Assembly: GCA_017999985.1 (NCBI GenBank)
Contig: JAGNKU010000003.1
Coordinates: 186,001-250,000 of the forward strand
Origin: Phycisphaerae bacterium
GTDB lineage: Bacteria > Planctomycetota > Phycisphaerae > UBA1845 > Fen-1342
Direction: 5' to 3'
Length of the DNA stretch: 64,000 nt
How positions within the stretch are numbered: the stretch's first letter is position 1; each line of letters opens with the position of its first letter. Shown here in pieces: positions 1 through 64,000 of this stretch. The notes beneath the pieces were generated by a model. It was not told where the DNA came from and ran no database searches. It saw only the letters and a list, made by a program, of their open reading frames with translations. Both the position numbers and the translations under genes were made by a program.

Positions 1-390
1 CCGGTGGTGGCGTACGACGTGGGCGGCGTGCCGGAGCAGATCGAGCATTCGCAGACCGGATACCTCGCGCATGATGGGCAGCCGGCGGAACTTGCCGCGG
101 GGTTGGTATGCCTGCTGCGCGCACCGAACAACCTGCGGGCGATGGGCCGCCGGGGGCGCGCATTCGTGCTGCGCACGTCGTCGATTCCGGCGGTAGTGGC
201 CGAGTATCGCGACGAATACCGCCGGGCGATCGCGTCGTGGTGCCGGCGACGCGGCCGGAGCGTGTCCCGCAGCAGTGTTGGGTGGTGGGGACAGCGTTTG
301 GCTCGGGTGTTGGGCTGGGAAGCGACTGAACGTGAATCGCCAGCCGGGATGCCGGCGCACCGCGAGTGCGCGATGGTCGAGGTGTCGTGA
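1..390 (+). CDS. Glycosyltransferase family 4, C-terminal fragment (5' end outside window)
   Basis: The reading frame is open from the first base, so only the last ~129 residues are seen. The start of the fragment, VVAYDVGGVPEQI, is the conserved loop of the C-terminal GT-B Rossmann domain of GT4 (glycosyl transferases group 1), where the acidic/glycine segment contacts the nucleotide-sugar. It continues with the usual GYLA and LRAMGRRGR segments. It is predicted to transfer a sugar from an activated donor during surface polysaccharide or glycan assembly; acceptor and donor cannot be read from this piece. The TGA stop at 388-390 lies two bases before the ATG of the radical SAM gene, so the genes are probably co-transcribed. 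The tail after residue ~80 is arginine-rich and not conserved. Confidence 0.8.
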   Translation, partial: PVVAYDVGGVPEQIEHSQTGYLAHDGQPAELAAGLVCLLRAPNNLRAMGRRGRAFVLRTSSIPAVVAEYRDEYRRAIASWCRRRGRSVSRSSVGWWGQRLARVLGWEATERESPAGMPAHRECAMVEVS

Positions 391-392
391 GC

Positions 393-1913
393 ATGGCGCG
401 CGTTCTGTTTGTGTTCTCGATTGACGGACACCGGCGGTTTGATCGCCGGCCACTCTCGGCCGCCGCCGTGCAGCTCGGCATTTCGTACATCTCCGCGCTG
501 CTGAAAGCGCACGGGCACGAGACGCGCCTGGTCGTGCTGGAGAGTCGCCGCGGCGCGGCCGAGTTCCCACTCGTCACGGAGCGGCTGCGCGCGTTCGAGC
601 CTACGCTCGTGTGCCACACCGCGGTCGCGACGCAGTACCCGTTCATCGTCCGCGTGGCGGAGCACGTGCGTGCGCTGCGGCCGAATCTGCCGCAATTGAT
701 CGGCGGCGTCCACGTGTCGCTGAATCCGGAGCAGGCGCTGCGCGACGGTTTCGACGCGGTGTGCGTCGGCGAAGGCGAGCACCCGACCCTGGAACTGGCC
801 GCCGCCCTCGACGCCGGGCTGGTGCCGACCGGCATCGCGAACCTCTGGCTGCGACGCGGCGGCGACGTGCAGCGCAACGCGACGCGCCCGTTCGTGCGAC
901 CGCTCGATTCACTGCCCCCGCCGGATCGTCGCATGTGGGACGAGTGGCTGGACCACTCCAGGCCGCCGGTGCACACGGTGCTGCTCGGCCGCGGCTGCCC
1001 ATACCAGTGTGCGTACTGCTGCAATCACGCGCTGAAAAAGCTCGCGGCGGGGCCGTATGTGCGGATGCGGACGCCGGAGGCCGTGGTGCGCGAGATCGAA
1101 TCGCTCGCGGCGCCGTCCGACGCCGCGCAGAGCATGTACCTCGAGGTCGAGACGTTCATGCTCGATTCGGACTGGACCGAGAGCTTCTGCGACCGGCTGG
1201 CGGCGTTCAACGCCCGGCGCCGGCGGCCAATCCGGTTTGGCGCGAACGTGCGCGTGACGCCCCATATTGAAGTTGAACGGTTCTTCGCGGCGTTCGCGCA
1301 GGCGAACATCCAGTCGGTGAATATCGGCCTGGAGTCCGGCAGCGAGCGCATTCGGCGCGACGTACTGCGGCGCTACTACAGCAACGACGACGTGCTGCGG
1401 ACGGTGCGGGCGGCACGGACCCACGGCATGCAGGTGGCGCTGTACAACCTGATCGGGCTGCCGGGCGAGACCTGGCGGGATTTCCTCGAGACAGCCCGCA
1501 TGAACCGTCTGTGCCGGCCCGATGCGCACCGCACGTCGATCTTCTATCCCTATCCCGGCACCGCGTTGCACGGCGTGTGCCGGGAGCAGGGATTGCTCGG
1601 GGCGGGGCTGCCGACGGATCGCGAGCGCAAGCAGGCGGCACTGGATTTGCCCGGTTTCCCCCGCCGGCGGATCCAGGAGTGCCACGACTACTTTGACGTC
1701 TACGTGGCGCATGCCAACCCGATGTGGTGTCGGCTCCACGTTCTGTGGCGGCGCTGCACGGAGTGGGTCGACCGGCACACGCGCGGCCTGCCCGGGTACT
1801 GGCGCGTGCGGCGCGGCATCGCCGCCGGGCAGCGGCTGGTACGCGGTGGTGTGCGGGCGACGGTGGATGCGGTGGCGTCCCATGTGCGGACGCCGCGGGA
1901 GCTGGGCGGATGA
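393..1913 (+). CDS. B12-binding domain radical SAM protein
   Basis: About 506 residues. The N-terminal ~150 residues (VLFVFSIDGHRR, HGHETRLVVL, IGGVHVSLNPEQAL, CVGEGEHPTLEL) match the Rossmann-like cobalamin-binding domain that precedes many class B radical SAM enzymes. The radical SAM core follows, with the Cx3Cx2C cluster motif GCPYQCAYC (Cys202, 206, 209 from this start) and the later GLESGSERIRRDV and GLPGETWRDF blocks. Such enzymes bind a 4Fe-4S cluster and SAM and often methylate or rearrange unactivated carbons; the substrate here is unknown. Start: ATG 393 is preceded by GAGG at 379-382; a GTG at 387 overlapping the upstream TGA is the alternative. Setting between glycosyltransferases suggests sugar or lipid-carrier modification (inference). 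Confidence 0.85.
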   Translation: MARVLFVFSIDGHRRFDRRPLSAAAVQLGISYISALLKAHGHETRLVVLESRRGAAEFPLVTERLRAFEPTLVCHTAVATQYPFIVRVAEHVRALRPNLPQLIGGVHVSLNPEQALRDGFDAVCVGEGEHPTLELAAALDAGLVPTGIANLWLRRGGDVQRNATRPFVRPLDSLPPPDRRMWDEWLDHSRPPVHTVLLGRGCPYQCAYCCNHALKKLAAGPYVRMRTPEAVVREIESLAAPSDAAQSMYLEVETFMLDSDWTESFCDRLAAFNARRRRPIRFGANVRVTPHIEVERFFAAFAQANIQSVNIGLESGSERIRRDVLRRYYSNDDVLRTVRAARTHGMQVALYNLIGLPGETWRDFLETARMNRLCRPDAHRTSIFYPYPGTALHGVCREQGLLGAGLPTDRERKQAALDLPGFPRRRIQECHDYFDVYVAHANPMWCRLHVLWRRCTEWVDRHTRGLPGYWRVRRGIAAGQRLVRGGVRATVDAVASHVRTPRELGG

Positions 1914-3844
1914 GCGTTTCGCCGGGCACGTTACTGCGACCGCCAGCCGTGCACCGCGCAGAGCCGCGTGCCGCCGCGCTGCCGCTCATCTCGGTGGTGA
2001 CACCGTCGTTCAACCAGGGGCGGTTCATCGAGCGCTGCATCCGGAGCGTACTGGCGCAGAACTACCCGCGCTGCGAGCACATCGTTCAGGACAACTGTTC
2101 GACCGACGAGACGCTGGCGGTGCTGCGCCGCTATCCGCACGTGCAGTGGGTGAGCGCGCCGGACCGCGGGCAGAGCGATGCCTTGAACCGCGCGCTGGCC
2201 CGGGCGCGGGGCGAGATCATCGCCTGGATCAACGCGGACGACTATTACGAGCCCGGCGCGTTCACGCTGGTGGCCCGCGAACTGCGGCGCGAAACGGGCC
2301 TGATGGTGTTGTTGGGGCGGCTGCACGTGGTGGACGCGGAAGGACGCCTGTTGCAGACCACGTCACCGCGCTATCACGGGCACGAGTATCTCGTGGACGT
2401 GTGGACGCACGATCATGGCCTGTCGCAGCCCGGCATGTTCTTCCGCCGCGAGGCGTTGGAGCGCGTCGGCCCGCTCGACCCGCGCCTGCACTACGCCATG
2501 GATTACGACCTGTGGCTGCGGCTCACGCGGCACTTCCCGATCAAGGTCGTTGACGATGTGCTGGCCGGCTTCGTGCTGCACCCGCAGTCCAAGACGGGGC
2601 AGACGCGCTACCTCGCCGGCTTCATGCGCGAGAAGGAGCAGGTGTCGCGCCGCTACTGGGGTTCGGTCTTCACGCCGCGCTATTGGCGCCTGCGGCAGGC
2701 GTGCAACCGGAGCCTGGCGACGGTGTTGACGCACGCCATCCTCGACTCACACAAGCACGACACCGACTTCAAGTGGCGACTGGTGGCGGAGCTGCTCTGG
2801 CGCTGGCCGCCCGCGCTCGCGAACCGGTACATCTTGGCGGCGCTGGCGGAGCGCATCGCCGGAAGGGGCGTGCCGCGCGCGGCGAAACAACTTTCCACGC
2901 TGCTGCGGCCGGCGCCCGCGCCCGTGGCCAATACGCCGCCCTGCAAGGGCCGCGTCACGGTCGTAATCCCGACCTACAACCGCGCCGCGCTAGTCGAGCG
3001 CGCGATCCAGAGCGTCCTCCGGCAAACGGCCCGCGAGCGCTGCGACATCGTCGTGGTCGACGACGGGAGCACCGATCACACGCCGCAAGTGCTGCAGCGC
3101 TATGCCGGGGAGATTCGATACATCCGACAGGCGAACGCGGGCGTGGCGGCGGCGCGAAACGCTGCCATTCGCGGCCAGCGCAACGAGTACGTGGCGTTTC
3201 TGGATTCCGACGACGAGTGGCTGCCGACGAAGATCGAGCGTCAGCTCGCGATGCTGGAGCGCTATCCGGAGGCCGTACTTGTGGCCTGCGACGGCCGGCG
3301 GCGCGCGGTGGACGGTCAGGAATGGCGCTCGGAACTCACGGGGATCGAGTTTGGCCGGCCGATTGACCTGGCCCCGCACCTGTTCAACGGGCTGTTCCTG
3401 TTGACGCCGGGGATCGTAGTGCGGGCTCGCCATCTGCCGCCGGCCGGGCCGTTCTGCCGGAGCGTGGATTCGTGCGAGGACTACCTGCTCTGGGTGCAGA
3501 TGGCATGTCGCGGGCCGGGCATCGTGCTGAACGAGGAGCTCGTTCGCTGCGGTTGGCACGCGCCCCACAGCCTGACGGACAACGTGGCCCACGTGGCACG
3601 CACACAAATCCTGGCGCGCCACCTGGCGTGGCGCGCGCTGCGGCACCGGCCGGATTGCCGCGCGGCCTGGCGCCAGGGGCTGGCGCGCATGCTGGCGATG
3701 CAGCGCGACGCGGCGTACCGCGCCGGCCGTTTCGGGCTCGCGGCGCGGCTGGGCTTTCGTTCGTTGATGCTGGTGCCGCGCGGGCGGCCACGCTGGGAGT
3801 GGGGCCGGCTGGTCACGTCCCTGCTGCGCTGCGTGAAGAGGTGA
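1910..3844 (+). CDS. Tandem two-domain family 2 glycosyltransferase
   Basis: About 644 residues, starting with ATG 1910 in a four-base ATGA overlap with the upstream stop. It holds two complete GT-A (GT2) domains. The first begins LISVVTPSFNQGRFIERC (about residues 25-45), with DNCSTD and INADDYYEPGA as the DXD region. The second begins VTVVIPTYNRAALVERAIQS (about residue 348), with VVVDDGSTD and FLDSDDEWLP. Each domain should use a nucleotide-sugar and divalent metal, so the protein may add two sugars in succession, as in bifunctional polysaccharide synthases. There are no transmembrane segments, so it is probably cytoplasmic or peripheral. The first domain is a close paralogue of the next gene, pointing to local duplication and fusion. 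Confidence 0.85.
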   Translation: MSVSPGTLLRPPAVHRAEPRAAALPLISVVTPSFNQGRFIERCIRSVLAQNYPRCEHIVQDNCSTDETLAVLRRYPHVQWVSAPDRGQSDALNRALARARGEIIAWINADDYYEPGAFTLVARELRRETGLMVLLGRLHVVDAEGRLLQTTSPRYHGHEYLVDVWTHDHGLSQPGMFFRREALERVGPLDPRLHYAMDYDLWLRLTRHFPIKVVDDVLAGFVLHPQSKTGQTRYLAGFMREKEQVSRRYWGSVFTPRYWRLRQACNRSLATVLTHAILDSHKHDTDFKWRLVAELLWRWPPALANRYILAALAERIAGRGVPRAAKQLSTLLRPAPAPVANTPPCKGRVTVVIPTYNRAALVERAIQSVLRQTARERCDIVVVDDGSTDHTPQVLQRYAGEIRYIRQANAGVAAARNAAIRGQRNEYVAFLDSDDEWLPTKIERQLAMLERYPEAVLVACDGRRRAVDGQEWRSELTGIEFGRPIDLAPHLFNGLFLLTPGIVVRARHLPPAGPFCRSVDSCEDYLLWVQMACRGPGIVLNEELVRCGWHAPHSLTDNVAHVARTQILARHLAWRALRHRPDCRAAWRQGLARMLAMQRDAAYRAGRFGLAARLGFRSLMLVPRGRPRWEWGRLVTSLLRCVKR

Positions 3845-3852
3845 GGACAAGC

Positions 3853-4794
3853 GTGGCGGACGAGCCGCTCATTTCCGTAGTGACGCCCTCCTTCAACCAG
3901 GGGCGCTACATCGAGCGCTGCATCCGCAGTGTGCTCGCGCAGGACTATCCGCAGTTTGAGCACATCGTGTTCGACAATTGCTCGACGGACGACACACCTG
4001 CCATTCTGCGGCGCTATCCGCACGTGCAGTGGGTCAGCGAGCCGGACCGCGGGCAGAGCCACGCGCTGAACAAGGGCCTCCGCCGGGCGCGCGGCGACAT
4101 CATCGCCTGGATCAACGCGGACGACGCCTACGAACCGGGCGCCTTCCGCGTCGCGGCCCGGGAGCTGGCGAACGGGACCGGCGTGCGTGCCATCGCCGGC
4201 CGCGTGCACTTCGTCGATGAGCAGGATCGCATCCTGCGCACGGGGACGCCGAACATCGCCACGCTCGACCAGATGATCGCCTTCTGGACGCTCGGCTTCA
4301 GCCTGGAGCAGTGCGGCGTGCTGTTCCGGCGCGAAGTGCTCGACGAGATCGGGCTGCTGGACGAACGATTGCACTACGCGATGGATTACGAATTCTTCCT
4401 GCGACTCGTGGCTCGGCAGCCGCTCAAGCTCGTGGACGACGTGCTGGCGCGGTTCACATTGCAGGCGGACAGCAAGACGGGGCGGCTGCGGCGCGGGCCG
4501 GCGTTTGTGTACGAGCGGCGGCGCGTGTCCGCGGCGTACTGGGGGTCGCCGGCGAGTCGCGGTTACTGGCGCCGCCGCTGGGCGTGCGACCGCCATCTTG
4601 CGGACCACTTCGCGAACACGGTTCTGCGGGCGCACCAGGACGAGGACCGCCTGGACTGGCGGGCGCTGGGGCGAATGGTACGGTGGTGGCCGACGCGCTT
4701 GCTCGAGCGGCACGTACTCGGCGTCTTGGCTGAGCGAGTGCTGGGACGGCGGATGGCCGCCGCGATGCGCGGGGCCGTACTTCGTAGCACATGA
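3853..4794 (+). CDS. Family 2 glycosyltransferase
   Basis: About 313 residues, single GT-A domain: LISVVTPSFNQGRYIERC, DNCSTDDTPAILRRYPHVQW and INADDAYEPGAF, with the acidic metal-binding segment in the last. It parallels the first half of the upstream two-domain enzyme along its whole length (PHVQWVS-PDRGQS, LHYAMDYE, SKTG, YWGS blocks), so the two are tandem duplicates. Start: GTG 3853 has GAGGAC at 3843-3848 at good spacing; GTG 3841, overlapping the previous TGA, is the alternative. Predicted to add one sugar in the same glycan pathway. The gene ends 10 bp from the convergent FkbM methyltransferase gene. Confidence 0.85.
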   Translation: MADEPLISVVTPSFNQGRYIERCIRSVLAQDYPQFEHIVFDNCSTDDTPAILRRYPHVQWVSEPDRGQSHALNKGLRRARGDIIAWINADDAYEPGAFRVAARELANGTGVRAIAGRVHFVDEQDRILRTGTPNIATLDQMIAFWTLGFSLEQCGVLFRREVLDEIGLLDERLHYAMDYEFFLRLVARQPLKLVDDVLARFTLQADSKTGRLRRGPAFVYERRRVSAAYWGSPASRGYWRRRWACDRHLADHFANTVLRAHQDEDRLDWRALGRMVRWWPTRLLERHVLGVLAERVLGRRMAAAMRGAVLRST

Positions 4795-4803
4795 GGGGCG
4801 CGG

Positions 4804-5613
4804 TCAGTTCGTTCCCGACAACACAGGTGCCGCACCCGCGTCCGCGGCGGCCCCCGGCTGTTGACGTTGCCACGTCTTGAGCGGTCGTGCCAGGCGGAAG
4901 AAGACGCCGTCTACCTGGAGCAGTTGGCCGGTCCGGTCGTTAGCGAAGCCCGGTTCGAGCGACATGAGCGTGAAGCCGTGGTCGGCGATCAGCTCGCAGA
5001 GTTGCGGAAAGAGCATCTGGCCACCGTAGAGCTCGACCAGTGACATTTCCAGTTGCAGCCCGGCGATCTGGGGTAGGGTCCGGGCGGCGCCCGCCAGCAC
5101 GTCCTGCTCGTAACCCTGCGTATCGATCTTCATGAACACGTTGGCGGCGTCGCGGCGATATTCATCGAACAGCGCGTCGAGGCGACGCACGGTCACCGTT
5201 TCGGTGCCGACGTACGCCGAATGCGGGGCGGCTTCCAGGTGCGCCGGCTGCATGTCGCGCAGTGAGCTGCTGTGCATGTTGCCGGCCACGTGCATGACCG
5301 CGCGGCCGTCGCGGTCACCCAGCGCGACGTTCACCGTCTCCCACCGCGGGTCGTCGGCCGCGCTTTCCCGCAGCTTCGCAAACGACGCGGACAGGGGCTC
5401 GAAGGATACGACTCGCCCCGTGTATCCCCGCGCGCGCAGCGTCTGCACGTACTCACCCGTGTCGGCGCCCACGTCCAGCAGCAGGTCGATCTCGAAATTC
5501 GCCAGCAGCCGCGCCCGCCGGCGGATCGTCAGCGGCGGATACTCGACGAGGTCGTAACCCTGTCGGCGAGCGAAGCGACGAACCAGGTGTCGAAGCGGTG
5601 TCTTCCAACTCAC
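4804..5613 (-). CDS. FkbM family SAM-dependent methyltransferase
   Basis: About 269 residues. The SAM-binding motif I DLLLDVGADTGEYV is followed by VVSFEPLSASF (acidic residue for the ribose) and the family-typical FMKIDTQGYEQDVLAGA segment (about residues 155-172), all diagnostic of the FkbM methyltransferase fold. FkbM-type enzymes O-methylate sugars or related hydroxyls, so methylation of a glycan made by the neighbouring glycosyltransferases is a reasonable inference. Start: GTG 5613 forms a GTGA overlap with the stop of the upstream glycosyltransferase gene and has GGGAG about nine bases before it; an in-frame ATG at 5637 would extend it by eight residues. Confidence 0.85.
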   Translation of the reverse strand: MSWKTPLRHLVRRFARRQGYDLVEYPPLTIRRRARLLANFEIDLLLDVGADTGEYVQTLRARGYTGRVVSFEPLSASFAKLRESAADDPRWETVNVALGDRDGRAVMHVAGNMHSSSLRDMQPAHLEAAPHSAYVGTETVTVRRLDALFDEYRRDAANVFMKIDTQGYEQDVLAGAARTLPQIAGLQLEMSLVELYGGQMLFPQLCELIADHGFTLMSLEPGFANDRTGQLLQVDGVFFRLARPLKTWQRQQPGAAADAGAAPVLSGTN

Positions 5614-6875
5614 GTTCGCGCACTCCCGACGACGCATTCTGGCCGGCGGTCCGCCGCGCTGTCCGCGCTTGACCTCCGTGCCATGCCGTCGCCGGGCGAC
5701 GCTTCCTGTAAGTCGGGCCAGATGCTGTCAATGTCCACGCGCGTCCGCGCGCGGCGCTCGCAGATTTCCGCAGCCTCGCGGCCCCACGCCAGCCGCGCGG
5801 ATGAATCATCGATCAGTCGGTTCATCGCCGCGGCCAGGGCGCCCGGCCGGCTGCGGTCGAAGAGCACCCCGCCCCCCTCGGCCGCCACGATCTCGGCGAA
5901 GCCAGCGTAAACCTCCGGCGGCGCGTGCCGGGGAACCAGCGCCGGTCGTCCGCAGCTCAACCCCTCCTGCAGCACATTGGGGAACGTGTCGTAGTGACTG
6001 GTCGAGAGCACGCAATCCGCCGCGGCGTACCACGGGGCCATGTCGCGCTGCGCGCCGACCAGGTGCACGCGACCCGCCACGCCGAGCGCATCGGCCAGCC
6101 GCGCCAGCCGCATGCGTTCCGGCCCGTCGCCGGCGATGACCAGGTGGCCGCGGCCGTGCACGGACGGCAGGGCGCGAATCGCGAGGTCAAACGCCTTGTT
6201 CAGATCGCACACGCCGGCGGCCAGGAAGGCGAGGACATTGTCATTCAGGCCGAGGGTGCGGCGCTGCGCGGCGCGCCGGGCCGGATCCACGGGCTGGGGT
6301 CCGGGGCCGTAGGGCAGCACTGCCACCCGCGCGCGTGCGGACGGGTGAAACGTGAGCACCTCATCGCGCGTGGATTCTGTCGGTGTGAGAACCAGGTTGG
6401 CCAGCGCGAAGGCCAGGTGCTCGGCGTGGGTGATGCCCGCGAAATCGACCCGCCGCCAGAACGTCGGCGGCCGGTGTAACAGCCAGGTGAACGGCAGGCA
6501 GTTGTGCAGGAGGCAGGGCAGCTTGTAGATCACTGGCACGTCGGGCCAGGCGCGCTTCGCGGCGATGACCCAGTGCGGGCTCAGCGCCAGGAACGCGACC
6601 CGCGGCGCGGGCAGACGTCGTAACTGCCGCAGAAGTTGCGCTCCCACCCGCCAATGGCGCACCCGCCACAGCAGGGGCTCAACCGGCACCGGCACGTTGA
6701 ATTCCCGAGCGTCGTCCGGCACGGCCGCGGGCGCGTCGGGTGCCGTCGTGGTCCCCAGCAGGAGCGTGCTGCGGCGAGGCTCCGAGGCCGCGATGACGCG
6801 GCGGGCGAACGCAAGGGCGCCGCCCCAGCCGTCCACGTCGGTGAAACAGCCGACGTAGAGGTCTCTGGGCGTCAT
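5610..6875 (-). CDS. Glycosyltransferase family 4 (group 1)
   Basis: About 421 residues. The N-terminal domain starts DLYVGCFTDVDGWGGALAF. The C-terminal GT-B domain carries AFLAAGVCDLNKAFDLAI, HLVIAGDGPERMRLARLA, VHLVGAQRDMAPWYAAAD and the conserved E-x7-E-like segment FPNVLQEGLSCGRPALVP, where the glutamate contacts the donor sugar nucleotide. It is a retaining glycosyltransferase, probably cytoplasmic or peripheral, of the surface glycan cluster. The start is the ATG at 6873-6875; the open frame continues upstream, but that part lacks family similarity and runs opposite the MFS gene. The stop overlaps the start of the FkbM gene by four bases, so the two are likely translationally coupled. 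Confidence 0.85.
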   Translation of the reverse strand: MTPRDLYVGCFTDVDGWGGALAFARRVIAASEPRRSTLLLGTTTAPDAPAAVPDDAREFNVPVPVEPLLWRVRHWRVGAQLLRQLRRLPAPRVAFLALSPHWVIAAKRAWPDVPVIYKLPCLLHNCLPFTWLLHRPPTFWRRVDFAGITHAEHLAFALANLVLTPTESTRDEVLTFHPSARARVAVLPYGPGPQPVDPARRAAQRRTLGLNDNVLAFLAAGVCDLNKAFDLAIRALPSVHGRGHLVIAGDGPERMRLARLADALGVAGRVHLVGAQRDMAPWYAAADCVLSTSHYDTFPNVLQEGLSCGRPALVPRHAPPEVYAGFAEIVAAEGGGVLFDRSRPGALAAAMNRLIDDSSARLAWGREAAEICERRARTRVDIDSIWPDLQEASPGDGMARRSSADSAADRRPECVVGSART

Positions 6876-7024
6876 GGTGCCGGGGGACCGCATCGAGCTC
6901 GCTTGCCCTCTTGGGTGCCGCGGTTCGGTGTAGAGTACATCCGCTATATCGACCCGCCCGGCATGCGAGTTCGTTTGGCGGAGCGGATCAGGTGCGGTCG
7001 CCAGCCGCCGCGCTGCGGGCCCGA

Positions 7025-7030
7025 TATAAT
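7025..7030 (+). promoter_or_regulatory. Candidate -10 element upstream of the MFS gene
   Basis: A perfect TATAAT sits in the divergent 297-bp gap between the glycosyltransferase and MFS genes, about 140 bp before the MFS start. No convincing -35 box lies 16-18 bp upstream. The rest of this gap shows nothing else recognisable. Confidence 0.35.
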
Positions 7031-7172
7031 GTGCTCTGACGCGGCGCCGACGGAGTGCCGCCGTCGTCCGCGCCGCCAGTTGTGCGCAGGCGTCGCCGTG
7101 GTGCGCGGTCCGCCGCGGCCAATGTCGCTCGCGAGCTTGGAATCCCCGCATTATCCTCCGCCCGAGAGGTGC

Positions 7173-8570
7173 ATGACCAAGCCCATCACAGTTCGACCCG
7201 GCCCGACCCTGCAAGCGGGCGAAATGCCGGTCGTGTCGCCGGTCCCGGCGGCGCCGGACCGGCCGTCGCGCCTGCCGGCGGAGTTGGTTCGCGCGAGCCT
7301 GCGCAATTCGATCAAGGACGCGGTGGCGTGGTCGGTCATGTACGGCGCGGGCACGAGTTACGTGACACCCTATATCGTGTTGGGCGGCAAGGACCTCCTG
7401 TACATCGCAGCGTTTGCCGGACTGCCCGCGCTGGCGGGGGCGCTGCTGCAGTGGCTGTCCGCCAACGTGACCGACATGGTCGGGCACCGCAACCGCATCA
7501 TCGTTCCCACCGCGTTCCTGCAGGCGCTCACCTGGCTGCCGATGTGCATGGCGATCTTCCTGCCGTTCGACGCCGTGGGCTACTGGGTTGTGCTGGCGGC
7601 GTTCGTGGTCAATATTGCGCTGGCGAACTTCGCCGGTCCGCCGTGGCAGAGCATCATGGGGGACCTGGTGCCGCCCGAGCGGCGGGGGCGCTATTTCGGG
7701 ATCCGTACGGCGTTGTCCGGCGCCGTGCAGGTGGGCGCGTTTTTCGGGGCGGGCGCCTGGCTGACCTGGTGCACGGAGCGCGGCGGGTGGGCCCCGTGGG
7801 GGCTCAGCGGCCGTAATTTCGGCTTTCTGGTGCTGTTTGCGATCGCCGGCGTGGCGCGCTTTGTCTCGGCGTGGTACTTGAGCCGCGTGCACGAGCCGGA
7901 GTACCGGCAGGTGGCGACCGATCGCTTCAGCCTGCTGGATTTCATCCGCCGGGCACCGCGGGCACACTTCGGGCGGTTCGTGTTCTACTGCATGATCATC
8001 AACGCCGGACTCGGCGCGGTCGTACCGTTCCTCGGCTGGTACCTGCTCGGGCAGTTGCAGTTCACGCCGGCGGCGTTCGCGGCCGTGCTGGCGATGAGCC
8101 AGCTCTCCGGCGTGCTCACGCAGCCGCTGTGGGGGCGATTGGTGGACCGGCTTGGCAGCAAGCGCGTGCTGGCCATCGGCGGGATCGGTCTGGTTTTCGT
8201 GCCGCTGCTGCTGCTGGTTTGCCGCGACTTCTGGGCATTCATGGTCGTGATGGCGTACGAGGGGGTGCTGAACGCGGCCTTCTCGAATGCGGTGGGTAAC
8301 TACCTGTATGACGTGGTCACGCCGCCGAAACGGGCGCGGTGTGCGGCGTACTACAGCATGTTCGTCGCCCTGGGGACGCTGGTTGGGAGCTTCGGCGCGG
8401 CGCTGCTGGGGACATATGCGCCGGTGCCGCTCGACGTGGGCGGATTTGGCATTGTGCAGCCGTTCACGTGGCTGCTGCTGTGTTCCGCATTGCTGCGTCT
8501 GGCCGCGAACGTACTGCTGCTGGGCACGTTCGAGGAATTCCGGCTGCGGCGGCCGGCGTTTGAGACGTGA
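7173..8570 (+). CDS. Major facilitator superfamily transporter
   Basis: About 465 residues with roughly 10-12 hydrophobic helices in two halves. The loop after helix 2 contains the charged MVGHRNRIIVP segment, and the equivalent loop in the second half reads GRLVDRLGSKRVLAIGG, the classic MFS loop 2-3 / 8-9 motif (GxLaDrxGrkrxl). NIALANFAGPPWQSIMGDLVP with PPERRGRYFGIRTA resembles the fold of lysosomal/sugar MFS relatives in planctomycetes. Substrate is unknown. The protein begins with ~45 polar cytoplasmic residues before the first helix. Start: ATG 7173 preceded by GAGAGGT. It is a single gene, divergent from the glycosyltransferase. Confidence 0.85.
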   Translation: MTKPITVRPGPTLQAGEMPVVSPVPAAPDRPSRLPAELVRASLRNSIKDAVAWSVMYGAGTSYVTPYIVLGGKDLLYIAAFAGLPALAGALLQWLSANVTDMVGHRNRIIVPTAFLQALTWLPMCMAIFLPFDAVGYWVVLAAFVVNIALANFAGPPWQSIMGDLVPPERRGRYFGIRTALSGAVQVGAFFGAGAWLTWCTERGGWAPWGLSGRNFGFLVLFAIAGVARFVSAWYLSRVHEPEYRQVATDRFSLLDFIRRAPRAHFGRFVFYCMIINAGLGAVVPFLGWYLLGQLQFTPAAFAAVLAMSQLSGVLTQPLWGRLVDRLGSKRVLAIGGIGLVFVPLLLLVCRDFWAFMVVMAYEGVLNAAFSNAVGNYLYDVVTPPKRARCAAYYSMFVALGTLVGSFGAALLGTYAPVPLDVGGFGIVQPFTWLLLCSALLRLAANVLLLGTFEEFRLRRPAFET

Positions 8571-8740
8571 TCGGAGCAAAGCGGCGTGCGCGCGCACGGC
8601 ATGGGTCGCGTCAGAAGTTGTCGCGCACGGGCGGCGGAGCGGCTTGCGGGCGTGTCTGAGCGGATAGTATGGTGCAGGGCGTGTGCGGCGACGCGGTGCG
8701 GGCCGCGCGGGATGAATTGCGCAGCAGCCAAGGAGAAAAC

Positions 8741-9724
8741 ATGAGCGCGTTGCGTGGTGGTCTGGTGGCATTGGTGGCGGTGGGGATTCTGGCGGCGCCA
8801 GCCATGGCGTTGGACCTGGGGGACGCGGCTCCGCCGCTGAAGGTGGAGAAGTGGGTGAAGGGTGGGCCCATCGATCTGAAGGACGGCAAGGACAAGTCGA
8901 TCTATCTGATTGAGTTCTGGGCGACGTGGTGCGGACCGTGCCGGGCCACCATCCCGTACATGGCTGAATTGCAGAAGAAGTACAAGGACAAGGGCCTGGT
9001 GGTGATCGGCGTGAGCGTGGACAACGAGAAGACGCGCGACAACGTCAAGCCGTTCGTGGACGACATGGGCGACAAGATGGGCTACGCCGTCGCACTGGAC
9101 CAGAAAGAAGACGGCACGAGCACTGCCTACATGAAGCCCTTCGAACTGGACGGCATCCCGAGCGCGTTCCTGGTCGACAAGGCGGGCAAGCTCGTGTGGC
9201 TCGGGCAGGGCTATCCGCTGGTCGGCGTGGAGGAGGCGATCGATCAGATCCTGGCCGGTAAGTACGACCTGAAGGCTGCCCAGCAGGCGGAGAAGACCCG
9301 GCGCGCCGAGGCCGGGAAGCGGCGCCAGCTCATGGAGGAGATTCAGAAGTACTTCGAGCTGGTCAGCGAGAGCGAGAAGCCCGAGGGCGCCGACAAGCTG
9401 GGTCGGGAGGTCTTCGCGGCGCTTGGCAAGGACGCGATGCTGCTGAACGAGTTTTCCTGGGAGATTCTGACGGGCGAGGAGATCAAGTATCGCGACCTCA
9501 AGCTGGCGCTGGATGTCGGCAAGGCGGCGTACGACGCGTGCGAGGGCAAGGAGGCGGCCATCGTCGATACCTACGCCCGTGCGCTGTTCGACAACGGTAA
9601 CGTCAAGGACGCGATCGAGTACCAGAGGAAGGCCGTGCAACTCGCCGGGGACAGTCCCGAGATGAAGAAAGAGCTCGAGGCCACCCTGAATAAGTATGAG
9701 GACGCGGCCAAGAACAAGAAGTAG
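8741..9724 (+). CDS. Secreted thioredoxin-like (TlpA/ResA-type) protein with C-terminal helical extension
   Basis: About 327 residues. A signal peptide (hydrophobic residues 7-22, cleavage likely after AMA at 23) is followed by a thioredoxin fold of the TlpA/ResA/AhpC type, with the catalytic WATWCGPCR at residues 61-69 (Cys64, Cys67) and a conserved cis-proline segment (GIPSAFLVD). Such proteins reduce or isomerise disulphides on the outer side of the cytoplasmic membrane. After residue ~190 the protein becomes charged and alpha-helical (EKTRRAEAGKRRQLMEEIQ) and ends with a TPR-like stretch (YARALFDNGNVKDAIEYQRK), a layout common in planctomycete TlpA-like proteins. Start: ATG 8741 has AAGGAG at 8730-8735. 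A weak promoter-like TTGCGG-15-TAGTAT lies at 8644-8670. Confidence 0.85.
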   Translation: MSALRGGLVALVAVGILAAPAMALDLGDAAPPLKVEKWVKGGPIDLKDGKDKSIYLIEFWATWCGPCRATIPYMAELQKKYKDKGLVVIGVSVDNEKTRDNVKPFVDDMGDKMGYAVALDQKEDGTSTAYMKPFELDGIPSAFLVDKAGKLVWLGQGYPLVGVEEAIDQILAGKYDLKAAQQAEKTRRAEAGKRRQLMEEIQKYFELVSESEKPEGADKLGREVFAALGKDAMLLNEFSWEILTGEEIKYRDLKLALDVGKAAYDACEGKEAAIVDTYARALFDNGNVKDAIEYQRKAVQLAGDSPEMKKELEATLNKYEDAAKNKK

Positions 9725-9731
9725 CGCGCCC

Positions 9732-10562
9732 GTGCCGCGCGAAGCTGGCGAACACCTGCCCCGGCCGCTCGTGCCGGCCTGGAAAGACGTGCGGTGGCCG
9801 GTCATCGGCATGCTGCACCTGCCGGCGTTGCCCGGTGCGCCGCGCAACCGGCACGATCTCGCGGCGATCAGCGCACACGTGCTGCGCGATGCCGATGTCC
9901 TGGTCGGCGGCGGCGCGCAGGGATTGCTGCTCGAGAACTTCGGCGACAGTCCGTTCTATCCAGACCGCGTGCCGGCGAGCGTCGTCGCCCAGATGACGGT
10001 GCTCGCCGGCGCTGTTTTGCGCCGGTTCGACGTGCCGCTCGGGATCAACGTGCTGCGCAACGACGGCAGCAGTGCACTGGCGGTTGCGCACGCCGCCGGT
10101 GCGCAGTTCATCCGCGTGAACGTGCTCTGCGGGGCGCGCGTCACGGATCAGGGCGTGATCGAAGGCCGCGCGCATGAAATCCTGCGCGCGCGCCGGCTCT
10201 TAGGTGCGGACGACGTACGCATTCTGGCTGACGTGGACGTGAAACACTCGGCGCCGCTGGGCACGCCGCGGCCGATCGAGGACGAGGTCGCGGACCTGCT
10301 CGAACGCGGCGGGGCGGATGCGATCGTGGTTTCGGGCAGCGCCACCGGCCGGCCGACCGACCTGGAACAACTGCTGCGGGTGCACGCGGCGGCCTGCGGC
10401 GCACCCGTCTTCGTCGGCAGCGGTGTAACGCCGGAGTCGATCGGCACGTTGGCCGCACACGCCGATGGCTTCATCGTCGGAACGGCGCTCAAGATGGACG
10501 GCGTCGCGACCAATCCTGTGGACCCGGCGCGCGTCCGGGCCTTATTGAGCGCGCTCGGCTGA
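9732..10562 (+). CDS. BtpA/SgcQ family TIM-barrel protein
   Basis: About 276 residues. It shows the BtpA family hallmarks: VIGMLHLPALPGAPR at the N-terminus, GLLLENFGDSPFYPDRVP, PLGINVLRND, FIRVNVLCGA, ILADVDVKHSAPLG and a C-terminal VFVGSGVTPESI / GFIVGTALK phosphate-loop-like end. In cyanobacteria BtpA is needed for photosystem I stability; elsewhere its role is unknown, and SgcQ is a putative sugar-related enzyme. A barrel enzyme acting on a phosphorylated compound is only inferred. Start: GTG 9732, seven bases after the thioredoxin-like gene; an ATG at 9696 would overlap that gene by 29 bp, with a non-conserved extension. Likely co-transcribed with the upstream gene. Confidence 0.8.
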   Translation: MPREAGEHLPRPLVPAWKDVRWPVIGMLHLPALPGAPRNRHDLAAISAHVLRDADVLVGGGAQGLLLENFGDSPFYPDRVPASVVAQMTVLAGAVLRRFDVPLGINVLRNDGSSALAVAHAAGAQFIRVNVLCGARVTDQGVIEGRAHEILRARRLLGADDVRILADVDVKHSAPLGTPRPIEDEVADLLERGGADAIVVSGSATGRPTDLEQLLRVHAAACGAPVFVGSGVTPESIGTLAAHADGFIVGTALKMDGVATNPVDPARVRALLSALG

Positions 10563-10579
10563 CCTCGCCGCGGCGGCGA

Positions 10580-11473
10580 CTACGTGTCGAACAGGCCGCC
10601 ATCGCGCGGCGAACGGGCGAGGGCGGCCAGCCGCGGGTAGGCGTCCAGCAACTCGCGCGGCGCTGCCACGGGTGCGTTCTCGAGCATGGCGCGCAATTCG
10701 AGGGCATTCACCGCCCCCTGCCCGCGATAGTGGTTGTTCGCGAAGACGTACATGTTCTCCGTCTCGGTGCACATGGCATCCAGCCGTGCGACCCACTCGC
10801 GCAGCTCATCCGGGCTGTACAGGTAGTTGTAGCGCTCGAACGCCGGCACACCCTCGGCGAACCAGTTGCGTGCGTTGCGCCCATGCAGCCGGACGTACGC
10901 GTTGCGACCGAACGCATGCTGCGTCGGCCCCAGGCAATCCCGCAGGGCCGGCTGATCAATATTGCAGTAGCCCCCCACCTTCCGCAGCTCGGCAAGCGCT
11001 TCCGGCGCCGCCCACGACGCGTGCCGCACCTCGATGAAACGATCGTACGCCGCGAAACTCTCCGCCAGGCGGTGCAGCCACGCGATCGCGTCCGGCGTAT
11101 ACCGGAACGACCAGGGGAACTGCACGAGCAGCGGCCCGAGCAGATCGGCCTCGCGCAGCGGCGCGATGCCCGCGTTGAATTCGTCCACGGTGGCCGGCGA
11201 CGGAAACGTGCCGCGCTCATGCGTGAACACCTGCGTGAGCTTGACCGCGAAGCGGAAGTCCCGCGGCACGAGCCTGGGCCACGCGGCGGTCATGCGGGCC
11301 GTGGGGATGCGGTAGAAGCTGGTATTGACCTCGACCGCATTGAAGTAGCGCGCCAGGTACGCCAGCGGCTTGAACCCCCGGGGTGGCTTGGCAGGGTAGA
11401 CGATGCCCGCCCAGTCCGCATAACTCCACCCGGATGGGCCGATCCAGAGCTTGGCTCGTGGCGCGGTGCTCAT
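10580..11473 (-). CDS. DUF72 (YecE-like) family protein
   Basis: About 297 residues. The diagnostic start KLWIGPSGWSYADWAGIVYP is followed by YFNAVEVNTSFYRIP, RDFRFAVKLTQVFTHE, GPLLVQFPWSFRYTP, FIEVRHASW, YVRLHGRNARNWF and the end segment MYVFANNHYRGQGAVNALEL, all conserved in DUF72/YecE TIM-barrel proteins. Biochemical role is not established for the family. The length is normal. The start is the ATG at 11471-11473. The gene ends 17 bp from the convergent BtpA gene and is divergent from the coiled-coil protein gene. Confidence 0.85.
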   Translation of the reverse strand: MSTAPRAKLWIGPSGWSYADWAGIVYPAKPPRGFKPLAYLARYFNAVEVNTSFYRIPTARMTAAWPRLVPRDFRFAVKLTQVFTHERGTFPSPATVDEFNAGIAPLREADLLGPLLVQFPWSFRYTPDAIAWLHRLAESFAAYDRFIEVRHASWAAPEALAELRKVGGYCNIDQPALRDCLGPTQHAFGRNAYVRLHGRNARNWFAEGVPAFERYNYLYSPDELREWVARLDAMCTETENMYVFANNHYRGQGAVNALELRAMLENAPVAAPRELLDAYPRLAALARSPRDGGLFDT

Positions 11474-11538
11474 ACCCCTGGTGTAGCCAAACGCGGGTCG
11501 CACGACAAGATCCGACCGCCCCAGCCGCGCGGGCTGCG

Positions 11539-11567
11539 TTGTGGGGGCTGGTTTGCCGTTCTAAGAT
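11539..11567 (+). promoter_or_regulatory. Candidate sigma-70-type promoter for the coiled-coil membrane protein
   Basis: TTGTGG (11539-11544) and TAAGAT (11562-11567) are separated by 17 bp in the divergent gap before the start at 11608, in an AT-richer patch. Both boxes are only partial matches to consensus. Confidence 0.4.
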
Positions 11568-11607
11568 ATATGGGGCCGTGGTTGTCCCGGCCGCCCGGGA
11601 GGTGTGT

Positions 11608-13425
11608 ATGTCCGCGCTCGACCGACAGATTCAGACCGCTCGCCGCCGGCTCATGACCGATGTGTTCGCGCAGCGGCTGAGCGTCGGCGTGCTGGTGGCG
11701 GCGGGGTTGTGGACCGCGGTGATCCTTGTCACGCGGGCATTCGCGCTACCGCTTCCACTTGGGCACGGGGCTTGGATCGCTGCGATCCTGGCAGCGCTCG
11801 TTGGCGGGATCGGCACGGCGCTGTCGCGGCCGAGCCTGCTGCGGGCGGCAGTCGCGCTCGATACGGCCGCCGGGTTGAAGGAGCGATTGAGCACCGCGCT
11901 GACCGTGCGGCAGTCGCCGGACGAGTTCGCGCGGGCGGCCGTGCGGGACGCGGAGGGTGTGGCGGCGAAGGTGCACGTGCCAACGCACCTGCCGCACCGG
12001 GCGCCGGTGTTGTGGCCGTGGTCGGCGGCGACGGTAGCGGTGGCACTCGTCCTGCTCCGTTTCATGCCCACGCTGGACCTGCTGGCTGGGCAGAAGAAGC
12101 CGGAGCCGATCGTGCCGCTCGCGGAAGTGCAGGCGGAGCAGCGCGCGATCCAGACCGAATTCGAGGAGCGCGCGGCGAAGCTGCGCGAGCTGGCCAAGGA
12201 AAACCCGAACCTGAAAGACATCAGCGAGGCGCTCGAGCCGCTTGAATTGCCCGAGACGCCGGGCGTGACGCCGGAGGACGTGCGGCGTGAGGCGGTGAAG
12301 CGGATCGACGACGTGGGGGACCGGTTGAAGCGCGAGCTGGCGGCGACCGAGCACAACGCACTGGGCGAGATGAAGCGCCTGTTGAATCAGCTCCAGCCGC
12401 AGGGCGGCGACCGCGCCGAGGCGAAGCTGTCGCAGGCGCTGGCGGCGGGCGATTTCGAGGGCGCCAAGCAGGCGATGCAGAAGCTGCGCGACGAGTTGCA
12501 GCAGGCCGCTCAGCAGGCCCCCGACCCCGAGACGCAGCAGAAGCTTGCCGAAATGAGCGAACAACTTACCAAGCTCGCGGACCAGGTCGCGAAGCTCAGC
12601 GACACGACGCAGTTGCAGAAGGAGCTGCAGAACAAGGGCGGTCTGTCGGAGGAGGACGCGAAGAAGCTGCTCGACCAGTTGTCAAAGATGGACCCGAAGC
12701 AGCTTCAGAAGGAACTTCAGAAACAGCTCGGCGGCAAGGGACTGAGCGAGAAGCAACTGCAGCAGATTGCGCAGAAGATCCAGCAGAGCAAGCAGGCACG
12801 CCAGGCGTGTCAGAAGCTTGCGCAATCGCTTGCCAAGGCCGCGCAGGCGGCCCAACAGTGCAACAATCCGGGCAGCGCCAACTCCAGCGCATCGCAGGCC
12901 AGCAACGCCCTCTCGGACGCGGCCGGCCAGCTTTCCGACATGGAAATGGCCGAGCAGATGATGAACGAGCTGCAGGCCCAGCTCTCCGACCTGGACAACC
13001 TGCGCGACAGCGTGTGCCAGGGGAACTGCCGGCGTCCCGGCGACGGACAGGCGCGTGGTATCGGGCAGCAAGGCCCCAACTACGGCCGTGGGCTTGGCGA
13101 GCGGATCGGCAAGGAGAAAGTCGCGTACGACGTCGATCCAACCAAGGCCAAGACGCGCTTTCAGGGCGGCACGATCACGGGGCAGATGCTGGTCGATGGG
13201 CCGCAAGTGCGGGGCGCTGCGTCGGCCGAAGTGCTGACCGCGGCCGAGTCGCAGGTCCGCGACGCACTCGATGCGATCGAGCACGAGGAAGTGCCGCGGC
13301 AGTATCGCAAGGTCCTGCAGGAGTATTTTGAGCGACTGGCCGGTCTCGTGCGCGATAAGCAGGATGCCGAACCAGGGGAGACCGCCGCACCGGCGGAGAA
13401 GAAGGCTCCGGAATCGGAAGACTGA
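11608..13425 (+). CDS. Membrane-anchored Q/K-rich coiled-coil protein (DUF4175-like)
   Basis: About 605 residues. Two hydrophobic helices near the N-terminus (about residues 27-47 and 53-70) and a third (about 136-152) precede a very long charged region. From residue ~170 to ~470 it is almost all alpha-helical coiled coil, rich in Gln, Lys, Glu and Ala (LQKELQNKGGLSEEDAKKL, QLQQIAQKIQQSKQARQ). A polar linker with a CxxxC pair (CQGNC) and a C-terminal segment EVPRQYRKVLQEYFERLAGL follow. This last segment and the two-helix start resemble planctomycete proteins found with MoxR/BatA (aerotolerance-type) clusters and DUF4175 proteins; none of those partners is next to it here. A structural envelope role is inferred. 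Start: ATG 11608 with GGGAGGT upstream. Confidence 0.7.
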   Translation: MSALDRQIQTARRRLMTDVFAQRLSVGVLVAAGLWTAVILVTRAFALPLPLGHGAWIAAILAALVGGIGTALSRPSLLRAAVALDTAAGLKERLSTALTVRQSPDEFARAAVRDAEGVAAKVHVPTHLPHRAPVLWPWSAATVAVALVLLRFMPTLDLLAGQKKPEPIVPLAEVQAEQRAIQTEFEERAAKLRELAKENPNLKDISEALEPLELPETPGVTPEDVRREAVKRIDDVGDRLKRELAATEHNALGEMKRLLNQLQPQGGDRAEAKLSQALAAGDFEGAKQAMQKLRDELQQAAQQAPDPETQQKLAEMSEQLTKLADQVAKLSDTTQLQKELQNKGGLSEEDAKKLLDQLSKMDPKQLQKELQKQLGGKGLSEKQLQQIAQKIQQSKQARQACQKLAQSLAKAAQAAQQCNNPGSANSSASQASNALSDAAGQLSDMEMAEQMMNELQAQLSDLDNLRDSVCQGNCRRPGDGQARGIGQQGPNYGRGLGERIGKEKVAYDVDPTKAKTRFQGGTITGQMLVDGPQVRGAASAEVLTAAESQVRDALDAIEHEEVPRQYRKVLQEYFERLAGLVRDKQDAEPGETAAPAEKKAPESED

Positions 13426-13426
13426 T

Positions 13427-13585
13427 CCGGGGGAGTGTGAAGCTCCGCTATTGCAGTAGCAAACCAGGGGAGTGCAAAGCTCCGCTTTTGCAGTAGCAAA
13501 CCGGGGGAGTGCAAAGCTCCGCTTTTGCAGTAGCAAACCGGGGGAGCGCAAAGCTCCGCTTTGCAGAAGCAAACCAGAGGTTTGC
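13427..13585. repeat. Four tandem 37-bp hairpin repeats plus a capping hairpin in a convergent gap
   Basis: Copies start at 13427, 13464, 13501 and 13538 (37, 37, 37 and 36 bp) and share a core built from GGGGAG, GCAAAGCTCCGCTTTTGC and AGTAGCAAA. In the last copy the core is a perfect palindrome, GCAAAGC-TCC-GCTTTGC; in the others one extra T gives a bulge. The array ends with a second perfect hairpin, GCAAACC-AGA-GGTTTGC, at 13569-13585. It fills the gap between the convergent genes ending at 13425 and 13619, so it may act as a bidirectional terminator or REP-like element. Confidence 0.85.
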
Positions 13586-13618
13586 TCTCCCCAGAAGATG
13601 GGAGGGGTGTGCCCCCGC

Positions 13619-15721
13619 CTAGAAGCTGCTCTCGCGCAGCACGACGCCTTGCACGTACCGCCACAGATCAGCCAGACGCGAGCGCGGCGACGTGCGGAGC
13701 CAGAGTGCGCCGGTCTGACCGACGCGCAGCTCAGGCGGCGGGGCATCCAGCGCGACTTCCACCTTGTAGTAGCTGTCGAGCATCTCGAGTCGGCCGCGCG
13801 CATCGGGCACGACCGCAATGTCGCCGCGCGCCACGGAGGCGAGACCGCGTTGCTCCAACACCGTGCTGCGCACCGGCTCCACGAAGGTCACGGTGCCGGC
13901 GAGGCGGCCCGGCTCGGCGTCGGAGCAGAAAGCCAGCCGCGTCCCCAGCGTTACGTCGCCCGCCAGATCGTCACGCACGTAGCCGACGATGCGCGGTGCG
14001 CGGCCGTCGACGATGCGCCCCAGCACCTGGTCGGCGCTGATGGGTGTGCCCTCGCGTACGCTGTCGTCCCATTCCATCACCACGCCGTCCACCTGCGCGA
14101 CGCAGCGATTCCGCTCGATGGCGGCCCGCAGCGAGTCGAGCCGGGCTTGTGCGCGCGCCAGCTCCTCGGTCTTCTGCGGCAGCAGCGCCCGCTGCCGGGC
14201 ATCGCTCTTGATCACCGCCAGCTCTACGTCCAGCCGCTCGATGTCGAGCCGGGCGATCTCCGCCTGCGCGTTGAGGTCCGCGGATTCGACGACGAAGAGC
14301 GTCTGACCGGCCTTGACCTGATCATTGAGCGCCACGTGCAACTCACGCAGAACGCCGGCGCCCGGCGCATAGAGCACCTGCGTGTCGCCGGCCACCGTCG
14401 TCGCCGGCACACTCTGCCGGCGGGGCAGCGGCAACGCGGCCCAGAGCAGGATCAGGAGCACGAGCGCCGCGACCAGCGGAGCCCGCCAATTCCAGCGCCA
14501 GAGCGGTCGCAGCCGCCAGAGCTGCACAGTCTCGTGCACAATCGGCCGGATGATGAACGTGTAGAGCGCGGCGCAGAAGACGATGACGCCGAGCGCTTTG
14601 GCAAGCCAGTGATAGAGCATGAGCGCAATCGCGGCGTAGAGCACGGCGCGGTACGCCGACGCGCCGAGCGCGTACGCCACGAGCGTCACCAGCCGGCGGC
14701 GCGGCAGGGGGGCTTCAGGCGGCGGCAACGGCAGCCCAAGGAGGTGCCGGCGCGCCAGCCACCGAAGCACGGCGAGCGCGCGGCTCTGCAGGTTGTCGAT
14801 GCCGAGCAGGTCGCTGAGCACATAGTAGCCGTCATAACGCCGGGCGGGATTCAGGTTCAGCACCAGCGTTGAGACCAGCGTGACGGATGACACGACGAAG
14901 CACAGGCTCTTCAGGGTGCCGGGCGGGCTGATGCCCCAGATGAACAACGCCAGGCCGGCCAGCACCAGCTCGGCCAGCACGCCCGCCAGCGCGATTGGCA
15001 GGCGTCGCCGGCGGCTGCGCATGCGCCAACTGTCGGTGACATCGGCGTACGCGACCGGGAACAGGAAGATCAGGGCCACGCCCATCGATGGCACGCGGTT
15101 ACCGAGCGCCTTGGCGACGTAGGCGTGACTGAATTCGTGGATCGTCTTGATGGCGATGATGGCCAGCGTGAACGTGGCGGCCCCGGCGGCGTTGAAGAAA
15201 TACGGAAACGTCGCCAGGTACGCGTCGAAGCGCTGCACCAGCCAGATCAGCCCCGCGAGCGTGAACGCGAGGTACAGCGTCAGGGCCGCTGGCGACGCCA
15301 GGTGCCGCACGGTGCCCACCGTGCGCGCGAGGAACGCGTCCGGCCGGCACAGCGGCACACGCAGGTAGACGAGCCGGCGAAACAGCGTGGCGATTCCGCC
15401 CAGCGACGTACGGCGTGGCGTGGCCAGTTGGCCGCAGGTCAGCCCGCGACCGGCGGCGTCGGCACATAACCGGGTGATATCGTCGGCGGACACGCGGATG
15501 GTGGATTCGCTGCGCAGGTGCGCAAGCAGGCGGTCGAGCGTCCAGGGAACGCGCAGCCGCCTCAGAATCTCGGCCTGCACCCAGGTGAGTTTCTCGAACG
15601 TCCCGCGCAGAGGATCATGGAGGACGTAGGTCGGTGCGCCGTCGCATTCAGCGGGGCCAAGGTGAAACTCGATGTCCGGTCGCAGTACGGGCAGCGTCGT
15701 GGGCAGGGCGTTCGGGCTCAT
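13619..15721 (-). CDS. Membrane M50 (site-2-protease-like) protein fused to HlyD-type adaptor
   Basis: About 700 residues. Residues ~15-105 form a cytoplasmic PqqD-like winged-helix domain (YVLHDPLRGTFEKLTW). Residues ~140-420 are a polytopic membrane region with the zinc metalloprotease motif HEFSH (His195, Glu196, His199) and, further on, NLNPARRYDGYY, the counterpart of the S2P NPxxxxDG motif (Asp297). Residues ~430-700 are a periplasmic HlyD/lipoyl-barrel module (VLYAPGAGVLRELHVALND, then a coiled coil and VVMEWDD). Relatives are membrane parts of peptide or bacteriocin export and maturation systems. Here it is the last gene of a TolC-HlyD-HlyD operon, six bases after its neighbour. It may process or export proteins at the inner membrane (inference). 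Confidence 0.85.
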   Translation of the reverse strand: MSPNALPTTLPVLRPDIEFHLGPAECDGAPTYVLHDPLRGTFEKLTWVQAEILRRLRVPWTLDRLLAHLRSESTIRVSADDITRLCADAAGRGLTCGQLATPRRTSLGGIATLFRRLVYLRVPLCRPDAFLARTVGTVRHLASPAALTLYLAFTLAGLIWLVQRFDAYLATFPYFFNAAGAATFTLAIIAIKTIHEFSHAYVAKALGNRVPSMGVALIFLFPVAYADVTDSWRMRSRRRRLPIALAGVLAELVLAGLALFIWGISPPGTLKSLCFVVSSVTLVSTLVLNLNPARRYDGYYVLSDLLGIDNLQSRALAVLRWLARRHLLGLPLPPPEAPLPRRRLVTLVAYALGASAYRAVLYAAIALMLYHWLAKALGVIVFCAALYTFIIRPIVHETVQLWRLRPLWRWNWRAPLVAALVLLILLWAALPLPRRQSVPATTVAGDTQVLYAPGAGVLRELHVALNDQVKAGQTLFVVESADLNAQAEIARLDIERLDVELAVIKSDARQRALLPQKTEELARAQARLDSLRAAIERNRCVAQVDGVVMEWDDSVREGTPISADQVLGRIVDGRAPRIVGYVRDDLAGDVTLGTRLAFCSDAEPGRLAGTVTFVEPVRSTVLEQRGLASVARGDIAVVPDARGRLEMLDSYYKVEVALDAPPPELRVGQTGALWLRTSPRSRLADLWRYVQGVVLRESSF

Positions 15722-15727
15722 GGCTCG

Positions 15728-17095
15728 TTACACCCCGCTCCAGCGGCGCACCGCGGCGAGCGGTCGGCGCAAGAGCCAGTAGCCCAGCGGCACGTTATCG
15801 CCGTAGAGCACGGCGGTGCCTTGCAGGCCGGTCTTCACGTTCGGGGCCGAGGTGGCCCATTCGGCCTCGGCGCGGAAGCAGACCTGCCCGGTGCTGGTCG
15901 TCTGGCTGTGATTCGCGAGGAACCGCAGCGTGGCCGGGTGGCTGGTCCGCGGGTCGGCGTCGAGAATCACGTGCAGCGGACGCTGCTCGTTGAAGCGCAG
16001 ATTGTCTTTCTCCGGCAGCCAGATGCGGAGCCGGGTCTGCTGCGGGTCGACGACCATCATGAGGCGCTCGCCGACCTGCACGGGGCGACCGCGCCACTCG
16101 TGCGGATCGGTGAGCATGACCGTGCCAGACACGGGCGCGCGGATTTCGAGTTGATCGACGTGGTGCTGCGCCAGGCCCAGCCGCGTACGTTCCTGGGCGA
16201 GGCGGTTTTCGAGCAACGCAACGGTGGAACGAGCGGTCGCATCCTGGAACGCCTGGACGCGAGCACGCTGCAGGTCGGATTCGACGATCTGCACCTGCTG
16301 CTGTGCGACCTTGAGTTCTTCTTCCGCCACGCGCTTGTCGTAGACTGCCAGCAACGTGCCGGACTCGACCGTGCGCCCAGGCAGGACGACGACCTCGGCG
16401 ATGACGCCGGCGAGCGGGGCGGTGATTGCCACCGGGTCTTTCGGCACGACCTCGCACTGCGCGACGATCCGCAACGGGACGGACACGAAGACGAGTGTGC
16501 CGAGCAAAGTAATCAGGACGCCCGCGGTCACCATGCGCGGACGCGTCGCCAGCGCTCTCCGCCACCAGGCCGGCCGCGGTGCGACGCTGCGCCACGCAAC
16601 GGCGTACGCCAGTGCGAGCGCGTCCAGGCACTTGCGATCCGACTCGGTGAACCGGCCCCCGGCCCAGCGTTCCAGCCACAGCGCTGCGACCGGGCGGTTA
16701 TCGACGACGATCGGCAGCCACAGCGCTGCCAGGCCGCCGGTGCGCCGCATCAGGCATTGCCACGCTCCTGCGCCGCCGTCCGGCACCTGCGGGCCAAGCT
16801 GCATCGTTTCGCGCCTCGGCAAACCGGCGACCACGCGCTGCCATTCGTCGACCAGCGGACCGTGTGCCTGTACGTCCGCCTGGCCAGAAACACCGAGCAG
16901 CCGCGGTTGCCGCCCACGCAGGTCCCAGAGCGTGGCGCGGTCGTAGCGGCAGTAAGCGACTGAGCGATTCAGCATGCGGAACTGCAACTGCTTGAGGTCT
17001 TCGCTCAGGCCGGCCTCCAGCGTGAGCTGCTGGAGCGTGGCCAGCGACTCGAACGCCTCGACGGGCACCGCGGTGGGAGGGGCCTGCGTGCTCAT
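15728..17095 (-). CDS. GAF-like sensor domain fused to HlyD periplasmic adaptor
   Basis: About 455 residues. Residues ~12-170 look like a cytoplasmic GAF domain (FESLATLQQLTLEAGL, YCRYDRATLWDL, LAALWLPIVVDNRPVAALWL, FTESDRKCLDALALAYAVA). One transmembrane helix spans about 188-207. After it comes a periplasmic membrane-fusion protein: lipoyl half-motifs (APLAGVIAEVVVLPGRTVES, IRAPVSGTVMLTDP) flank a coiled coil (about 265-325), followed by a beta-barrel domain. Adaptors of this kind bridge inner-membrane transporters and TolC. The GAF domain could let the adaptor respond to a cytoplasmic ligand, which is unusual. The gene lies one base after the upstream adaptor gene and six before the M50 fusion. 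Confidence 0.85.
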   Translation of the reverse strand: MSTQAPPTAVPVEAFESLATLQQLTLEAGLSEDLKQLQFRMLNRSVAYCRYDRATLWDLRGRQPRLLGVSGQADVQAHGPLVDEWQRVVAGLPRRETMQLGPQVPDGGAGAWQCLMRRTGGLAALWLPIVVDNRPVAALWLERWAGGRFTESDRKCLDALALAYAVAWRSVAPRPAWWRRALATRPRMVTAGVLITLLGTLVFVSVPLRIVAQCEVVPKDPVAITAPLAGVIAEVVVLPGRTVESGTLLAVYDKRVAEEELKVAQQQVQIVESDLQRARVQAFQDATARSTVALLENRLAQERTRLGLAQHHVDQLEIRAPVSGTVMLTDPHEWRGRPVQVGERLMMVVDPQQTRLRIWLPEKDNLRFNEQRPLHVILDADPRTSHPATLRFLANHSQTTSTGQVCFRAEAEWATSAPNVKTGLQGTAVLYGDNVPLGYWLLRRPLAAVRRWSGV

Positions 17096-17096
17096 A

Positions 17097-18089
17097 CTAG
17101 GGGGTCCGCAGCTCCGACAGTTGCAGCGTGCCGTTCATGCCGGCCCGCAGTTCGCCGGCCGCGTTGTCCAGCTCGGCGTAGACCTCGAACGTCTCGCTGG
17201 CGGCGTCGAGCACGGCGGCGATGTGTGAAATGCGCACCACGACGGTAGCGCCGGTCTCGCGGACGTCCAGATGCAGCTCCTGCCCGAGGCGCACGCCGCG
17301 AAACAGCGTGGACGGCAGCAGGAATTTGGCCCGCAGGACGCGGTCATCGACGATTTCGATCGCCGGCGTGCCGCGCTCCACCAGCTCATTCTCATTGATG
17401 AGCACCCGCGCGACGCGTCCGGCGTACGGCGCCTTCAGCGTGCAGCCGCGCAGCTCGCCCTGCGCGAGGTCACACCTGGCCTGAGCCACGGCGACATCGC
17501 GCTCGGCCTTGCTCAGTTCCTTCGCGGCACTGGCGGACACCAGCTCGCACTCGGCTTGCGCGGTTTGCACATCGCGACGGGCATTCTCGAGGTCGACCAG
17601 CGAAGCGTGCCCGTCGTCGTGCAGGCGCTGGGTGGCGTTCAGGTTCGCCTTGGCCGCGGCCAGGACGGCATCGGCATGGCGTTGTCGCGTGTTGGCCTCG
17701 GTCAGCTTGCGGGCCTGGACAAGGTCCTGTTGGGCACCGGCCAGCTCCGCCTGTGCAATCTGCAGGTTGACGCGGTACGTCAGGTCTTCGAGTTGTACGA
17801 GGACTTCGTCGGCCTCGAAGCGCTCACCCAGTTCCTTCTTCACGGCGGCCACGCGCGCGGAGACCTCGGCGGAGAGAATCGCCTGGTGTTGGGGCGTGAG
17901 GATCGCCGTGACGATCCGCGCTGCGTCGGCGTGTGACGCGGCGCGCATCGTCGATGCGTCTTGACCGCGCGCTTGCACGGATTGTGCAGCGGACGGGACC
18001 AAGAGGGCCGCCAGGATTGCCGCGCTGCATATCAACGCCCACCCGAACCGTGCCCTGAGCGGGCGAGTGGCTTGCGACATTGCTGTCAT
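17097..18089 (-). CDS. HlyD/RND-type periplasmic adaptor (membrane fusion protein)
   Basis: About 330 residues. A signal or anchor helix (about residues 16-35) is followed by a first lipoyl half (ILSAEVSARVAAVKKELGER), a long coiled-coil hairpin (about 105-210, rich in Ala, Gln and Glu), a second lipoyl half (TLKAPYAGRVARVLINENE) and a beta-barrel domain (LGQELHLDVRETGATVVVRI). It should form the periplasmic sleeve linking an inner-membrane component to the TolC-like protein. It starts in an ATGA overlap with the upstream TolC-like gene, so the genes are translationally coupled. It is the second adaptor of the operon, and no ABC or RND pump is present. Confidence 0.88.
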   Translation of the reverse strand: MTAMSQATRPLRARFGWALICSAAILAALLVPSAAQSVQARGQDASTMRAASHADAARIVTAILTPQHQAILSAEVSARVAAVKKELGERFEADEVLVQLEDLTYRVNLQIAQAELAGAQQDLVQARKLTEANTRQRHADAVLAAAKANLNATQRLHDDGHASLVDLENARRDVQTAQAECELVSASAAKELSKAERDVAVAQARCDLAQGELRGCTLKAPYAGRVARVLINENELVERGTPAIEIVDDRVLRAKFLLPSTLFRGVRLGQELHLDVRETGATVVVRISHIAAVLDAASETFEVYAELDNAAGELRAGMNGTLQLSELRTP

Positions 18090-19588
18090 GACGCGCCTCC
18101 CTCAGCCGGCGGTGACAGCTGGAGCGCGTCCGGCAGCAGCGGCGGATTGAACTCGTCATCTCCCAGGTCATCGCCGGGGTCGCGGCCGAGCGTGTTGCGC
18201 AGCCGCGCCTGGGCAATGCGAAACTCGGCGTAGGCGGTCAGGTAGCGTGCGCGGGCCTTGAGGTAGCGCATGCGCTGATCCACCGTCTCGCCATCGTGTG
18301 ACTTGCCCTCGCTGGCGGTGGACTCCACGGCCGCGAGCAGGGCGCGGTGTTTGGCGGCGATGACGCCGGCGAGGCGGCATTGCGCGGCGGCTTCCGCGCA
18401 GTCGATGAGCGTCAGGTGCAGTTGCGTGAGGATGCCGACGGCCAGCGCCGTCCGCCGGCGCGCGACGAGCTCGGTCTGGAGGGTCAGCGCATGGTGCTGC
18501 ATGAGGTGCTGCGGGATGGCCAGCAGGTCCCACGCGGCGCGGAGGCCGAGCGTGTGCCACTGGTTGAAGACCAGGAAGCGATTGTCGTCGATGTCGAAGC
18601 GCCACGAGAGGTTGAGGTTCGGGAACAGCTGCGCGATGGCCACGTGGGCGTCCGCCCGGCTGATTTCCTCTTCGCGGTCCTTCTCGTAGAGCTCGGGCCG
18701 GTTGCGCAGGGCCTCGTCTTCCAGCGCGGCCACGTCCGTGTCGGGCGGGACCAGCGGCTGGTCGAGGTCGATCTCGGCCAGTTCGACGGTCGTCCCCGGC
18801 GCCAGGCCCATCAACGTGGCCAGCTCGGTGAGCGCCACCCGGTGAGCGCGCTGGTAGCGGCGCAGCTCTTCCTGCTGCTCCAGGAGCTTGGTCTCGTTCC
18901 GCAAACCGTCGATTTGCGAGATGGCCTGCTCCGCAATCTCTGCGCTGCTCAGCGCGATGCGAGTCTCGACTTCGGCGCCGATGCGTTCGGCCTCGCGCGC
19001 CGACTCGCGGGCGGTGACTGCCTGCCAGTACGCGCGCGTGACCTGCAGGGCGAGGTCCTGCTTCACCCGCCGGACGCGCTGCGCGGCGATCCACGCGCGG
19101 TCGGCCTGCTGCCGGGCGCGGAAGTACGAGATGCCGAAGTCCAGCAGGCTCCAGGTCATGGAGATATCGAAGGTGCGGGCGCTCTGGTCCGCCGAGAAGG
19201 ACGGCTCCAGCGACTGCTTGTGCCGCCGCAGGCTTTCCGAGCTGGCCGCGTCCAGCTCGGAGCGCCAACTGGACTCAGCGCCGGCGAGCAAAGACGGCAG
19301 GAGCTTCAGGAGCGATTGCGTGGAAAGCTCGTGCTGGAACTGACGCTCGTGCTCGGCGATCCACACCTCGATGTTGTGATTCAGCGCGCACTCCAGTGCA
19401 CTGCGCAGCGTGACCGATGGCGCGCTCTGCGGTGCGCGGGCCTGGTAGGCGGCGAGGTCCAGCGCGGCGTGGCGGGCGCGCAGTTCCTCGTGGCCGGGTT
19501 GCGTCGCGCAACCGGCCAGGACGGCCAGCGCCACCAGCGCTGCCAGACGTTGGCGGTGCGTGCTGCGGGTACGGGAATCAGACGTCAC
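18086..19588 (-). CDS. TolC-family outer membrane efflux lipoprotein
   Basis: About 500 residues. An Arg-rich n-region and hydrophobic stretch end in the lipobox LAGC (Cys about 27), so it is probably an outer-membrane lipoprotein. The rest has the two-fold repeated coiled-coil architecture of the OEP family: SALECALNHNIEVWIAEHE, TWSLLDFGISYFRARQQADR, ATLMGLAPGT, ALRNRPELYEKDREEEISRADA, AAWDLLAIPQHL, and a second helical set near the end. It should form the outer-membrane channel/tunnel of the export machine. Start: GTG 19588 gives a compact signal peptide; a GTG at 19645 is possible. First gene of the four-gene operon, divergent from the giant LEPR/DUF4347 protein. Confidence 0.85.
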   Translation of the reverse strand: MTSDSRTRSTHRQRLAALVALAVLAGCATQPGHEELRARHAALDLAAYQARAPQSAPSVTLRSALECALNHNIEVWIAEHERQFQHELSTQSLLKLLPSLLAGAESSWRSELDAASSESLRRHKQSLEPSFSADQSARTFDISMTWSLLDFGISYFRARQQADRAWIAAQRVRRVKQDLALQVTRAYWQAVTARESAREAERIGAEVETRIALSSAEIAEQAISQIDGLRNETKLLEQQEELRRYQRAHRVALTELATLMGLAPGTTVELAEIDLDQPLVPPDTDVAALEDEALRNRPELYEKDREEEISRADAHVAIAQLFPNLNLSWRFDIDDNRFLVFNQWHTLGLRAAWDLLAIPQHLMQHHALTLQTELVARRRTALAVGILTQLHLTLIDCAEAAAQCRLAGVIAAKHRALLAAVESTASEGKSHDGETVDQRMRYLKARARYLTAYAEFRIAQARLRNTLGRDPGDDLGDDEFNPPLLPDALQLSPPAEGGAS

Positions 19589-19913
19589 GTTGATGCTTTC
19601 AGTCCATGCTACCGATCTTGCATTGCTCCACGAGGCAACCGCCACGCCCCCAAGTCAAAGCGTTTATCGGCACTGGCCGCGCGCATGGTGAACGCCGGCC
19701 CAGCGGATGGCCGGCGGGGCGGGGGCGGGCGAAACATTACCGGAACCAACGGCCGGAATTGCCAGTGGCGCGCAAGGTTGGGCGTGGGCCGCCGGAGTAC
19801 GCACCCGCCGGTCAGCCTCACAGCGCAAATGCACGATGAAGAAGGTAGCGGGCTTCGCGCGGGGCCAGTGGTCCGATAAGTCATCCGCCCCAGTTTGCGC
19901 GATCCCGAACGCG

Positions 19914-22900
19914 ATGAAGTGGCACAACCCGCCAGCCGCGAACCCTACCCCGCCAGAGGGCCGGTCCATCCTGCCGTGGACGCTCATGCGCCTGGAAGAG
20001 CGGATCGTGCTCGAGGGCAGCGGTGCCCCCGAGGGCGCGTGTGCTGCGCACATCGACGCTGTTGCTGAGCCCGCCGATGCGGTTCCACCAGATGCCTTGC
20101 ACGCCGTGCAGCATGCCATCGAGCACGCCCTGGGGGTCGCCCTGGACACGGATGGCCGCGCCTGCGGGGCGGAGCGCGTGTTGGCGGTCTCATCGGATGT
20201 CGAGGACGCGCACACGTTGCTCACCGCCGCTACCCCCGATGTGCACGGGGTCGTCTTCGATGCGCAGGCCACGACGCTCGCGGGGCTGCTCGCGCGAATC
20301 CGCGCGGAACTAAATGGGCAGGCCGCGGACAGTATTGCCCTCGCCACCCATGGGGACGTGGTGGGCGGCTTCCAATTGGTCGCGGGCCACCCGGTGAACC
20401 TCGAGACGATTCACCACCCGGAGATGCGGGCATTCTGGGAGGGGCTGGCTGAGCTGGTTCACCCGGGCGGCCGGATCGACGTGCTGGCGTGCGACGCGGC
20501 GGCGGGGCTGCACGGGCAGGTGTTGATGGCGGCGCTGGAGCAGGTGACCGGCGTAGATATCGCGGCGTCCGTGGATGCGACGGGGGCGCCGGGGCGCGGC
20601 GGCGACTGGGTGCTCGAAACCGACGGCGTGGACGTCGGGTGCCTGTACTTCGTCCCAACGCACTTGGCGAGGTTCACGGAGCTGCTCGCGGGTCCCACGA
20701 TCGCGGACACGAACCCCAGTCACACGGTCGTCGGCGGTTCTGGCCCCGTGGTGCTGGACCCGGGCATTACCGTAGGCGACGGTGGGGGCGGCCTGCTGCT
20801 GGGTGCCGCCGTGCGCATCAAGAGTGGGTTTGTGCCGGGCGAGGACTGGCTGTCGCTGGACGCCGATCTGGCTTCGAGCTCGATGGTCACCTGGTCCTAC
20901 GACGCGGCGACCGGCGTGCTGACGATCGCGGGAGACAACTCGGCCACGGCGTACCAGGCGCTGCTGCGGACGGTCACGTACGAGAACACGAGCACGACGC
21001 CGAGCACGACGCCGCGCGAGTTCATGTTCGTGATCGGCGACACGTTCGACACGTACCGGTACCTGACTTCCAACGGCCACTACTACCAGTTGGGCGATCC
21101 GCCCGGGCCGGCGACGATCACGTGGGCGGCCGCGCAGGCGGACGCCGGCGCACGAACGCTGTTTGGCCTGCAGGGGTACCTGGCGACGATCACATCGGGC
21201 GCCGAGAACTCACTGGCCGCGATACTGGTGCCGGCGATGCCGGTGAACAAGGAAGCGTGGCTGGGCGGTAGCGACGTGGCTGCGGATGGGGTGTGGACCT
21301 GGGTCACGGGTCCGGAGGCCGGCACGCAGTTCTGGCAGGGCGACGGCACTGGTTCGGCCGTCAACGGCATGTACACGCACTGGAACGTACCGACGTACCC
21401 AAACGTGGCCGGCGCCAGCCAATTGACGATTGTGCGTTCGAGCGCATGGTGGCACGACGCGGCGGACGGCATGGCCCACGACTATTTCATCGTCGAATAT
21501 GGCGGGCTGGCATCAGACACCGAGGGGCAGCTCGCGGCGTGCATCACCGTCGATGTCGTTGCGCCCAATCACGCACCGGTGCTCGACAACACCGGGCTGA
21601 TGCGCCTGACCGCAATCAACGAGGACCACGTCACCAACGCCGGCACCAGTGTGGCGAGCATCATCGCATCCGCCGGCGGCGACCGGATCACGGACTACAA
21701 CGTCGATCCGGAGGGCATCGCGTTGACGGGGATCGACACGACGCACGGGAGCTGGCAGTACTCGATCGATGGTGGCGCGACCTGGCACACGGTCGGTGCC
21801 GTGGGCGAGGACCATGCACTCTTGTTGCGCTCGACCGACCTGCTGCGCTTTCGGCCTCATGCGGACTGGAACGGCACGGTTGCCGCCGGAGTGGCGTTCC
21901 GTGCCTGGGATCAGTCCGCCGGCTCAGCGGGCGGTTTTTCCGATGTGACCACGAACGGCGGCCAGACGGCCTTCAGCACGGCCAGCGAGACGGCCAGTAT
22001 CGCGGTGAACGCGGTCAATGATGCGCCGGTGCTGGATAGCTCCAGCCCGCTGCACCTGACCGACCTGGATGAGGACGCGGTCGGCAACGGCGGCATGACC
22101 GTCGCCGACTTGCTGAATTCCACGGGCGGCAACCGGATCACCGACGTGGACGCGGGCGCGCTGCGCGGCATCGCGGTGATCGGTCTGGATGCCGCGTACG
22201 GCACATGGCAGTATTCGCTCGACGGGGGTCTGACGTGGCTGAACATCGGCGCTGTGTCGTCGAACCACGCGCTGTTGCTGCGCACGACCGACCTGCTGCG
22301 CTTCCAGCCGGCAGCCGACTGGAACGGGGTGCTCGATCCGGCGCTGGCGCTGCGGGCCTGGGACCAGACCAGCGGCGTCGCGGGCGGCTACGCGGATGCG
22401 AGCATCACCGGCGGCACCACCCCGTTCAGCGCCGCCGCGGTTGGGGCTGACCTGCTCGTGCACGCGGTGAACGACGCGCCGCACGTCGCGCATCCGCTGG
22501 TCGATCAGCACGTCGGTGATGACGCCGCGTTCAGTTTTGGTTTGGCCGTCGATGCGTTCCGCGATGTGGACGCCGGCGACATTCTGACCTATACCGCGAC
22601 GCTGGCCGACGGCAGCGCGCTGCCCGAATGGTTGACGTTCGATTCCGCGACGCGCACGTTCTCCGGGCAGCCTGGCCCGGGGGCAGTTGGCATCTGGAGC
22701 GTCCGGGTGATCGCCACGGACGGGCATGGCGAATCCGCGGCCGATGTCTTCGACATCGTGGTGGCCCACGTCAATCATGCCCCGACGCTGGTCCAGCCAC
22801 TCGTGGACCAGAGCGTGACGGCGGGAACGCCGCTGGCGTACCAGCTACCGCCCGATGCGTTCCACGACGTGGACGCGGGCGACACGCTGACGTATCGCGC

Positions 22901-24191
22901 GACGCTGACGGACGGAGGCGCGTTGCCGGCGTGGCTGGTGTTCGACAGCACGACACGTACGTTCCAAGGTACGCCGCACGCGATGGATGCCGGCGTGTAC
23001 CAGGTGCTCGTGACCGTGGAGGACGGGCAGGGCGGGGCGGTTACAGGTGCGTTTGTCATCACGGTGGCGCGAACCGCGCCGGTGGAGCCGTTCGACCCGA
23101 CTGATCCGCCGGGGGCGGACACGCCGGTCAAGCCGCCGGCGCACAACTCCGGCGGCCGTGACACGACTCCGCGCGGGTCGAATTCGTCCGGACCGTCTGG
23201 AGGCACAACGACGGCGGGTGGGACGACGAGCGGTGCGGAGCATGCGGGCGGCGGTCCGGCGGCCGCGGACCCCGGCGGCGCCGGCGACGCGACCAGTACT
23301 TGGGACGCTGACGCGCCGGCCGCGAGTGGTGACAGCGCACCCGGAAGCGCGGGCGATGGTCCGCATGCCGTTGGCGCGGCCCCGGTCGCGGACATGCCGG
23401 CCGCCGGGGCATCGGGGACGGCCGCGGCCGGCCGCGTGGACGATGAGCACGAGGCTGACGACGCGTGGTATCGGCGTCGGCTGGAAGAACCGGAGTGGGC
23501 CAGCGCGCAGCAGGCCGCGGACATGCAAAGTGCCATTCTGAGCGGCGAGCTGTTCGACGATGCCGCGCAGCCGGCAGAGTTCCGCGCGGCCTGGGACACG
23601 ATCCTGGGTGCCTTGGCGGACAGCAGCGTGGAATTGACCGCGTACCTCCAGTCGGCGTTTCGCACGGTAACCGAGGCGGCGCATCTGTATCAGGCGTCCG
23701 AGCAGGCGCTGGCCACCCTGATGGACGAGCTGGCGCTGGCGGATGGGATGAACGCGCGCGGCCACCTGGACGAGTTGCTGGCCGCCGCCGGTGAGGCCCG
23801 CACGCTGGTGCGCGTGACCAGCAGCGAGCTGCAGGCGGTGATCATGGCGGCGGCGGAGGCGGGGCGGCAGGGCAGCTTCGACCGTGTGCTCGATGACGTC
23901 ATCGGCGCGGCGCTGCACCGCCTGATCACGGCGAACGAGCGGCTGTTCATCGAAACACAGGCGGTCGCCGCGGCGACGGCAGTGCTGCACGAAGCCCGCG
24001 TGCACGGTGAACGGGAGATCGATGCCGACGTACTGCCGATCGAGCTGGCCGAATCGCGCGTGGCGGCCGAGTCCGCGTTCAGAGAGATTCGCAAGAGCTG
24101 GGACCGGGTGGCGGAAGACGCGTTCGCCGCATTCGTGGCGCAGCTCGTCGCCCAGCACGGCACGCAGGCCCAGGGTCCCGCGGCGCAGTGA
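19914..24191 (+). CDS. Large surface protein: LEPR-like N-terminus, DUF4347, C-type lectin-like, cadherin/Ig-like repeats
   Basis: About 1425 residues. MRLEERIVLEGSG (about 25-37) resembles the LEPR-XLL motif found at the start of very large planctomycete proteins, thought to be a sorting signal. DUF4347 follows (about 90-255; IALATHGDVVGGFQLV, IDVLACDAAAG). A C-type-lectin-like domain lies at about 380-533 (YLATITSGAENS, WLGGSD). Two cadherin-like repeats start near 551 and 702 (NHAPVLDNTG, NDAPVLDSSS) and two He_PIG-type Ig repeats near 853 and 955. A Gly/Pro/Thr-rich linker (1055-1176) leads to an alpha-helical C-terminus. It is likely exported and adhesive. It is divergent from the TolC/HlyD/M50 operon, a plausible exporter for it. 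Start uncertain: ATG 19914 chosen, 19836 and 19707 in frame; the 325-bp divergent gap shows no clear ribosome-binding or riboswitch signal. Confidence 0.8.
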   Translation: MKWHNPPAANPTPPEGRSILPWTLMRLEERIVLEGSGAPEGACAAHIDAVAEPADAVPPDALHAVQHAIEHALGVALDTDGRACGAERVLAVSSDVEDAHTLLTAATPDVHGVVFDAQATTLAGLLARIRAELNGQAADSIALATHGDVVGGFQLVAGHPVNLETIHHPEMRAFWEGLAELVHPGGRIDVLACDAAAGLHGQVLMAALEQVTGVDIAASVDATGAPGRGGDWVLETDGVDVGCLYFVPTHLARFTELLAGPTIADTNPSHTVVGGSGPVVLDPGITVGDGGGGLLLGAAVRIKSGFVPGEDWLSLDADLASSSMVTWSYDAATGVLTIAGDNSATAYQALLRTVTYENTSTTPSTTPREFMFVIGDTFDTYRYLTSNGHYYQLGDPPGPATITWAAAQADAGARTLFGLQGYLATITSGAENSLAAILVPAMPVNKEAWLGGSDVAADGVWTWVTGPEAGTQFWQGDGTGSAVNGMYTHWNVPTYPNVAGASQLTIVRSSAWWHDAADGMAHDYFIVEYGGLASDTEGQLAACITVDVVAPNHAPVLDNTGLMRLTAINEDHVTNAGTSVASIIASAGGDRITDYNVDPEGIALTGIDTTHGSWQYSIDGGATWHTVGAVGEDHALLLRSTDLLRFRPHADWNGTVAAGVAFRAWDQSAGSAGGFSDVTTNGGQTAFSTASETASIAVNAVNDAPVLDSSSPLHLTDLDEDAVGNGGMTVADLLNSTGGNRITDVDAGALRGIAVIGLDAAYGTWQYSLDGGLTWLNIGAVSSNHALLLRTTDLLRFQPAADWNGVLDPALALRAWDQTSGVAGGYADASITGGTTPFSAAAVGADLLVHAVNDAPHVAHPLVDQHVGDDAAFSFGLAVDAFRDVDAGDILTYTATLADGSALPEWLTFDSATRTFSGQPGPGAVGIWSVRVIATDGHGESAADVFDIVVAHVNHAPTLVQPLVDQSVTAGTPLAYQLPPDAFHDVDAGDTLTYRATLTDGGALPAWLVFDSTTRTFQGTPHAMDAGVYQVLVTVEDGQGGAVTGAFVITVARTAPVEPFDPTDPPGADTPVKPPAHNSGGRDTTPRGSNSSGPSGGTTTAGGTTSGAEHAGGGPAAADPGGAGDATSTWDADAPAASGDSAPGSAGDGPHAVGAAPVADMPAAGASGTAAAGRVDDEHEADDAWYRRRLEEPEWASAQQAADMQSAILSGELFDDAAQPAEFRAAWDTILGALADSSVELTAYLQSAFRTVTEAAHLYQASEQALATLMDELALADGMNARGHLDELLAAAGEARTLVRVTSSELQAVIMAAAEAGRQGSFDRVLDDVIGAALHRLITANERLFIETQAVAAATAVLHEARVHGEREIDADVLPIELAESRVAAESAFREIRKSWDRVAEDAFAAFVAQLVAQHGTQAQGPAAQ

Positions 24192-24290
24192 AGGGCGGAA
24201 AGGGAACAGGGAACAGGGAACGGGGAACAGAGAAGGCACGGAGGCACGCAGGCACGAAGGTAGGAAGGGGGAACGGAGAAGGTGCCACGG
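24192..24290. repeat. Low-complexity purine-rich repeats (GGGAACA and GGCACG units)
   Basis: Directly after the large surface-protein gene come about four copies of a GGGAACA-like heptamer (24199-24232), then three GGCACG/GGCACGA-type units (24235-24260). The second part recalls the GAGGCACAGAG family of intergenic repeats also present near 49.1 kb. No gene is visible. This is the first part of a 600-bp repeat-rich spacer. Confidence 0.6.
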
Positions 24291-24320
24291 CGCGGACGGG
24301 AGCCGACGCAGCCGGGCAGT

Positions 24321-24436
24321 CAGAACCCCGGGCGCGAGCGAGGGCCGCGCGCAGCGCGCTCCCAGTCAGGCCCCGAGCGCGGGTCAGGGCCGCGCGCAGC
24401 GCGCCGCGAATCAGAGCCCCGAGCGCGAGCGAGCGG
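24321..24436. repeat. GC-rich ~46-bp direct repeat, about 2.5 copies
   Basis: Units begin at 24321, 24367 and 24412 (third partial). Each opens with CAG-A/G-CCCCG and contains GGGCCGCGCGCAGCGCGC, whose core GCGCGC-A-GCGCGC is self-complementary. It would give arginine- and alanine-rich junk peptides in several frames and shows no conserved reading frame. Confidence 0.7.
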
Positions 24437-24442
24437 GTCCGC

Positions 24443-24570
24443 AGCCCCGCAGGGGCGTCTGTCGGTAGCCCAGGGCGCAGCCATGGGACCGCGGCGACAC
24501 CCAGCTACCTCTTCTCTTCCTGAGCCCCGCAGGGGCGCTGGAGCATCGCAGGGCATGGCTGCGTCCCAAC
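24443..24570. repeat. Two copies of an AGCCCCGCAGGGGCG palindromic repeat
   Basis: The hairpin GCCCC-GCA-GGGGC occurs at 24444-24456 and 24524-24536, each with G/C-rich downstream sequence (GTAGCCCAGGGCGCAGCC after the first). Similar AGCCCCG...GGGGCG / CCCAGGG modules recur between genes in many planctomycete genomes (from memory, not checked). The second copy ends about 220 bp before the small hypothetical gene; the remaining bases to 24791 show nothing recognisable. Confidence 0.65.
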
Positions 24571-24791
24571 GCCGGGCCGTTCGATAGTCGGCGGCGTGTT
24601 GTGATCCGGCGGCGGCCGCGGGAGGATGGCGATATATATCCGTGGCACGCCGGCGGTTGAACTCGGGTCCAACGCGGCATTTTGTGGAAGTTCTACAGCG
24701 CGTGGTTGTTCCGGTGCCGCACTGGCCTCAGTGACTTGACGAACCGGAACTGTGGCGCGGAGCGCCGGCAGGCCGCATCGGAGCGAATGCA

Positions 24792-25259
24792 ATGTCCAGG
24801 CCATCGTACAAGAGCGAGTGGACGGAACACGATTTCGACAGCCTGTCGTGGCACGACAACCGTGTTCATGGGATGCGCATCTGCAATCCGAAGGATGCGT
24901 ATGACTTCGATCTGCTGCTCGACATCGATTACATTCTCGACTGGATCAAAACGGGAGACGGCCGACTTCTTCAGTTCGTGGTGGCACCCGCGGTACTGAC
25001 CTTTCACGGAGTGGACAAGCTGCTGATTGATGTCAGTCTGTCGTACAAGGAGGAGTTTACAATCGATGAGATTCGGCGGTCAGACGTCGGAGCAGGGTCA
25101 AAACACAAGGCGGGTTCACGCGGTTGGCACATCGCCCTGCAATCCATCGTCGGCCGCCGAAACAGAATCTGCTTCGAGGCACAGGGATTCACGCAGCGAC
25201 TCACGAAGGGACCCAGGGGTCCGAGCACGAACCAGTCGCTTGAAGACGAGGTGCGCTGA
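24792..25259 (+). CDS. Small hypothetical protein
   Basis: About 155 residues, with no family I can name with confidence. The N-terminal half reads like a folded small domain: LSWHDNRVHGMRI, then acidic DAYDFDLLLDIDYILDWI, then GRLLQFVVAPAVLTFHGV and LLIDVSLSYKEEFTIDEI. A beta-rich repeat with tryptophan and histidine is typical of many single-domain proteins of unknown function found singly in planctomycetes. The C-terminal 30 residues are polar. No signal peptide or membrane helix is present, so it is probably cytoplasmic. It stands alone, flanked by repeats on both sides, and its base composition (AT-richer than its neighbours) hints at acquisition. The start ATG 24792 has no strong ribosome-binding site. 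Confidence 0.65.
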   Translation: MSRPSYKSEWTEHDFDSLSWHDNRVHGMRICNPKDAYDFDLLLDIDYILDWIKTGDGRLLQFVVAPAVLTFHGVDKLLIDVSLSYKEEFTIDEIRRSDVGAGSKHKAGSRGWHIALQSIVGRRNRICFEAQGFTQRLTKGPRGPSTNQSLEDEVR

Positions 25260-25331
25260 CCCGCGCTGGATAGTGGACAGGACGGGACAGCCGCTGATAT
25301 AGACGATCTATACCGGGCCGTGCCATCAGCC

Positions 25332-25379
25332 CACCGGCGGGACGCCGGTGCCACAGGGAGCGAAGCTGGAGCTTCGCTC
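25332..25379. repeat. REP-like double hairpin in a convergent gap
   Basis: Two adjacent perfect hairpins: CACCGGCG-GGA-CGCCGGTG at 25332-25350 and GAGCGAAGCT-GG-AGCTTCGCTC at 25358-25379. They lie between the convergent genes ending at 25259 and 25444, the same placement as the array at 13.4 kb. The GAAGCT/AGCTTC core is shared in style with that array (AAGCTCCGCTT). Possible terminator or REP element; the rest of this gap holds nothing else. Confidence 0.8.
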
Positions 25380-25443
25380 TCCCCAGCTCAGCGGGAGCTT
25401 TGCCCTCTCGAGTGCGTGCTTCCTCTTGTGGGCGGCGGCCGCG

Positions 25444-27960
25444 CTAGTCCCCGCAGCGGGGGACGAGGGCCGGGCGCACGCCGACGAACTCGTAGCGATT
25501 CTTCTGGTACATGTAGCTGCGGAACGCCGAGCGGCATTGCTCCGCCGTGTTCAGCACGCTGCCGCCGCGGACGACGGCGAACTCGCTGGGGTCCGGGCCG
25601 GTGGGGTCGTCGATCGGCGACACGAGATAGTAGTTCGCGTCGTAGGCATCGGCACACAGCTCGCTGGCGTTGCCGTGCATGTCGTAAAGTCCGAAAGCGT
25701 TCGGTGCCTGCACGCCGACTGGCTGCACCTGCCGCCCGCTGTTGGCGAGATACCAGCCGGTGGTCGCGAGAGTCTCCGGCTCGTCGCCCATGTAATACGC
25801 CGTCGTGGTCCCGGCGCGGCAGGCGTACTCCCATTGCGCTTCAGTCGGCAGGCGGAACTCTAAGCCGGTGGGGGCGTAGGGCTGTAACGCGGGCAGAAGT
25901 TGCGTCATGATTTCGTCGTAAGTGAGGCCCGTGGCGGGCAGATCGGCGTTGTTCGGTCCGGTTGTCGCGGTGCCGCCGAGCGCGTGCCACTGTGCCTGCG
26001 TCAGCTCGCACCGGGCAAGGTAGAAGGCCGCGGTGTGCTGGACGCGGTGCAGGTGCTCGTCGGCCGAGCGGCGTTCTTCCTTGGGCGGGCTGCCCATCAC
26101 AAAATCGCCGGGCGGGATCAACACCAGGTCAAGGGGCGTAGTGCCGGCGAGCATGATCGTGATCTGCGCCGGCAGCGCCAGGGCTGCGGCCGCTTCCGCT
26201 TGTCGCCGCTGGGCCTCGGCCGCGTCGAACGCCCACCACGAGTTGTCCAGCAGCATGCCCGAGCGGGCCAGCTCGTCCCGCGTTTGTACGGCGACGAGAT
26301 CGGCGGCCTGGGCGCGGGCGACGGCGCGCTCTTCCTGGGTCTGGGCGGCGATCATGGCCGCGACGGCCTTTTCGAGATCGGCGAACGCCTGCACCGCGCG
26401 GGCTTCCTCTTCCTGTGCGCGGGCACGTTCCAGGTCGGCCAGCCGCCGCTGCTCGGCTTCGGCGAGTTGGGCCGCGACGGCGGCTTCCTTCGCGCGAACC
26501 GCCTGCCGCTTTGCCGCCGCGATCCAGATGGCCGCGACGGTCAGGATGACGATGACGGCGGCGGTGAGCGCGATGGCCGTGGTGCGGAAGATGCGGAGGC
26601 GGCGGCGGGCCTGGTCGCGTCGCTGGATGGCGCGGCGAATGTCGGCCGCCAGCTCCAGGTGCGCCGGCCAATCCGGATCGAGCATGGTGCCCGCGAGGTC
26701 GAGATCGCCTTTCTCGAACGCGCAGCGCGCGTACTCCAGTTGTGTCTGCCGCAGCCCGGCCTGCGCGTCGGCGTTGTCGGCCCAGCGCGTCAGGGCAGCA
26801 CGGAAGCCGAACAGCGCCTGGGCGAACAGGTCATAGTCGCGGCGTGCGATGGCCTGGCTCAGGTGGCCGCGCGACTGCTCGGCCAGATTGATGCTCTCGG
26901 CGTGAGTCTGGTAGTCGCGGAGCGCTTCGTTGAACGCGGCTACCGTGGGATAGCGGTCCGTTGGCAGCGTTTGCATCGCGCGGCGGGCGATGTCCACGAG
27001 CACGTCCTGCCGGTCCGTCGGCTCGATGATGTTGAACAGCGCGTTCTGCAGGCAGTCGAGCACGCGCTGTCCGCCGTGCGGCGGCTTGCCGGTGACGATC
27101 TCGTAGAGGATGGCGCCGAGCAGGTACACGTCGCTGTGGACGCCGACCGGGCCGTCCTCGCCGGTCACCATCTCGGGGGCCATGTACGCCGGCGTGCCAC
27201 CGGCGGCCTGGGTCTTGGAGATGTCCGCGACGCGGCCGTCCGTGGAGAGCAGGGCCCCGAGTCCCCAGTCCATGACCTGGACTTCGCCGAACTCGCCCAG
27301 CATGACGTTCTCGGGCTTCAGGTCGCGGTGGATGACGCCGCGGGCATGGGCGAAGCTGACGGCGTCGCACACGGCAATCAGGATGTGGAGGTTTTCGGCG
27401 AGGGAGAGCGCGCGGATCTTCTCGCTCCACGGGGTGCCGCGCACCATTTTCATGGTGTAAAAGGGCTGGCCGTCGGTGGTCGTGCCGAGGTCATGGATCG
27501 GGACGATGTTGGGGTGGTCGAGCTTGCCGGTGACGACCGCCTCGGTGAGGAACTTAGCGCGTTCCCGGTCGCCGGGGCCGATGTCCGGCTTGATCATTTT
27601 CACGGCGATCGTGCGGTCGATCGATTTCTGAATGGCCTGGTAGACGACGCCGACGCCGCCTTCGCCGAGCACGCGCAGCAATTCGTAGCCGTCCAGGGTC
27701 ACGTCGGGAAGTGGCGCGCTGGTGAGCGGGCGCTGGGCCCCGTCCGGGGGGAGCTGGGTCTGGCCCGGGCCCTTGAGCGTCATGCCGGGCGTGAACTTGT
27801 CGAGATCGGTGCCCCAGACGTCGGCGACAATGTGCGTGCCACTGTCGTCCGGGGCGCGCGGTGGGTCATCCGTGGGGCTGGGGCGCACGGTCGTGTCGGG
27901 CGTCGGCTGCAGGCGCCGGGGGGCGGGTGGAGTCGCGGTGCCGTGTCGAGTGGAGCTCAT
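25444..27960 (-). CDS. Transmembrane serine/threonine protein kinase with C-terminal FGE-sulfatase-like domain
   Basis: About 838 residues. A Pro-rich N-terminus (1-88) precedes a PknB-type kinase domain (about 91-350): Gly-rich loop GEGGVG (99-104), Lys121, HRDLKPEN (211-218), DWG in place of DFG (231-233) and APE (261-263). A helical region follows. One transmembrane helix (about 458-480) precedes a charged coiled coil. The C-terminus (about 620-835) is a formylglycine-generating-enzyme-like (SUMF1) domain: LVLIPPGDFVMGSP, CELTQAQWHAL, LPTEAQWEYACRAG, GLYDMHGNASELCAD, VVRGGSVLNTAEQCRSAFR. This kinase-FGE layout is a planctomycete speciality, with the FGE-like part perhaps a ligand-binding rather than an enzymatic domain. 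It is divergent from two FHA proteins, likely phospho-threonine readers. Confidence 0.88.
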   Translation of the reverse strand: MSSTRHGTATPPAPRRLQPTPDTTVRPSPTDDPPRAPDDSGTHIVADVWGTDLDKFTPGMTLKGPGQTQLPPDGAQRPLTSAPLPDVTLDGYELLRVLGEGGVGVVYQAIQKSIDRTIAVKMIKPDIGPGDRERAKFLTEAVVTGKLDHPNIVPIHDLGTTTDGQPFYTMKMVRGTPWSEKIRALSLAENLHILIAVCDAVSFAHARGVIHRDLKPENVMLGEFGEVQVMDWGLGALLSTDGRVADISKTQAAGGTPAYMAPEMVTGEDGPVGVHSDVYLLGAILYEIVTGKPPHGGQRVLDCLQNALFNIIEPTDRQDVLVDIARRAMQTLPTDRYPTVAAFNEALRDYQTHAESINLAEQSRGHLSQAIARRDYDLFAQALFGFRAALTRWADNADAQAGLRQTQLEYARCAFEKGDLDLAGTMLDPDWPAHLELAADIRRAIQRRDQARRRLRIFRTTAIALTAAVIVILTVAAIWIAAAKRQAVRAKEAAVAAQLAEAEQRRLADLERARAQEEEARAVQAFADLEKAVAAMIAAQTQEERAVARAQAADLVAVQTRDELARSGMLLDNSWWAFDAAEAQRRQAEAAAALALPAQITIMLAGTTPLDLVLIPPGDFVMGSPPKEERRSADEHLHRVQHTAAFYLARCELTQAQWHALGGTATTGPNNADLPATGLTYDEIMTQLLPALQPYAPTGLEFRLPTEAQWEYACRAGTTTAYYMGDEPETLATTGWYLANSGRQVQPVGVQAPNAFGLYDMHGNASELCADAYDANYYLVSPIDDPTGPDPSEFAVVRGGSVLNTAEQCRSAFRSYMYQKNRYEFVGVRPALVPRCGD

Positions 27961-27999
27961 CGCGTTATCGCGCCTGTCAGCGTGCTCGCGGCGCCGTCT

Positions 28000-28015
28000 G
28001 TAGGCGGGCGCCTAC
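28000..28015. promoter_or_regulatory. Palindrome in the kinase-FHA divergent region
   Basis: GTAGGCG-GG-CGCCTAC is a perfect 7+7 inverted repeat 40 bp upstream of the kinase start and 120 bp upstream of the first FHA gene. A second inverted repeat, CCTTG-N6-CAAGG, lies at 28031-28046. Either may be an operator shared by the two divergent genes; no regulator is identified. Confidence 0.4.
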
Positions 28016-28134
28016 TGCACGACCTGCCTCCCTTGGCCGATCAAGGCAACGGAGGTGTGTTCCTCGAAGCTTATCGTCAGCGGACCGAGCCCTGCTCAGT
28101 ACAAGTAGTGACGGACGTTGGACGCGGAGGAGCC

Positions 28135-28911
28135 ATGAACCCCACCAAGCCGAACGCGGTTTCGCCAGGGTTGCCGGCGGATGCCACCACGCCGCAGGCC
28201 CTGGTCGCCGATGAGGCCCGCCCGTTGGAGACGCGCCCCTATTTGCGGATTTTTGGTCCGGATACCGGGGTCAATGAAGTTTATCTGACCAACCAGACGC
28301 TCACGATCGGACGGTCCGATCACGCGGACATCCAGCTCCGGCACCACACGGTCTCGCGCATTCACGCCACGATCGCGCTGTGCGACGGCGAGTACGTGAT
28401 CGAGGATGCGGATTCGAATTTCGGTGTGCTGGTGAACTCACGGCGCGTGGAGCGCAGCGTGCTGCGGCACGGCGACACGATTCAGATCTCGCTGTACGTC
28501 GTGCAGTTCCGCACGCATCCGGCGCCGCCCGGGGCCGCCGCCGCCGCCGCCCGCGCGAAATTCCTGCTGCGCAGCGATTTCTGCATGCTGCCTTCGACCA
28601 TGCGGTTGCGGTTTCGGATGCTGCACGTGGAGCCGCGGGAGATCTTCCGGCGCGGCGACACGCTACGCGTCGGCCACGGCGGGCTGCTGGTGCCGACCGA
28701 CGGTGTCTGGGACGACACGCCGTGCACAGAACTTGAGCTCTGCTGGCCGACGGGACAGACCAAGCGCTACCTGGGGGAGGTGCTGGGGCTGATCGAGGAG
28801 GGCGCGCTGCACTGGGGCTGCATCAAGCTGCACATCGTCCCACGGGAAATCCACGACGCGACGGTCGAGGCCGGCGAGCCCGGGCCCTGGATCGATGTGA
28901 CGGCGACTTGA
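28135..28911 (+). CDS. FHA domain protein, copy 1
   Basis: About 258 residues. The N-terminal FHA domain (about 36-125) carries the phospho-threonine-binding signature: IGRSDHADIQL (Gly59, Arg60), VSRIHATI (Ser74, Arg75, His77), and NFGVLVNSRRV with Asn101. A Gly-Ala-Pro linker leads to a second domain (about 145-258) with a basic start LPSTMRLRFRM, GHGGLLV, TELELCWPTG and YLGEVLGLIEEG. This is compatible with a PilZ-like beta-barrel, but I am not certain. No signal or membrane helix. It is probably a cytoplasmic reader of Ser/Thr phosphorylation, most simply by the divergent kinase. Start: ATG 28135 with GGAGGAG. Paralogous over its full length to the next gene. Confidence 0.85.
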   Translation: MNPTKPNAVSPGLPADATTPQALVADEARPLETRPYLRIFGPDTGVNEVYLTNQTLTIGRSDHADIQLRHHTVSRIHATIALCDGEYVIEDADSNFGVLVNSRRVERSVLRHGDTIQISLYVVQFRTHPAPPGAAAAAARAKFLLRSDFCMLPSTMRLRFRMLHVEPREIFRRGDTLRVGHGGLLVPTDGVWDDTPCTELELCWPTGQTKRYLGEVLGLIEEGALHWGCIKLHIVPREIHDATVEAGEPGPWIDVTAT

Positions 28912-28923
28912 GACCGGCGCGCG

Positions 28924-28949
28924 GGGTGCCGCCGACTGGACCGGCACCC
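28924..28949 (+). terminator. Hairpin between the two FHA genes
   Basis: GGGTGCCG and CGGCACCC form a perfect 8-bp stem with a 10-nt loop, 13 bp after the stop of the first FHA gene. There is no T-tract, so it may be an intrinsic terminator variant or an mRNA-processing/stability element. Confidence 0.45.
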
Positions 28950-29066
28950 GTCGCTGGCCGATGTAACGAGGGGCCCGCGGTCCGGGCCGGGGGGCCTGCC
29001 GGGGCAGCCCGGTCCGGACGGCGATTTTCGGACGCACCCGGCGCGCCGTTTTGAAGGACTGGCCAG

Positions 29067-29840
29067 ATGAACCAGGGTCTGCCGCCCGACAGTGCCAGCG
29101 CCCAGCCGGACTATGTGCCGGGCGCCGAGATCATGGTCGACGGGGAGCTGCATCCGCCCCGTTGCCCCCATCTGCAGATTTTCGGTCCTGGGACGGGGCC
29201 GTTCCAGTTCAAGCTGCCGGCCGGCAGCGTGACGATCGGGCGTTCGCAGCACGCGGACATTCATCTGCCGCACCAGACCGTGTCTCGGGTCCACGCTACG
29301 CTTTCCCCGTGTAACGGCGGACATGTGCTCGAAGACGCGAACTCGCGCGCGGGCACGACGGTGAACAGTCAACGCATCGACACGCACCGGCTGCGCCACG
29401 GGGACAGCATCCAGATCACGCTTTACGTGCTGGAGTACCGCACGCACGCCGCGCTGCCCGGGGCGGCCGCGGCCACGGCGCGGGCCAAGTTCCTGCTCCG
29501 CACGGATTTCTGCCTGTTGCCCTCCACGATGCGGCTGCGGATTCGGACGCTGAAGGTGTCGCCCCGGGACGTGTTTCGCCCGGGCGATACGCTCAAGGTC
29601 GGCAACGGCGGCCTGCTGATTCCGACGCCGACGCCGCCTCCGGACGCGGTTTGCCTCGAGCTGCGCATGTTCTGGCCGAACGACCATAACAAGCGTTACC
29701 TCGGGGAGATCATGGGCGTGATCCCGGACGAGCATCTGCACTGGATGTGCGTGAAGCTGCACACCGTGCCGAAGGACACGCACCGCCTGGTGGTCGCCGC
29801 GTCGAGCCCGGGGGCGTGGACCGATATCCCGGCGACGTAA
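29067..29840 (+). CDS. FHA domain protein, copy 2
   Basis: About 257 residues, with the same layout as the preceding gene: an FHA domain with IGRSQHADIHL (Gly58, Arg59) and VSRVHATL (Ser73, Arg74, His76), and a C-terminal domain with LPSTMRLRIRT, NGGLLIP, LELRMFWPND and RYLGEIMGVI. Similarity extends through both domains (AKFLLR-DFC-LPSTMRLR shared), so the two are tandem duplicates. The FHA loops differ (HHTVSRIH against HQTVSRVH), so they may bind different phosphopeptides. Role as in copy 1: a phospho-threonine reader downstream of a membrane kinase (inference). The 155 bp between the copies contain the hairpin at 28924-28949 and nothing else recognisable. Confidence 0.85.
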   Translation: MNQGLPPDSASAQPDYVPGAEIMVDGELHPPRCPHLQIFGPGTGPFQFKLPAGSVTIGRSQHADIHLPHQTVSRVHATLSPCNGGHVLEDANSRAGTTVNSQRIDTHRLRHGDSIQITLYVLEYRTHAALPGAAAATARAKFLLRTDFCLLPSTMRLRIRTLKVSPRDVFRPGDTLKVGNGGLLIPTPTPPPDAVCLELRMFWPNDHNKRYLGEIMGVIPDEHLHWMCVKLHTVPKDTHRLVVAASSPGAWTDIPAT

Positions 29841-30028
29841 CGCGGGCCGATCTCCGCGACGCGTCCGGGAATAGATCACAGCGCACGTCGGGGCCTGGGG
29901 CACACAGGCTATGCGCCGTTTCCGGCGCTCAGCGCGCCCGTTTATTTCGCATTATTTACTGTGAGGGATGGTGCCGTCGTGCGCGGTCGTGGCCGCGCAC
30001 GCCGCCGGCAGGGAGAGAGGAGCGCCCC

Positions 30029-33000
30029 GTGTCCCCCCGATGGCTGGTTCAATTGACCGTGCCGCTGCTGCTGTGCGTGCTGTGCAGTTGCCTGCCGGAC
30101 GGCGGTGACGGCATGTCGTTTATCGATCTGCTACAGCAACTGCTCGAGGCCACCCAACATCAGCACGGCTCCGACCCGAACGATGCCGAACCGGCGGCCG
30201 ACTGTGACGGTGACGGCATCTCCGATGAGGAGAGCATCGCCGACGGTACTGTGGCGGACTGCAACGGGAACGGCGTGCCGGATCTCTGCGATCTCAGCGC
30301 GGCGACGAGCGTGGACGCAAATGCGAACGGCGTGCCGGACGAGTGTGAAGGGGACTGCAACGACAACGGTGTGCCGGATGATCTTGACCTGAGCGCCGGC
30401 ACCAGCGCGGATTGCGACACCAACGGGATTCCGGACGAGTGCGAGCTCGACAACGACGGGGACGGCGTGATCGATGCGTGTGATGACTGTCCGGCGGACC
30501 CGGCGAAGACCGCGCCGGGCGCGTGCGGTTGCGGCGTGTCGGATGTCGATTCGGACGCCGACGGGACGCCCGATTGCCAGGAAGTGCCTGAGACGCAACC
30601 GGTGGACTGCAACGGCAATGGCACGCCGGATTCGTTGGACGTGGGCAGTGGGGCCAGCGCTGATTGCGATACGAACGGCGTGCCCGATGAATGCCAGACC
30701 GACGGCGACGCGGACGGCGTGATCGACCCATGCGACGGTTGCCCGGACGACCCGGACAAGCAGGCATCGGGCGCCTGTGGCTGCAGCGTGACTGACGCGG
30801 ACAGCGACGGCGACGGCGAGCCCGATTGCCGGGACGATTGTCCGGACGATCCGATGAAGACCGCCGCGGGCGCGTGTGGCTGCGGCGTGCCCGATGCAGA
30901 CGCCAACGGCAACGGAACGGCGGATTGCCTCGATCCGCCGGTGCCGTCCGTAACGGAATGCACGGTGACGTACTTCGCGCACGATGGGCATGCCGCGCGC
31001 GACTTCGAGCGCTGCTTCACGGCGGAGGGGCGCATCGGCGACGCGGCGGCCGGTCATCCGCACACGTACGAGCTGGCGGTGAGCACGAACGCCAACCAGC
31101 CGGAGAACGAGCACGACTTTGACTGGCAATGCAACACGGCCTACGACTTCACGCTGACGTGGGACGGACAGGCGGCTGTTTTCCAGGTCGGCGACGTGGT
31201 CATAGCGCAGGATTTCGCCTGTGGCACGCTTCTGAATGCGCTGCAGGTCCGCTGCCGGGCAGTTCAGGGCCGCGTCCAGGTGTATGACCTCGAAATCAAC
31301 GCCCAGCCCTTGACGCAGGAGGTTTCGGCGTCGTGGCGTGAACCGCACGACCCGCTCAACATCCTGCAACTGGCGTGCAACTTCGACGATGCGTTTGTGC
31401 TGGCCGGCAAGGCGCGTTTCTTCTGGAGCGGCCCGCCTCTGCCGCGCAATTCGCAGCTCGGGTTCCAAGTTACGGCGGGGCGCGTCGACCAGGAGCATCC
31501 ACCGACCGACTGCAATGCAAACGGCGTTCCGGATGACCAGGACATCGCCGCCGGCACGAGCACGGACTGTGACGCCAGCGGCGTGCCCGACGAGTGTCAG
31601 CCCGATGGCGACGGCGACGGCGCGATCGATGCATGCGACGGTTGCCCGGACGACCCGAACAAGGTCGAGCCGGGTTGGTGCGGCTGCGGCGTGTCGGACG
31701 CGGATAGTGACGGTGACGGAACGCCGGATTGTGACGACGGATGTCCGGATGACCCGGAGAAGGTCGTGCCGGGTTTGTGTGGCTGCGGCGTGGTGGACAC
31801 GGATAGTGATGGCGACGGCACGTCGGACTGTGACGACGGATGTCCGGATGACCCGGAGAAGGTCGAGCCGGGTTGGTGTGGCTGCGGAATCGCGGACACG
31901 GATAGTGACGGCGACGGCACGCCGGACTGCGACGACGAATGCCCGGAAGATCCAAACAAGGTCGCGTTCGGTGTGTGTGGTTGCGGCGTGGCCGATGTCG
32001 ACAGCGACGGCGACGCGACGCCGGACTGCAGCGACGGATGTCCGGATGACCCGGAGAAGGTCGTGCCGGGTTTGTGTGGCTGCGGCGCGGCGGACACGGA
32101 TAGTGACAGCGACGGCACGGCGGACTGCAACGACGAATGCCCGGAAGATCCAAACAAGGTCGCGCCCGGTGTGTGTGGCTGCGGCGTGGCGGACACGGAT
32201 GGTGATGGCGACGGCACCCCGGACTGCAACGACGGCTGTCCGGACGACCCCGACAAGGTCGCGCCGGGGCTGTGTGGCTGCGGCTTGGCGGATACCGACA
32301 GTGATGGGGATGGCACCCCGAACTGCAATGACCAGTGTCCCGACGATCCGAACAAGATCGAGCCGGGTGGTTGCGGTTGCGGCATGCCGGACACGGACTC
32401 CGACGGTGATAGCACGCCGGATTGCAACGATGGCTGTCCGGGTGACCCGGCCAAGGTCGAGCCCGGCGTCTGCGGGTGCGGCGCGCCGGAAACCGACACG
32501 GATGGCGATGGTACGCCGGATTGCGCGGACCAGTGCGTGGACGATCCGGGCAAGGTGGAGCCGGGCGTGTGCGGCTGCGGCATGCCGGACACGGACGGCG
32601 ACGGCGACGGGCTGCCGGATTGCGTGGATGCGTGCCTGAACTCGACGCCCGGCGCGGTCGTCGATGAGTACGGCTGTGAGGACGTGGTGGCGGACGCCGG
32701 CCCGGACGTGACGCGGACGGAGGTCGGCCTCGTCACGCTGCACGGTTCGGCGACGGGCGGCACGGCCGGCTACGGCTATGTATGGACGGCGCCGGGCTGG
32801 GCCGGTTCGACGGACCAGGAGCCCGTGGTAATGCCGACGCAGACGACGACGTACACGCTGACCGTGACGGACGACTCGCCGCTGGCACGGGTCGGCGTGG
32901 ACACGGTGACGATCACGATCGAGCCGCAGTTGCGGCAGTACACGATCATCAACCTGGACGCGGGCCGGAGCGACACGAGCTATCCGTACGGCATCAACGA

Positions 33001-33868
33001 CGCGGGCGTGGTGGTGGGCTACTACTACACGCCGACGTTGGAGCAGCGCGCGTTCCTGTACGACGGCGGCACGCGTGTGGACCTGGGGTCGCTGGGCGGC
33101 AATGTCGCGGTGGCGCACGGCGTGAACAACCTGGGCCAGGTGGTTGGCGAATCCATGAACGCCAGCGGTGACCTGCGGGCGTTCGTCTGGGAGAGCAGCA
33201 CCGGGATGCGGGACCTGGGCACGCTGGGCGGACCGTCGAGCGCGGGCTATGCCATCAATGAGTCCGGCGAGGTCGTAGGCTATTCGGACTTCGCGGCGAG
33301 CTATCATGCGTTCGTGTATTGGGGCGGCGTGATGTCGCAACTCGGTACGCTCGGGTACGCGTACAGCGGGGCGTTTGACATCAACGAGAGCAGCCAGATC
33401 GTCGGCGTGCTCGTTGACCACATGGGCGATGCCACGGCGTTCCTCTACGAGAACGGCACGCTTTACGACTTGGGCGCGCCGCTGCTCAGCCAGAGCCAAG
33501 CCTGGGTGATCAATGACGAGGGGCTGGTGGCGGGTTCCGCGTGGGGGCCGGGCGAGGACCAGTCATTCCTGTGCGCGGGAGGCCTGGTGGTGAACCTCGG
33601 CGCGCTCGCCGGCCTGCCGAAGACCTACGCGGTGGGCATCAACAATGCCGGCCAGGTCGTCGGGACCTCGCGCGACGCCACGAACACGGTGTCGCACGCG
33701 TTCATCTACACGGGTGGCCAGCTCCACGATCTGAACACGCTGTTGGTGCCGGGCCACGGCTGGGACCATCTGGCTGAGGCGTACGATATCAACGAGCAGG
33801 GTCAGATCGTCGGGTACGGTGTCTTGAACGGCCAATACCGCGGGTTCATCCTGACGCCGGTGCCGTAG
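30029..33868 (+). CDS. Large repeat lipoprotein: TSP3-like calcium repeats, PKD-like domain, HAF repeats
   Basis: About 1279 residues. A signal peptide (LTVPLLLCVLCSC) ends in a lipobox with Cys about 19-21, so it is probably a lipoprotein. An acidic NGNGVPDxCD / DSDGDGTPDC region (about 45-310), typical of thrombospondin type 3 / calcium-binding repeats, leads into a beta-rich domain (about 310-490). Then come ten units of a 33-residue repeat (about 535-870) with the pattern DGCPDDPxKVxPGxCGCG plus DTDSDGDGTPDC. A PKD-like domain (about 885-970) follows, then HAF-type repeats (about 975-1279; AFLYDGGTRVDLGSLGG, INNAGQVVG). It should be exported and surface exposed, rigidified by calcium and disulphides. 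Start: GTG 30029 with GAGAGGAG. An AT-rich patch at 29941-29964 may hold its promoter. Confidence 0.85.
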   Translation: MSPRWLVQLTVPLLLCVLCSCLPDGGDGMSFIDLLQQLLEATQHQHGSDPNDAEPAADCDGDGISDEESIADGTVADCNGNGVPDLCDLSAATSVDANANGVPDECEGDCNDNGVPDDLDLSAGTSADCDTNGIPDECELDNDGDGVIDACDDCPADPAKTAPGACGCGVSDVDSDADGTPDCQEVPETQPVDCNGNGTPDSLDVGSGASADCDTNGVPDECQTDGDADGVIDPCDGCPDDPDKQASGACGCSVTDADSDGDGEPDCRDDCPDDPMKTAAGACGCGVPDADANGNGTADCLDPPVPSVTECTVTYFAHDGHAARDFERCFTAEGRIGDAAAGHPHTYELAVSTNANQPENEHDFDWQCNTAYDFTLTWDGQAAVFQVGDVVIAQDFACGTLLNALQVRCRAVQGRVQVYDLEINAQPLTQEVSASWREPHDPLNILQLACNFDDAFVLAGKARFFWSGPPLPRNSQLGFQVTAGRVDQEHPPTDCNANGVPDDQDIAAGTSTDCDASGVPDECQPDGDGDGAIDACDGCPDDPNKVEPGWCGCGVSDADSDGDGTPDCDDGCPDDPEKVVPGLCGCGVVDTDSDGDGTSDCDDGCPDDPEKVEPGWCGCGIADTDSDGDGTPDCDDECPEDPNKVAFGVCGCGVADVDSDGDATPDCSDGCPDDPEKVVPGLCGCGAADTDSDSDGTADCNDECPEDPNKVAPGVCGCGVADTDGDGDGTPDCNDGCPDDPDKVAPGLCGCGLADTDSDGDGTPNCNDQCPDDPNKIEPGGCGCGMPDTDSDGDSTPDCNDGCPGDPAKVEPGVCGCGAPETDTDGDGTPDCADQCVDDPGKVEPGVCGCGMPDTDGDGDGLPDCVDACLNSTPGAVVDEYGCEDVVADAGPDVTRTEVGLVTLHGSATGGTAGYGYVWTAPGWAGSTDQEPVVMPTQTTTYTLTVTDDSPLARVGVDTVTITIEPQLRQYTIINLDAGRSDTSYPYGINDAGVVVGYYYTPTLEQRAFLYDGGTRVDLGSLGGNVAVAHGVNNLGQVVGESMNASGDLRAFVWESSTGMRDLGTLGGPSSAGYAINESGEVVGYSDFAASYHAFVYWGGVMSQLGTLGYAYSGAFDINESSQIVGVLVDHMGDATAFLYENGTLYDLGAPLLSQSQAWVINDEGLVAGSAWGPGEDQSFLCAGGLVVNLGALAGLPKTYAVGINNAGQVVGTSRDATNTVSHAFIYTGGQLHDLNTLLVPGHGWDHLAEAYDINEQGQIVGYGVLNGQYRGFILTPVP
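31630..32640 (+). repeat. Ten tandem 99-bp coding repeats (33 residues each)
   Basis: Within the lipoprotein gene, successive GACGACGG-type unit starts are exactly 99 bp apart (for example 31730 and 31829). Units are 70-95% alike in amino acids and keep four cysteines and the DxDxDG calcium-loop spacing. Some pairs (31830-31930 and 31730-31830) are nearly identical in DNA, which points to recent unequal exchange or gene conversion. Confidence 0.85.
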
Positions 33869-33888
33869 AGACGCACGCGAGACCGGGG

Positions 33889-33911
33889 CCCCCTTCCGCG
33901 ATGGAAGGGGG
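33889..33911 (+). terminator. Perfect GC-rich hairpin after the lipoprotein gene
   Basis: CCCCCTTCC-GCGAT-GGAAGGGGG: a 9-bp perfect stem and 5-nt loop, 20 bp after the stop at 33868. No T-run follows, so Rho-independent termination is only likely. Confidence 0.6.
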
Positions 33912-34140
33912 TCGCGGGGGCGGGGGTTCGGCACGCACGGGCAGCCACTGCGGCGGGCCACGGCGGTGCGGGCGGCGTAGACCGTCTGCGCCGGGCGGTG
34001 TATGCTTCTGAAGCGCCGGTGGCATGTCCACCCGCGGCGCGACAGTGGCGCACGACGAGCATCCCAGACAGCCAGCCGTCGGCAAGACACCCGAGCCTGT
34101 GTCTGCGCGCCAGCACCGACGGCACCAGGAGACGCACAGC

Positions 34141-36543
34141 GTGAGTACTACGACCCGGTCGCGGGCGACGCAGCCGACGCCGCCCCCCAGCACCGCCCCC
34201 ACGGCAGGCCCGACGAGCCGTGTCGAGCAGGTCGCGCTCGAACGCAGCGGTTACGAGTTCATCTACGGTCCGGAGGAGAAGATCCCGTCCATTGTCGTGC
34301 CGAATTTCCCGGCGCTGGGGCGGCTGACGGCGGTGCGCTTCCTCGAATGGGTGCAGGACAATCCGGAGGGCGTCATCTCGCTGCCCACCGGCAAGACCCC
34401 GGAATATTTCATCAAGTTCGTGCAGTACTACCTGCGCACATGGACCCGCAAGGAGACGGCCGCGGCGCTGGCCGACCTGGGGCTGGACACGACCCGCAAG
34501 CCGGACCTGTCGGGCCTGCGTTTCGTGCAGATCGACGAGTTCTACCCGATTGATACAAAGCAGCACAACAGCTTCTACTACTACGTCCACAAGTACTACA
34601 TCAAGGGCTTCGGGCTCAGCCGGGCGCGCGCGCTGCTGATCGACCCGCTGCACATCGGCCTGCCGAAGGGCATGACGCTGACCGACGTGTTCCCGGATCT
34701 GACCGTGGACCTGGCCCTGCGGATTCGCCGGCCCGCGACGCTGCTCGAACGCCGGCAGCAGGCTGTGCTCCGCGCGGTCGATGCGTTCTGCACGGAGTAC
34801 GAGCGTCGCATCCGCGAGCTGGGCGGGATCGGCTTCTTCCTCGGCGGAATCGGTCCCGATGGCCACATTGCCTTCAACATCCGCGGCTCGGACGTGTTCT
34901 CCACGACCCGCCTGCTCGACCCGAACTACGAAACCAAGGCCGCCGCCGCCACCGACCTCGGCGGCATGGAGGTGGCTCGCCACAAGAGCGTGATCACGAT
35001 CGGCCTGGCCACCATCACGCTGAACCGCAACGGCGTCGCGCTGATCATCGCGGCCGGGGAAGCCAAGGCGAAGATCGTCGCGAAGACCATCCACAGCGAG
35101 ATCTCGAACGAGTTCCCCGGCTCGGTCCTGGGCCTGCTGCCCAACGCGCGGTTCTACTTGACGACCGGGGCGGCCTGCCGGCTGTGCAACCGCATCCTCG
35201 TCGACCTGGTGCGGCGCGAGGGGGTGAGCGACGAGCAGAAACATCGCATCGTCATGGATCTGTCGCTGTCCACCGGCAAGCCGATCCGGCACCTGACCGA
35301 AGTCGACTTCCAGCAGGACCGCTTTGGCGCCGAGCTGCTGCGCAAGACGCAGCTCGACTGCCAGACGCTGAAGGAGCAGGCCGAGCGGCGCATCCTCGAG
35401 AACATCCACCGCGGCCACGCACCGGTGGAGAACAAGACGCTGCTGCACACGTCGCCGCACCACGACGACATCATCCTGGCATACCTGCCGTACGTCACGA
35501 ACGCGGTCCGGCGGCGCAGCACGAAGCACTGTTTCGCGTACCTGACGTCGGGCTTCAACGCGGTCACGAATGATTACATGCTGCACGCCGTGACGGACCT
35601 GCTGGAGCGGCTGGACGACGCCGAGTTCTGCACGCGTTTCCGGCCAGAGATCTTCGAGACGGACAGCGCCCTGGCGCGGCGGAGGGACACGTCGCACTAC
35701 TTCCAGGGGGTGGCGCGTTACCACGAGGAGATGAAGCAGGAGGCCGCGGCCCTGCGTCTGCTGCGCAACCTGACCGAAGTCTACGAGGATGACAACCTCG
35801 ACAACGTCAAGCAGCGTCTGCACGAGCTGATCAACTACTTCCGGACGCAGTACCCCGGCAAGAAGGACATGACGGTCGTGCAGCAGCTCAAGGGCCGGGT
35901 GCGCGAGTGGGAGTCGGACCTGAAGTGGGCCTACTACGGGTTCACCGGCGAGGCCGTGCGGCACCTGCGGCTGGGGTTCTACAAGGGCGACATCTTCACG
36001 GAAGTGCCCACCGTGGACCGCGACGTGATGCCGATCCGCGATCTGCTCATGGAGATCAACCCGGACATCATCACGGTGGCCTTCGATCCCGAGGGCAGCG
36101 GGCCCGACACCCACTACAAGGTCCTGCAGGCGGTCTCGCACGCCGCCCGGCTCTACGAGGAAGCGACCGGCCGGCACGATGTCCGCGTGCTCGGCTACCG
36201 CAACGTGTGGTTCACGTTCCACCCGGCGGAAGCCAACCTGTACGTGCCGACTTCGCTCACGCACATGAACGACCTGGAGGTGTGCTTCGACACCTGCTTC
36301 GCGACGCAGCGCACCGCGTCGTTCCCCAGCCACGAGTACGACGGCCCGTTCTCCAAGCTGGCCCGCCGAATCCAGGCCCGCCAGTTTGAGCAGGTCAAGA
36401 CGTTCCTGGGCGAGGACTTCTTCGTCTACAACGCCGACCACGGCCTGCGGGCCTGCTGCGGCATGGTCTACCTGCGCGAGATGGAACTGGCGGAGTTCTA
36501 CACGAAGTCGGCCGAGCTGAAGCAACTGGCCGAGGCGCTGTAG
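34141..36543 (+). CDS. NagB-like deaminase/isomerase fused to LmbE/PIG-L deacetylase domain
   Basis: About 800 residues from GTG 34141 (AGGAGA upstream; ATG 34024 would add 39 polar residues). The N-terminal half resembles glucosamine-6-phosphate deaminase / 6-phosphogluconolactonase: SLPTGKTPEYFIKF (phosphate loop), FVQIDEFYPI (catalytic aspartate region), GGIGPDGHIAFN and the histidine-rich end, with an enlarged insert. The second half is a PIG-L/LmbE deacetylase-like domain starting LLHTSPHHDDIILAYLPY (about residue 433; HHDD replaces the usual HPDD). NagB-LmbE fusions of this type are known in Bacteroidetes and planctomycetes as glucosamine-6-phosphate-deaminase-like proteins of unproven activity. 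Coupled deacetylation and deamination of an amino sugar is a plausible but untested idea. It ends 2 bp from the convergent PiT gene. Confidence 0.8.
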   Translation: MSTTTRSRATQPTPPPSTAPTAGPTSRVEQVALERSGYEFIYGPEEKIPSIVVPNFPALGRLTAVRFLEWVQDNPEGVISLPTGKTPEYFIKFVQYYLRTWTRKETAAALADLGLDTTRKPDLSGLRFVQIDEFYPIDTKQHNSFYYYVHKYYIKGFGLSRARALLIDPLHIGLPKGMTLTDVFPDLTVDLALRIRRPATLLERRQQAVLRAVDAFCTEYERRIRELGGIGFFLGGIGPDGHIAFNIRGSDVFSTTRLLDPNYETKAAAATDLGGMEVARHKSVITIGLATITLNRNGVALIIAAGEAKAKIVAKTIHSEISNEFPGSVLGLLPNARFYLTTGAACRLCNRILVDLVRREGVSDEQKHRIVMDLSLSTGKPIRHLTEVDFQQDRFGAELLRKTQLDCQTLKEQAERRILENIHRGHAPVENKTLLHTSPHHDDIILAYLPYVTNAVRRRSTKHCFAYLTSGFNAVTNDYMLHAVTDLLERLDDAEFCTRFRPEIFETDSALARRRDTSHYFQGVARYHEEMKQEAAALRLLRNLTEVYEDDNLDNVKQRLHELINYFRTQYPGKKDMTVVQQLKGRVREWESDLKWAYYGFTGEAVRHLRLGFYKGDIFTEVPTVDRDVMPIRDLLMEINPDIITVAFDPEGSGPDTHYKVLQAVSHAARLYEEATGRHDVRVLGYRNVWFTFHPAEANLYVPTSLTHMNDLEVCFDTCFATQRTASFPSHEYDGPFSKLARRIQARQFEQVKTFLGEDFFVYNADHGLRACCGMVYLREMELAEFYTKSAELKQLAEAL

Positions 36544-36545
36544 CG

Positions 36546-37592
36546 TCAGGCCCCCGCGCCCGCCGCGGCGGGCAGCAGTTGCACGATCCGCATGATCAGC
36601 CAGTACACGCCCGCGGCGATCGCCGCCGACACGGGCAGGGTGAGCACCCACGCCATGGCGATCTCATAGCCCACGCCCCAGCGCACGGCGGACAGCCGCC
36701 GGATCGCGCCGACGCCGAAGATCGAGCCGGTAATCGTGTGCGTGGTGCTGACGGGGATGCCGAAGTGCGAGAGCGCCAGGATCGTCACGCCGCCGCCGGT
36801 CTCGGCGCAGAACCCGTCTACCGGCGTCAGCCGCGTCACCCGGTTGCCCAGCGTGTGCACGACGCGCCAGCCGCCGAGGTAGGTGCCCAGGGCGATGGCC
36901 GCGTGACAACTGAGGATAATCCACCACGCTAACTTCCCGTCGGGAGTACCGTCGTGGGTCGCCCAGCTTTGCAGCGCCGGCACGCTGATCAGCAGCGCAA
37001 AGATGATGCCCATCGTTTTCTGCGCGTCGTTGAGCCCGTGGCTCAGGCTGTAGACGGCTGCCGAAAGCAGTTGGAGCACGCGGAAGGTGCGGTCGACCCC
37101 GCGGGGCGTGCGCCGCCGGCAGATCCACATCGTCGCCGTCATCAGCAGCGCCCCGAGCACCAGTCCGATGATCGGCGAAAACACGATGAACAGGGCGATG
37201 ATCCCGATCTGTCGCCAGACGAGCGCCGTGCTGCCGCCCCCCACGAGGGCGGCGCCGGCCAGCGCCCCAATCAGCGCGTGCGACACGCTGATCGGCAGAC
37301 CTTGCCAGGTGCAGACCACCGTCCAGAGGATTGCGGACAGCAGCGCGGCCAGGATGAGATGGGGCGAGACGATCTGCGGATCGATCAGACCCTTGCCGAT
37401 GGTCGCGGCCACGTGCGTTTCGAATCCGAACGCCGCGACGAAGTTGAAGAACGCCGCCCACAGCACCGCGGCGCGCGGCGAAAGCACGCGCGTGGCGACG
37501 ACCGTGGCGATCGAGTTGGCGGCGTCGTTCAGGCCGTTGCTGAAGTCGAACAGCAGGGCGACGGCGATGATGCAGATGACGTAGATGGTCAT
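36546..37592 (-). CDS. pit: PiT-family inorganic phosphate transporter
   Basis: About 348 residues with ~9-10 transmembrane helices. It carries the PiT family signature near each half: DFSNGLNDAANSIATVVATR (about 16-35) and, in the second half, SHGLNDAQKTMGIIFALLI with GFCAETGGGVTI. The PiT signature motif GANDVANA is matched by GLNDAANS and by a duplicated copy, as expected. It imports phosphate (usually as metal phosphate) with protons across the cytoplasmic membrane. It lies 13 bp after its upstream partner, a DUF47 PhoU-like protein, on the same strand: a standard pit operon. Confidence 0.92.
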   Translation of the reverse strand: MTIYVICIIAVALLFDFSNGLNDAANSIATVVATRVLSPRAAVLWAAFFNFVAAFGFETHVAATIGKGLIDPQIVSPHLILAALLSAILWTVVCTWQGLPISVSHALIGALAGAALVGGGSTALVWRQIGIIALFIVFSPIIGLVLGALLMTATMWICRRRTPRGVDRTFRVLQLLSAAVYSLSHGLNDAQKTMGIIFALLISVPALQSWATHDGTPDGKLAWWIILSCHAAIALGTYLGGWRVVHTLGNRVTRLTPVDGFCAETGGGVTILALSHFGIPVSTTHTITGSIFGVGAIRRLSAVRWGVGYEIAMAWVLTLPVSAAIAAGVYWLIMRIVQLLPAAAGAGA

Positions 37593-37605
37593 GGGCGCCG
37601 GCGGG

Positions 37606-38229
37606 TCAGGCGTTCTTGAGCAGGATGCCGTGGATCACGTTGGCGATGTCCTCGCAGCGGTCGATGGCCCGTTCAGTGAGGTCGTAGATCTCTTTCCACT
37701 TCAGCACCAGCAAGGGGTCGCCACCGCGTTCGAACAGGTCCGCCAGGGCTGCGTGGTTATTGTCGTCGCCCACGTTTTCCAGGAAGTGGATCTCGACCAG
37801 CTCCTCGTGCAGGCCGTTGGGCTTCTTCAGGTTGCGGAGCCGGCCGACGGCCTGCTGCACCAGGCGGGTGGCTTTGACCAGGACTTCGGTCTGCTTGGCC
37901 AGCCACGGCGTCGGCTCCGGGATGCGATAGAGCGTTAGCCGCTTCGCCGCCGCGTCGATCTCGTCAATCACGTCGTCCATCCGCAGGATCAGCGTCTCGA
38001 TGTCCTCGCGGTCGAAGGGCGTGATGAACGTCTGGTCGAGCCGGTCGAAGGTCCGGTGCGCGACTTCGTCGCCGTCGTGCTCGAGCTGCCGAATGCGGGC
38101 CACGTGATCCGTGCGGTGCTCCCAGTCGGTCGCGAGGGCGGCGTACGCCTCGGCGGCCCGGACGATGATCCCAGCGCCCTTCTCGAACTGATCGAAAAAC
38201 GTCCGATCGCGGGGGATGATACTGAACAT
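37606..38229 (-). CDS. DUF47 (PhoU-like) protein, probable Pit accessory regulator
   Basis: About 207 residues, all helical. It has the DUF47 landmarks: PRDRTFFDQFEKGAGII, IRQLEHDGDEVAHRTFDRL, FITPFDREDIETLILRMDDVID, and a final YDLTERAIDRCEDIANVIHGI. DUF47 proteins pair with PiT transporters and are thought to modulate phosphate uptake, in the manner of PhoU. Start ATG at 38227-38229 with GGAGGAG upstream. The gene sits immediately upstream of pit, and an IS256-family element lies 104 bp upstream, so the insertion may affect the operon's promoter. Confidence 0.9.
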   Translation of the reverse strand: MFSIIPRDRTFFDQFEKGAGIIVRAAEAYAALATDWEHRTDHVARIRQLEHDGDEVAHRTFDRLDQTFITPFDREDIETLILRMDDVIDEIDAAAKRLTLYRIPEPTPWLAKQTEVLVKATRLVQQAVGRLRNLKKPNGLHEELVEIHFLENVGDDNNHAALADLFERGGDPLLVLKWKEIYDLTERAIDRCEDIANVIHGILLKNA

Positions 38230-38332
38230 CGGGTCTCCTCCGGATCCTGCGCCGTTATCCACCTTCCCGAAAGCGCGCGTATCCTAGAGGCGTCGCCCGG
38301 GCTCGCCAAGGGCCTGCGCGGGAGTTCTGCCC

Positions 38333-38342
38333 CGCCGGCCAG
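38333..38342 (+). repeat. Left target-site direct repeat of the IS element
   Basis: CGCCGGCCAG lies directly against the left terminal repeat and is repeated exactly at 39729-39738 on the other side. IS256-family elements usually duplicate 8-9 bp; the tenth base may be coincidence. Confidence 0.75.
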
Positions 38343-39728
38343 GTAACGTCAAGTCTTGTGTGTAATGGTTGGCGGTCAAGGAGCGTACCTCAGGCCACGT
38401 GACGCTTTTTGCGGAAGGCCGGGCAGATACGGGCGGCGTACTTGCGATTGAAGTACGCCACCAGCCCATACATGATCCGCTCAATACTCGCATCATTGAC
38501 GAACGTCCCGATCGAACGCGTCCGCCGCCGCACCTCCCGGAACGTTCGCTCGATCGGGTTCGTCGTCCGCACCATCCGCCGATGCGCCGCCGGCAGGTCG
38601 AACACCGCCAACAGCTCCGGCAGGTCGCGCTCCACGCAGCGCACCGCCGCGGGATAGCGGGCCTGCCAACGGCGACCCCAGGCCGTGTAGGCCGCCAAGG
38701 CCGCACGCCGGTTCGGGGCGCTGTACACGGCCCGCAAGCCCTGTAAGACTTCCTCCTGATCACCCCGCCGCACTTGGTTGGCCACGTTCTGCATCTTGTG
38801 GAACCAGCAGCGTTGCCGCGCCACGTGCGGGTAGACCAGCTCCACCGCCGCCTGCACGCCGCCACCGCCGTCGGTGGTAATCAGACTCAGCGACTGGCCC
38901 TGCAACCCCCGCCGGTACAGGCCCTGCAGAAAAGATTCCCAGGCCCGCGTGGTCTCGCCGTTGGCGACCCGGAAGTCGACGATCTCCTTATGCCCGTCGA
39001 CCGTCACGCCCAGGGCCACCCGCAGCACACGTTTGCGGCTGCGCCGCAGGCCGGTTTGAAACAAGCGCGGCGTGCCACGGGCCTTCAGGTGAATGCCGTC
39101 CAACAGCAGATAGCGATAACGATCCGCCAGCGGTCGCAGGTGATAGGCCCGCACGTCGGCGTCCAGACGCTTGGCAATCCGGCTGACCTGGCCGGCCGAG
39201 ACGGGCAGGTCCAGGATCTGGTCGAGCAGCTCACCGACACGGCGGGTGCTAACGCCGGCCAGCAGCATGTCGAGCGCCGACTGGCTGAGCGCCGCGTCGT
39301 GCCCAGCCAGGCGTTGGAACATGTGGGCGGTCAGGCCCGGGTCCCGGCAGCGGGGCACGCGGAGGTTTTCCAGCGGTCCCAACGTGGTGGCCCAGCGTTT
39401 GCGGCGGTAGTAGCCATTGCGGGACGTCTGGCGGTCGGGCGCGGGCTGATGCCAGGCGACTTCGACCCACTGGTCGCGCCAGGCCTCCAGCGTGCCCTCC
39501 AGGAGGGTTTTGAGCAGTTGCCGGCCATGGCGGGCCAGGTCGCCCCAGAATTCTTCGGGCTCCTTGACCAACGACCACAGGTTGGGCACGGTAGTGCGAA
39601 CCTGATCCAAGTCGGCTTCCACGAATCTCATGGGCGTGTCCTCCTTGCTCGTTCCAATCTCAACCTGAGCCGGAGGATACGCTCTTCTTTTCCGCCGAAC
39701 AGAGATTACACACGACAGGATACGTCAC
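38343..39728 (-). mobile_element. IS256-family insertion sequence, complete
   Basis: A 1386-bp element with 24-bp imperfect terminal inverted repeats at 38343-38366 (GTAACGTCAAGTCTTGTG and on) and 39705-39728 (inner end ATTACACACGAC, outer end GTGACG on the other strand); 17 of 24 positions match. It contains a single intact transposase and is flanked by identical 10-bp direct repeats. It lies between the 5' end of the phosphate operon and the Gfo/Idh/MocA gene, disrupting neither. The intact reading frame and matching target repeats suggest recent insertion. Confidence 0.88.
38390..39631 (-). CDS. IS256-family (mutator-type) transposase
   Basis: About 413 residues, full length. The family DDE triad is visible: YLLLDGIHLK (Asp178), LITTDGGGGVQ (Asp254) and TTNPIERTFREVRRR (Glu361). 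The CWFHKMQNV segment at about 275-283, shared by the family, lies between the second Asp and the Glu. The reading frame is intact, so it is likely active. Strong ribosome-binding site AAGGAGGA seven bases before the ATG at 39629-39631. Transcribed opposite to the downstream Gfo/Idh/MocA gene. Confidence 0.92.
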   Translation of the reverse strand: MRFVEADLDQVRTTVPNLWSLVKEPEEFWGDLARHGRQLLKTLLEGTLEAWRDQWVEVAWHQPAPDRQTSRNGYYRRKRWATTLGPLENLRVPRCRDPGLTAHMFQRLAGHDAALSQSALDMLLAGVSTRRVGELLDQILDLPVSAGQVSRIAKRLDADVRAYHLRPLADRYRYLLLDGIHLKARGTPRLFQTGLRRSRKRVLRVALGVTVDGHKEIVDFRVANGETTRAWESFLQGLYRRGLQGQSLSLITTDGGGGVQAAVELVYPHVARQRCWFHKMQNVANQVRRGDQEEVLQGLRAVYSAPNRRAALAAYTAWGRRWQARYPAAVRCVERDLPELLAVFDLPAAHRRMVRTTNPIERTFREVRRRTRSIGTFVNDASIERIMYGLVAYFNRKYAARICPAFRKKRHVA

Positions 39729-39738
39729 CGCCGGCCAG
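39729..39738 (+). repeat. Right target-site direct repeat of the IS element
   Basis: An exact copy of the left repeat at 38333-38342. Just beyond it a palindrome GACAATTGTC (39768-39777) lies upstream of the next gene and may be an operator. Confidence 0.75.
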
Positions 39739-39847
39739 CGGCCGTTGCAGAGCGTCCCGCCGTATGCGACAATTGTCCAATCGCGCGCGGTTCGCGCGAG
39801 TGCATCACCGGCCCGGCGGGCGGCGCCCGCACAGTGAGATTGACATC

Positions 39848-41284
39848 ATGAGCAACCCAACCCCTGCACGTAATGAGACCACCCGTCGCACGTTCATCAA
39901 GGGCGCGCTGAGTGCCGGCGCCGCGTTCGCCGCCGCCGGCCCACTCGGCTGTGCCCAGACCGGAACCACCCCGCAGGTGGAACCGACGCCGGCCCCCGCG
40001 GAGCCCGGCCAGCCCAAGCCCGTGGTGCACCAGCCCAAGTCCGCCACGCCCTACAACCAGATCAACGTCGCGTTCATCGGCACCGGCGGGATCGGCAAGA
40101 TGCATCTCGAGCATGCCGCCGAGCTGGGCTTCGGCTGCCAGTGCTTCTGCGACGTCGATACTGCGCAGCACGCGACTGCCGCCGAGATGTACCCGCACGC
40201 TCGGCGCTACCAGGACTACCGCGAGATGTTCGACAAGGAAGCGAAGAACATCGACGCGGTGATGATCGGCACGCCGGACCACCATCACTACCCGGCGACG
40301 ATCATTGCCATGCAGCTTGGCAAGCACGTCTACACGCAGAAGCCGCTGACGCACACGCCGTGGGAGGCCCGGCAACTGACCGAGGCGGCGAAGAAGTACA
40401 AGGTCGTCACGCAGATGGGCAACCAGGGGCACGCGATGGAGGGCTGGCGGCTGGTGTACGAGTGGATCCGCAGCGGCGCGCTCGGCCAGATCCGCGAAGT
40501 GCACACCTGGACCGACCGGCCCATCTGGCCGCAGGGGATGGAACGGCCCGAGGGCTCGGACCCGATTCCCTCGACGCTGAACTGGGACATCTGGCTCGGC
40601 CCCGCCCCGGAGCGCCCCTTCAAGAAGGACGTGTATCACCGGTTCGCCTGGCGCGGCTGGTGGGATTTCGGTGCCGGCGCCCTCGGCGACATGGCCTGCC
40701 ACACGATGGACGGCGTCTTCTGGGCCCTCGATCCCGGCTACCCGACCTCGGTCGAGCCGATCGCGGCCACGCCCATCACGGCGGACGCCTTTCCGAAGAG
40801 CGCGGTGATCAAGTGGGAGTACCCGGCCAAGGGTGACCGGGCGGCGTTCGTCTCGTACTGGTACGATGGCGGCCTCATGCCCCCGTTCCCGCCGGAGTTG
40901 GAAATCGGGCGTAAGATGAGCCCGACGGGCAACCTGTTCCTGGGCACGAAGGCGTCCATGCTGGTGCAGGGCGACTACGGCGACAGCCCGCGGATTATCC
41001 CGGAAGCGAAGATGAAGGAGATCGGCAAGCCGGCGCAGCTGCTCGAGCGCTCGCCGGGGCAGATCCAGGAGTGGATCATGGCGGTGGCGGGCGAGAAGCC
41101 GCAGGACTTCACGAAGTCGAACTTCGGCTACGCGGGTCCGTTCACCGAGAGCATTCTGCTGGGGAACATCGCGTTGCGTGTCGGCCGGCGACTGGAATGG
41201 GACGGCGCGAACATGAAGTTCACGAACGTGCCGGAAGCGAACCAGTTTGTAAGCAAGGAATACCGGTCCGGCTGGAAGTTCTAG
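39848..41284 (+). CDS. Tat-exported Gfo/Idh/MocA family oxidoreductase
   Basis: About 478 residues. A twin-arginine signal RRTFIKG (Arg13-Arg14) is followed by a hydrophobic stretch and LGC, a possible lipobox. The mature part begins with a Rossmann fold: NVAFIGTGGIGKMHLEHA, then MIGTPDHHHYPATI, and the family catalytic-lysine region HVYTQKPLTHTPWEA (Lys in QKPLTH). The C-terminal domain has WDFGAGALGDMACHTMDGVFW, the layout of the secreted sugar-related oxidoreductases so abundant in planctomycetes. NAD(P)-dependent sugar or inositol oxidation is the family role, with the cofactor presumably loaded before Tat export. Substrate unknown. The start is ATG 39848. It follows the IS element and stands alone. 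Confidence 0.88.
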   Translation: MSNPTPARNETTRRTFIKGALSAGAAFAAAGPLGCAQTGTTPQVEPTPAPAEPGQPKPVVHQPKSATPYNQINVAFIGTGGIGKMHLEHAAELGFGCQCFCDVDTAQHATAAEMYPHARRYQDYREMFDKEAKNIDAVMIGTPDHHHYPATIIAMQLGKHVYTQKPLTHTPWEARQLTEAAKKYKVVTQMGNQGHAMEGWRLVYEWIRSGALGQIREVHTWTDRPIWPQGMERPEGSDPIPSTLNWDIWLGPAPERPFKKDVYHRFAWRGWWDFGAGALGDMACHTMDGVFWALDPGYPTSVEPIAATPITADAFPKSAVIKWEYPAKGDRAAFVSYWYDGGLMPPFPPELEIGRKMSPTGNLFLGTKASMLVQGDYGDSPRIIPEAKMKEIGKPAQLLERSPGQIQEWIMAVAGEKPQDFTKSNFGYAGPFTESILLGNIALRVGRRLEWDGANMKFTNVPEANQFVSKEYRSGWKF

Positions 41285-41364
41285 GAAGCCCGGACGGTAC
41301 CCGTTGCGGCAATGGCAGACGATGTGGCCGCGCTTGGATGGCCGGGGTCGCCTTGTCTCTGTAG

Positions 41365-42075
41365 CTACGCCGGCGGACGCTCGCCCATCGGCCCGCAGAA
41401 CGCGTAGCCTTCGTCCGCGACCGCCTGGATGTAGCCGGCCGCCGGGCCCATCTTCCGCCGCAGGCCCTCGACGTGGCCCGCGATGCTGCACTCGCTGGGT
41501 GGCGGCTGCTTGCCGTAGACGACCGACTGCAACTGGTCGCAAGCCAGCACATGCCCGCGGGCCGCGATCAAAGTTGCCAGGATCTTGTACTCCGTCGTCG
41601 TCAGCTTCACCGGCGTCTTGTCGACGTAGACCTGCGGCTGGCGGCGATCCAGCATGATCGTTGCCGTCGCGGGCGCCTCGCCATGCTGCTCGAGCACTTC
41701 CTGCCGGCGGAGCTGGGCCGCGATCCGGGCCAGGAGCAGCTTGGTTGAGAACGGCTTGGCGATGTAATCATCGGCCCCCAGCGCCAGCCCGACCAGTTCG
41801 TCACTTTCCTCCGCTTTGCCGGTCAGCATGATCACCGGGATGGCCCGGGTGCGGGGGTCAGCCTTCAGGCGGCGGACCACCTCGTCGCCGGTCATGCCCG
41901 GCAGTACGCGGTCGAGGAGTATGAGGCTCGGCGCATGCTCGCGGATGCTGGCCAGCGCCTTCTCCCCACTGATCACGACCTGGCAGTAGTAACCCTCGCG
42001 CTCCAGATGCTTCTGCAGCACGTCCCCCACGCCCGCGTCGTCCTCGACGACGAGTATGAATTGTCCGGCTGACAT
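41365..42075 (-). CDS. OmpR/PhoB-type response regulator
   Basis: About 236 residues. The receiver domain (1-120) has the acidic pocket EDD (11-13), phosphoacceptor Asp55 in LILLDRVLPGMTG, Thr85 and Lys107 (AKPFS), so it is phosphorylation-competent by sequence. A winged-helix DNA-binding domain (about 135-230) follows: VKLTTTEYKILATLIAARG, CSIAGHVEGLRRKMG and IQAVADEGYAF. It should regulate transcription on phosphorylation. No histidine kinase lies beside it, so it is an orphan. It is convergent with the Gfo/Idh/MocA gene; the 80 bp between them show nothing notable. Confidence 0.88.
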   Translation of the reverse strand: MSAGQFILVVEDDAGVGDVLQKHLEREGYYCQVVISGEKALASIREHAPSLILLDRVLPGMTGDEVVRRLKADPRTRAIPVIMLTGKAEESDELVGLALGADDYIAKPFSTKLLLARIAAQLRRQEVLEQHGEAPATATIMLDRRQPQVYVDKTPVKLTTTEYKILATLIAARGHVLACDQLQSVVYGKQPPPSECSIAGHVEGLRRKMGPAAGYIQAVADEGYAFCGPMGERPPA

Positions 42076-42244
42076 ATGCGTCTCCCAAACCCTGTCAGCG
42101 CAGATGGAAGCCGCCTGAAACCAAACCGCATTCGCTGGCTTATTCTATCGACGTCCGAGCGGGGCAAGTTAGGTTGGAAACCGCTCCCAGCCAGAAATGC
42201 CCCCGCCGGTGGGCGGCGCGCGCACGGACCAGACGCGCCCAATC

Positions 42245-42859
42245 CTAAAACGCCACGCCGCCGGCCCGCAACAGCCACAGCGCCGCCCCGGTCGACAGCG
42301 GCACCGTCAGGTTGTCGTTCATTTCGAGGCGCCCCACTCGCAGCGATGGCACAGCCTCGGCCAGCGTGCCGACCAGCGCGACGAACAGACCCCACGCCCC
42401 GATGCCCGGGGTACGCAGCCACACGATGGCCAACGCCGTCACGAAGAACGCGCCGCTGCCGGCGAAGCTCTTGCCCAGGAAGCGCCGCCGGCCGAAGTGC
42501 AGGCCGATGAGCGAGGCGGCGGAGTCGGAGATGGCCTGGATCAGCAGGGCGGTGATGGCGTCGGTTTTCGGAAACAGGGCGACGGCGAGAAGCGCCCCGA
42601 CGAGCACGTAGGTGGCGCCGGTCACGCGATGCCACTCGCTTGCCCGCACCATGAACCCCACATATTGGCGGAAGAACTTTCGAAACGGGGGGCTCAGGTA
42701 GCGCGCGGCCTCGACGAGAATCGCGAACGTCACGCAGCCGACCAGCAGGCGGAGCATGAACGGGCGCTGGACGAACATGTAGAACACGGGCAGGGCGGCG
42801 GCGAGCACGTGGAGCACCTTGCGGCTGATCTCCGCGCGCTGCCCGGGTACATACCGCAT
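42245..42859 (-). CDS. Membrane protein of the dolichol/polyprenol kinase - cytidylyltransferase type
   Basis: About 204 residues, with about six hydrophobic helices. It opens RAEISRKVLHVLAAALPVF. KVLH plus the later SDSAASLIGLHFGRRRFLGKSFAGSGAFFV is characteristic of phosphatidate cytidylyltransferase/SEC59-like (dolichol and diacylglycerol kinase-like) membrane proteins; the SDSAASLIG and GKSFAGS segments match those nucleotide-binding blocks. Possible role: CTP-dependent phosphorylation of a lipid carrier in the membrane, which would fit glycan synthesis. Start is the ATG at 42857-42859. The 127-bp divergent gap toward the zinc-finger gene has ATAACG repeats (AT-rich), possibly a shared promoter. 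Confidence 0.65.
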   Translation of the reverse strand: MRYVPGQRAEISRKVLHVLAAALPVFYMFVQRPFMLRLLVGCVTFAILVEAARYLSPPFRKFFRQYVGFMVRASEWHRVTGATYVLVGALLAVALFPKTDAITALLIQAISDSAASLIGLHFGRRRFLGKSFAGSGAFFVTALAIVWLRTPGIGAWGLFVALVGTLAEAVPSLRVGRLEMNDNLTVPLSTGAALWLLRAGGVAF

Positions 42860-42986
42860 CCGAGACTCCCGAGGGTGTAGAAATAACGCCGGAGCATATA
42901 ACGGCAAAATCGCGCTCGCCAGAAGACGTTATGCGTATACCGGAGTATCCTGCTGGCGTCGTATGTCGGATGGCGGAGTTTTTCTG

Positions 42987-43397
42987 ATGTGTCCGCAATG
43001 TCGCCAACCGCTGATCGTCCTGGAATTGCGGGGCGTGGAAGTGGACTACTGTCTCGAGTGCCACGGCACCTGGCTCGACGCCGGCGAGTTGGAGCTGCTG
43101 GTCGAGTTGGCGGGCGGGAGAGTGGGAGCGCTCCCGGACGCGATCCGAGAAGCCGGCGCGGGGCGCGCAGGCGGGCGTCGTTGCCCGCGCTGCCGGCGAA
43201 AAATGCGCTGCGTCGTTTTCCCGGGGTCGCCGGCGGTGGAGATCGATCATTGTCCCGGCGGGCATGGTATCTGGCTGGACGCGGGTGAATTGGCGGCGAT
43301 TGTCAGGACGCACGCCGGTCAGGATGACCTGGGCGTGGCGGAATTTCTTGGCGAGTTGTTTCATGACCGGTTGGCTGGACCAACGGAGGCGAGTTGA
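42987..43397 (+). CDS. Zinc-finger (zf-TFIIB) protein
   Basis: About 136 residues. Two treble-clef-like zinc motifs of the zf-TFIIB family: CPQC...YCLECHGTWLDAGELE at the N-terminus and CPRC...HCPGGHGIWLDAGELA about 65 residues later. The TFIIB-type CPxC / CxxCxGxWLDxGE pattern binds zinc; role unknown, perhaps protein or nucleic-acid contact. Start: ATG 42987 has GGCGGAG eight bases before it; an upstream ATG at 42963 would give eight more residues. The C-terminus (GVAEFLGELFHDRL) is helical. It ends just before lemA, so it is the first gene of a zinc-finger/LemA/M48 operon. Confidence 0.85.
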   Translation: MCPQCRQPLIVLELRGVEVDYCLECHGTWLDAGELELLVELAGGRVGALPDAIREAGAGRAGGRRCPRCRRKMRCVVFPGSPAVEIDHCPGGHGIWLDAGELAAIVRTHAGQDDLGVAEFLGELFHDRLAGPTEAS

Positions 43398-43399
43398 TC

Positions 43400-43966
43400 A
43401 TGGGAACGACGACGATCGGGCTGTTGATCGCGCTGGGTGTGCTGCTGGTGGTGCTGTTCTGGCTGATCGGCATCTACAACGGGCTCGTGCGGCTGCGCAA
43501 CGAGGTCAAGAATGCGTGGTCGCAAATTGACGTGCAGCTCAAGCGGCGGCACGACCTGATTCCCAATCTCGTGGAGACGGTGAAGGGTTACGCCGGTCAC
43601 GAAAAGGGCACGCTCGAAGCGGTGGTGGCCGCGCGGTCGCGCGCGGTCGGGGCGCAGGGGATATCGAACCAGGTGGTCGCGGAAGGGGAGCTGTCGCAGG
43701 CGCTGGGCCGCCTGATGATGCTGGTCGAAAGCTATCCGGACCTGAAGGCGAACCAGAATTTCCTGGCGCTGCAGGAGGAGCTGAGTTCCACGGAGAACCG
43801 GATCGGCTTCGCGCGGCAGCACTACAACGACTCGGTGATGACCTACAACACGCGCATCCAGTCGTTCCCGCCCAACGTGGTCGCGGGCATGTTTAACTTC
43901 ACCGAGTCGCCGTTCTTCGAGCTGGAGCAGCCGGCGGAGCGGGCGGTGCCGCAGGTGAAGTTCTAG
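43400..43966 (+). CDS. lemA: LemA family protein
   Basis: About 188 residues. A transmembrane helix (about 6-26) is followed by the LemA core: YNGLVRLRNEVKNAWSQIDV, LKRRHDLIPNLVETVKGYAGHE, then YPDLKANQNFLALQEELSSTENRIGFARQHYND and the final NTRIQSFPPNVVAGMFNF. LemA proteins are membrane-anchored coiled coils, often linked to envelope stress and next to M48-type proteases, as here. Start ATG 43400, with GGAGG ten bases upstream; the reading frame overlaps the end of the zinc-finger gene (TTG 43394 is an alternative start). Confidence 0.93.
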   Translation: MGTTTIGLLIALGVLLVVLFWLIGIYNGLVRLRNEVKNAWSQIDVQLKRRHDLIPNLVETVKGYAGHEKGTLEAVVAARSRAVGAQGISNQVVAEGELSQALGRLMMLVESYPDLKANQNFLALQEELSSTENRIGFARQHYNDSVMTYNTRIQSFPPNVVAGMFNFTESPFFELEQPAERAVPQVKF

Positions 43967-43975
43967 TCGCGCGCC

Positions 43976-45370
43976 ATGTGGGAGGCGATTGCCAGCAACG
44001 CACGGCGTTCGTGGGTGCTGGTCACCCTGATGGGTGTCCTGCTCATCGCGCTGGGCGGCACGATCGGTCTGGCTATCGAGCCACAGGTCGGCGGGTACTT
44101 CGGCATCAGTGCGGCCGTGCTGGTGTGGCTGGTGTTGTGGGCCACAGCGGCGGGGGCCGGCGACAGCATCCTGCTCAGCACAGCCAAGGCGCGCGAAATC
44201 CAGAAAGAGGATGCACCGCAGCTCTGGAACGTCGTGGAGGAAATGACAATCGCGTCGGGCCTGGGGCGCATGCCGCGCGTCTTCATCATCGACGACGCCG
44301 CGCTCAATGCGTTCGCCGTGGGGTACCGGCCCCAGAAGGCGGCGGTGGCGGTCACGGCCGGGTTGCTGAAGCGGCTGAACCGGGACGAACTGCAGGGGGT
44401 GATTGCGCACGAGCTGGGCCACATCCGCAACCAGGACGTGCGCTTCATGACGCTGGCGTCGGTAATGGTCGGGGCGATCGTGCTTATCTCGCACGGCTTC
44501 TTGCGGGGGATTCTCTACGGCGGCGGGCGGCGGTCGTCGTCGCGCGGCAGCGGCGGCGGCCAGGCGCAGCTCATCTTTCTCGCGGTCGCGCTGGTGCTGG
44601 CGATTCTGGCGCCGCTGGCGGCACAGGTACTGTATTTCGCGTGCTCACGCCGGCGGGAGTTTCTGGCGGATGCCTCGGCGGCCCGCTTCACGCGGTATCC
44701 CGAGGGGCTCGCCGCGGCGCTGGAGAAGATCGCCGGCCAGGCTGCTCCGCAGACCGAGATCAGCCGGGTCGTCGCGCCCCTGTGCATCGTCAATCCCCTG
44801 CAGGGCCGGGCTCTGGTCAGCCTGTTCGCGACGCATCCGTCCACGGAGGAGCGCATCCAGGTGCTGCGGCGGATGGGGGGAGCGAGCTTCGCGGCGTACC
44901 AGGCGGCGTTTCAGAAGGTGCACGGCGGCCGCGCGCGGTGCATCGACGCGCGGACGCTGGCGGAAGATGCCGACGTCGCGGTGCGCGCCGCTAGTGCGGA
45001 ACCCGCCGGGCACGAGGCCGCAGTCGTGCGAGCCCGCGAGGTCGGCGAATTGCTGGACCGTGTGGCCAGTTTCGTTGTCATTCCCTGTGCCTGTGGCGTA
45101 CGTTTGAAGCTGCCGCCGGGCTTCCCGCGCGACACCTTGAAATGCCCGCGTTGTGGAACGCAACACGCCGTGCCGAGGCCCGCCGCGGCGCCGCCCGAGC
45201 CCCGGCAACCGGCCCGGCCGCTGCGCTATCGGCGCCGCACGGGCGGCTGGGAGTCGTTCCAGTGCACCTGCGGCCAAACGGTCCAGCTTAGCCCGACCTT
45301 CGGGGCACCGGACGTTGCCTGTCCGAAGTGCCGGCAGCGGATCGAGGTGGTGCCGGCGGGGCCGGCGTAG
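43976..45370 (+). CDS. M48-family membrane metalloprotease with C-terminal zinc ribbons
   Basis: About 464 residues. Two membrane helices (about 13-58), then the catalytic zinc motif HELGH (145-149) and RREFLADAS (third ligand), with two more helices around 155-215: the HtpX/M48B fold. It differs from HtpX by its C-terminus: two zinc ribbons, [13 protein letters not shown]...CPRCG and [10 protein letters not shown]...CPKC. The family degrades misfolded membrane proteins; the zinc-ribbon tail may recruit a substrate or partner. It is in an operon with the zinc-finger and LemA genes. A second M48 gene (58558) lies 15 kb away. Confidence 0.88.
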
Positions 45371-45409
45371 TTCGTGCCCCCGGCCTGCAAAGATCGCGCG
45401 CGGCCGCGC

Positions 45410-45438
45410 TTTCACTGGACCCGCTGGTCCGCTAGAAT
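45410..45438 (+). promoter_or_regulatory. Promoter with palindromic spacer before the acyl-CoA dehydrogenase operon
   Basis: TTTCAC (45410-45415) and TAGAAT (45433-45438) are 17 bp apart, a good sigma-70-type arrangement 72 bp before the start. The spacer contains the inverted repeat GGACC-CGCT-GGTCC (45417-45430), placed where a repressor would block the polymerase. Confidence 0.55.
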
Positions 45439-45509
45439 GCGGGCAGTCCCGGCACGTGCTCTGCGTGCCCAAGTCCGAATCGCCAAACACAACTGCACGG
45501 GTCGTCGCT

Positions 45510-46655
45510 ATGGATTTTAAGCTATCCGAGGAGATTTCCGCCCTCCGCGAGGTGGTACGCAAGTTCGCCGCCGAACGGTTGCGGCCGAACTCACGCGCTT
45601 GGGATCGCGACCAGACGCTGCCGGACGAATTGATCTTCGAGCTAGGTGAGCTGGGCCTGCTCGGCATCCTGACGCCGGAGGAATACGGCGGTGCGGGCCT
45701 ACCCTACCTGGCGAACGCGGTGGTGATGGAGGAGATCGCGCGGCAGGATGGCGGCGTGGCGCTGCTGCTGGCGGCGCACAATGGCCTGTGCCTGTCGCAT
45801 CTGAACATGGCGGCGAGTCCGGGACAGATGCAGAAATACTTGCCCAAGCTCGTCACGGGCGAGTGGATCGGGGCGTGGGGACTGACCGAGCCGTGCAGCG
45901 GTTCGGACGCCGCCGCGCTGGAAACGCGCGCCGAGCGGGACGGCGAGGGCTGGCGGCTGACCGGGCACAAGATGTTCATCACGAACGGCGCGCGGGCACA
46001 GGTCTTCGTCATCATGGCCCGCACGGACCCGAGCAAGGGTGCAAAGGGTATCTCGGCATTCATCGTCGAGCGTGGTCGGCCGGGGTTCACCGTCGGTCCC
46101 AAGGAGGACAAGCTGGGGATTCGCGCGAGCGACACGGTGCCGCTCGACCTGGACGGCGTGTATTGCGGCCCCGAGGACCTCGTCGGCGAGATAAACATGG
46201 GCTACATCGACGCCCTGCGCGTGCTGGAGCGCGGCCGCGTGGGCATCGGGGCGTTGTCGCTGGGCCTGGCGCGCGGGTCGCTCGAAGAGTCGATCGCCTA
46301 CGCCAACGCGCGGATCGCCTTTGGCAAGCCGATCGCGGCGCAGCAGGCGATCCAGTTCATGTTGGCGGACATGGCGACGGAGCTGGAGGCGGCCCGGCTG
46401 CTGGTGTGGGACGCGGCGCAAACGCTGGACCGCGGCGAGGACGCGCGCCAGAAAGCGTCGATCGCCAAGCTGTTCGCAAGCGAGATGGCGACGCGGGCCG
46501 GTTTGAAGGCGATCCAGATCCACGGCGGGTACGGCTACACGAAGGACATGCCGGTGGAGCGCTACATGCGCGACGCGAAGCTGTGCGAGATCGGCGAGGG
46601 CAGCAGCGAGATCCAGCGCATCGTGATTGCCCGGCAGTTGTTGGAGCAGAAGTAA
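45510..46655 (+). CDS. Acyl-CoA dehydrogenase
   Basis: About 381 residues. Full-length ACAD: N-terminal helical domain [19 protein letters not shown]; middle beta domain [17 protein letters not shown] and [18 protein letters not shown]-terminal domain with [14 protein letters not shown], the FAD-contacting [22 protein letters not shown] and the conserved [13 protein letters not shown] (in short-chain enzymes the catalytic Glu lies in the segment before this). FAD-dependent alpha,beta-dehydrogenation of an acyl-CoA. Start ATG 45510 behind the promoter at 45410; first gene of the beta-oxidation-type operon. A chain-length preference cannot be read from sequence. Confidence 0.9.
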
Positions 46656-46709
46656 TTGCCCAAGCCGGCCCGGCGCTTGCGCGGGGCGGCCAGCACGAGG
46701 GTTGCAGAC

Positions 46710-47873
46710 GTGGACTTCCGATTCGACGACGATCAGCGGCAGCTACGCGACGCACTGCGCGACTTCTGCGACAACGAGATCGCTCCCAAGGCCGCCAAAC
46801 GCGACGAGGAGGGGCGGTTCGAGGAGGGGCTCATCGAGCAGCTTGGCCGGATGGGACTGTTCGGGATGTACGTGCCCGCGGAGTACGGCGGTACGGGCCT
46901 GGACTGCGTCTCGTACGCGATGGCGGTCGAGGAGTTGTCGCGGGCTTGCGGCGCCACGGGCATCCTGGTGTCGGCGCACCACTCGCTGTGCGTGGATCCC
47001 ATTTTGAATTTCGGCACCGAGGCGCAGAAGCAGAAGTACCTGCCGAAACTCTCCACCGGCGAGTGGATCGGCTGTTTCTCGCTTACCGAGCCCGGCAGCG
47101 GCAGTGACGCCGGTGCGGCCCGCTGCATGGCGACCGAGACGGCGGACGGGTGGGTGATCAACGGCACCAAGAACTTCGTCACGAACGGCGGCGAGGCCAG
47201 TGTCGTCGTGCTCTTCGCGGTGACGGATGCGGACAACCCGAAGCATCGGATGTCCGCGTTCATCGTGGACAAGCGCACGCCGGGCTGCACGGTGGGGAAG
47301 CTGGAGAAGAAGCTGGGGATCAAGGCGAGCAGCACGGCCGAGTTGATCTTCGAGGACTGCCATTTACCCAAGGACGCGCTGCTGGGCGAGCGCGGCAAGG
47401 GGTTCAACATTGCCCTGGCGACGCTTGACGGCGGGCGCATCGGCGTGGCGGCGCAAGCGGTGGGCATTTCGCAGGCCGCGCTCGATTGCAGCGTGCAGTA
47501 CGCCAACACGCGCGTGCAGTTCAACCAGCCGATCGGCAAGTTCCAGGCCATCCAGTGGAAGTTGGCGGATATGGCGACGGGGATTGCGGCGGCGCGGCTG
47601 CTCATGTATCGGGCGGCGGCGCTGAAGCAGGCGAAGGAGCCGTACTCGGCCGAGGCCGCGATGGCCAAGCTGTTCGCCAGCGAGATGTCGAGCCGCGTGA
47701 CCGGCATGGCGATCCAGGTCTACGGCGGCTATGGCTATTGTGCGGACTATCCGGCGGAGCGCTTGTTGCGCGACGCCCGCATCACCGAGCTCTACGAGGG
47801 CACCAGCGAAGTGCAGCGGCTGGTGATTGCCCGCAAGCTGATTCAGGAACCCGCCTGGGTAACGAGAGGGTGA
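46710..47873 (+). CDS. Acyl-CoA dehydrogenase (second)
   Basis: About 387 residues. The same ACAD fold, from VDFRFDDDQRQLRDALRDFC through CFSLTEPGSGSDAGA, NFVTNGGEASVVVLF, AQAVGISQAALDCSV and IQVYGGYGYCADYPAERLLRDAR to LYEGTSEVQRLVIARKL. It is a clear paralogue of the preceding gene, closest in pattern to short-chain (butyryl-CoA-type) enzymes. Start: GTG 46710 with GAGGG upstream; a TTG at 46656 is possible. It lies 54 bp after the first dehydrogenase and 3 bp before the thiolase gene, so one transcript is likely. The two copies may differ in chain length or direction. Confidence 0.9.
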   Translation: MDFRFDDDQRQLRDALRDFCDNEIAPKAAKRDEEGRFEEGLIEQLGRMGLFGMYVPAEYGGTGLDCVSYAMAVEELSRACGATGILVSAHHSLCVDPILNFGTEAQKQKYLPKLSTGEWIGCFSLTEPGSGSDAGAARCMATETADGWVINGTKNFVTNGGEASVVVLFAVTDADNPKHRMSAFIVDKRTPGCTVGKLEKKLGIKASSTAELIFEDCHLPKDALLGERGKGFNIALATLDGGRIGVAAQAVGISQAALDCSVQYANTRVQFNQPIGKFQAIQWKLADMATGIAAARLLMYRAAALKQAKEPYSAEAAMAKLFASEMSSRVTGMAIQVYGGYGYCADYPAERLLRDARITELYEGTSEVQRLVIARKLIQEPAWVTRG

Positions 47874-47876
47874 CTC

Positions 47877-49055
47877 ATGGCAGACAAGCACGCATACCTG
47901 ATGGCCGGCAAACGCAGTCCCGTTGGCAAATACCTTGGCATGCTCTCCAAGCTCAGCGCCGTGGAGATCGGTGCACAGGTGGGCAAGGCCGTATTGGCGG
48001 AGGCGCGTGCGGAGCTCGCGGCGTTCAACGAGGTCTTCGTCGGGCAGGTGCTGCAGGCGGGGTGCGGGCAGAACCCCGCACGACAGGTCGCGCTGGGCGC
48101 GGGGCTGCCGGACACGATCTCATGCTGCACGGTCAACAAGGTGTGCGGCAGCGGGCTGCAGGCCGTGATGTTCGCCGACCAGGTGATTCGCGCCGGCGAT
48201 GCCGATCTGATCCTTGCCGGCGGGATCGAGTCGATGAGCCAGGCGCCGTACTTGGTGCGGACGCTGCGGGCCGGGAGCAAGTTCGGCCACACGGAGCTGG
48301 TCGACGAGATGCTCTACGACGGCCTGACGAACGTCTACACCAACGAGCTGATGGGTGAGCTGGCCGAGTACACGGCGGACAAGGCGGGCATCACGCGGCA
48401 GCAGCAGGACGAGTGGGCGGTGCGCAGTCAGCAGCGCGCGGCGCAAGCGACGCAGGAAGGCAGGTTCAAAGCGGAGATCGTGCCGATCACCGTGCCGAAG
48501 ACGAAAGAGCCGTTCGCGGCGGACGAGACCTTCCGCGCGGACACGACGCTGGCGTCGCTCGCGGGGCTGAAGCCGGCGTTCAAGAAGGACGGTACGGTCA
48601 CGGCCGGCAACGCGTCGCAGCTTTCCGACGGCGCGGCGCTGGTCGTCGTCGCGAGCGAGAAGGGGCTGGGCAAGTGCGGGGCCAAGCCGCTGGCCCGGGT
48701 CGTGGCGACGGCGACCGCGGGCGGCCCGCCGCGCGAGCTGTTCTTCACGCCGCCGAAGGCCGCGCAGATGGTCTGCCAAAAGGCCGGCTGGAACGTGCGC
48801 GACGTCGAGATGTGGGAGCTGAACGAGGCGTTCGCGTCGCAGACGCTGGCCGGGCTGAAGGCCCTGGAGATCGATACCGAGCGGGTGAACGTGAACGGCG
48901 GGGCGATTGCCCTGGGACACCCGATCGGCGCGAGCGGGGCCCGCGTGCTGGTCACGCTGCTGCACGTGATGAAGGAGCGGGGGGCCAAGCGGGGCGTGAC
49001 CGCGGTGTGCCTGGGCGGCGGGAATGCGGTGGCGATGGCCGTCGAGACCGTGTAA
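47877..49055 (+). CDS. Acetyl-CoA acetyltransferase / thiolase
   Basis: About 392 residues, the usual thiolase length. It has the nucleophile Cys90 in NKVCGSGLQAV, the histidine block NEAFASQTL, the oxyanion region ALGHPIGASGARVLVTLLH, and the C-terminal CLGGGNAVAM with the second catalytic Cys. It condenses two acetyl-CoA or cleaves acetoacetyl-CoA, depending on direction. Together with the neighbouring dehydrogenases and hydratase it forms a complete C4 acyl-CoA cycle. No signal; cytoplasmic. Stop at 49055, followed by a repeat-bearing gap before the next gene. Confidence 0.93.
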   Translation: MADKHAYLMAGKRSPVGKYLGMLSKLSAVEIGAQVGKAVLAEARAELAAFNEVFVGQVLQAGCGQNPARQVALGAGLPDTISCCTVNKVCGSGLQAVMFADQVIRAGDADLILAGGIESMSQAPYLVRTLRAGSKFGHTELVDEMLYDGLTNVYTNELMGELAEYTADKAGITRQQQDEWAVRSQQRAAQATQEGRFKAEIVPITVPKTKEPFAADETFRADTTLASLAGLKPAFKKDGTVTAGNASQLSDGAALVVVASEKGLGKCGAKPLARVVATATAGGPPRELFFTPPKAAQMVCQKAGWNVRDVEMWELNEAFASQTLAGLKALEIDTERVNVNGGAIALGHPIGASGARVLVTLLHVMKERGAKRGVTAVCLGGGNAVAMAVETV

Positions 49056-49063
49056 CGAAAGAA

Positions 49064-49218
49064 CACCACAGAGACACAGAGGACACTAAGGAAGTCAGAA
49101 GTGTTAGGTCAGAAGTCGGGCCGGACTGCCGAGCGTCGTTCCCGGGCGGCACGTTTGGACGCTCCTTCACACATCCCGCTGTGTGCTTCCGTGAGCTCTG
49201 TGCCTCTATGGTGATCAG
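49064..49218. repeat. Inverted-repeat-bounded CACAGAGACACAGAG-type intergenic element
   Basis: The left end AACACCACAGAGACACAGAG (49065-49084) is matched on the opposite strand by the right end (about 49186-49218), where CTGTGCCTCTATGGTG is the complement of a similar CACC-AGAGGCACAG sequence. The two ends bracket ~100 bp without a gene. Its style recalls the CACAGAG repeat families seen between genes in planctomycetes and other bacteria (from memory). It sits inside the acyl-CoA operon gap. Confidence 0.6.
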
Positions 49219-49235
49219 TTCAGCGGAGGCGCGTG

Positions 49236-50099
49236 ATGAACATTCGGACGAATATCAAGACCGTGGGCGTCATCGGGACCGGCACGATGGGCGCGGGCAT
49301 CGCCCAGACGTTTGCCCAGGCCGGGCGGACGGTGCTCATGCACGATAGCATCCCAGGCGCGGTGGAGCGCGCGTTGGGCACGATCAAGAAGTCGCTTGAC
49401 AAGCTGGTTGAGAAGCAGAAGCTCGCGGCCGACGTCGCACAGGCGGCCCGCGCCGGGCTGAGGCCGGCCGCCTTGTCGGACATGGCCGGCGTCGATCTGA
49501 TCGTCGAGGCCGTGTTCGAGGACGTCGGGGTCAAGCGCGACCTGTACACCGAGCTGGCCAAGAGCGTGGCCCCGGAGGTGATCTTCGCCAGCAACACGAG
49601 CAGCATCTCGATCAGCCAGCTCGGCGCGGTCAGCGGGCGGCCGGAGCAGTTCATCGGCATGCACTTTTTCAACCCGGTGCCCATGATGAAGCTCGTGGAG
49701 GTCGTCGTCGGGCTGCGCACCGCGGAGCCGGTGGTGGCCGCAATCAGCGCGCTGGCCAAGGAGCTCGGCAAGACGCCGTTGCGGGTCAAGGACCATCCGG
49801 GCTTTGTCAGCAACCGCGTGCTGATGCCGCTGATCAACGAGGCGATCGCGTGTTTCGCGGACGGGGTGGCGGATGCGGCGACGATCGACGAGGTGATGAA
49901 GCTGGGCTGCGCCCACACGATGGGGCCGCTGGCGACGGCGGACCTGATCGGGCTGGACGTGTGCCTGAACATCATGGAGGTGCTGCACCGGGACCTGGGC
50001 GAGGACCGCTACCGGCCGACGCCCCTGCTGCGCACAATGGTGCGGGCGGGCGTGCTGGGGCGCAAGTCAGGAAAAGGATTCTTCGACTATGGCCAATGA
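49236..50099 (+). CDS. 3-hydroxyacyl-CoA (3-hydroxybutyryl-CoA) dehydrogenase
   Basis: About 287 residues. N-terminal NAD-binding Rossmann fold with [17 protein letters not shown] (Gly14-Gly21), then [15 protein letters not shown] and [19 protein letters not shown] with the catalytic His, and a C-terminal domain with [18 protein letters not shown]. This length and order match single-function (Hbd-type) dehydrogenases, and it oxidises (S)-3-hydroxybutyryl-CoA with NAD. Start: ATG 49236 with GGAGG six bases upstream. It overlaps the enoyl-CoA hydratase gene by 11 bp. Confidence 0.92.
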
Positions 50100-50850
50100 G
50101 AAATCACAGACCGAAGTCCAGCTTACCAAAGAGGGCGCGGTCGCGACGATTCGGTTCGTGCCGGCGGCGGGCGTGAACATCTTCTCGTCGCGCGTGATCG
50201 GCACGCTGGGGACGGTGGTGGAGAAGGTATCGGCCGATCCGCACGTGCGCTTCGTGGTGTTCCGCGGCGACGGGCGCGTGTTCCTGGCCGGCGCGGACAT
50301 CAGCGAGATGCTGACCTTCACCGAGGACCAGGGGCGGGCATTCGCGAAGAACGGCCACAACGTATTCAACGCGATCGAGGCGTTGCCGCAGATCACGATC
50401 GCGGCGCTCAACGGGCACGCGATGGGTGGCGGCTGCGAGCTGGCGATGGCCTGCGACTTCCGCGTGATGGTGAAGGAAGGCAAGATTGGCCAGCCGGAGA
50501 CGCGCCTGGGCCTGATCCCGGGCTGGGGCGGCACGCAGCGCATCACGCGTTACGTCGGGCTGGGCTGGGCCCGGCGGCTGCTGTTCTCCGGCGAAGCCAT
50601 CTCCGCGGACGAAGCGCTGCGGATCGGGCTCGTGGACGAGGTGGTGCCGTCGGCCGAGGAGCTGGACGCGGCGCTGGCGCGCTGGTTCAAGCTGCTCGCG
50701 CCGGGTTCGCCGGCCGCGATCACGCGCGTGAAGCGGGCACTGCTGCAGCGCGACGAGATCCAGGAATTCGGCAAGTGCTTCTGCTGCTCGGACGCGAAGG
50801 AAGGCATGACGGCGTTCCACGAGAAGCGCAAGCCAGGCTGGGCGACATAG
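50089..50850 (+). CDS. Enoyl-CoA hydratase/crotonase
   Basis: About 253 residues. Crotonase-fold oxyanion hole [10 protein letters not shown], then [17 protein letters not shown] (Glu117) and [19 protein letters not shown] (Glu137), the two catalytic glutamates of enoyl-CoA hydratases, so hydration of crotonyl-CoA is the best call over isomerase activity. Closes a beta-oxidation-type set (two dehydrogenases, thiolase, dehydrogenase, hydratase) that lacks a CoA ligase or transferase nearby. Its start overlaps the previous gene's end. Confidence 0.92.
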
Positions 50851-50899
50851 GAGTGTTCAGACTGCCGTGCGCGGCTCCGGACGTGTACGCTAGGCGCGC

Positions 50900-52885
50900 A
50901 TGAAACGCAAGGACCGCAAGCAGGCGAAAGCCGGCGAGTCGCGACCCGCGGCACAAGGTGTCCCATGGCCGGCCCGGGTGTCGCTGCTGGCGCTCGGTGC
51001 GGGTTTCGCGCTCGTGCTCCTCGTCGTCATCTTCTACCTGCCGGCTACACGATGCGGCTACATCTGGGACGATGACACCTATGTCCGTGACAACCCGGTG
51101 CTGCGCTCGGTGAGCGGGCTGGGGAAGATCTGGTTCGACCTGACCGCGTCGCCGCAGTACTACCCGCTGGTGTATTCCAGCTATTGGCTGGAGTTCCGGC
51201 TGTGGGGGGCCGCGCCGCGCGGGTATCACGTTGTCAATATCCTGCTGCACGCCGGCGTCGCGGTCCTGCTGTGGCGCGTGCTGCGGTACGTCCGGGTGCC
51301 CGGGGCGTGGGCGGCGGCGGCGCTGTTCGCGCTGCACCCGGTGCATGTCGAGTCCGTCACGTGGATCACGGAGCGGAAGAACGTGCTGTCCGGCGTGCTG
51401 TATCTTGGCGCGGCGCTGGCGTACCTGCATTACGCGCTGCCGGGCGAAGGTCGCGTGGCGCGTGGGCGCGGCAGGTGGCTGTACGCGCTGGCGCTGGTCT
51501 TGTTCATCGGTGCGCTACTGAGCAAGACGGTGACGTGCACGCTACCGGCAGTGCTTGTCCTGGTGCTGTGGTGGCGTCGCGGCCGTCTGCGGTGGCGCGA
51601 TTGGCTGGCGCTGGCACCGTTCTTCGTGCTCGGGATCGCGGCGGGGCTGCTGACGCGCTGGGTCGAGAAGTACTACACCGGGGCGGCCGGCGCGGAGTGG
51701 ACGTTCAGCTTCGTGGAGCGCTGCCTGATCGCGGGCCGGGCGTTATGGTTTTACGCCGGGAAGCTGCTCTGGCCGCACCCGCTGATCTTCATCTATCCGC
51801 GCTGGGCGATCGACGCCGGTGCGTGGGTGCAGTACGTGTTTCCGATTGCCGCGGTGGCGGTGCTGGTCGCGCTGTGGCTGCTGCGGGGACGTTTCGGGCG
51901 CGGGCCGCTGGTGGGGGCGCTGTGCTTCGCGGGGACGCTCTTCCCGGCGTTGGGTTTCTTCGACGTCTACTTCATGCGGTATTCGTTCGTCGCCGATCAT
52001 TGGCAGTACCTGGCCAGCGCAGCGCTGCTGGCGGTGTGGGCTGGAGCGGGCGCGACGCTGGCGGCGCGCTATGGCGTGCGCGGCCGCACGCTTGCCGGCG
52101 GCGTGCTGGCGGTCTTGCTGGCGCTGCTGGGCGGGCTGACGTGGGTGCAGAGCTGGGTGTACACCGACTTGCAGGGGCTGTGGCGCGACACGTTGCGCAA
52201 GAACCCGGACGCATGGATGGCCCACAACAACCTCGGCTCCGTGCTGCAGCGCAGCGGCCGGCTGGACGAGGCACGGGCGGCGTACACGCGGGCGCTGGAA
52301 CTCAACCCGCACTTTGCGCAGGCGCACGCGAACCTGGGTGCGCTCGCGCGCCTGACAGGGCAGCTTGACGAGGCACGCCAGCACTACGAGGAGGCCCTGC
52401 GGATCGATCCGCAGTACCCGACGGCGCATTACAACCTCGGTAATCTCTACAAGGACCAGGGCCGCTACGCCGAAGCCCAGGAGGCCTATCGGCGGGCGCT
52501 GGTGGCCGCGCCGGCGGACGCGCAGGCGCACGTCAATCTCGGCTGGGTGCTGATGACGCTCAACGATAACGATGCGGCCGCGGAGCACTTTCGGGCGGCG
52601 CTGCGCATCCAGCCGCAGCTCGCGCCGGCCCATCTGAATTTGGGCATCATCCAGGAGAACCGCGGCGACGCGGCGGCGGCGCTGGCCAGTTACACGGCCG
52701 CGGTGCGCAGTGATCCCAACATGGCGCAGGCGCACTACCGGCGGGGCGTCGCGCTGCTGCGACAGAACCAGCTTGAGGCGGCGGGAGCGGCTTTGCGCAC
52801 AGCCCTGCGCCTGCAGCCTAATTACCTCGAAGCGCAGGCGGCGTTGAAGTCGGTGGAGCTGCAACAAGGGCAGCGGCCGCAGTGA
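50900..52885 (+). CDS. TMTC/GT-C-like membrane protein with C-terminal TPR repeats
   Basis: About 661 residues. ~9-11 hydrophobic helices (about 27-430) follow a lysine-rich cytoplasmic start. The first periplasmic loop has the acidic YIWDDDTYVRDNP and the next loop HPVHVESVTWITERKNVLSG, the family pattern of TMTC-type protein O-mannosyltransferase-like (GT-C) membrane enzymes. Then five to six TPR repeats (about 440-655; AHNNLGSVLQRSGRLDEAR, AHYNLGNLYKDQGRYAEA). Dolichyl-phosphate-sugar transfer to secreted proteins is the family idea; here it is an inference. The start codon is ATG 50900; the gene is alone. Confidence 0.8.
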   Translation: MKRKDRKQAKAGESRPAAQGVPWPARVSLLALGAGFALVLLVVIFYLPATRCGYIWDDDTYVRDNPVLRSVSGLGKIWFDLTASPQYYPLVYSSYWLEFRLWGAAPRGYHVVNILLHAGVAVLLWRVLRYVRVPGAWAAAALFALHPVHVESVTWITERKNVLSGVLYLGAALAYLHYALPGEGRVARGRGRWLYALALVLFIGALLSKTVTCTLPAVLVLVLWWRRGRLRWRDWLALAPFFVLGIAAGLLTRWVEKYYTGAAGAEWTFSFVERCLIAGRALWFYAGKLLWPHPLIFIYPRWAIDAGAWVQYVFPIAAVAVLVALWLLRGRFGRGPLVGALCFAGTLFPALGFFDVYFMRYSFVADHWQYLASAALLAVWAGAGATLAARYGVRGRTLAGGVLAVLLALLGGLTWVQSWVYTDLQGLWRDTLRKNPDAWMAHNNLGSVLQRSGRLDEARAAYTRALELNPHFAQAHANLGALARLTGQLDEARQHYEEALRIDPQYPTAHYNLGNLYKDQGRYAEAQEAYRRALVAAPADAQAHVNLGWVLMTLNDNDAAAEHFRAALRIQPQLAPAHLNLGIIQENRGDAAAALASYTAAVRSDPNMAQAHYRRGVALLRQNQLEAAGAALRTALRLQPNYLEAQAALKSVELQQGQRPQ

Positions 52886-52907
52886 GGTGCGGCGCTGCGC
52901 GTGGCGG

Positions 52908-54008
52908 TCAGCGGGCCGTCAAAACGGGCGTGGTCGGCGGGCGGGCAGCAGTCATGACGCGGCGCTCGAGATCGAGCAGGAATCGCTTGCGCCACAGGCC
53001 GCCGCCGTAGCCGCCGAGCTGGCCGCTCTTGTTCACCACCCGGTGGCAGGGGATGACGATGCCGATGCGATTGCGGCCGTTGGCGAGACCGACGGCGCGC
53101 TGGGCACCGGGCCGACCGACGCGGCGGGCGAGCTCCTCGTAGGAGATCGTCTCGCCGTAGGGGATCTTCAGGAGTTGTGACCAGACGGCGCGCTGGAACG
53201 GCGTGCCGGGATAATCGAGCGGCACTGAGAACGCGCGGCGCCGGCCGGCAAAGTACTCGGCCAGTTCGCTGCGCAGTTGCTCGACGAGCGCGTTGCGCCC
53301 GGGCACCACCGCGCAGCCGAAGCGTTCGCGGAGGGCTTTGAGCTGGGTCTGAAACGCGCGGCGATCGGTGAATTCGAGCAGGCAGAGCGCGGCGGGCGTG
53401 GCGCAGATGAGCAGGGGGCCGAGCGGGCTTTCGGCGAGGTCGGTCACGATGCAGTTCGCAGCGCGGCTGCGGCCCGGGGTTTTGCCAAAGACACGCTCGA
53501 AGGCGTCGCGGAAGCCGCTGTTGGACTCGTAGCCATGGTCGAACGCGACGCCGGTGAGATCAACGCCGTCGCGAATCTGGTGCAGCGCGACGCCGAGCCG
53601 GGCGGCGCGCTGGTAGGCTTGGAAGGTCATGCCGTAGTGCTCCTGGAAGTAGCGGCGGGCGCGGGCCGGGTTGATCGCACGCGTCCGCAGGTCGGTGTCG
53701 CGCAGCGGTGACTCAGGTGATTGCTCTATATGGGTGAGCAGGCCGCGGACCCACGCGGGCGGGCGTCCGTCGGTGTCGAGCGGCCGGCAGCGGCGGCAGG
53801 CGCGGTAGCCGGCGCGGAGGGCGTCGGCCGGTGTCGCGTAGTATTCGACGTTGGCGGGTAAGGGTTTCCGCGCGGGGCACGATGGCCGGCAGAAGATGCC
53901 GGTGGTGCGTACCGCGAGGAAGAAGACGCCGTCGTAGGAGGCGTCGCTGTGCAGGTACGCGCGCTGCATTTCACGGCGCGTGGGCAACGTGGTCGTGGTC
54001 ATGTCCAC
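52908..54008 (-). CDS. ada: Ada: methylated-DNA-binding regulator / O6-methylguanine-DNA methyltransferase
   Basis: About 366 residues. N-terminal Ada zinc domain with four cysteines (Cys40, Cys44 in GIFCRPSCPARKP; Cys71, Cys74 in ACRRC), where the first accepts methyl groups from phosphotriesters. An AraC-type helix-turn-helix follows (about 105-180; GFRDAFERVFGKTPGR), then the O6-methylguanine methyltransferase domain with active-site PCHRVV near the end (about residue 330). It repairs alkylated DNA and can switch on its own operon after self-methylation. Start is the ATG at 54006-54008 (a second ATG two codons on). A 224-bp gap without a gene separates it from the divergent DUF695-RraB gene. 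Confidence 0.92.
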   Translation of the reverse strand: MDMTTTTLPTRREMQRAYLHSDASYDGVFFLAVRTTGIFCRPSCPARKPLPANVEYYATPADALRAGYRACRRCRPLDTDGRPPAWVRGLLTHIEQSPESPLRDTDLRTRAINPARARRYFQEHYGMTFQAYQRAARLGVALHQIRDGVDLTGVAFDHGYESNSGFRDAFERVFGKTPGRSRAANCIVTDLAESPLGPLLICATPAALCLLEFTDRRAFQTQLKALRERFGCAVVPGRNALVEQLRSELAEYFAGRRRAFSVPLDYPGTPFQRAVWSQLLKIPYGETISYEELARRVGRPGAQRAVGLANGRNRIGIVIPCHRVVNKSGQLGGYGGGLWRKRFLLDLERRVMTAARPPTTPVLTAR

Positions 54009-54232
54009 ATGCTAACTGGATGCGTGGGTGGTCTCTACCGATTTTTGAGCGCCGAAGTCGAGTTCGGGCATTGGAAGTGGTCACGCCGACGCACTGTCCG
54101 CAGTGAGAGGAAGGTGGAAGGGAGCAGGTCGGTTGAGATTCGACGCGACTCGTTGTACAAGTGGCGGCACGCACAATCACGCGCCCGGGCGCGCCATCGC
54201 GGCGCTCGAGATGGTGAGAGGAGCCAAGCAAC

Positions 54233-54970
54233 ATGTCATCCAACTGGATGCCGTATCTGTCGCACGTTGGCAACCAGCCCGCCACGATCGTCGTGGATCT
54301 CGGCGTGGAGGAGGCAGACATCAGCCGCTTGCCCTATCTGGTTCGCGTGCGTGTCGCCGTTCGAGAATGGGGCGACACAGGTCTTCCTTCCCGCGAAGAC
54401 AGCGATGAAGTGAACGCACTCGACGATAGTCTCAATGCCGCCTTGACCTCGGACGAACGCTACGTGGGCCGAGTCACGACGCACGACGCATACTTCCTGC
54501 ACATCTACACGTGCCGACCGGAGCAATGTGAGGCCATTGTGCGTGAAGTCGCAGGCGGTTTCAAAGGCCGATCCGTCGAAACACGTGTCGTAAACGACGA
54601 AGGCTGGAGCGTGTACTTCAAGCAGCTTTATCCGGGCCGCGTTGAACTGCAGGCGTTCCAGGACGACGCGGTCCTGCGTACACTTCAGGAGCACGGTGAC
54701 AGCCTCTCCAAGCTGCGGCCAGTAGATCACTGGTTCTATCTCCCAAACACAGCCGCGCGCGCGAAGCTCGCCGAGCGTCTGTGCAAGTCGGGCTTCAGCG
54801 TGCTGAGTCAGCCGGATTCGGACTCGCCGAGCACGCCGTTCGGGCTGCACGTTGTGCGCGAGGAATCCGTGCAGCCCGAGCGGATCAAGCCAGTCACAGC
54901 CTGGCTGTTGCAGCTCGCCGAGGAGCACGGCGGAGAGTACGACGGCTGGGAGACGTCGATCGAGAAATGA
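54233..54970 (+). CDS. DUF695-RraB domain protein
   Basis: About 245 residues. Residues ~1-130 match DUF695 (NWMPYLSHVGNQPATIVVDLG, LPYLVRVRVAVREW). The C-terminal ~110 residues resemble RraB, an inhibitor of RNase E: HWFYLPNTAARAKLAERLCKSGF, LSQPDSDS, FGLHVVREESVQPERI, WLLQLAEEHGGEYDGWET. Such fusions occur in diverse bacteria; what the DUF695 part does is unknown. RNase-like regulation is inferred from the RraB fold. Start ATG 54233, with GAGAGGAG upstream. The 390 bp between it and the next gene show no gene I can support. Confidence 0.82.
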   Translation: MSSNWMPYLSHVGNQPATIVVDLGVEEADISRLPYLVRVRVAVREWGDTGLPSREDSDEVNALDDSLNAALTSDERYVGRVTTHDAYFLHIYTCRPEQCEAIVREVAGGFKGRSVETRVVNDEGWSVYFKQLYPGRVELQAFQDDAVLRTLQEHGDSLSKLRPVDHWFYLPNTAARAKLAERLCKSGFSVLSQPDSDSPSTPFGLHVVREESVQPERIKPVTAWLLQLAEEHGGEYDGWETSIEK

Positions 54971-55362
54971 GTTCGGATCATCCTGCAGACTGCCCAAGCT
55001 GGAGCTTGCCACCGTGCGCGGCGGGATCGTTACTGCAAGGAGATTGAGATTGCGCACGCCTCGCCCGGTGACCAGGCGCACTTCGTTGTCCAGGGTGATC
55101 ACGGTTTCCCGGTCCCAGGGTCGGGTACGTAAGCCATGACCCTGCTCGTGGTGTCCGGGGAGTGCCGTGGCGGTGTTGGTGCCGGAGAGCTTCGTGCGGC
55201 GCGTGGCCGGTCGCGACCCGGACTGAGTGCGGCAGCCGGTGCGGGCTATTTACAGGCCGCCGCTGTAATAGGCCGCCGTCGGCGGCGTTCTGCCCTAGGC
55301 GGGCACAGTGATCTCCGAGCGCGCTCGGTCGATCGTGCATGCGCAGGAGGCTCGGCACCATC

Positions 55363-55842
55363 ATGCGACGTCAGGTACTGAACTTCGTGATCGACGCCGC
55401 CGCACTGCTCGTGATGCTGGCGATGGTCGCGACCGGTTTTCTGCTGAAGTGGATACTCCCGCCGGGCAGTCGTGGCGGCCAGGGCCTGCAACTCTGGGGC
55501 CTGACGCGCCACGACTGGGGCGACGTTCACTTCTGGCTGGCCATCGCGCTGCTGGTGCTGGCCCTGGTGCACGTGGCCCTGCACTGGGCCTGGGTCTGTG
55601 CGCTCGTGGCCCGCTGGCTGGGTCGGCTGACCCCGGGCAGTCCACCGATCACCGACGCCAAGTTGTGGCTGTTCGGGATCGGGTTCCTGCTGGCGTGCGC
55701 CCTGCTCGTCGCTGGGTTCCTGTGGGCGGCCCGCGCACAGACCGAAGCCGGTACGGGCAACGAAGAGCGTGGCCGCGGAGGTTACCGCGGCGGGCGTGGC
55801 GCGGCGGTCATGGTCGTGCCGCAGCGGCAGGACCGGCGTTGA
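55363..55842 (+). CDS. Small cytochrome-b561-like (DUF4405-type) membrane protein
   Basis: About 159 residues. Four hydrophobic helices. The first pair is NFVIDAAALLVMLAMVATG and FLLKWILPP, followed by the histidine-rich HDWGDVHFWLAIALLVLALV and HVALHWAWVCALV, which contain candidate haem-ligating histidines, and a last helix before a Gly/Arg-rich tail. This fits DUF4405/cytochrome b561-like proteins of the cytoplasmic membrane; electron transfer is inferred. Start ATG 55363 with an AGGAGG 13 bases upstream; an ATG at 55339 is also possible. Its end overlaps the 3' end of the convergent M50-CBS gene by 35 bp. Confidence 0.75.
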   Translation: MRRQVLNFVIDAAALLVMLAMVATGFLLKWILPPGSRGGQGLQLWGLTRHDWGDVHFWLAIALLVLALVHVALHWAWVCALVARWLGRLTPGSPPITDAKLWLFGIGFLLACALLVAGFLWAARAQTEAGTGNEERGRGGYRGGRGAAVMVVPQRQDRR

Positions 55843-56992
55843 GCCGTTGTAGCAGTTGCCCGTCGGACGCGATCTCGCCCACCTCGTCACGCGCGCCTTG
55901 CCGCACGAAGGTCAGCACGAGCTGAGCCTCCGCCAGGTCATCCGCGCTGACGAGTCCCGCGAAGTGTGAGCCGTGATACACGGCCGCCACCCGACTCTGC
56001 GCCTCGCGCATCTGCTCCATTACCGCGTGCAGCGGCATGCTGGCTGGCACACGCGGCACATCCCGCAACATCAGCCGGTCGACCGTCGCGTGCACCGGGA
56101 GGGTGCGCAACGCTTCGAGCACTTTCTCGCGGAGCACGACACCTACCAGCTCACGTCCGCGCAGCACCGCGAAGTCCGGCTGGTAGCTCGTCAGCAGGTA
56201 GTCCACGACGCGGCCGAGGTTGTCATGCTCCGTCAGCGTGAGCGCGTGCTTGTTGTACGCGTCGCCCACGCGCCAGGTCGAGAGCACGGAGCGGGCCTGC
56301 TCCTCAGCATAGGTTGAGCCGGCGGCCAGGAAGATGAACGCCGCGATGATCCCGAGCATGACCTGCCCGCCGAAGATCGCCAGCAGGAACATGCCGATCG
56401 CAATGACCTGGCCCGTGACCGCGGCGATCCGGGTGGCGCGGCCCCAGTCGGTCACCAGTCCGAGCAGACCGCGCAGAATCCGCCCGCCGTCCATCGGAAA
56501 GGCCGGGATCAGGTTGAACAGCACCAGGAAGATGTTGGCGTTCAGCAGCCAGATCAGCGCGGTCGCCAGCGACGGGCCGGCCCCGAATGCCTTCAGCAGG
56601 TGTTCGGGGGACAGCTCCCGCCAGGCGACGTGCAGACCCAGTGCCAGCGTCAGGACCGCCGCCAGCACGACGTTCGCCGCCGGTCCGGCCGCGGCGATCA
56701 GCAGCTCGTGCCGTGGCTTGGAGGGGTTGCGCGCGAGCGCCGCCACGCCGCCGATCGGCAGCAGCACGATCTCGCGCACCGGGATGCCGAAGCGCTGCGC
56801 GACCAGGCCATGGCCGAACTCGTGCAGCGTGACACAGGCAAACAGCGCCAGCATGAGCAAGGCGCCAAACGCCATGCCGGGCAGGCCCCAATGGCTCCAC
56901 TGCATGGCGCCGAGCACCACGATCAGCAGGAACGTGGCGTGAATCTTCACGTCGATCCCCGCCAGCCGCGCGATAGTCCAACTCCACTTCAT
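55808..56992 (-). CDS. M50 site-2 protease with CBS domains
   Basis: About 394 residues. N-terminal rhomboid-like S2P fold with the zinc motif HEFGH (57-61) in its transmembrane segment and, further on, NLIPAFPMDGGRILRGL, the conserved NxxPxxxxDG motif with the aspartate ligand. The C-terminal ~150 residues form a CBS pair (YLLTSYQPDFAVLRG, VVLREKVLEAL, VPRVPASMPLHAVMEQMRE, AAVYHGSHFAGLVS). CBS-M50 proteases of this layout respond to nucleotides or other ligands and cleave membrane regulators. Start is the ATG at 56990-56992; an AT-rich motif at 57081-57110 lies upstream on the same strand. Confidence 0.88.
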   Translation of the reverse strand: MKWSWTIARLAGIDVKIHATFLLIVVLGAMQWSHWGLPGMAFGALLMLALFACVTLHEFGHGLVAQRFGIPVREIVLLPIGGVAALARNPSKPRHELLIAAAGPAANVVLAAVLTLALGLHVAWRELSPEHLLKAFGAGPSLATALIWLLNANIFLVLFNLIPAFPMDGGRILRGLLGLVTDWGRATRIAAVTGQVIAIGMFLLAIFGGQVMLGIIAAFIFLAAGSTYAEEQARSVLSTWRVGDAYNKHALTLTEHDNLGRVVDYLLTSYQPDFAVLRGRELVGVVLREKVLEALRTLPVHATVDRLMLRDVPRVPASMPLHAVMEQMREAQSRVAAVYHGSHFAGLVSADDLAEAQLVLTFVRQGARDEVGEIASDGQLLQRLNAGPAAAARP

Positions 56993-57080
56993 GTCGTCAG
57001 GTCCTCTGTCCGGTTTCCAACTGCTTCCGGCGGACAATGCCCGCCATGCACCTGGAGTATGCGCGCGCGGCGACATTAAC

Positions 57081-57110
57081 ACAAATAGAATCCGCGGCAT
57101 ATCTATATAG
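57081..57110 (-). promoter_or_regulatory. Copy A of a shared AT-rich regulatory motif
   Basis: Read on the minus strand: CTATA (57110-57106), 15 bases, then TTCTATTTGT (57090-57081), 88 bp upstream of the M50-CBS start and pointing toward it. An identical arrangement (copy B) occurs on the other side of the LysR gene, before the HPF-like gene. Confidence 0.5.
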
Positions 57111-57150
57111 GTTTTGTTTATATGGCGCGGGGTGCCCGTTCCGGGCGGGG

Positions 57151-58050
57151 CTAGCGGAACAACTCGCGTTTGGCGGCGCCGGAAATGGCCATCACCGCGG
57201 GATGCCGGACCCGGCGCTCGACCGAGATCGCGTAGAAGCGCTCGCGGACCTGGTTTACCACTCCGACCTGCTCGACACCGTACTGCTGCTCGATTTCGCT
57301 GGCGATGGCCGCCGGGGCGAAAAACAGGCCGCGGCCCGCCTGCCCGAAGGCCTTCAGTAGCGCACTGTCGTCGAACTGTCCCACGACCCGCGGCATGAGG
57401 TCCTGGGCGAAGAACCACTGGTTGAGGGCCCGGCGCGTCGTGCAAACCTCGGATGGCAGGAGCAGCGGTGCGTCCCGCAGTGAGCGGGGGAATTCCTTGC
57501 GGTACTTGCGGGCCAGCGCGGCCACGCCGAACACGATCAGGCCGCACTCCCCCAGCAGGTGACTGAACGCCCGGATGTTCGCGTTGGGCCCGAGGGGCGC
57601 ATCGGTGAGGACGACATCCAGATCGTGGACCGCGAGGGCCGCCAGCAGTTGCTCGGACTTGCCCTCCCGGCAGAGCAGCTCGACCGGTTCCGGCAGCTCC
57701 AGCGCCGGCTCGAGCAAGCGATACGCGATCAACTTCGGTACCACGTCGGCCACGCCCACGACGAAGCGCAGGGCGCGCCCCGCCGGTCGCCCGCGGACCG
57801 TCTCCGCCAGCTCACGCCCGAGCGTGAAGATCTCATCGGCGTAGCGCAGCACGACGTGGCCCAGTTCCGTCAGCTCGAGGCGTCGGCCCCGGCGCGTGAA
57901 GAGCGGCTGGCCGAAGGAGCGCTCCAGGGCCTTGATTTGCGCGGAGATGGTCGGCTGCGAGACGTAGAGCTTGGTGCTAGCCGCCAGGATGCTGCCCTCG
58001 CGGGCCACGGTCCAGAAGTACAGCAAGTGGTGGAAGTTGGGCCATTCCAT
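57151..58050 (-). CDS. nhaR: NhaR-like LysR-family transcription regulator
   Basis: About 299 residues. N-terminal winged helix-turn-helix (FHHLLYFWTVAREGSILAAS, YVSQPTISAQIKALERSFG, PLFTRRGRRLELTELGH), then the LysR ligand-binding domain (RPAGRALRFVVGVADVVPKL, LQWFFAQDLMPRVVGQ). The sequence resembles the NhaR branch, which controls sodium/proton antiporters and stress genes, and the gene lies between the M50 protease and the HPF-HtpX genes. Start ATG 58048-58050. Note that the hairpin after its stop (GCCCG-TTC-CGGGC, 57134-57146) could end the transcript. Confidence 0.85.
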   Translation of the reverse strand: MEWPNFHHLLYFWTVAREGSILAASTKLYVSQPTISAQIKALERSFGQPLFTRRGRRLELTELGHVVLRYADEIFTLGRELAETVRGRPAGRALRFVVGVADVVPKLIAYRLLEPALELPEPVELLCREGKSEQLLAALAVHDLDVVLTDAPLGPNANIRAFSHLLGECGLIVFGVAALARKYRKEFPRSLRDAPLLLPSEVCTTRRALNQWFFAQDLMPRVVGQFDDSALLKAFGQAGRGLFFAPAAIASEIEQQYGVEQVGVVNQVRERFYAISVERRVRHPAVMAISGAAKRELFR

Positions 58051-58075
58051 GCCGCACAGTGTATATCGACCGAAT

Positions 58076-58105
58076 CTATAAGCAAGCGTCTCTCTTTCTA
58101 TTTGT
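58076..58105 (+). promoter_or_regulatory. Copy B of a shared AT-rich regulatory motif
   Basis: CTATA (58076-58080), 15 bases, TTCTATTTGT (58096-58105), 77 bp upstream of the HPF-like gene and pointing toward it. The spacing and both boxes equal copy A (minus strand, upstream of the M50-CBS gene). It also lies next to the LysR start, on the other strand. The motif contrasts with the GC-rich flanks. Confidence 0.5.
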
Positions 58106-58141
58106 CTATGAATCGCGGCGCGGCAATACTCGAAGTGCGAT

Positions 58142-58163
58142 GCCCGGGGAGGCGACCCCGGGC
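58142..58163 (+). promoter_or_regulatory. Leader hairpin just before the HPF-like gene's ribosome-binding site
   Basis: GCCCGGGG-AGGCGA-CCCCGGGC is a perfect 8-bp stem with a 6-nt loop. It ends six bases before AAGGAG (58169-58174) of the HPF-like gene, so it sits in the 5' leader and may affect translation or transcript stability. Confidence 0.45.
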
Positions 58164-58181
58164 CGTTCAAGGAGCTGACCG

Positions 58182-58526
58182 ATGCGACTGCACCTGAAGA
58201 GCTTCGGGACGAAGCTGACCCCGGTGGAGACTAACGCCATCGAGCGGCGTGTCCACTTTGCGCTCGGGCGCTTCGGCCACCGCATTCGTCGGACCGAGAT
58301 TCTGCTGGTTGACACGAATGGGCCGCGCGGCGGTCGGGATCAGCATTGCACGATTCACGTGGTGCTGGGCGGGCTGCCGCCGGTGGTCGCGGAGGTCGTG
58401 GATGTCGAGCCGCTCGCCGCCGTCAGCCGCGGGCTGGAGCGCGCCGCGCGCCGCATCCGTGACGCGGCCAATCGGCAGCGCGAGCTTGGGCGCCGCGGCG
58501 GCGGCGACCACACGGACGCCGCGTGA
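58182..58526 (+). CDS. HPF/RaiA-like ribosome-associated stress protein
   Basis: About 114 residues. The length and mixed strand-helix pattern match the ribosome-hibernation factor family (S30AE/HPF): MRLHLKSFGTKLTPVETNAIERRVHFALG, IRRTEILLVDTNGP, HCTIHVVLGGLPPVVAEVVDVE, AVSRGLERAARRIRDA. The core beta1-alpha1-beta2-beta3-beta4-alpha2 order is visible. It would bind the ribosome in stationary phase or stress. Strong ribosome-binding site AAGGAG (58169-58174). The next gene, htpX, starts 31 bp later, so they form a stress operon. Confidence 0.75.
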   Translation: MRLHLKSFGTKLTPVETNAIERRVHFALGRFGHRIRRTEILLVDTNGPRGGRDQHCTIHVVLGGLPPVVAEVVDVEPLAAVSRGLERAARRIRDAANRQRELGRRGGGDHTDAA

Positions 58527-58557
58527 CTGGAACCGCAAACAAACGAGGGAGTGCGAC

Positions 58558-59427
58558 ATGAGCACGCTTAATCAGATGAAGACCGCTGTACTGCTCGCTG
58601 CATTGATTGGCCTGTGCATGCTGGTGGGACACGTTTTGGGTGGCCCGCAGGGGCTCCTGCTGGGGCTGGTCTTCGGCGGCCTCGGGAACCTCGTCGCGTA
58701 CTGGTTCTCTGACCGCATCGCGCTGACCGCCATGCAGGCCCAGCCGGTCAGCCGCGCCGAAGCGCCGTGGCTGGTCGATGCCGTCGAGCGTTTGGCGCTG
58801 CGGGCCGGAATCCCGACCCCGCGTGTGTACGTGTGCCCGCAACCGGCCCCGAACGCGTTTGCGACCGGTCGCAACCCGCAGAACTCGGCCGTGGCGATCA
58901 CGGCCGGCATGCTGCGGGGTTTCCCGCAACGGGAAATCGAGGCGGTGCTGGCGCATGAGATCGCCCACATCCGGAATCGCGACGTGCTGATCACGACGGT
59001 CGCGGCGGTGTTGGGCGGGCTGATTAGCTATGCGGGCTATTCGCTGATGTTCCTCGGCGGCGGCCGCGAGCACCAGAGCCCGCTGGGTGCGGTGGGTGCG
59101 CTGGCGGCCGTACTACTGGCCCCGGTCGCTGCTTTGTTGATCCAGCTCGCGATCTCGCGGCAGCGGGAGTATGCGGCGGATGCCCTGGGCGCCGAACTCT
59201 GTGGCGATCCGCGCAAGCTGGCCGACGCGCTCCAGCGGCTAAGCACCGCCAACCAGCGCGTGCCCACCGACGTGAACCCGGCGTTCAACAGTCTCTTCAT
59301 TGTCCAGCCGCTGTCGGCGCGCGGCATGGCGTCGTTGTTCAGCACGCACCCCGCACCGGAAAAGCGGATCGCCGCCCTGCTGAAGCAGGCCGAGGAAATG
59401 GGTTTCCACGGCCGCCGTGCCGCTTGA
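58558..59427 (+). CDS. htpX: HtpX-like M48 membrane metalloprotease
   Basis: About 289 residues, the normal HtpX size. Two N-terminal helices (about 9-50), the zinc motif HEIAH (133-137), RQREYAADALGAELCG (third ligand), two more helices, and SLFSTHPAPEKRIAAL near the end. HtpX degrades misfolded inner-membrane proteins with FtsH, in the cytoplasmic membrane. It follows the HPF-like gene in a stress-related pair. A second, larger M48 copy is at 43976. Start ATG 58558 with a GAGGGAG upstream. Confidence 0.92.
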   Translation: MSTLNQMKTAVLLAALIGLCMLVGHVLGGPQGLLLGLVFGGLGNLVAYWFSDRIALTAMQAQPVSRAEAPWLVDAVERLALRAGIPTPRVYVCPQPAPNAFATGRNPQNSAVAITAGMLRGFPQREIEAVLAHEIAHIRNRDVLITTVAAVLGGLISYAGYSLMFLGGGREHQSPLGAVGALAAVLLAPVAALLIQLAISRQREYAADALGAELCGDPRKLADALQRLSTANQRVPTDVNPAFNSLFIVQPLSARGMASLFSTHPAPEKRIAALLKQAEEMGFHGRRAA

Positions 59428-59470
59428 TGAGGTGCGGCGATCGGCCTCGTGACCGTAATGACCAGATGAA

Positions 59471-60751
59471 ATGGAGCGAATGACGACCATGACCCAGCTT
59501 CAGAACCTACCGAACATCGCGGACCGGTCCGGCCGGTCCGCTCCCGAGTTGGCCGAGCCGCTCGCTGGCGTGTTGAAGGATGCGGTTGCGCAGGACGCGA
59601 CCGACGTTCACGTCGATACGTGGGGCGAGTACGCCGCCGTCAGATACCGTGTCGATGGCGTGATCCGTCAGCCCATGACGCTGGATTCTGAGCAGGCCCG
59701 GCGGCTGCTGAACCAGTTGAAGATCGCCGCCAGCCTGGATTTTGAGGCGACTCGGCGTCCCCAGGAAGGGCAGTTCCGCTGGAGTGACGGGCAGCGCGTG
59801 CGGGACATCCGCGTGACGCTGATCCCGGAGGCGCCGCGGAACGAGTCGGCCCACCTGCGCGTGCTGACCCGGCCCGAGGACTGGCGGCACATGGAACACT
59901 TGGGCTTGCGTCCTGCGCAACTGGAGGCCGTGCGCAAGGTGATGCGCTGGCCGCACGGTCTCATTCTCATCGCCGGTCCGACCGGCTCCGGCAAGACAAC
60001 GACGCTCTACGCCCTGACGGATCTGGAGGATCTGCGCGGCCAGGTCGCGGCCTCCATTGAGGATCCGATCGAGTTTGATCTGCCCCTGGTGCGACAGCTC
60101 GAAGTCGACGAGAAACGTGGCATCACCATGAAAGAAGGACTGCGCACCCTGCTGCGCATGGATGCGGATGTGCTCATGATCGGCGAGATCCGAGACGCCG
60201 AGTCAGCCATCGTCGCGGCGCGCGCGGCACTCGCGGGACGTCTCGTGCTCGCCACGATCCATGCCCGGGACGCGGCTGCGGCGGTGGCGGCCATGCGCTA
60301 CCTCGGTGTGCCGGCCTACGTGCTGGCGTCGTCGCTGCGGATGGTGCTCGCGCAGAATCTGGTGCGCAAGGTGTGTGTGCACTGTGCGGAAACGCGCGCC
60401 CCCGGCGCGGCGGAACGGCGCCGGTACGAGCAGGCGGGCTTGCCTGTTCCCCAGACAGTCCGCGTTGAGCAGGGCTGTGTGCAGTGCGGTCAGTCGGGCT
60501 TCCGTGGTCGTACGGGCGTCTTCCAGGTCGGCGTCTTCGATCAGTCCCACAGCGAATGGCTGGCTGGGGACCCACCCGAGCACGTGATTCGCGAGCGCCT
60601 CAGTAGTGAAGGAATGGAACCGTTGGCGTCCGAAGTCTTGCGGCGCGTGGCCGACGGCACGACCTCGCTACGGGAAGCACTGCGCGTGGCCGGCTTCGAC
60701 GACGCGGAGCTCGAAAACGAACCGACGTCGGAGCGTTCAGGGCCGAGTTAG
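59471..60751 (+). CDS. GspE/PilB-type secretion ATPase lacking the usual N-terminal domain
   Basis: About 426 residues. The ATPase core is complete: Walker A GPTGSGKTT (169-177), DPIEF, the Asp box DADVLMIGEIRDAESA, and the His box HARDAA, followed by a zinc site CVHCAE ... CVQCGQSGFRGRTG typical of GspE/PilB. The MshEN-like N-terminal domain of ~150 residues is missing (the core starts near residue 25), so it is closer to PilT-like or assembly-orphan ATPases. No type II secretion or type IV pilus genes are nearby. Start ATG 59471. It stands after htpX. Confidence 0.85.
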   Translation: MERMTTMTQLQNLPNIADRSGRSAPELAEPLAGVLKDAVAQDATDVHVDTWGEYAAVRYRVDGVIRQPMTLDSEQARRLLNQLKIAASLDFEATRRPQEGQFRWSDGQRVRDIRVTLIPEAPRNESAHLRVLTRPEDWRHMEHLGLRPAQLEAVRKVMRWPHGLILIAGPTGSGKTTTLYALTDLEDLRGQVAASIEDPIEFDLPLVRQLEVDEKRGITMKEGLRTLLRMDADVLMIGEIRDAESAIVAARAALAGRLVLATIHARDAAAAVAAMRYLGVPAYVLASSLRMVLAQNLVRKVCVHCAETRAPGAAERRRYEQAGLPVPQTVRVEQGCVQCGQSGFRGRTGVFQVGVFDQSHSEWLAGDPPEHVIRERLSSEGMEPLASEVLRRVADGTTSLREALRVAGFDDAELENEPTSERSGPS

Positions 60752-60796
60752 TGTGAACGGTGGCGAACACCAGGGACGACTGCACGTGGTCGTGAT

Positions 60797-63700
60797 TCAC
60801 TCCTGGGGTCTCGCGCTGTCGCGGCCGGCCAGCAGCACGACAAACGGATTGATGTCGCTGAATGACGGGAACAGGCCATCGCCGTTGATGTCGCCGACCG
60901 TGGGTGGGCAGTCCGCGTACGCTGTCCGCCAGGCCGAGATGTTCGACAGGTAGAGCACGAACGGGTTGATGTCGGCGAAGTTGACCGCACCGTCACAGTT
61001 CAGATCGCCTGGCAACGCGACGCGCGCCCCGCTGAGCGCGAAGATGCCCGTGGTCCGGCCCGAGTCGTTTCCACTGGCCAACTGGAACGTGAGGCTCCGG
61101 ACCGGTTTCGTGTGCAGGCCCAGCGCTGCCAGGTCCAGCGTTGTCTGGTAAATCCGCGGGTTGCCGTTGGAATCGTCCTCGAAGCTGGCGCTGGCCAGTC
61201 GCACGCGGCCGAGATCGTACAGGCCGTTGCTGCTGATGACAAAGAACCAGTCATAGCCCTTGTACGTCAACGCGTCGGACGCGGTGTTGTCGGTGAACGT
61301 GATCGTCACCGTCCCGACGGAGCTCGATGACGCGTTCGTCGAGGCCGCGAAGATGGCCAGCCGCTCATACGGCCGCTGGGCTGCGGCGTCCAGCGTGAGC
61401 GTGCCGGTCGGCGTGGCCGCATCCAGCATGAGCACGTTCGGCGCGTCGTATGACTGCAATTGCCCCTGCGTAGTCCCGTCCACGCGGCTGACGAAATCTC
61501 CGCCCTGCGGCAGACCCTTCACGGAGCCGGGCAGACCCCGCTCGTAATAGGCGTATCCGTTGCGCACGTCGAAGGACGCCGCGAAGTTGCCCAGCGGCGG
61601 GACGGCGGTGCGCTCGACGATGACGTCGCGGTTCCAACCGGTCGCGGCCAGCGGCGTCATGATCGGTTTTGCCGCGACGTTGCGCTGCAGCTCATCCAGC
61701 AGCGGTTGAGCCGGGAAGGTGCCGGTCGCGGGGTCGTACGCCGCGGTCGCCGCCAGGATCTGAACGTGGTCGTCCATCGGCAGCGTCAACGTGGTCGCGC
61801 CGGGCGGCAGGTCCAGTGTATAGCCGAAGAGATAGCAGTAAGTGTATACCTCGTTCACGCCGGCAGGCGTGTGGCGATGCGAGCAGAACCACGCCACGGG
61901 ATCGGGCCGGATGTACGCCGGATCGAGGCCCACATAGGGCCACGGCCACGAGAAAGCGACTTCCTGGACACCGCCGTCCCAGAGGCGGTTGTCCCACTGC
62001 CCAATGTAGCCGCTCCAATCCTGGATCGTCAGGTGCATGGGAGTGCCGTTAACAGCGAATGTTGCGGTCCGATCGCCGTTGGTCGCGGCTGCGAGCAGGT
62101 AGAGTCGGTTGTACGTGCCGGTCGGCAGGGTGATGCTCTGCCCGGCGCACGTCACCGCATTCAACTGGCCGCCGGCGACCGGACCGAGCGCGAACGTAAT
62201 GCCGCGATAGTCGATTTCGTCGGCGAGCATTTCAGCGGGGAGGCAGCGTCCGCCGTCGTCGAAACCGTCCGTGGCCGACTGGCCGTCGCTGCTGGTCACG
62301 GCACGGTTGTAGGGCAGCGCTACCACCTGTTGCTCAATAGCCGGCAATTGCGTCGGCGGGGCACCGGGCGTCAGCGCGAAGGCGCGGAGCTGGTAGGGAT
62401 TCAGGTTTGTGACGAGCGCACCATTCATCACGGTCGCTGCGCCGACTGGCTGTTCCTGGCCATCGACCTCGCGTGCCGCGGCGATGGCCGTGGGCAGCGA
62501 GACGTGCACGTTGGTGGCCGGCTGGCCGCTGAGCTCGACGAGCCGCACGATCACTTCGTCGCTGTCCTCAGCCCTCTTGACGGCCATGACGCGCACCCGG
62601 GAATGATTGACAGTCAGCAGCGAAAGCCAGCGTCCGAGGGCCCCACTATGCGCTGTAGTCTGGAAGGCGATCAGCGGCTGACTCAGGCGCAAGGCTTGCC
62701 AATCGGTTTGGCTCGCGCGCCAGTCGCCGACGTGCCCGGTGAGCCCGTAGAGGATTTCGTGCCGACCCCAGTCCTGCGTGGCCTGGTCCTCGTAGCCGCC
62801 GGCCGCGCCCGGCGTGCGGACCAGCGTGAGTCGGAGCGTGTGGTCGTCGGGCTTGTCCGAGCCGTACTTGCAGTCGCTCAGCACCGTGACGCCGTAGGTC
62901 CCGTTCGCGGCGGTCAGGTCGAACCACTGGTGCGCGGGCACTTCGTACTTGCTGGCGTTGTTGTTGCCGCGCTGGAGTGTGCCCACTTCCCAGTTGTACG
63001 TGGCATTGGGGTTGGCGACGGTGAGCGGAAAGACGGCTTTGAGGTTGCAGATCGAGCTCATCCAGTCGATCGTGTTGGCGAACTCGACGCGGTTGGCCGC
63101 GCCGCCGGCCGCCAGTCGGATCGTCTGGACGAAATGCGAGCCCTGGCTGTCGCGCGTCACCTGCAGGGCGACGCGGGCCGCGCCGTTCTCGATGATCTGC
63201 ACGGTCGCCGGCCCGGAGACGTACGCCTGTGGCGGCTGCTGCGCGTCTTCCCAATCAATGTTCCAGGCGGGCCACGCCGCGGGGAAGTCGTGCGAGAACG
63301 CCTGGCGCGCCGGTGCCGTCAGCAGTTCGCGCCCCGCCGTCTTGTCGTAGATGTTCGCCACGTCGCCGTTGCCGTCCAGCGTGATGATGTAGCGCGCATT
63401 CTCGAGCGACGATGTGGTGACGGAGAGCGTTGACGTCGCGGCAGTGGCTGCGGCTTGCACGTCGTATACGGCGAGGCCGACCGACGGCACGGTCGCCAGG
63501 AAAAGGATTCTCAGTTCGCCGTCAGCCGCGCTCACGATCTGCGACGGCACCTCTACGCCGGACGGGTTGAGCACGCGCACCGCGGTTGGCAAGACGCCGG
63601 GCCAGGCGATGCGCGCTTCGACCACATCTTCGCGCGTGATGGACAGCGGGTTGTAGACGACCAGCGGCACGCCGGTGGCCTCCGTGTCCAGGCCGGTGGC

Positions 63701-64000
63701 GATGGCCCCGATCGAGCTGTCCACGACGCACGCGAACTGGTTGAGGGCGATGATTTCATCGTTCCACGAGTACTCGTACGCCTTCGGGTGGCTCGTTCCG
63801 GGCAGAATGTCGTGGAATTGCCCGCCAAGGACCAGCGTCCAGGCGTCGTTCAGCCGCTTCTGCGGATAGGCGGGGCCGCCCAGCCAGTCGGCGAAGACCG
63901 CGGCCCGTTCGGCCGCGTCGGCCAGCCGCTCGTTCTTGAAGTTCCAGCGCTTCATGTAGCACTGCGACGTGATCGAGCCGGCGGAGTGCTCAGTGAGCAG
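60797..64000 (-). CDS. GH38 alpha-mannosidase C-terminal region with dockerin-like tail (5' end outside window)
   Basis: The frame is open to the last base of the window on the minus strand, so only the last ~1068 residues are seen. GGQFHDILPGTSHPKAYEYS (near the window end) is the conserved block after the catalytic GH38 domain; the beta-sandwich domains follow (GVPLVVYNPLSITREDVVEA and on). The catalytic nucleophile region is outside the window. The C-terminus carries two dockerin-like units, GDLNCDGAVNFADINPFVLY and GDINGDGLFPSFSDINPFVV, as found on secreted Phycisphaerae enzymes. It is likely exported and acts on mannosidic glycans. The stop is 45 bp from the convergent GspE gene. Confidence 0.85.
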   Translation of the reverse strand: MLTEHSAGSITSQCYMKRWNFKNERLADAAERAAVFADWLGGPAYPQKRLNDAWTLVLGGQFHDILPGTSHPKAYEYSWNDEIIALNQFACVVDSSIGAIATGLDTEATGVPLVVYNPLSITREDVVEARIAWPGVLPTAVRVLNPSGVEVPSQIVSAADGELRILFLATVPSVGLAVYDVQAAATAATSTLSVTTSSLENARYIITLDGNGDVANIYDKTAGRELLTAPARQAFSHDFPAAWPAWNIDWEDAQQPPQAYVSGPATVQIIENGAARVALQVTRDSQGSHFVQTIRLAAGGAANRVEFANTIDWMSSICNLKAVFPLTVANPNATYNWEVGTLQRGNNNASKYEVPAHQWFDLTAANGTYGVTVLSDCKYGSDKPDDHTLRLTLVRTPGAAGGYEDQATQDWGRHEILYGLTGHVGDWRASQTDWQALRLSQPLIAFQTTAHSGALGRWLSLLTVNHSRVRVMAVKRAEDSDEVIVRLVELSGQPATNVHVSLPTAIAAAREVDGQEQPVGAATVMNGALVTNLNPYQLRAFALTPGAPPTQLPAIEQQVVALPYNRAVTSSDGQSATDGFDDGGRCLPAEMLADEIDYRGITFALGPVAGGQLNAVTCAGQSITLPTGTYNRLYLLAAATNGDRTATFAVNGTPMHLTIQDWSGYIGQWDNRLWDGGVQEVAFSWPWPYVGLDPAYIRPDPVAWFCSHRHTPAGVNEVYTYCYLFGYTLDLPPGATTLTLPMDDHVQILAATAAYDPATGTFPAQPLLDELQRNVAAKPIMTPLAATGWNRDVIVERTAVPPLGNFAASFDVRNGYAYYERGLPGSVKGLPQGGDFVSRVDGTTQGQLQSYDAPNVLMLDAATPTGTLTLDAAAQRPYERLAIFAASTNASSSSVGTVTITFTDNTASDALTYKGYDWFFVISSNGLYDLGRVRLASASFEDDSNGNPRIYQTTLDLAALGLHTKPVRSLTFQLASGNDSGRTTGIFALSGARVALPGDLNCDGAVNFADINPFVLYLSNISAWRTAYADCPPTVGDINGDGLFPSFSDINPFVVLLAGRDSARPQE

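Follow-up and report, generated by a model that had tools for sequence, protein, structure and literature searches.

The genes for GAF-HlyD, M50-HlyD, HlyD and OEP proteins have previously been found together around a secondary SecA_DEAD ATPase, with SecA_DEAD suggested to act as the ATPase and the M50 protein as the pore of a module of which the authors stated that nothing at all was known about its biological role (Kamneva, Poudel & Ward 2015, PMC4452313). The open-access literature that we searched yielded no follow-up to this module, no paper joining PqqD, HlyD and M50, and no description of a function for LEPR-XLL. In the window studied here, that is, the whole 64,000-nucleotide stretch of DNA that was analyzed, four such genes stand without that ATPase beside a gene for a giant surface-type protein. 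On balance we consider it probable that they form a module dedicated to exporting or processing giant surface proteins with a short N-terminal LE-x-R leader, a reading that draws on the observed linkage, domains and absence of SecA2.

Architecture of the locus

The operon occupies positions 13619-19645 of the minus strand in the order TolC, HlyD, GAF-HlyD and M50-HlyD, and the cargo gene diverges from it across an intergenic region delimited by the ORF boundaries (19646..19913). The TolC and HlyD genes overlap by 4 bp, while gaps of 1 bp and 6 bp separate HlyD from GAF-HlyD and GAF-HlyD from M50-HlyD; these coordinates and junctions confirm the four-gene operon, divergent from a 1425-residue protein, that an earlier note on this DNA had described. 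Gene calls are mechanical ORFs, and many of the genomes compared below are fragmented MAGs. The TolC-family outer-membrane lipoprotein, with the lipobox LAGC (18086..19645, minus strand; Pfam OEP, 8e-23), probably has its real start downstream of the listed GTG. It is followed on the same strand by a 330-aa HlyD/RND-type periplasmic adaptor (17097..18089; TIGR01730 at 4e-31, exceeding the cut-off, and HlyD_3 at 3.9e-16), a 455-aa GAF-like/HlyD fusion (15728..17095), and a 700-aa RRE-M50-HlyD fusion with seven predicted transmembrane segments in an N-in/C-out arrangement (13619..15721; Pfam Peptidase_M50, 4.2e-10). As regards the GAF-HlyD fusion, the HlyD part stands (HlyD_3, 2e-16) and the GAF part is a weak match under the Pfam cut-off (GAF_2, 0.0028). 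The 1425-aa cargo (19914..24191, plus strand) contains DUF4347 (6.1e-22) and He_PIG (1e-40) in Pfam, in agreement with the DUF4347 and Ig-like domains first ascribed to it, the supposed lectin-like part being a sub-threshold C-type-lectin match (0.036). Among the tested proteins flanking the operon there is no ABC or RND gene, which accords with the initial view that the visible neighborhood lacks a pump. Of two RND-sized ORFs (about 1050 aa), the one at 5610-8771 encodes a glycosyltransferase and the other, at 60797-63955, a GH38 mannosidase.

In the M50 protein, the approximately 95 N-terminal residues form a PqqD-like RiPP recognition element (RRE; aa 11-95, 15437..15691, minus strand), as indicated by the family profile and the beta-beta-beta-alpha-alpha-alpha topology predicted by AlphaFold2. 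The top three matches of the profile for this region among PDB sequences were all RRE chains, namely TfuB1 (8.9e-5), PqqD (4.4e-4) and TbiB1 (1.5e-3). Pfam PqqD matches 9 of 24 family members, and some relatives carry the NCBI name 'PqqD family'; the window protein by itself has no significant PqqD match in Pfam, and the PqqD-like domain proposed earlier is thus supported at the level of the family but not by this single sequence. The presence of an RRE suggests a mode of cargo recognition, in which it would bind the leader.

The membrane core carries the zinc motif HEFSH (aa 195-199, 15125..15139, minus strand) and the second motif NPARRYDG (aa 291-298, 14828..14851, minus strand), and with HExxH and an NPxxxxDG-type motif placed in membrane helices it qualifies as an M50 (site-2) metalloprotease. 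The residues H195, E196, H199, N291, P292 and D297 are invariant in all 22 aligned M50 proteins and G298 nearly so; HExxH is present in every proteobacterial member checked, followed by a second motif of the form [N/S]-P or N-G and then xxxR[FY]DG. The active-site motifs are accordingly kept across the family. The NCBIfam models nearest to it describe metalloproteases of RiPP maturation (daptide HExxH, 2.8e-40, under the cut-off). The HlyD/MacA-like periplasmic adaptor half (aa 431-690, 13652..14431, minus strand) was recognized by fold comparison with MacA (VIA Z 16.6, 238 aligned, rmsd 4.3), and matches to this half fill the fold-search lists for the entire protein. In the AlphaFold2 model (mean pLDDT 86.5) an N-terminal beta3-alpha3 domain precedes a helical membrane core and the MacA-like half; the seven transmembrane segments and positive-inside loops predict a cytoplasmic RRE and a periplasmic HlyD half. 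The C-terminus ends in a conserved RES-x-F tail (13619-13636) found in most members of its clade.

The cargo and its leader

The usual neighbor of the operon is a giant protein with the N-terminal motif L-E-x-R-x-Φ-[LFY]-[DS]-[AG], which takes the form LEER(I/V)(V/L)(L/F) in planctomycetes and LEPR, or the near variants LESR, LENR and LERR, in proteobacteria. In the window cargo the motif survey and an alignment with 15 cargo proteins from other loci, in which E28 and R30 are invariant, place it at LEERIVLEG (19992..20018, plus strand). This refines the LEPR-like motif reported earlier: it occupies the position of LEPR-XLL, but the window cargo gives no match to the NCBIfam LEPR-XLL model NF012209 (threshold 17 bits) even at E<=10. 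Cargo proteins of L128 and L130 score 26-27 bits against NF012209, cargo of the related module being detected by the model. Across the fetched neighborhoods the motif is found within the first 200 aa of 29 out of 951 frames of at least 300 aa; 28 of these are large proteins, nearly all operon-adjacent or with DUF4347, and the remaining one is likely a chance match. Hydropathy over 12 residues peaks at 0.6-1.9 in the cargo N-termini, whereas most TolC/HlyD controls from the operons reach 1.9-2.8 (one TolC with an uncertain start gave 1.36), and by this simple measure no Sec-like hydrophobic segment was seen near the cargo N-terminus.

LEPR proteins are also encoded at a distance from the operon, as expected for a tag acting in trans: a second LEPR gene lies on a separate contig (L166) in genome G200, and scattered LEPR matches number 12 in G185 and 11 in G152. 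Two other LEER pattern matches in the window's own genome proved to be internal to unrelated ORFs, so that a single cargo is seen there. The candidacy of DUF4347 as the defining feature of the cargo was rejected because the cargo of G425 has LEPR without DUF4347; what marks the cargo is the LE-x-R leader at its N-terminus, with DUF4347 common but not universal. In the window this domain of alpha/beta fold spans 20181..20687 on the plus strand, as delineated by the Pfam match, alignment and predicted fold. Its cysteine is invariant in the cargo alignment and its histidine usual, the latter being lost in L073 and L131. The best structural match of the DUF4347 model is Tce1 (Z 12.8), a Pseudomonas aeruginosa effector of type VI secretion, and CHAT and caspase-like domains are matched at only Z 6-7. 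These comparisons were made with a view to a possible caspase-like (clan CD) protease with a His/Cys dyad.

Genome G037 has DUF4347 cargo genes in a tandem of three (L055 9674-16698), each about 690 aa long and with the common leader LEERVLFDAA. On Magnetospirillum pMSR-1 (L176 6502-7980) the gene next to the operon encodes an ELWxxDGT protein of 492 aa in which no LE-x-R leader is visible, possibly because this is a cargo gene that has been truncated.

Recurrence of the gene set and its SecA_DEAD-bearing relatives

The gene set is found in at least eight planctomycete loci, with one genome having two and one locus being rearranged. Near relatives of the M50 protein (>200 bits) among 199 planctomycete genomes come from G005, G094 (twice), G037, G126 and G197 in addition to the window's genome. 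Except in G197, a gene with DUF4347, a domain present in just 17 of the 199 genomes, lies no farther than about 12 kb away. The TolC-HlyD-GAF-M50 order beside the cargo is kept in most loci and in two more planctomycete contigs (55-61% identity); in G037 the operon genes are rearranged around the three tandem cargo genes, and in G197 the M50 gene is split over two frames and no cargo gene is nearby. A relative on a Porticoccaceae contig pointed to Gammaproteobacteria, and the set indeed recurs in Alpha-, Beta- and Gammaproteobacteria and on plasmids, with five-gene synteny of operon and cargo extending from planctomycetes to plasmids of all three proteobacterial classes. Full cassettes, annotated as TolC, RND adaptor, HlyD and HlyD, are present on plasmids of Kosakonia, Azospirillum, Niveispirillum, Burkholderia and E. 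coli; in the last they are rare (24/5426 genomes, mostly on plasmids), and the cassette of Cupriavidus CH34 was recovered by ORF search. As the same genes occur across phyla and on plasmids, the window set is not a local accident, and its arrangement with the cargo is far beyond chance. The earlier note had proposed to look across planctomycete genomes for recurrence beside LEPR/DUF4347 genes without an ABC or RND pump; we observed such recurrence across phyla, and the set extends beyond planctomycetes. Separation of operon and cargo is not frequent, but a few loci (L057, L115, L121) show no cargo gene next to the operon, and near the operons of these three and of L179 there is no LE-x-R gene, which speaks against the proposed module.

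Genes annotated as 'tail fiber protein' (about 205-300 aa) adjoin the cassette on Kosakonia, Azospirillum, Burkholderia and Niveispirillum plasmids (L171 17134-19241; L172 2994-4853; L177 445-1059; L182 2510-3409; L183 2856-3545), and it is possible that they encode accessory surface proteins.

Co-occurrence across whole genomes follows the same pattern. The M50-HlyD gene is present in 40 of 274 gammaproteobacterial genomes, and DUF4347 in 23 of these 40 versus 8 of the 234 others; counted from the other side, 23 of 31 genomes with DUF4347 have M50-HlyD versus 17 of 243 without it (Fisher 2e-16). M50-HlyD likewise accompanies LEPR-XLL in 18 of the 21 LEPR genomes among the 274 Gammaproteobacteria (p 2e-14), the three others having no M50 gene at the cut-off used, and in 16 of 17 among the 199 planctomycetes (p 6e-11), these p-values, like the one for DUF4347, being descriptive because the genomes are non-independent.

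A quick M50 tree, with SH-aLRT support alone, separates a clade of 20 rows including the window (clade A), all without a secondary SecA, from a clade of 26, of which 22 have one (SH-aLRT 99). The window genome (G000) yielded no secondary SecA_DEAD, its one SecA_DEAD match being the canonical 1351-aa frame, and the other clade-A genomes searched have canonical SecA only, except G037, in which the secondary SecA_DEAD adjoins its other M50 copy. The sister clade usually has a 630-760 aa SecA_DEAD gene beside M50, and both lineages adjoin LE-x-R giant proteins. Together, the split in the tree and the SecA_DEAD searches identify the window as belonging to a SecA_DEAD-less sister lineage. It is a fresh variant of a barely described module, for which the substrate class, the leader and the RRE reader appear to be new. 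A Methylosinus gene product annotated as 'prepilin peptidase' (L180 14171-16087) is a misannotated SecA_DEAD homologue of the related module.

Proposed mechanism, rival explanations and known systems

We propose that the cargo is synthesized with no Sec signal and that its LEER leader would be captured in the cytoplasm by the N-terminal RRE of the M50-HlyD protein, much as RREs capture the leaders of RiPPs. The seven-TM M50 core might then draw the leader into the membrane and either cleave it or open a path, and the HlyD half of this protein, GAF-HlyD and the stand-alone HlyD could together span the periplasm as a conduit leading to the TolC lipoprotein, by which the cargo would arrive at the surface. 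Dedication of the set to LEPR/LEER-type giant proteins is favored by their adjacency across phyla in the absence of an ABC or RND pump and by the conserved M50 motifs, and the reading as a module further draws on the conserved leader motif, the RRE homology, the topology and the lack of a secondary SecA in the genomes of the clade. Energy supply is the weakest point of the proposed mechanism: as there is no ATPase in the cassette, export of very large proteins would have to draw its energy from another source, candidates being canonical SecA, the proton-motive force or a factor encoded elsewhere. In its boldest form, a hitherto unrecognized secretion pathway in which an RRE-read LE-x-R leader and an M50 core serving as inner-membrane gate pass multi-thousand-residue cargo via adaptors and TolC with no dedicated ATPase, the proposal is unlikely to hold. 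The use of canonical SecA in place of the related module's secondary SecA_DEAD ATPase is suggested by the usual presence of SecA_DEAD beside M50 in the sister clade and of canonical SecA only in window-clade genomes; it is compatible with the export/processing module and would refine it, and we view it as no better than a modest chance.

M50 proteases usually cut transmembrane segments and are not known to serve as translocation channels, which counts against passage of the cargo through the M50 core. The main rival is that another export route takes the cargo across the inner membrane, the module reading and clipping the leader and retaining or releasing the cargo at the outer membrane. That M50 enzymes are proteases, the affinity to RiPP maturation enzymes and the ATPase-free cassette speak for such processing or anchoring, but TolC with three adaptors has the architecture of a conduit, and the cargo without a visible Sec-like signal and the predicted cytoplasmic RRE also make this rival rather unlikely. 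Type I secretion through an ABC exporter encoded elsewhere, with M50-HlyD as an accessory adaptor or protease, would agree with the TolC and HlyD components and with full-length HlyB-like exporters in G126 and G317 that come near the cut-off (635-644 bits). However, a search limited to HlyB-type exporters found none above the cut-off in 12 genomes including that of the window, where a generic ABC exporter without the N-terminal domain scores best. RTX nonapeptides are likewise absent from the window cargo and, but for single matches in two proteins, from clade-A cargo. Far from a pump being always adjacent elsewhere, in none of the loci read is the operon directly flanked by an ABC gene, the relatives having SecA_DEAD instead, and a type I system is accordingly quite improbable. 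The annotation of TolC/HlyD proteins as efflux components might suggest a small-molecule efflux operon adjoining an adhesin gene by chance, an idea contradicted by the synteny across phyla and plasmids and by the genome-wide co-occurrence, and scarcely credible in their light.

The export/processing reading, if correct, assigns to a widespread module, described in 2015 as having a completely unknown role (PMC4452313), its class of substrates, the tag that addresses them and the domain that reads this tag; it also offers a function for the LEPR-XLL motif and ties RiPP-style leader recognition to the export of giant surface proteins. Tractable bacteria that carry the locus include Cupriavidus metallidurans CH34, Azospirillum and Magnetospirillum.

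Like the module of Kamneva et al. (PMC4452313), the window locus unites GAF-HlyD, M50-HlyD, HlyD and OEP and has no ABC transporter, whereas the former comes with a secondary SecA_DEAD and no assigned substrate and the window clade is without that ATPase; a substrate class, leader motif and RRE are assigned here. It shares with type I secretion (HlyB/HlyD/TolC) an adaptor, an outer-membrane channel and giant cargo without a signal peptide, but there is no ABC exporter and the tag is N-terminal rather than a C-terminal RTX/secretion signal. The short LE-x-R motif at the N-terminus of a very large protein recalls LEPR-XLL (NF012209), although the LEERIVLEG variant escapes that model. Finally, RiPP systems (the PqqD and lasso B1 RREs, and the daptide and YydH/LiaK metalloproteases) likewise feature an RRE and related M50 maturation enzymes; in the window, by contrast, the RRE-M50 is fused to an export adaptor, and the proposed substrate is a giant protein instead of a small precursor peptide.
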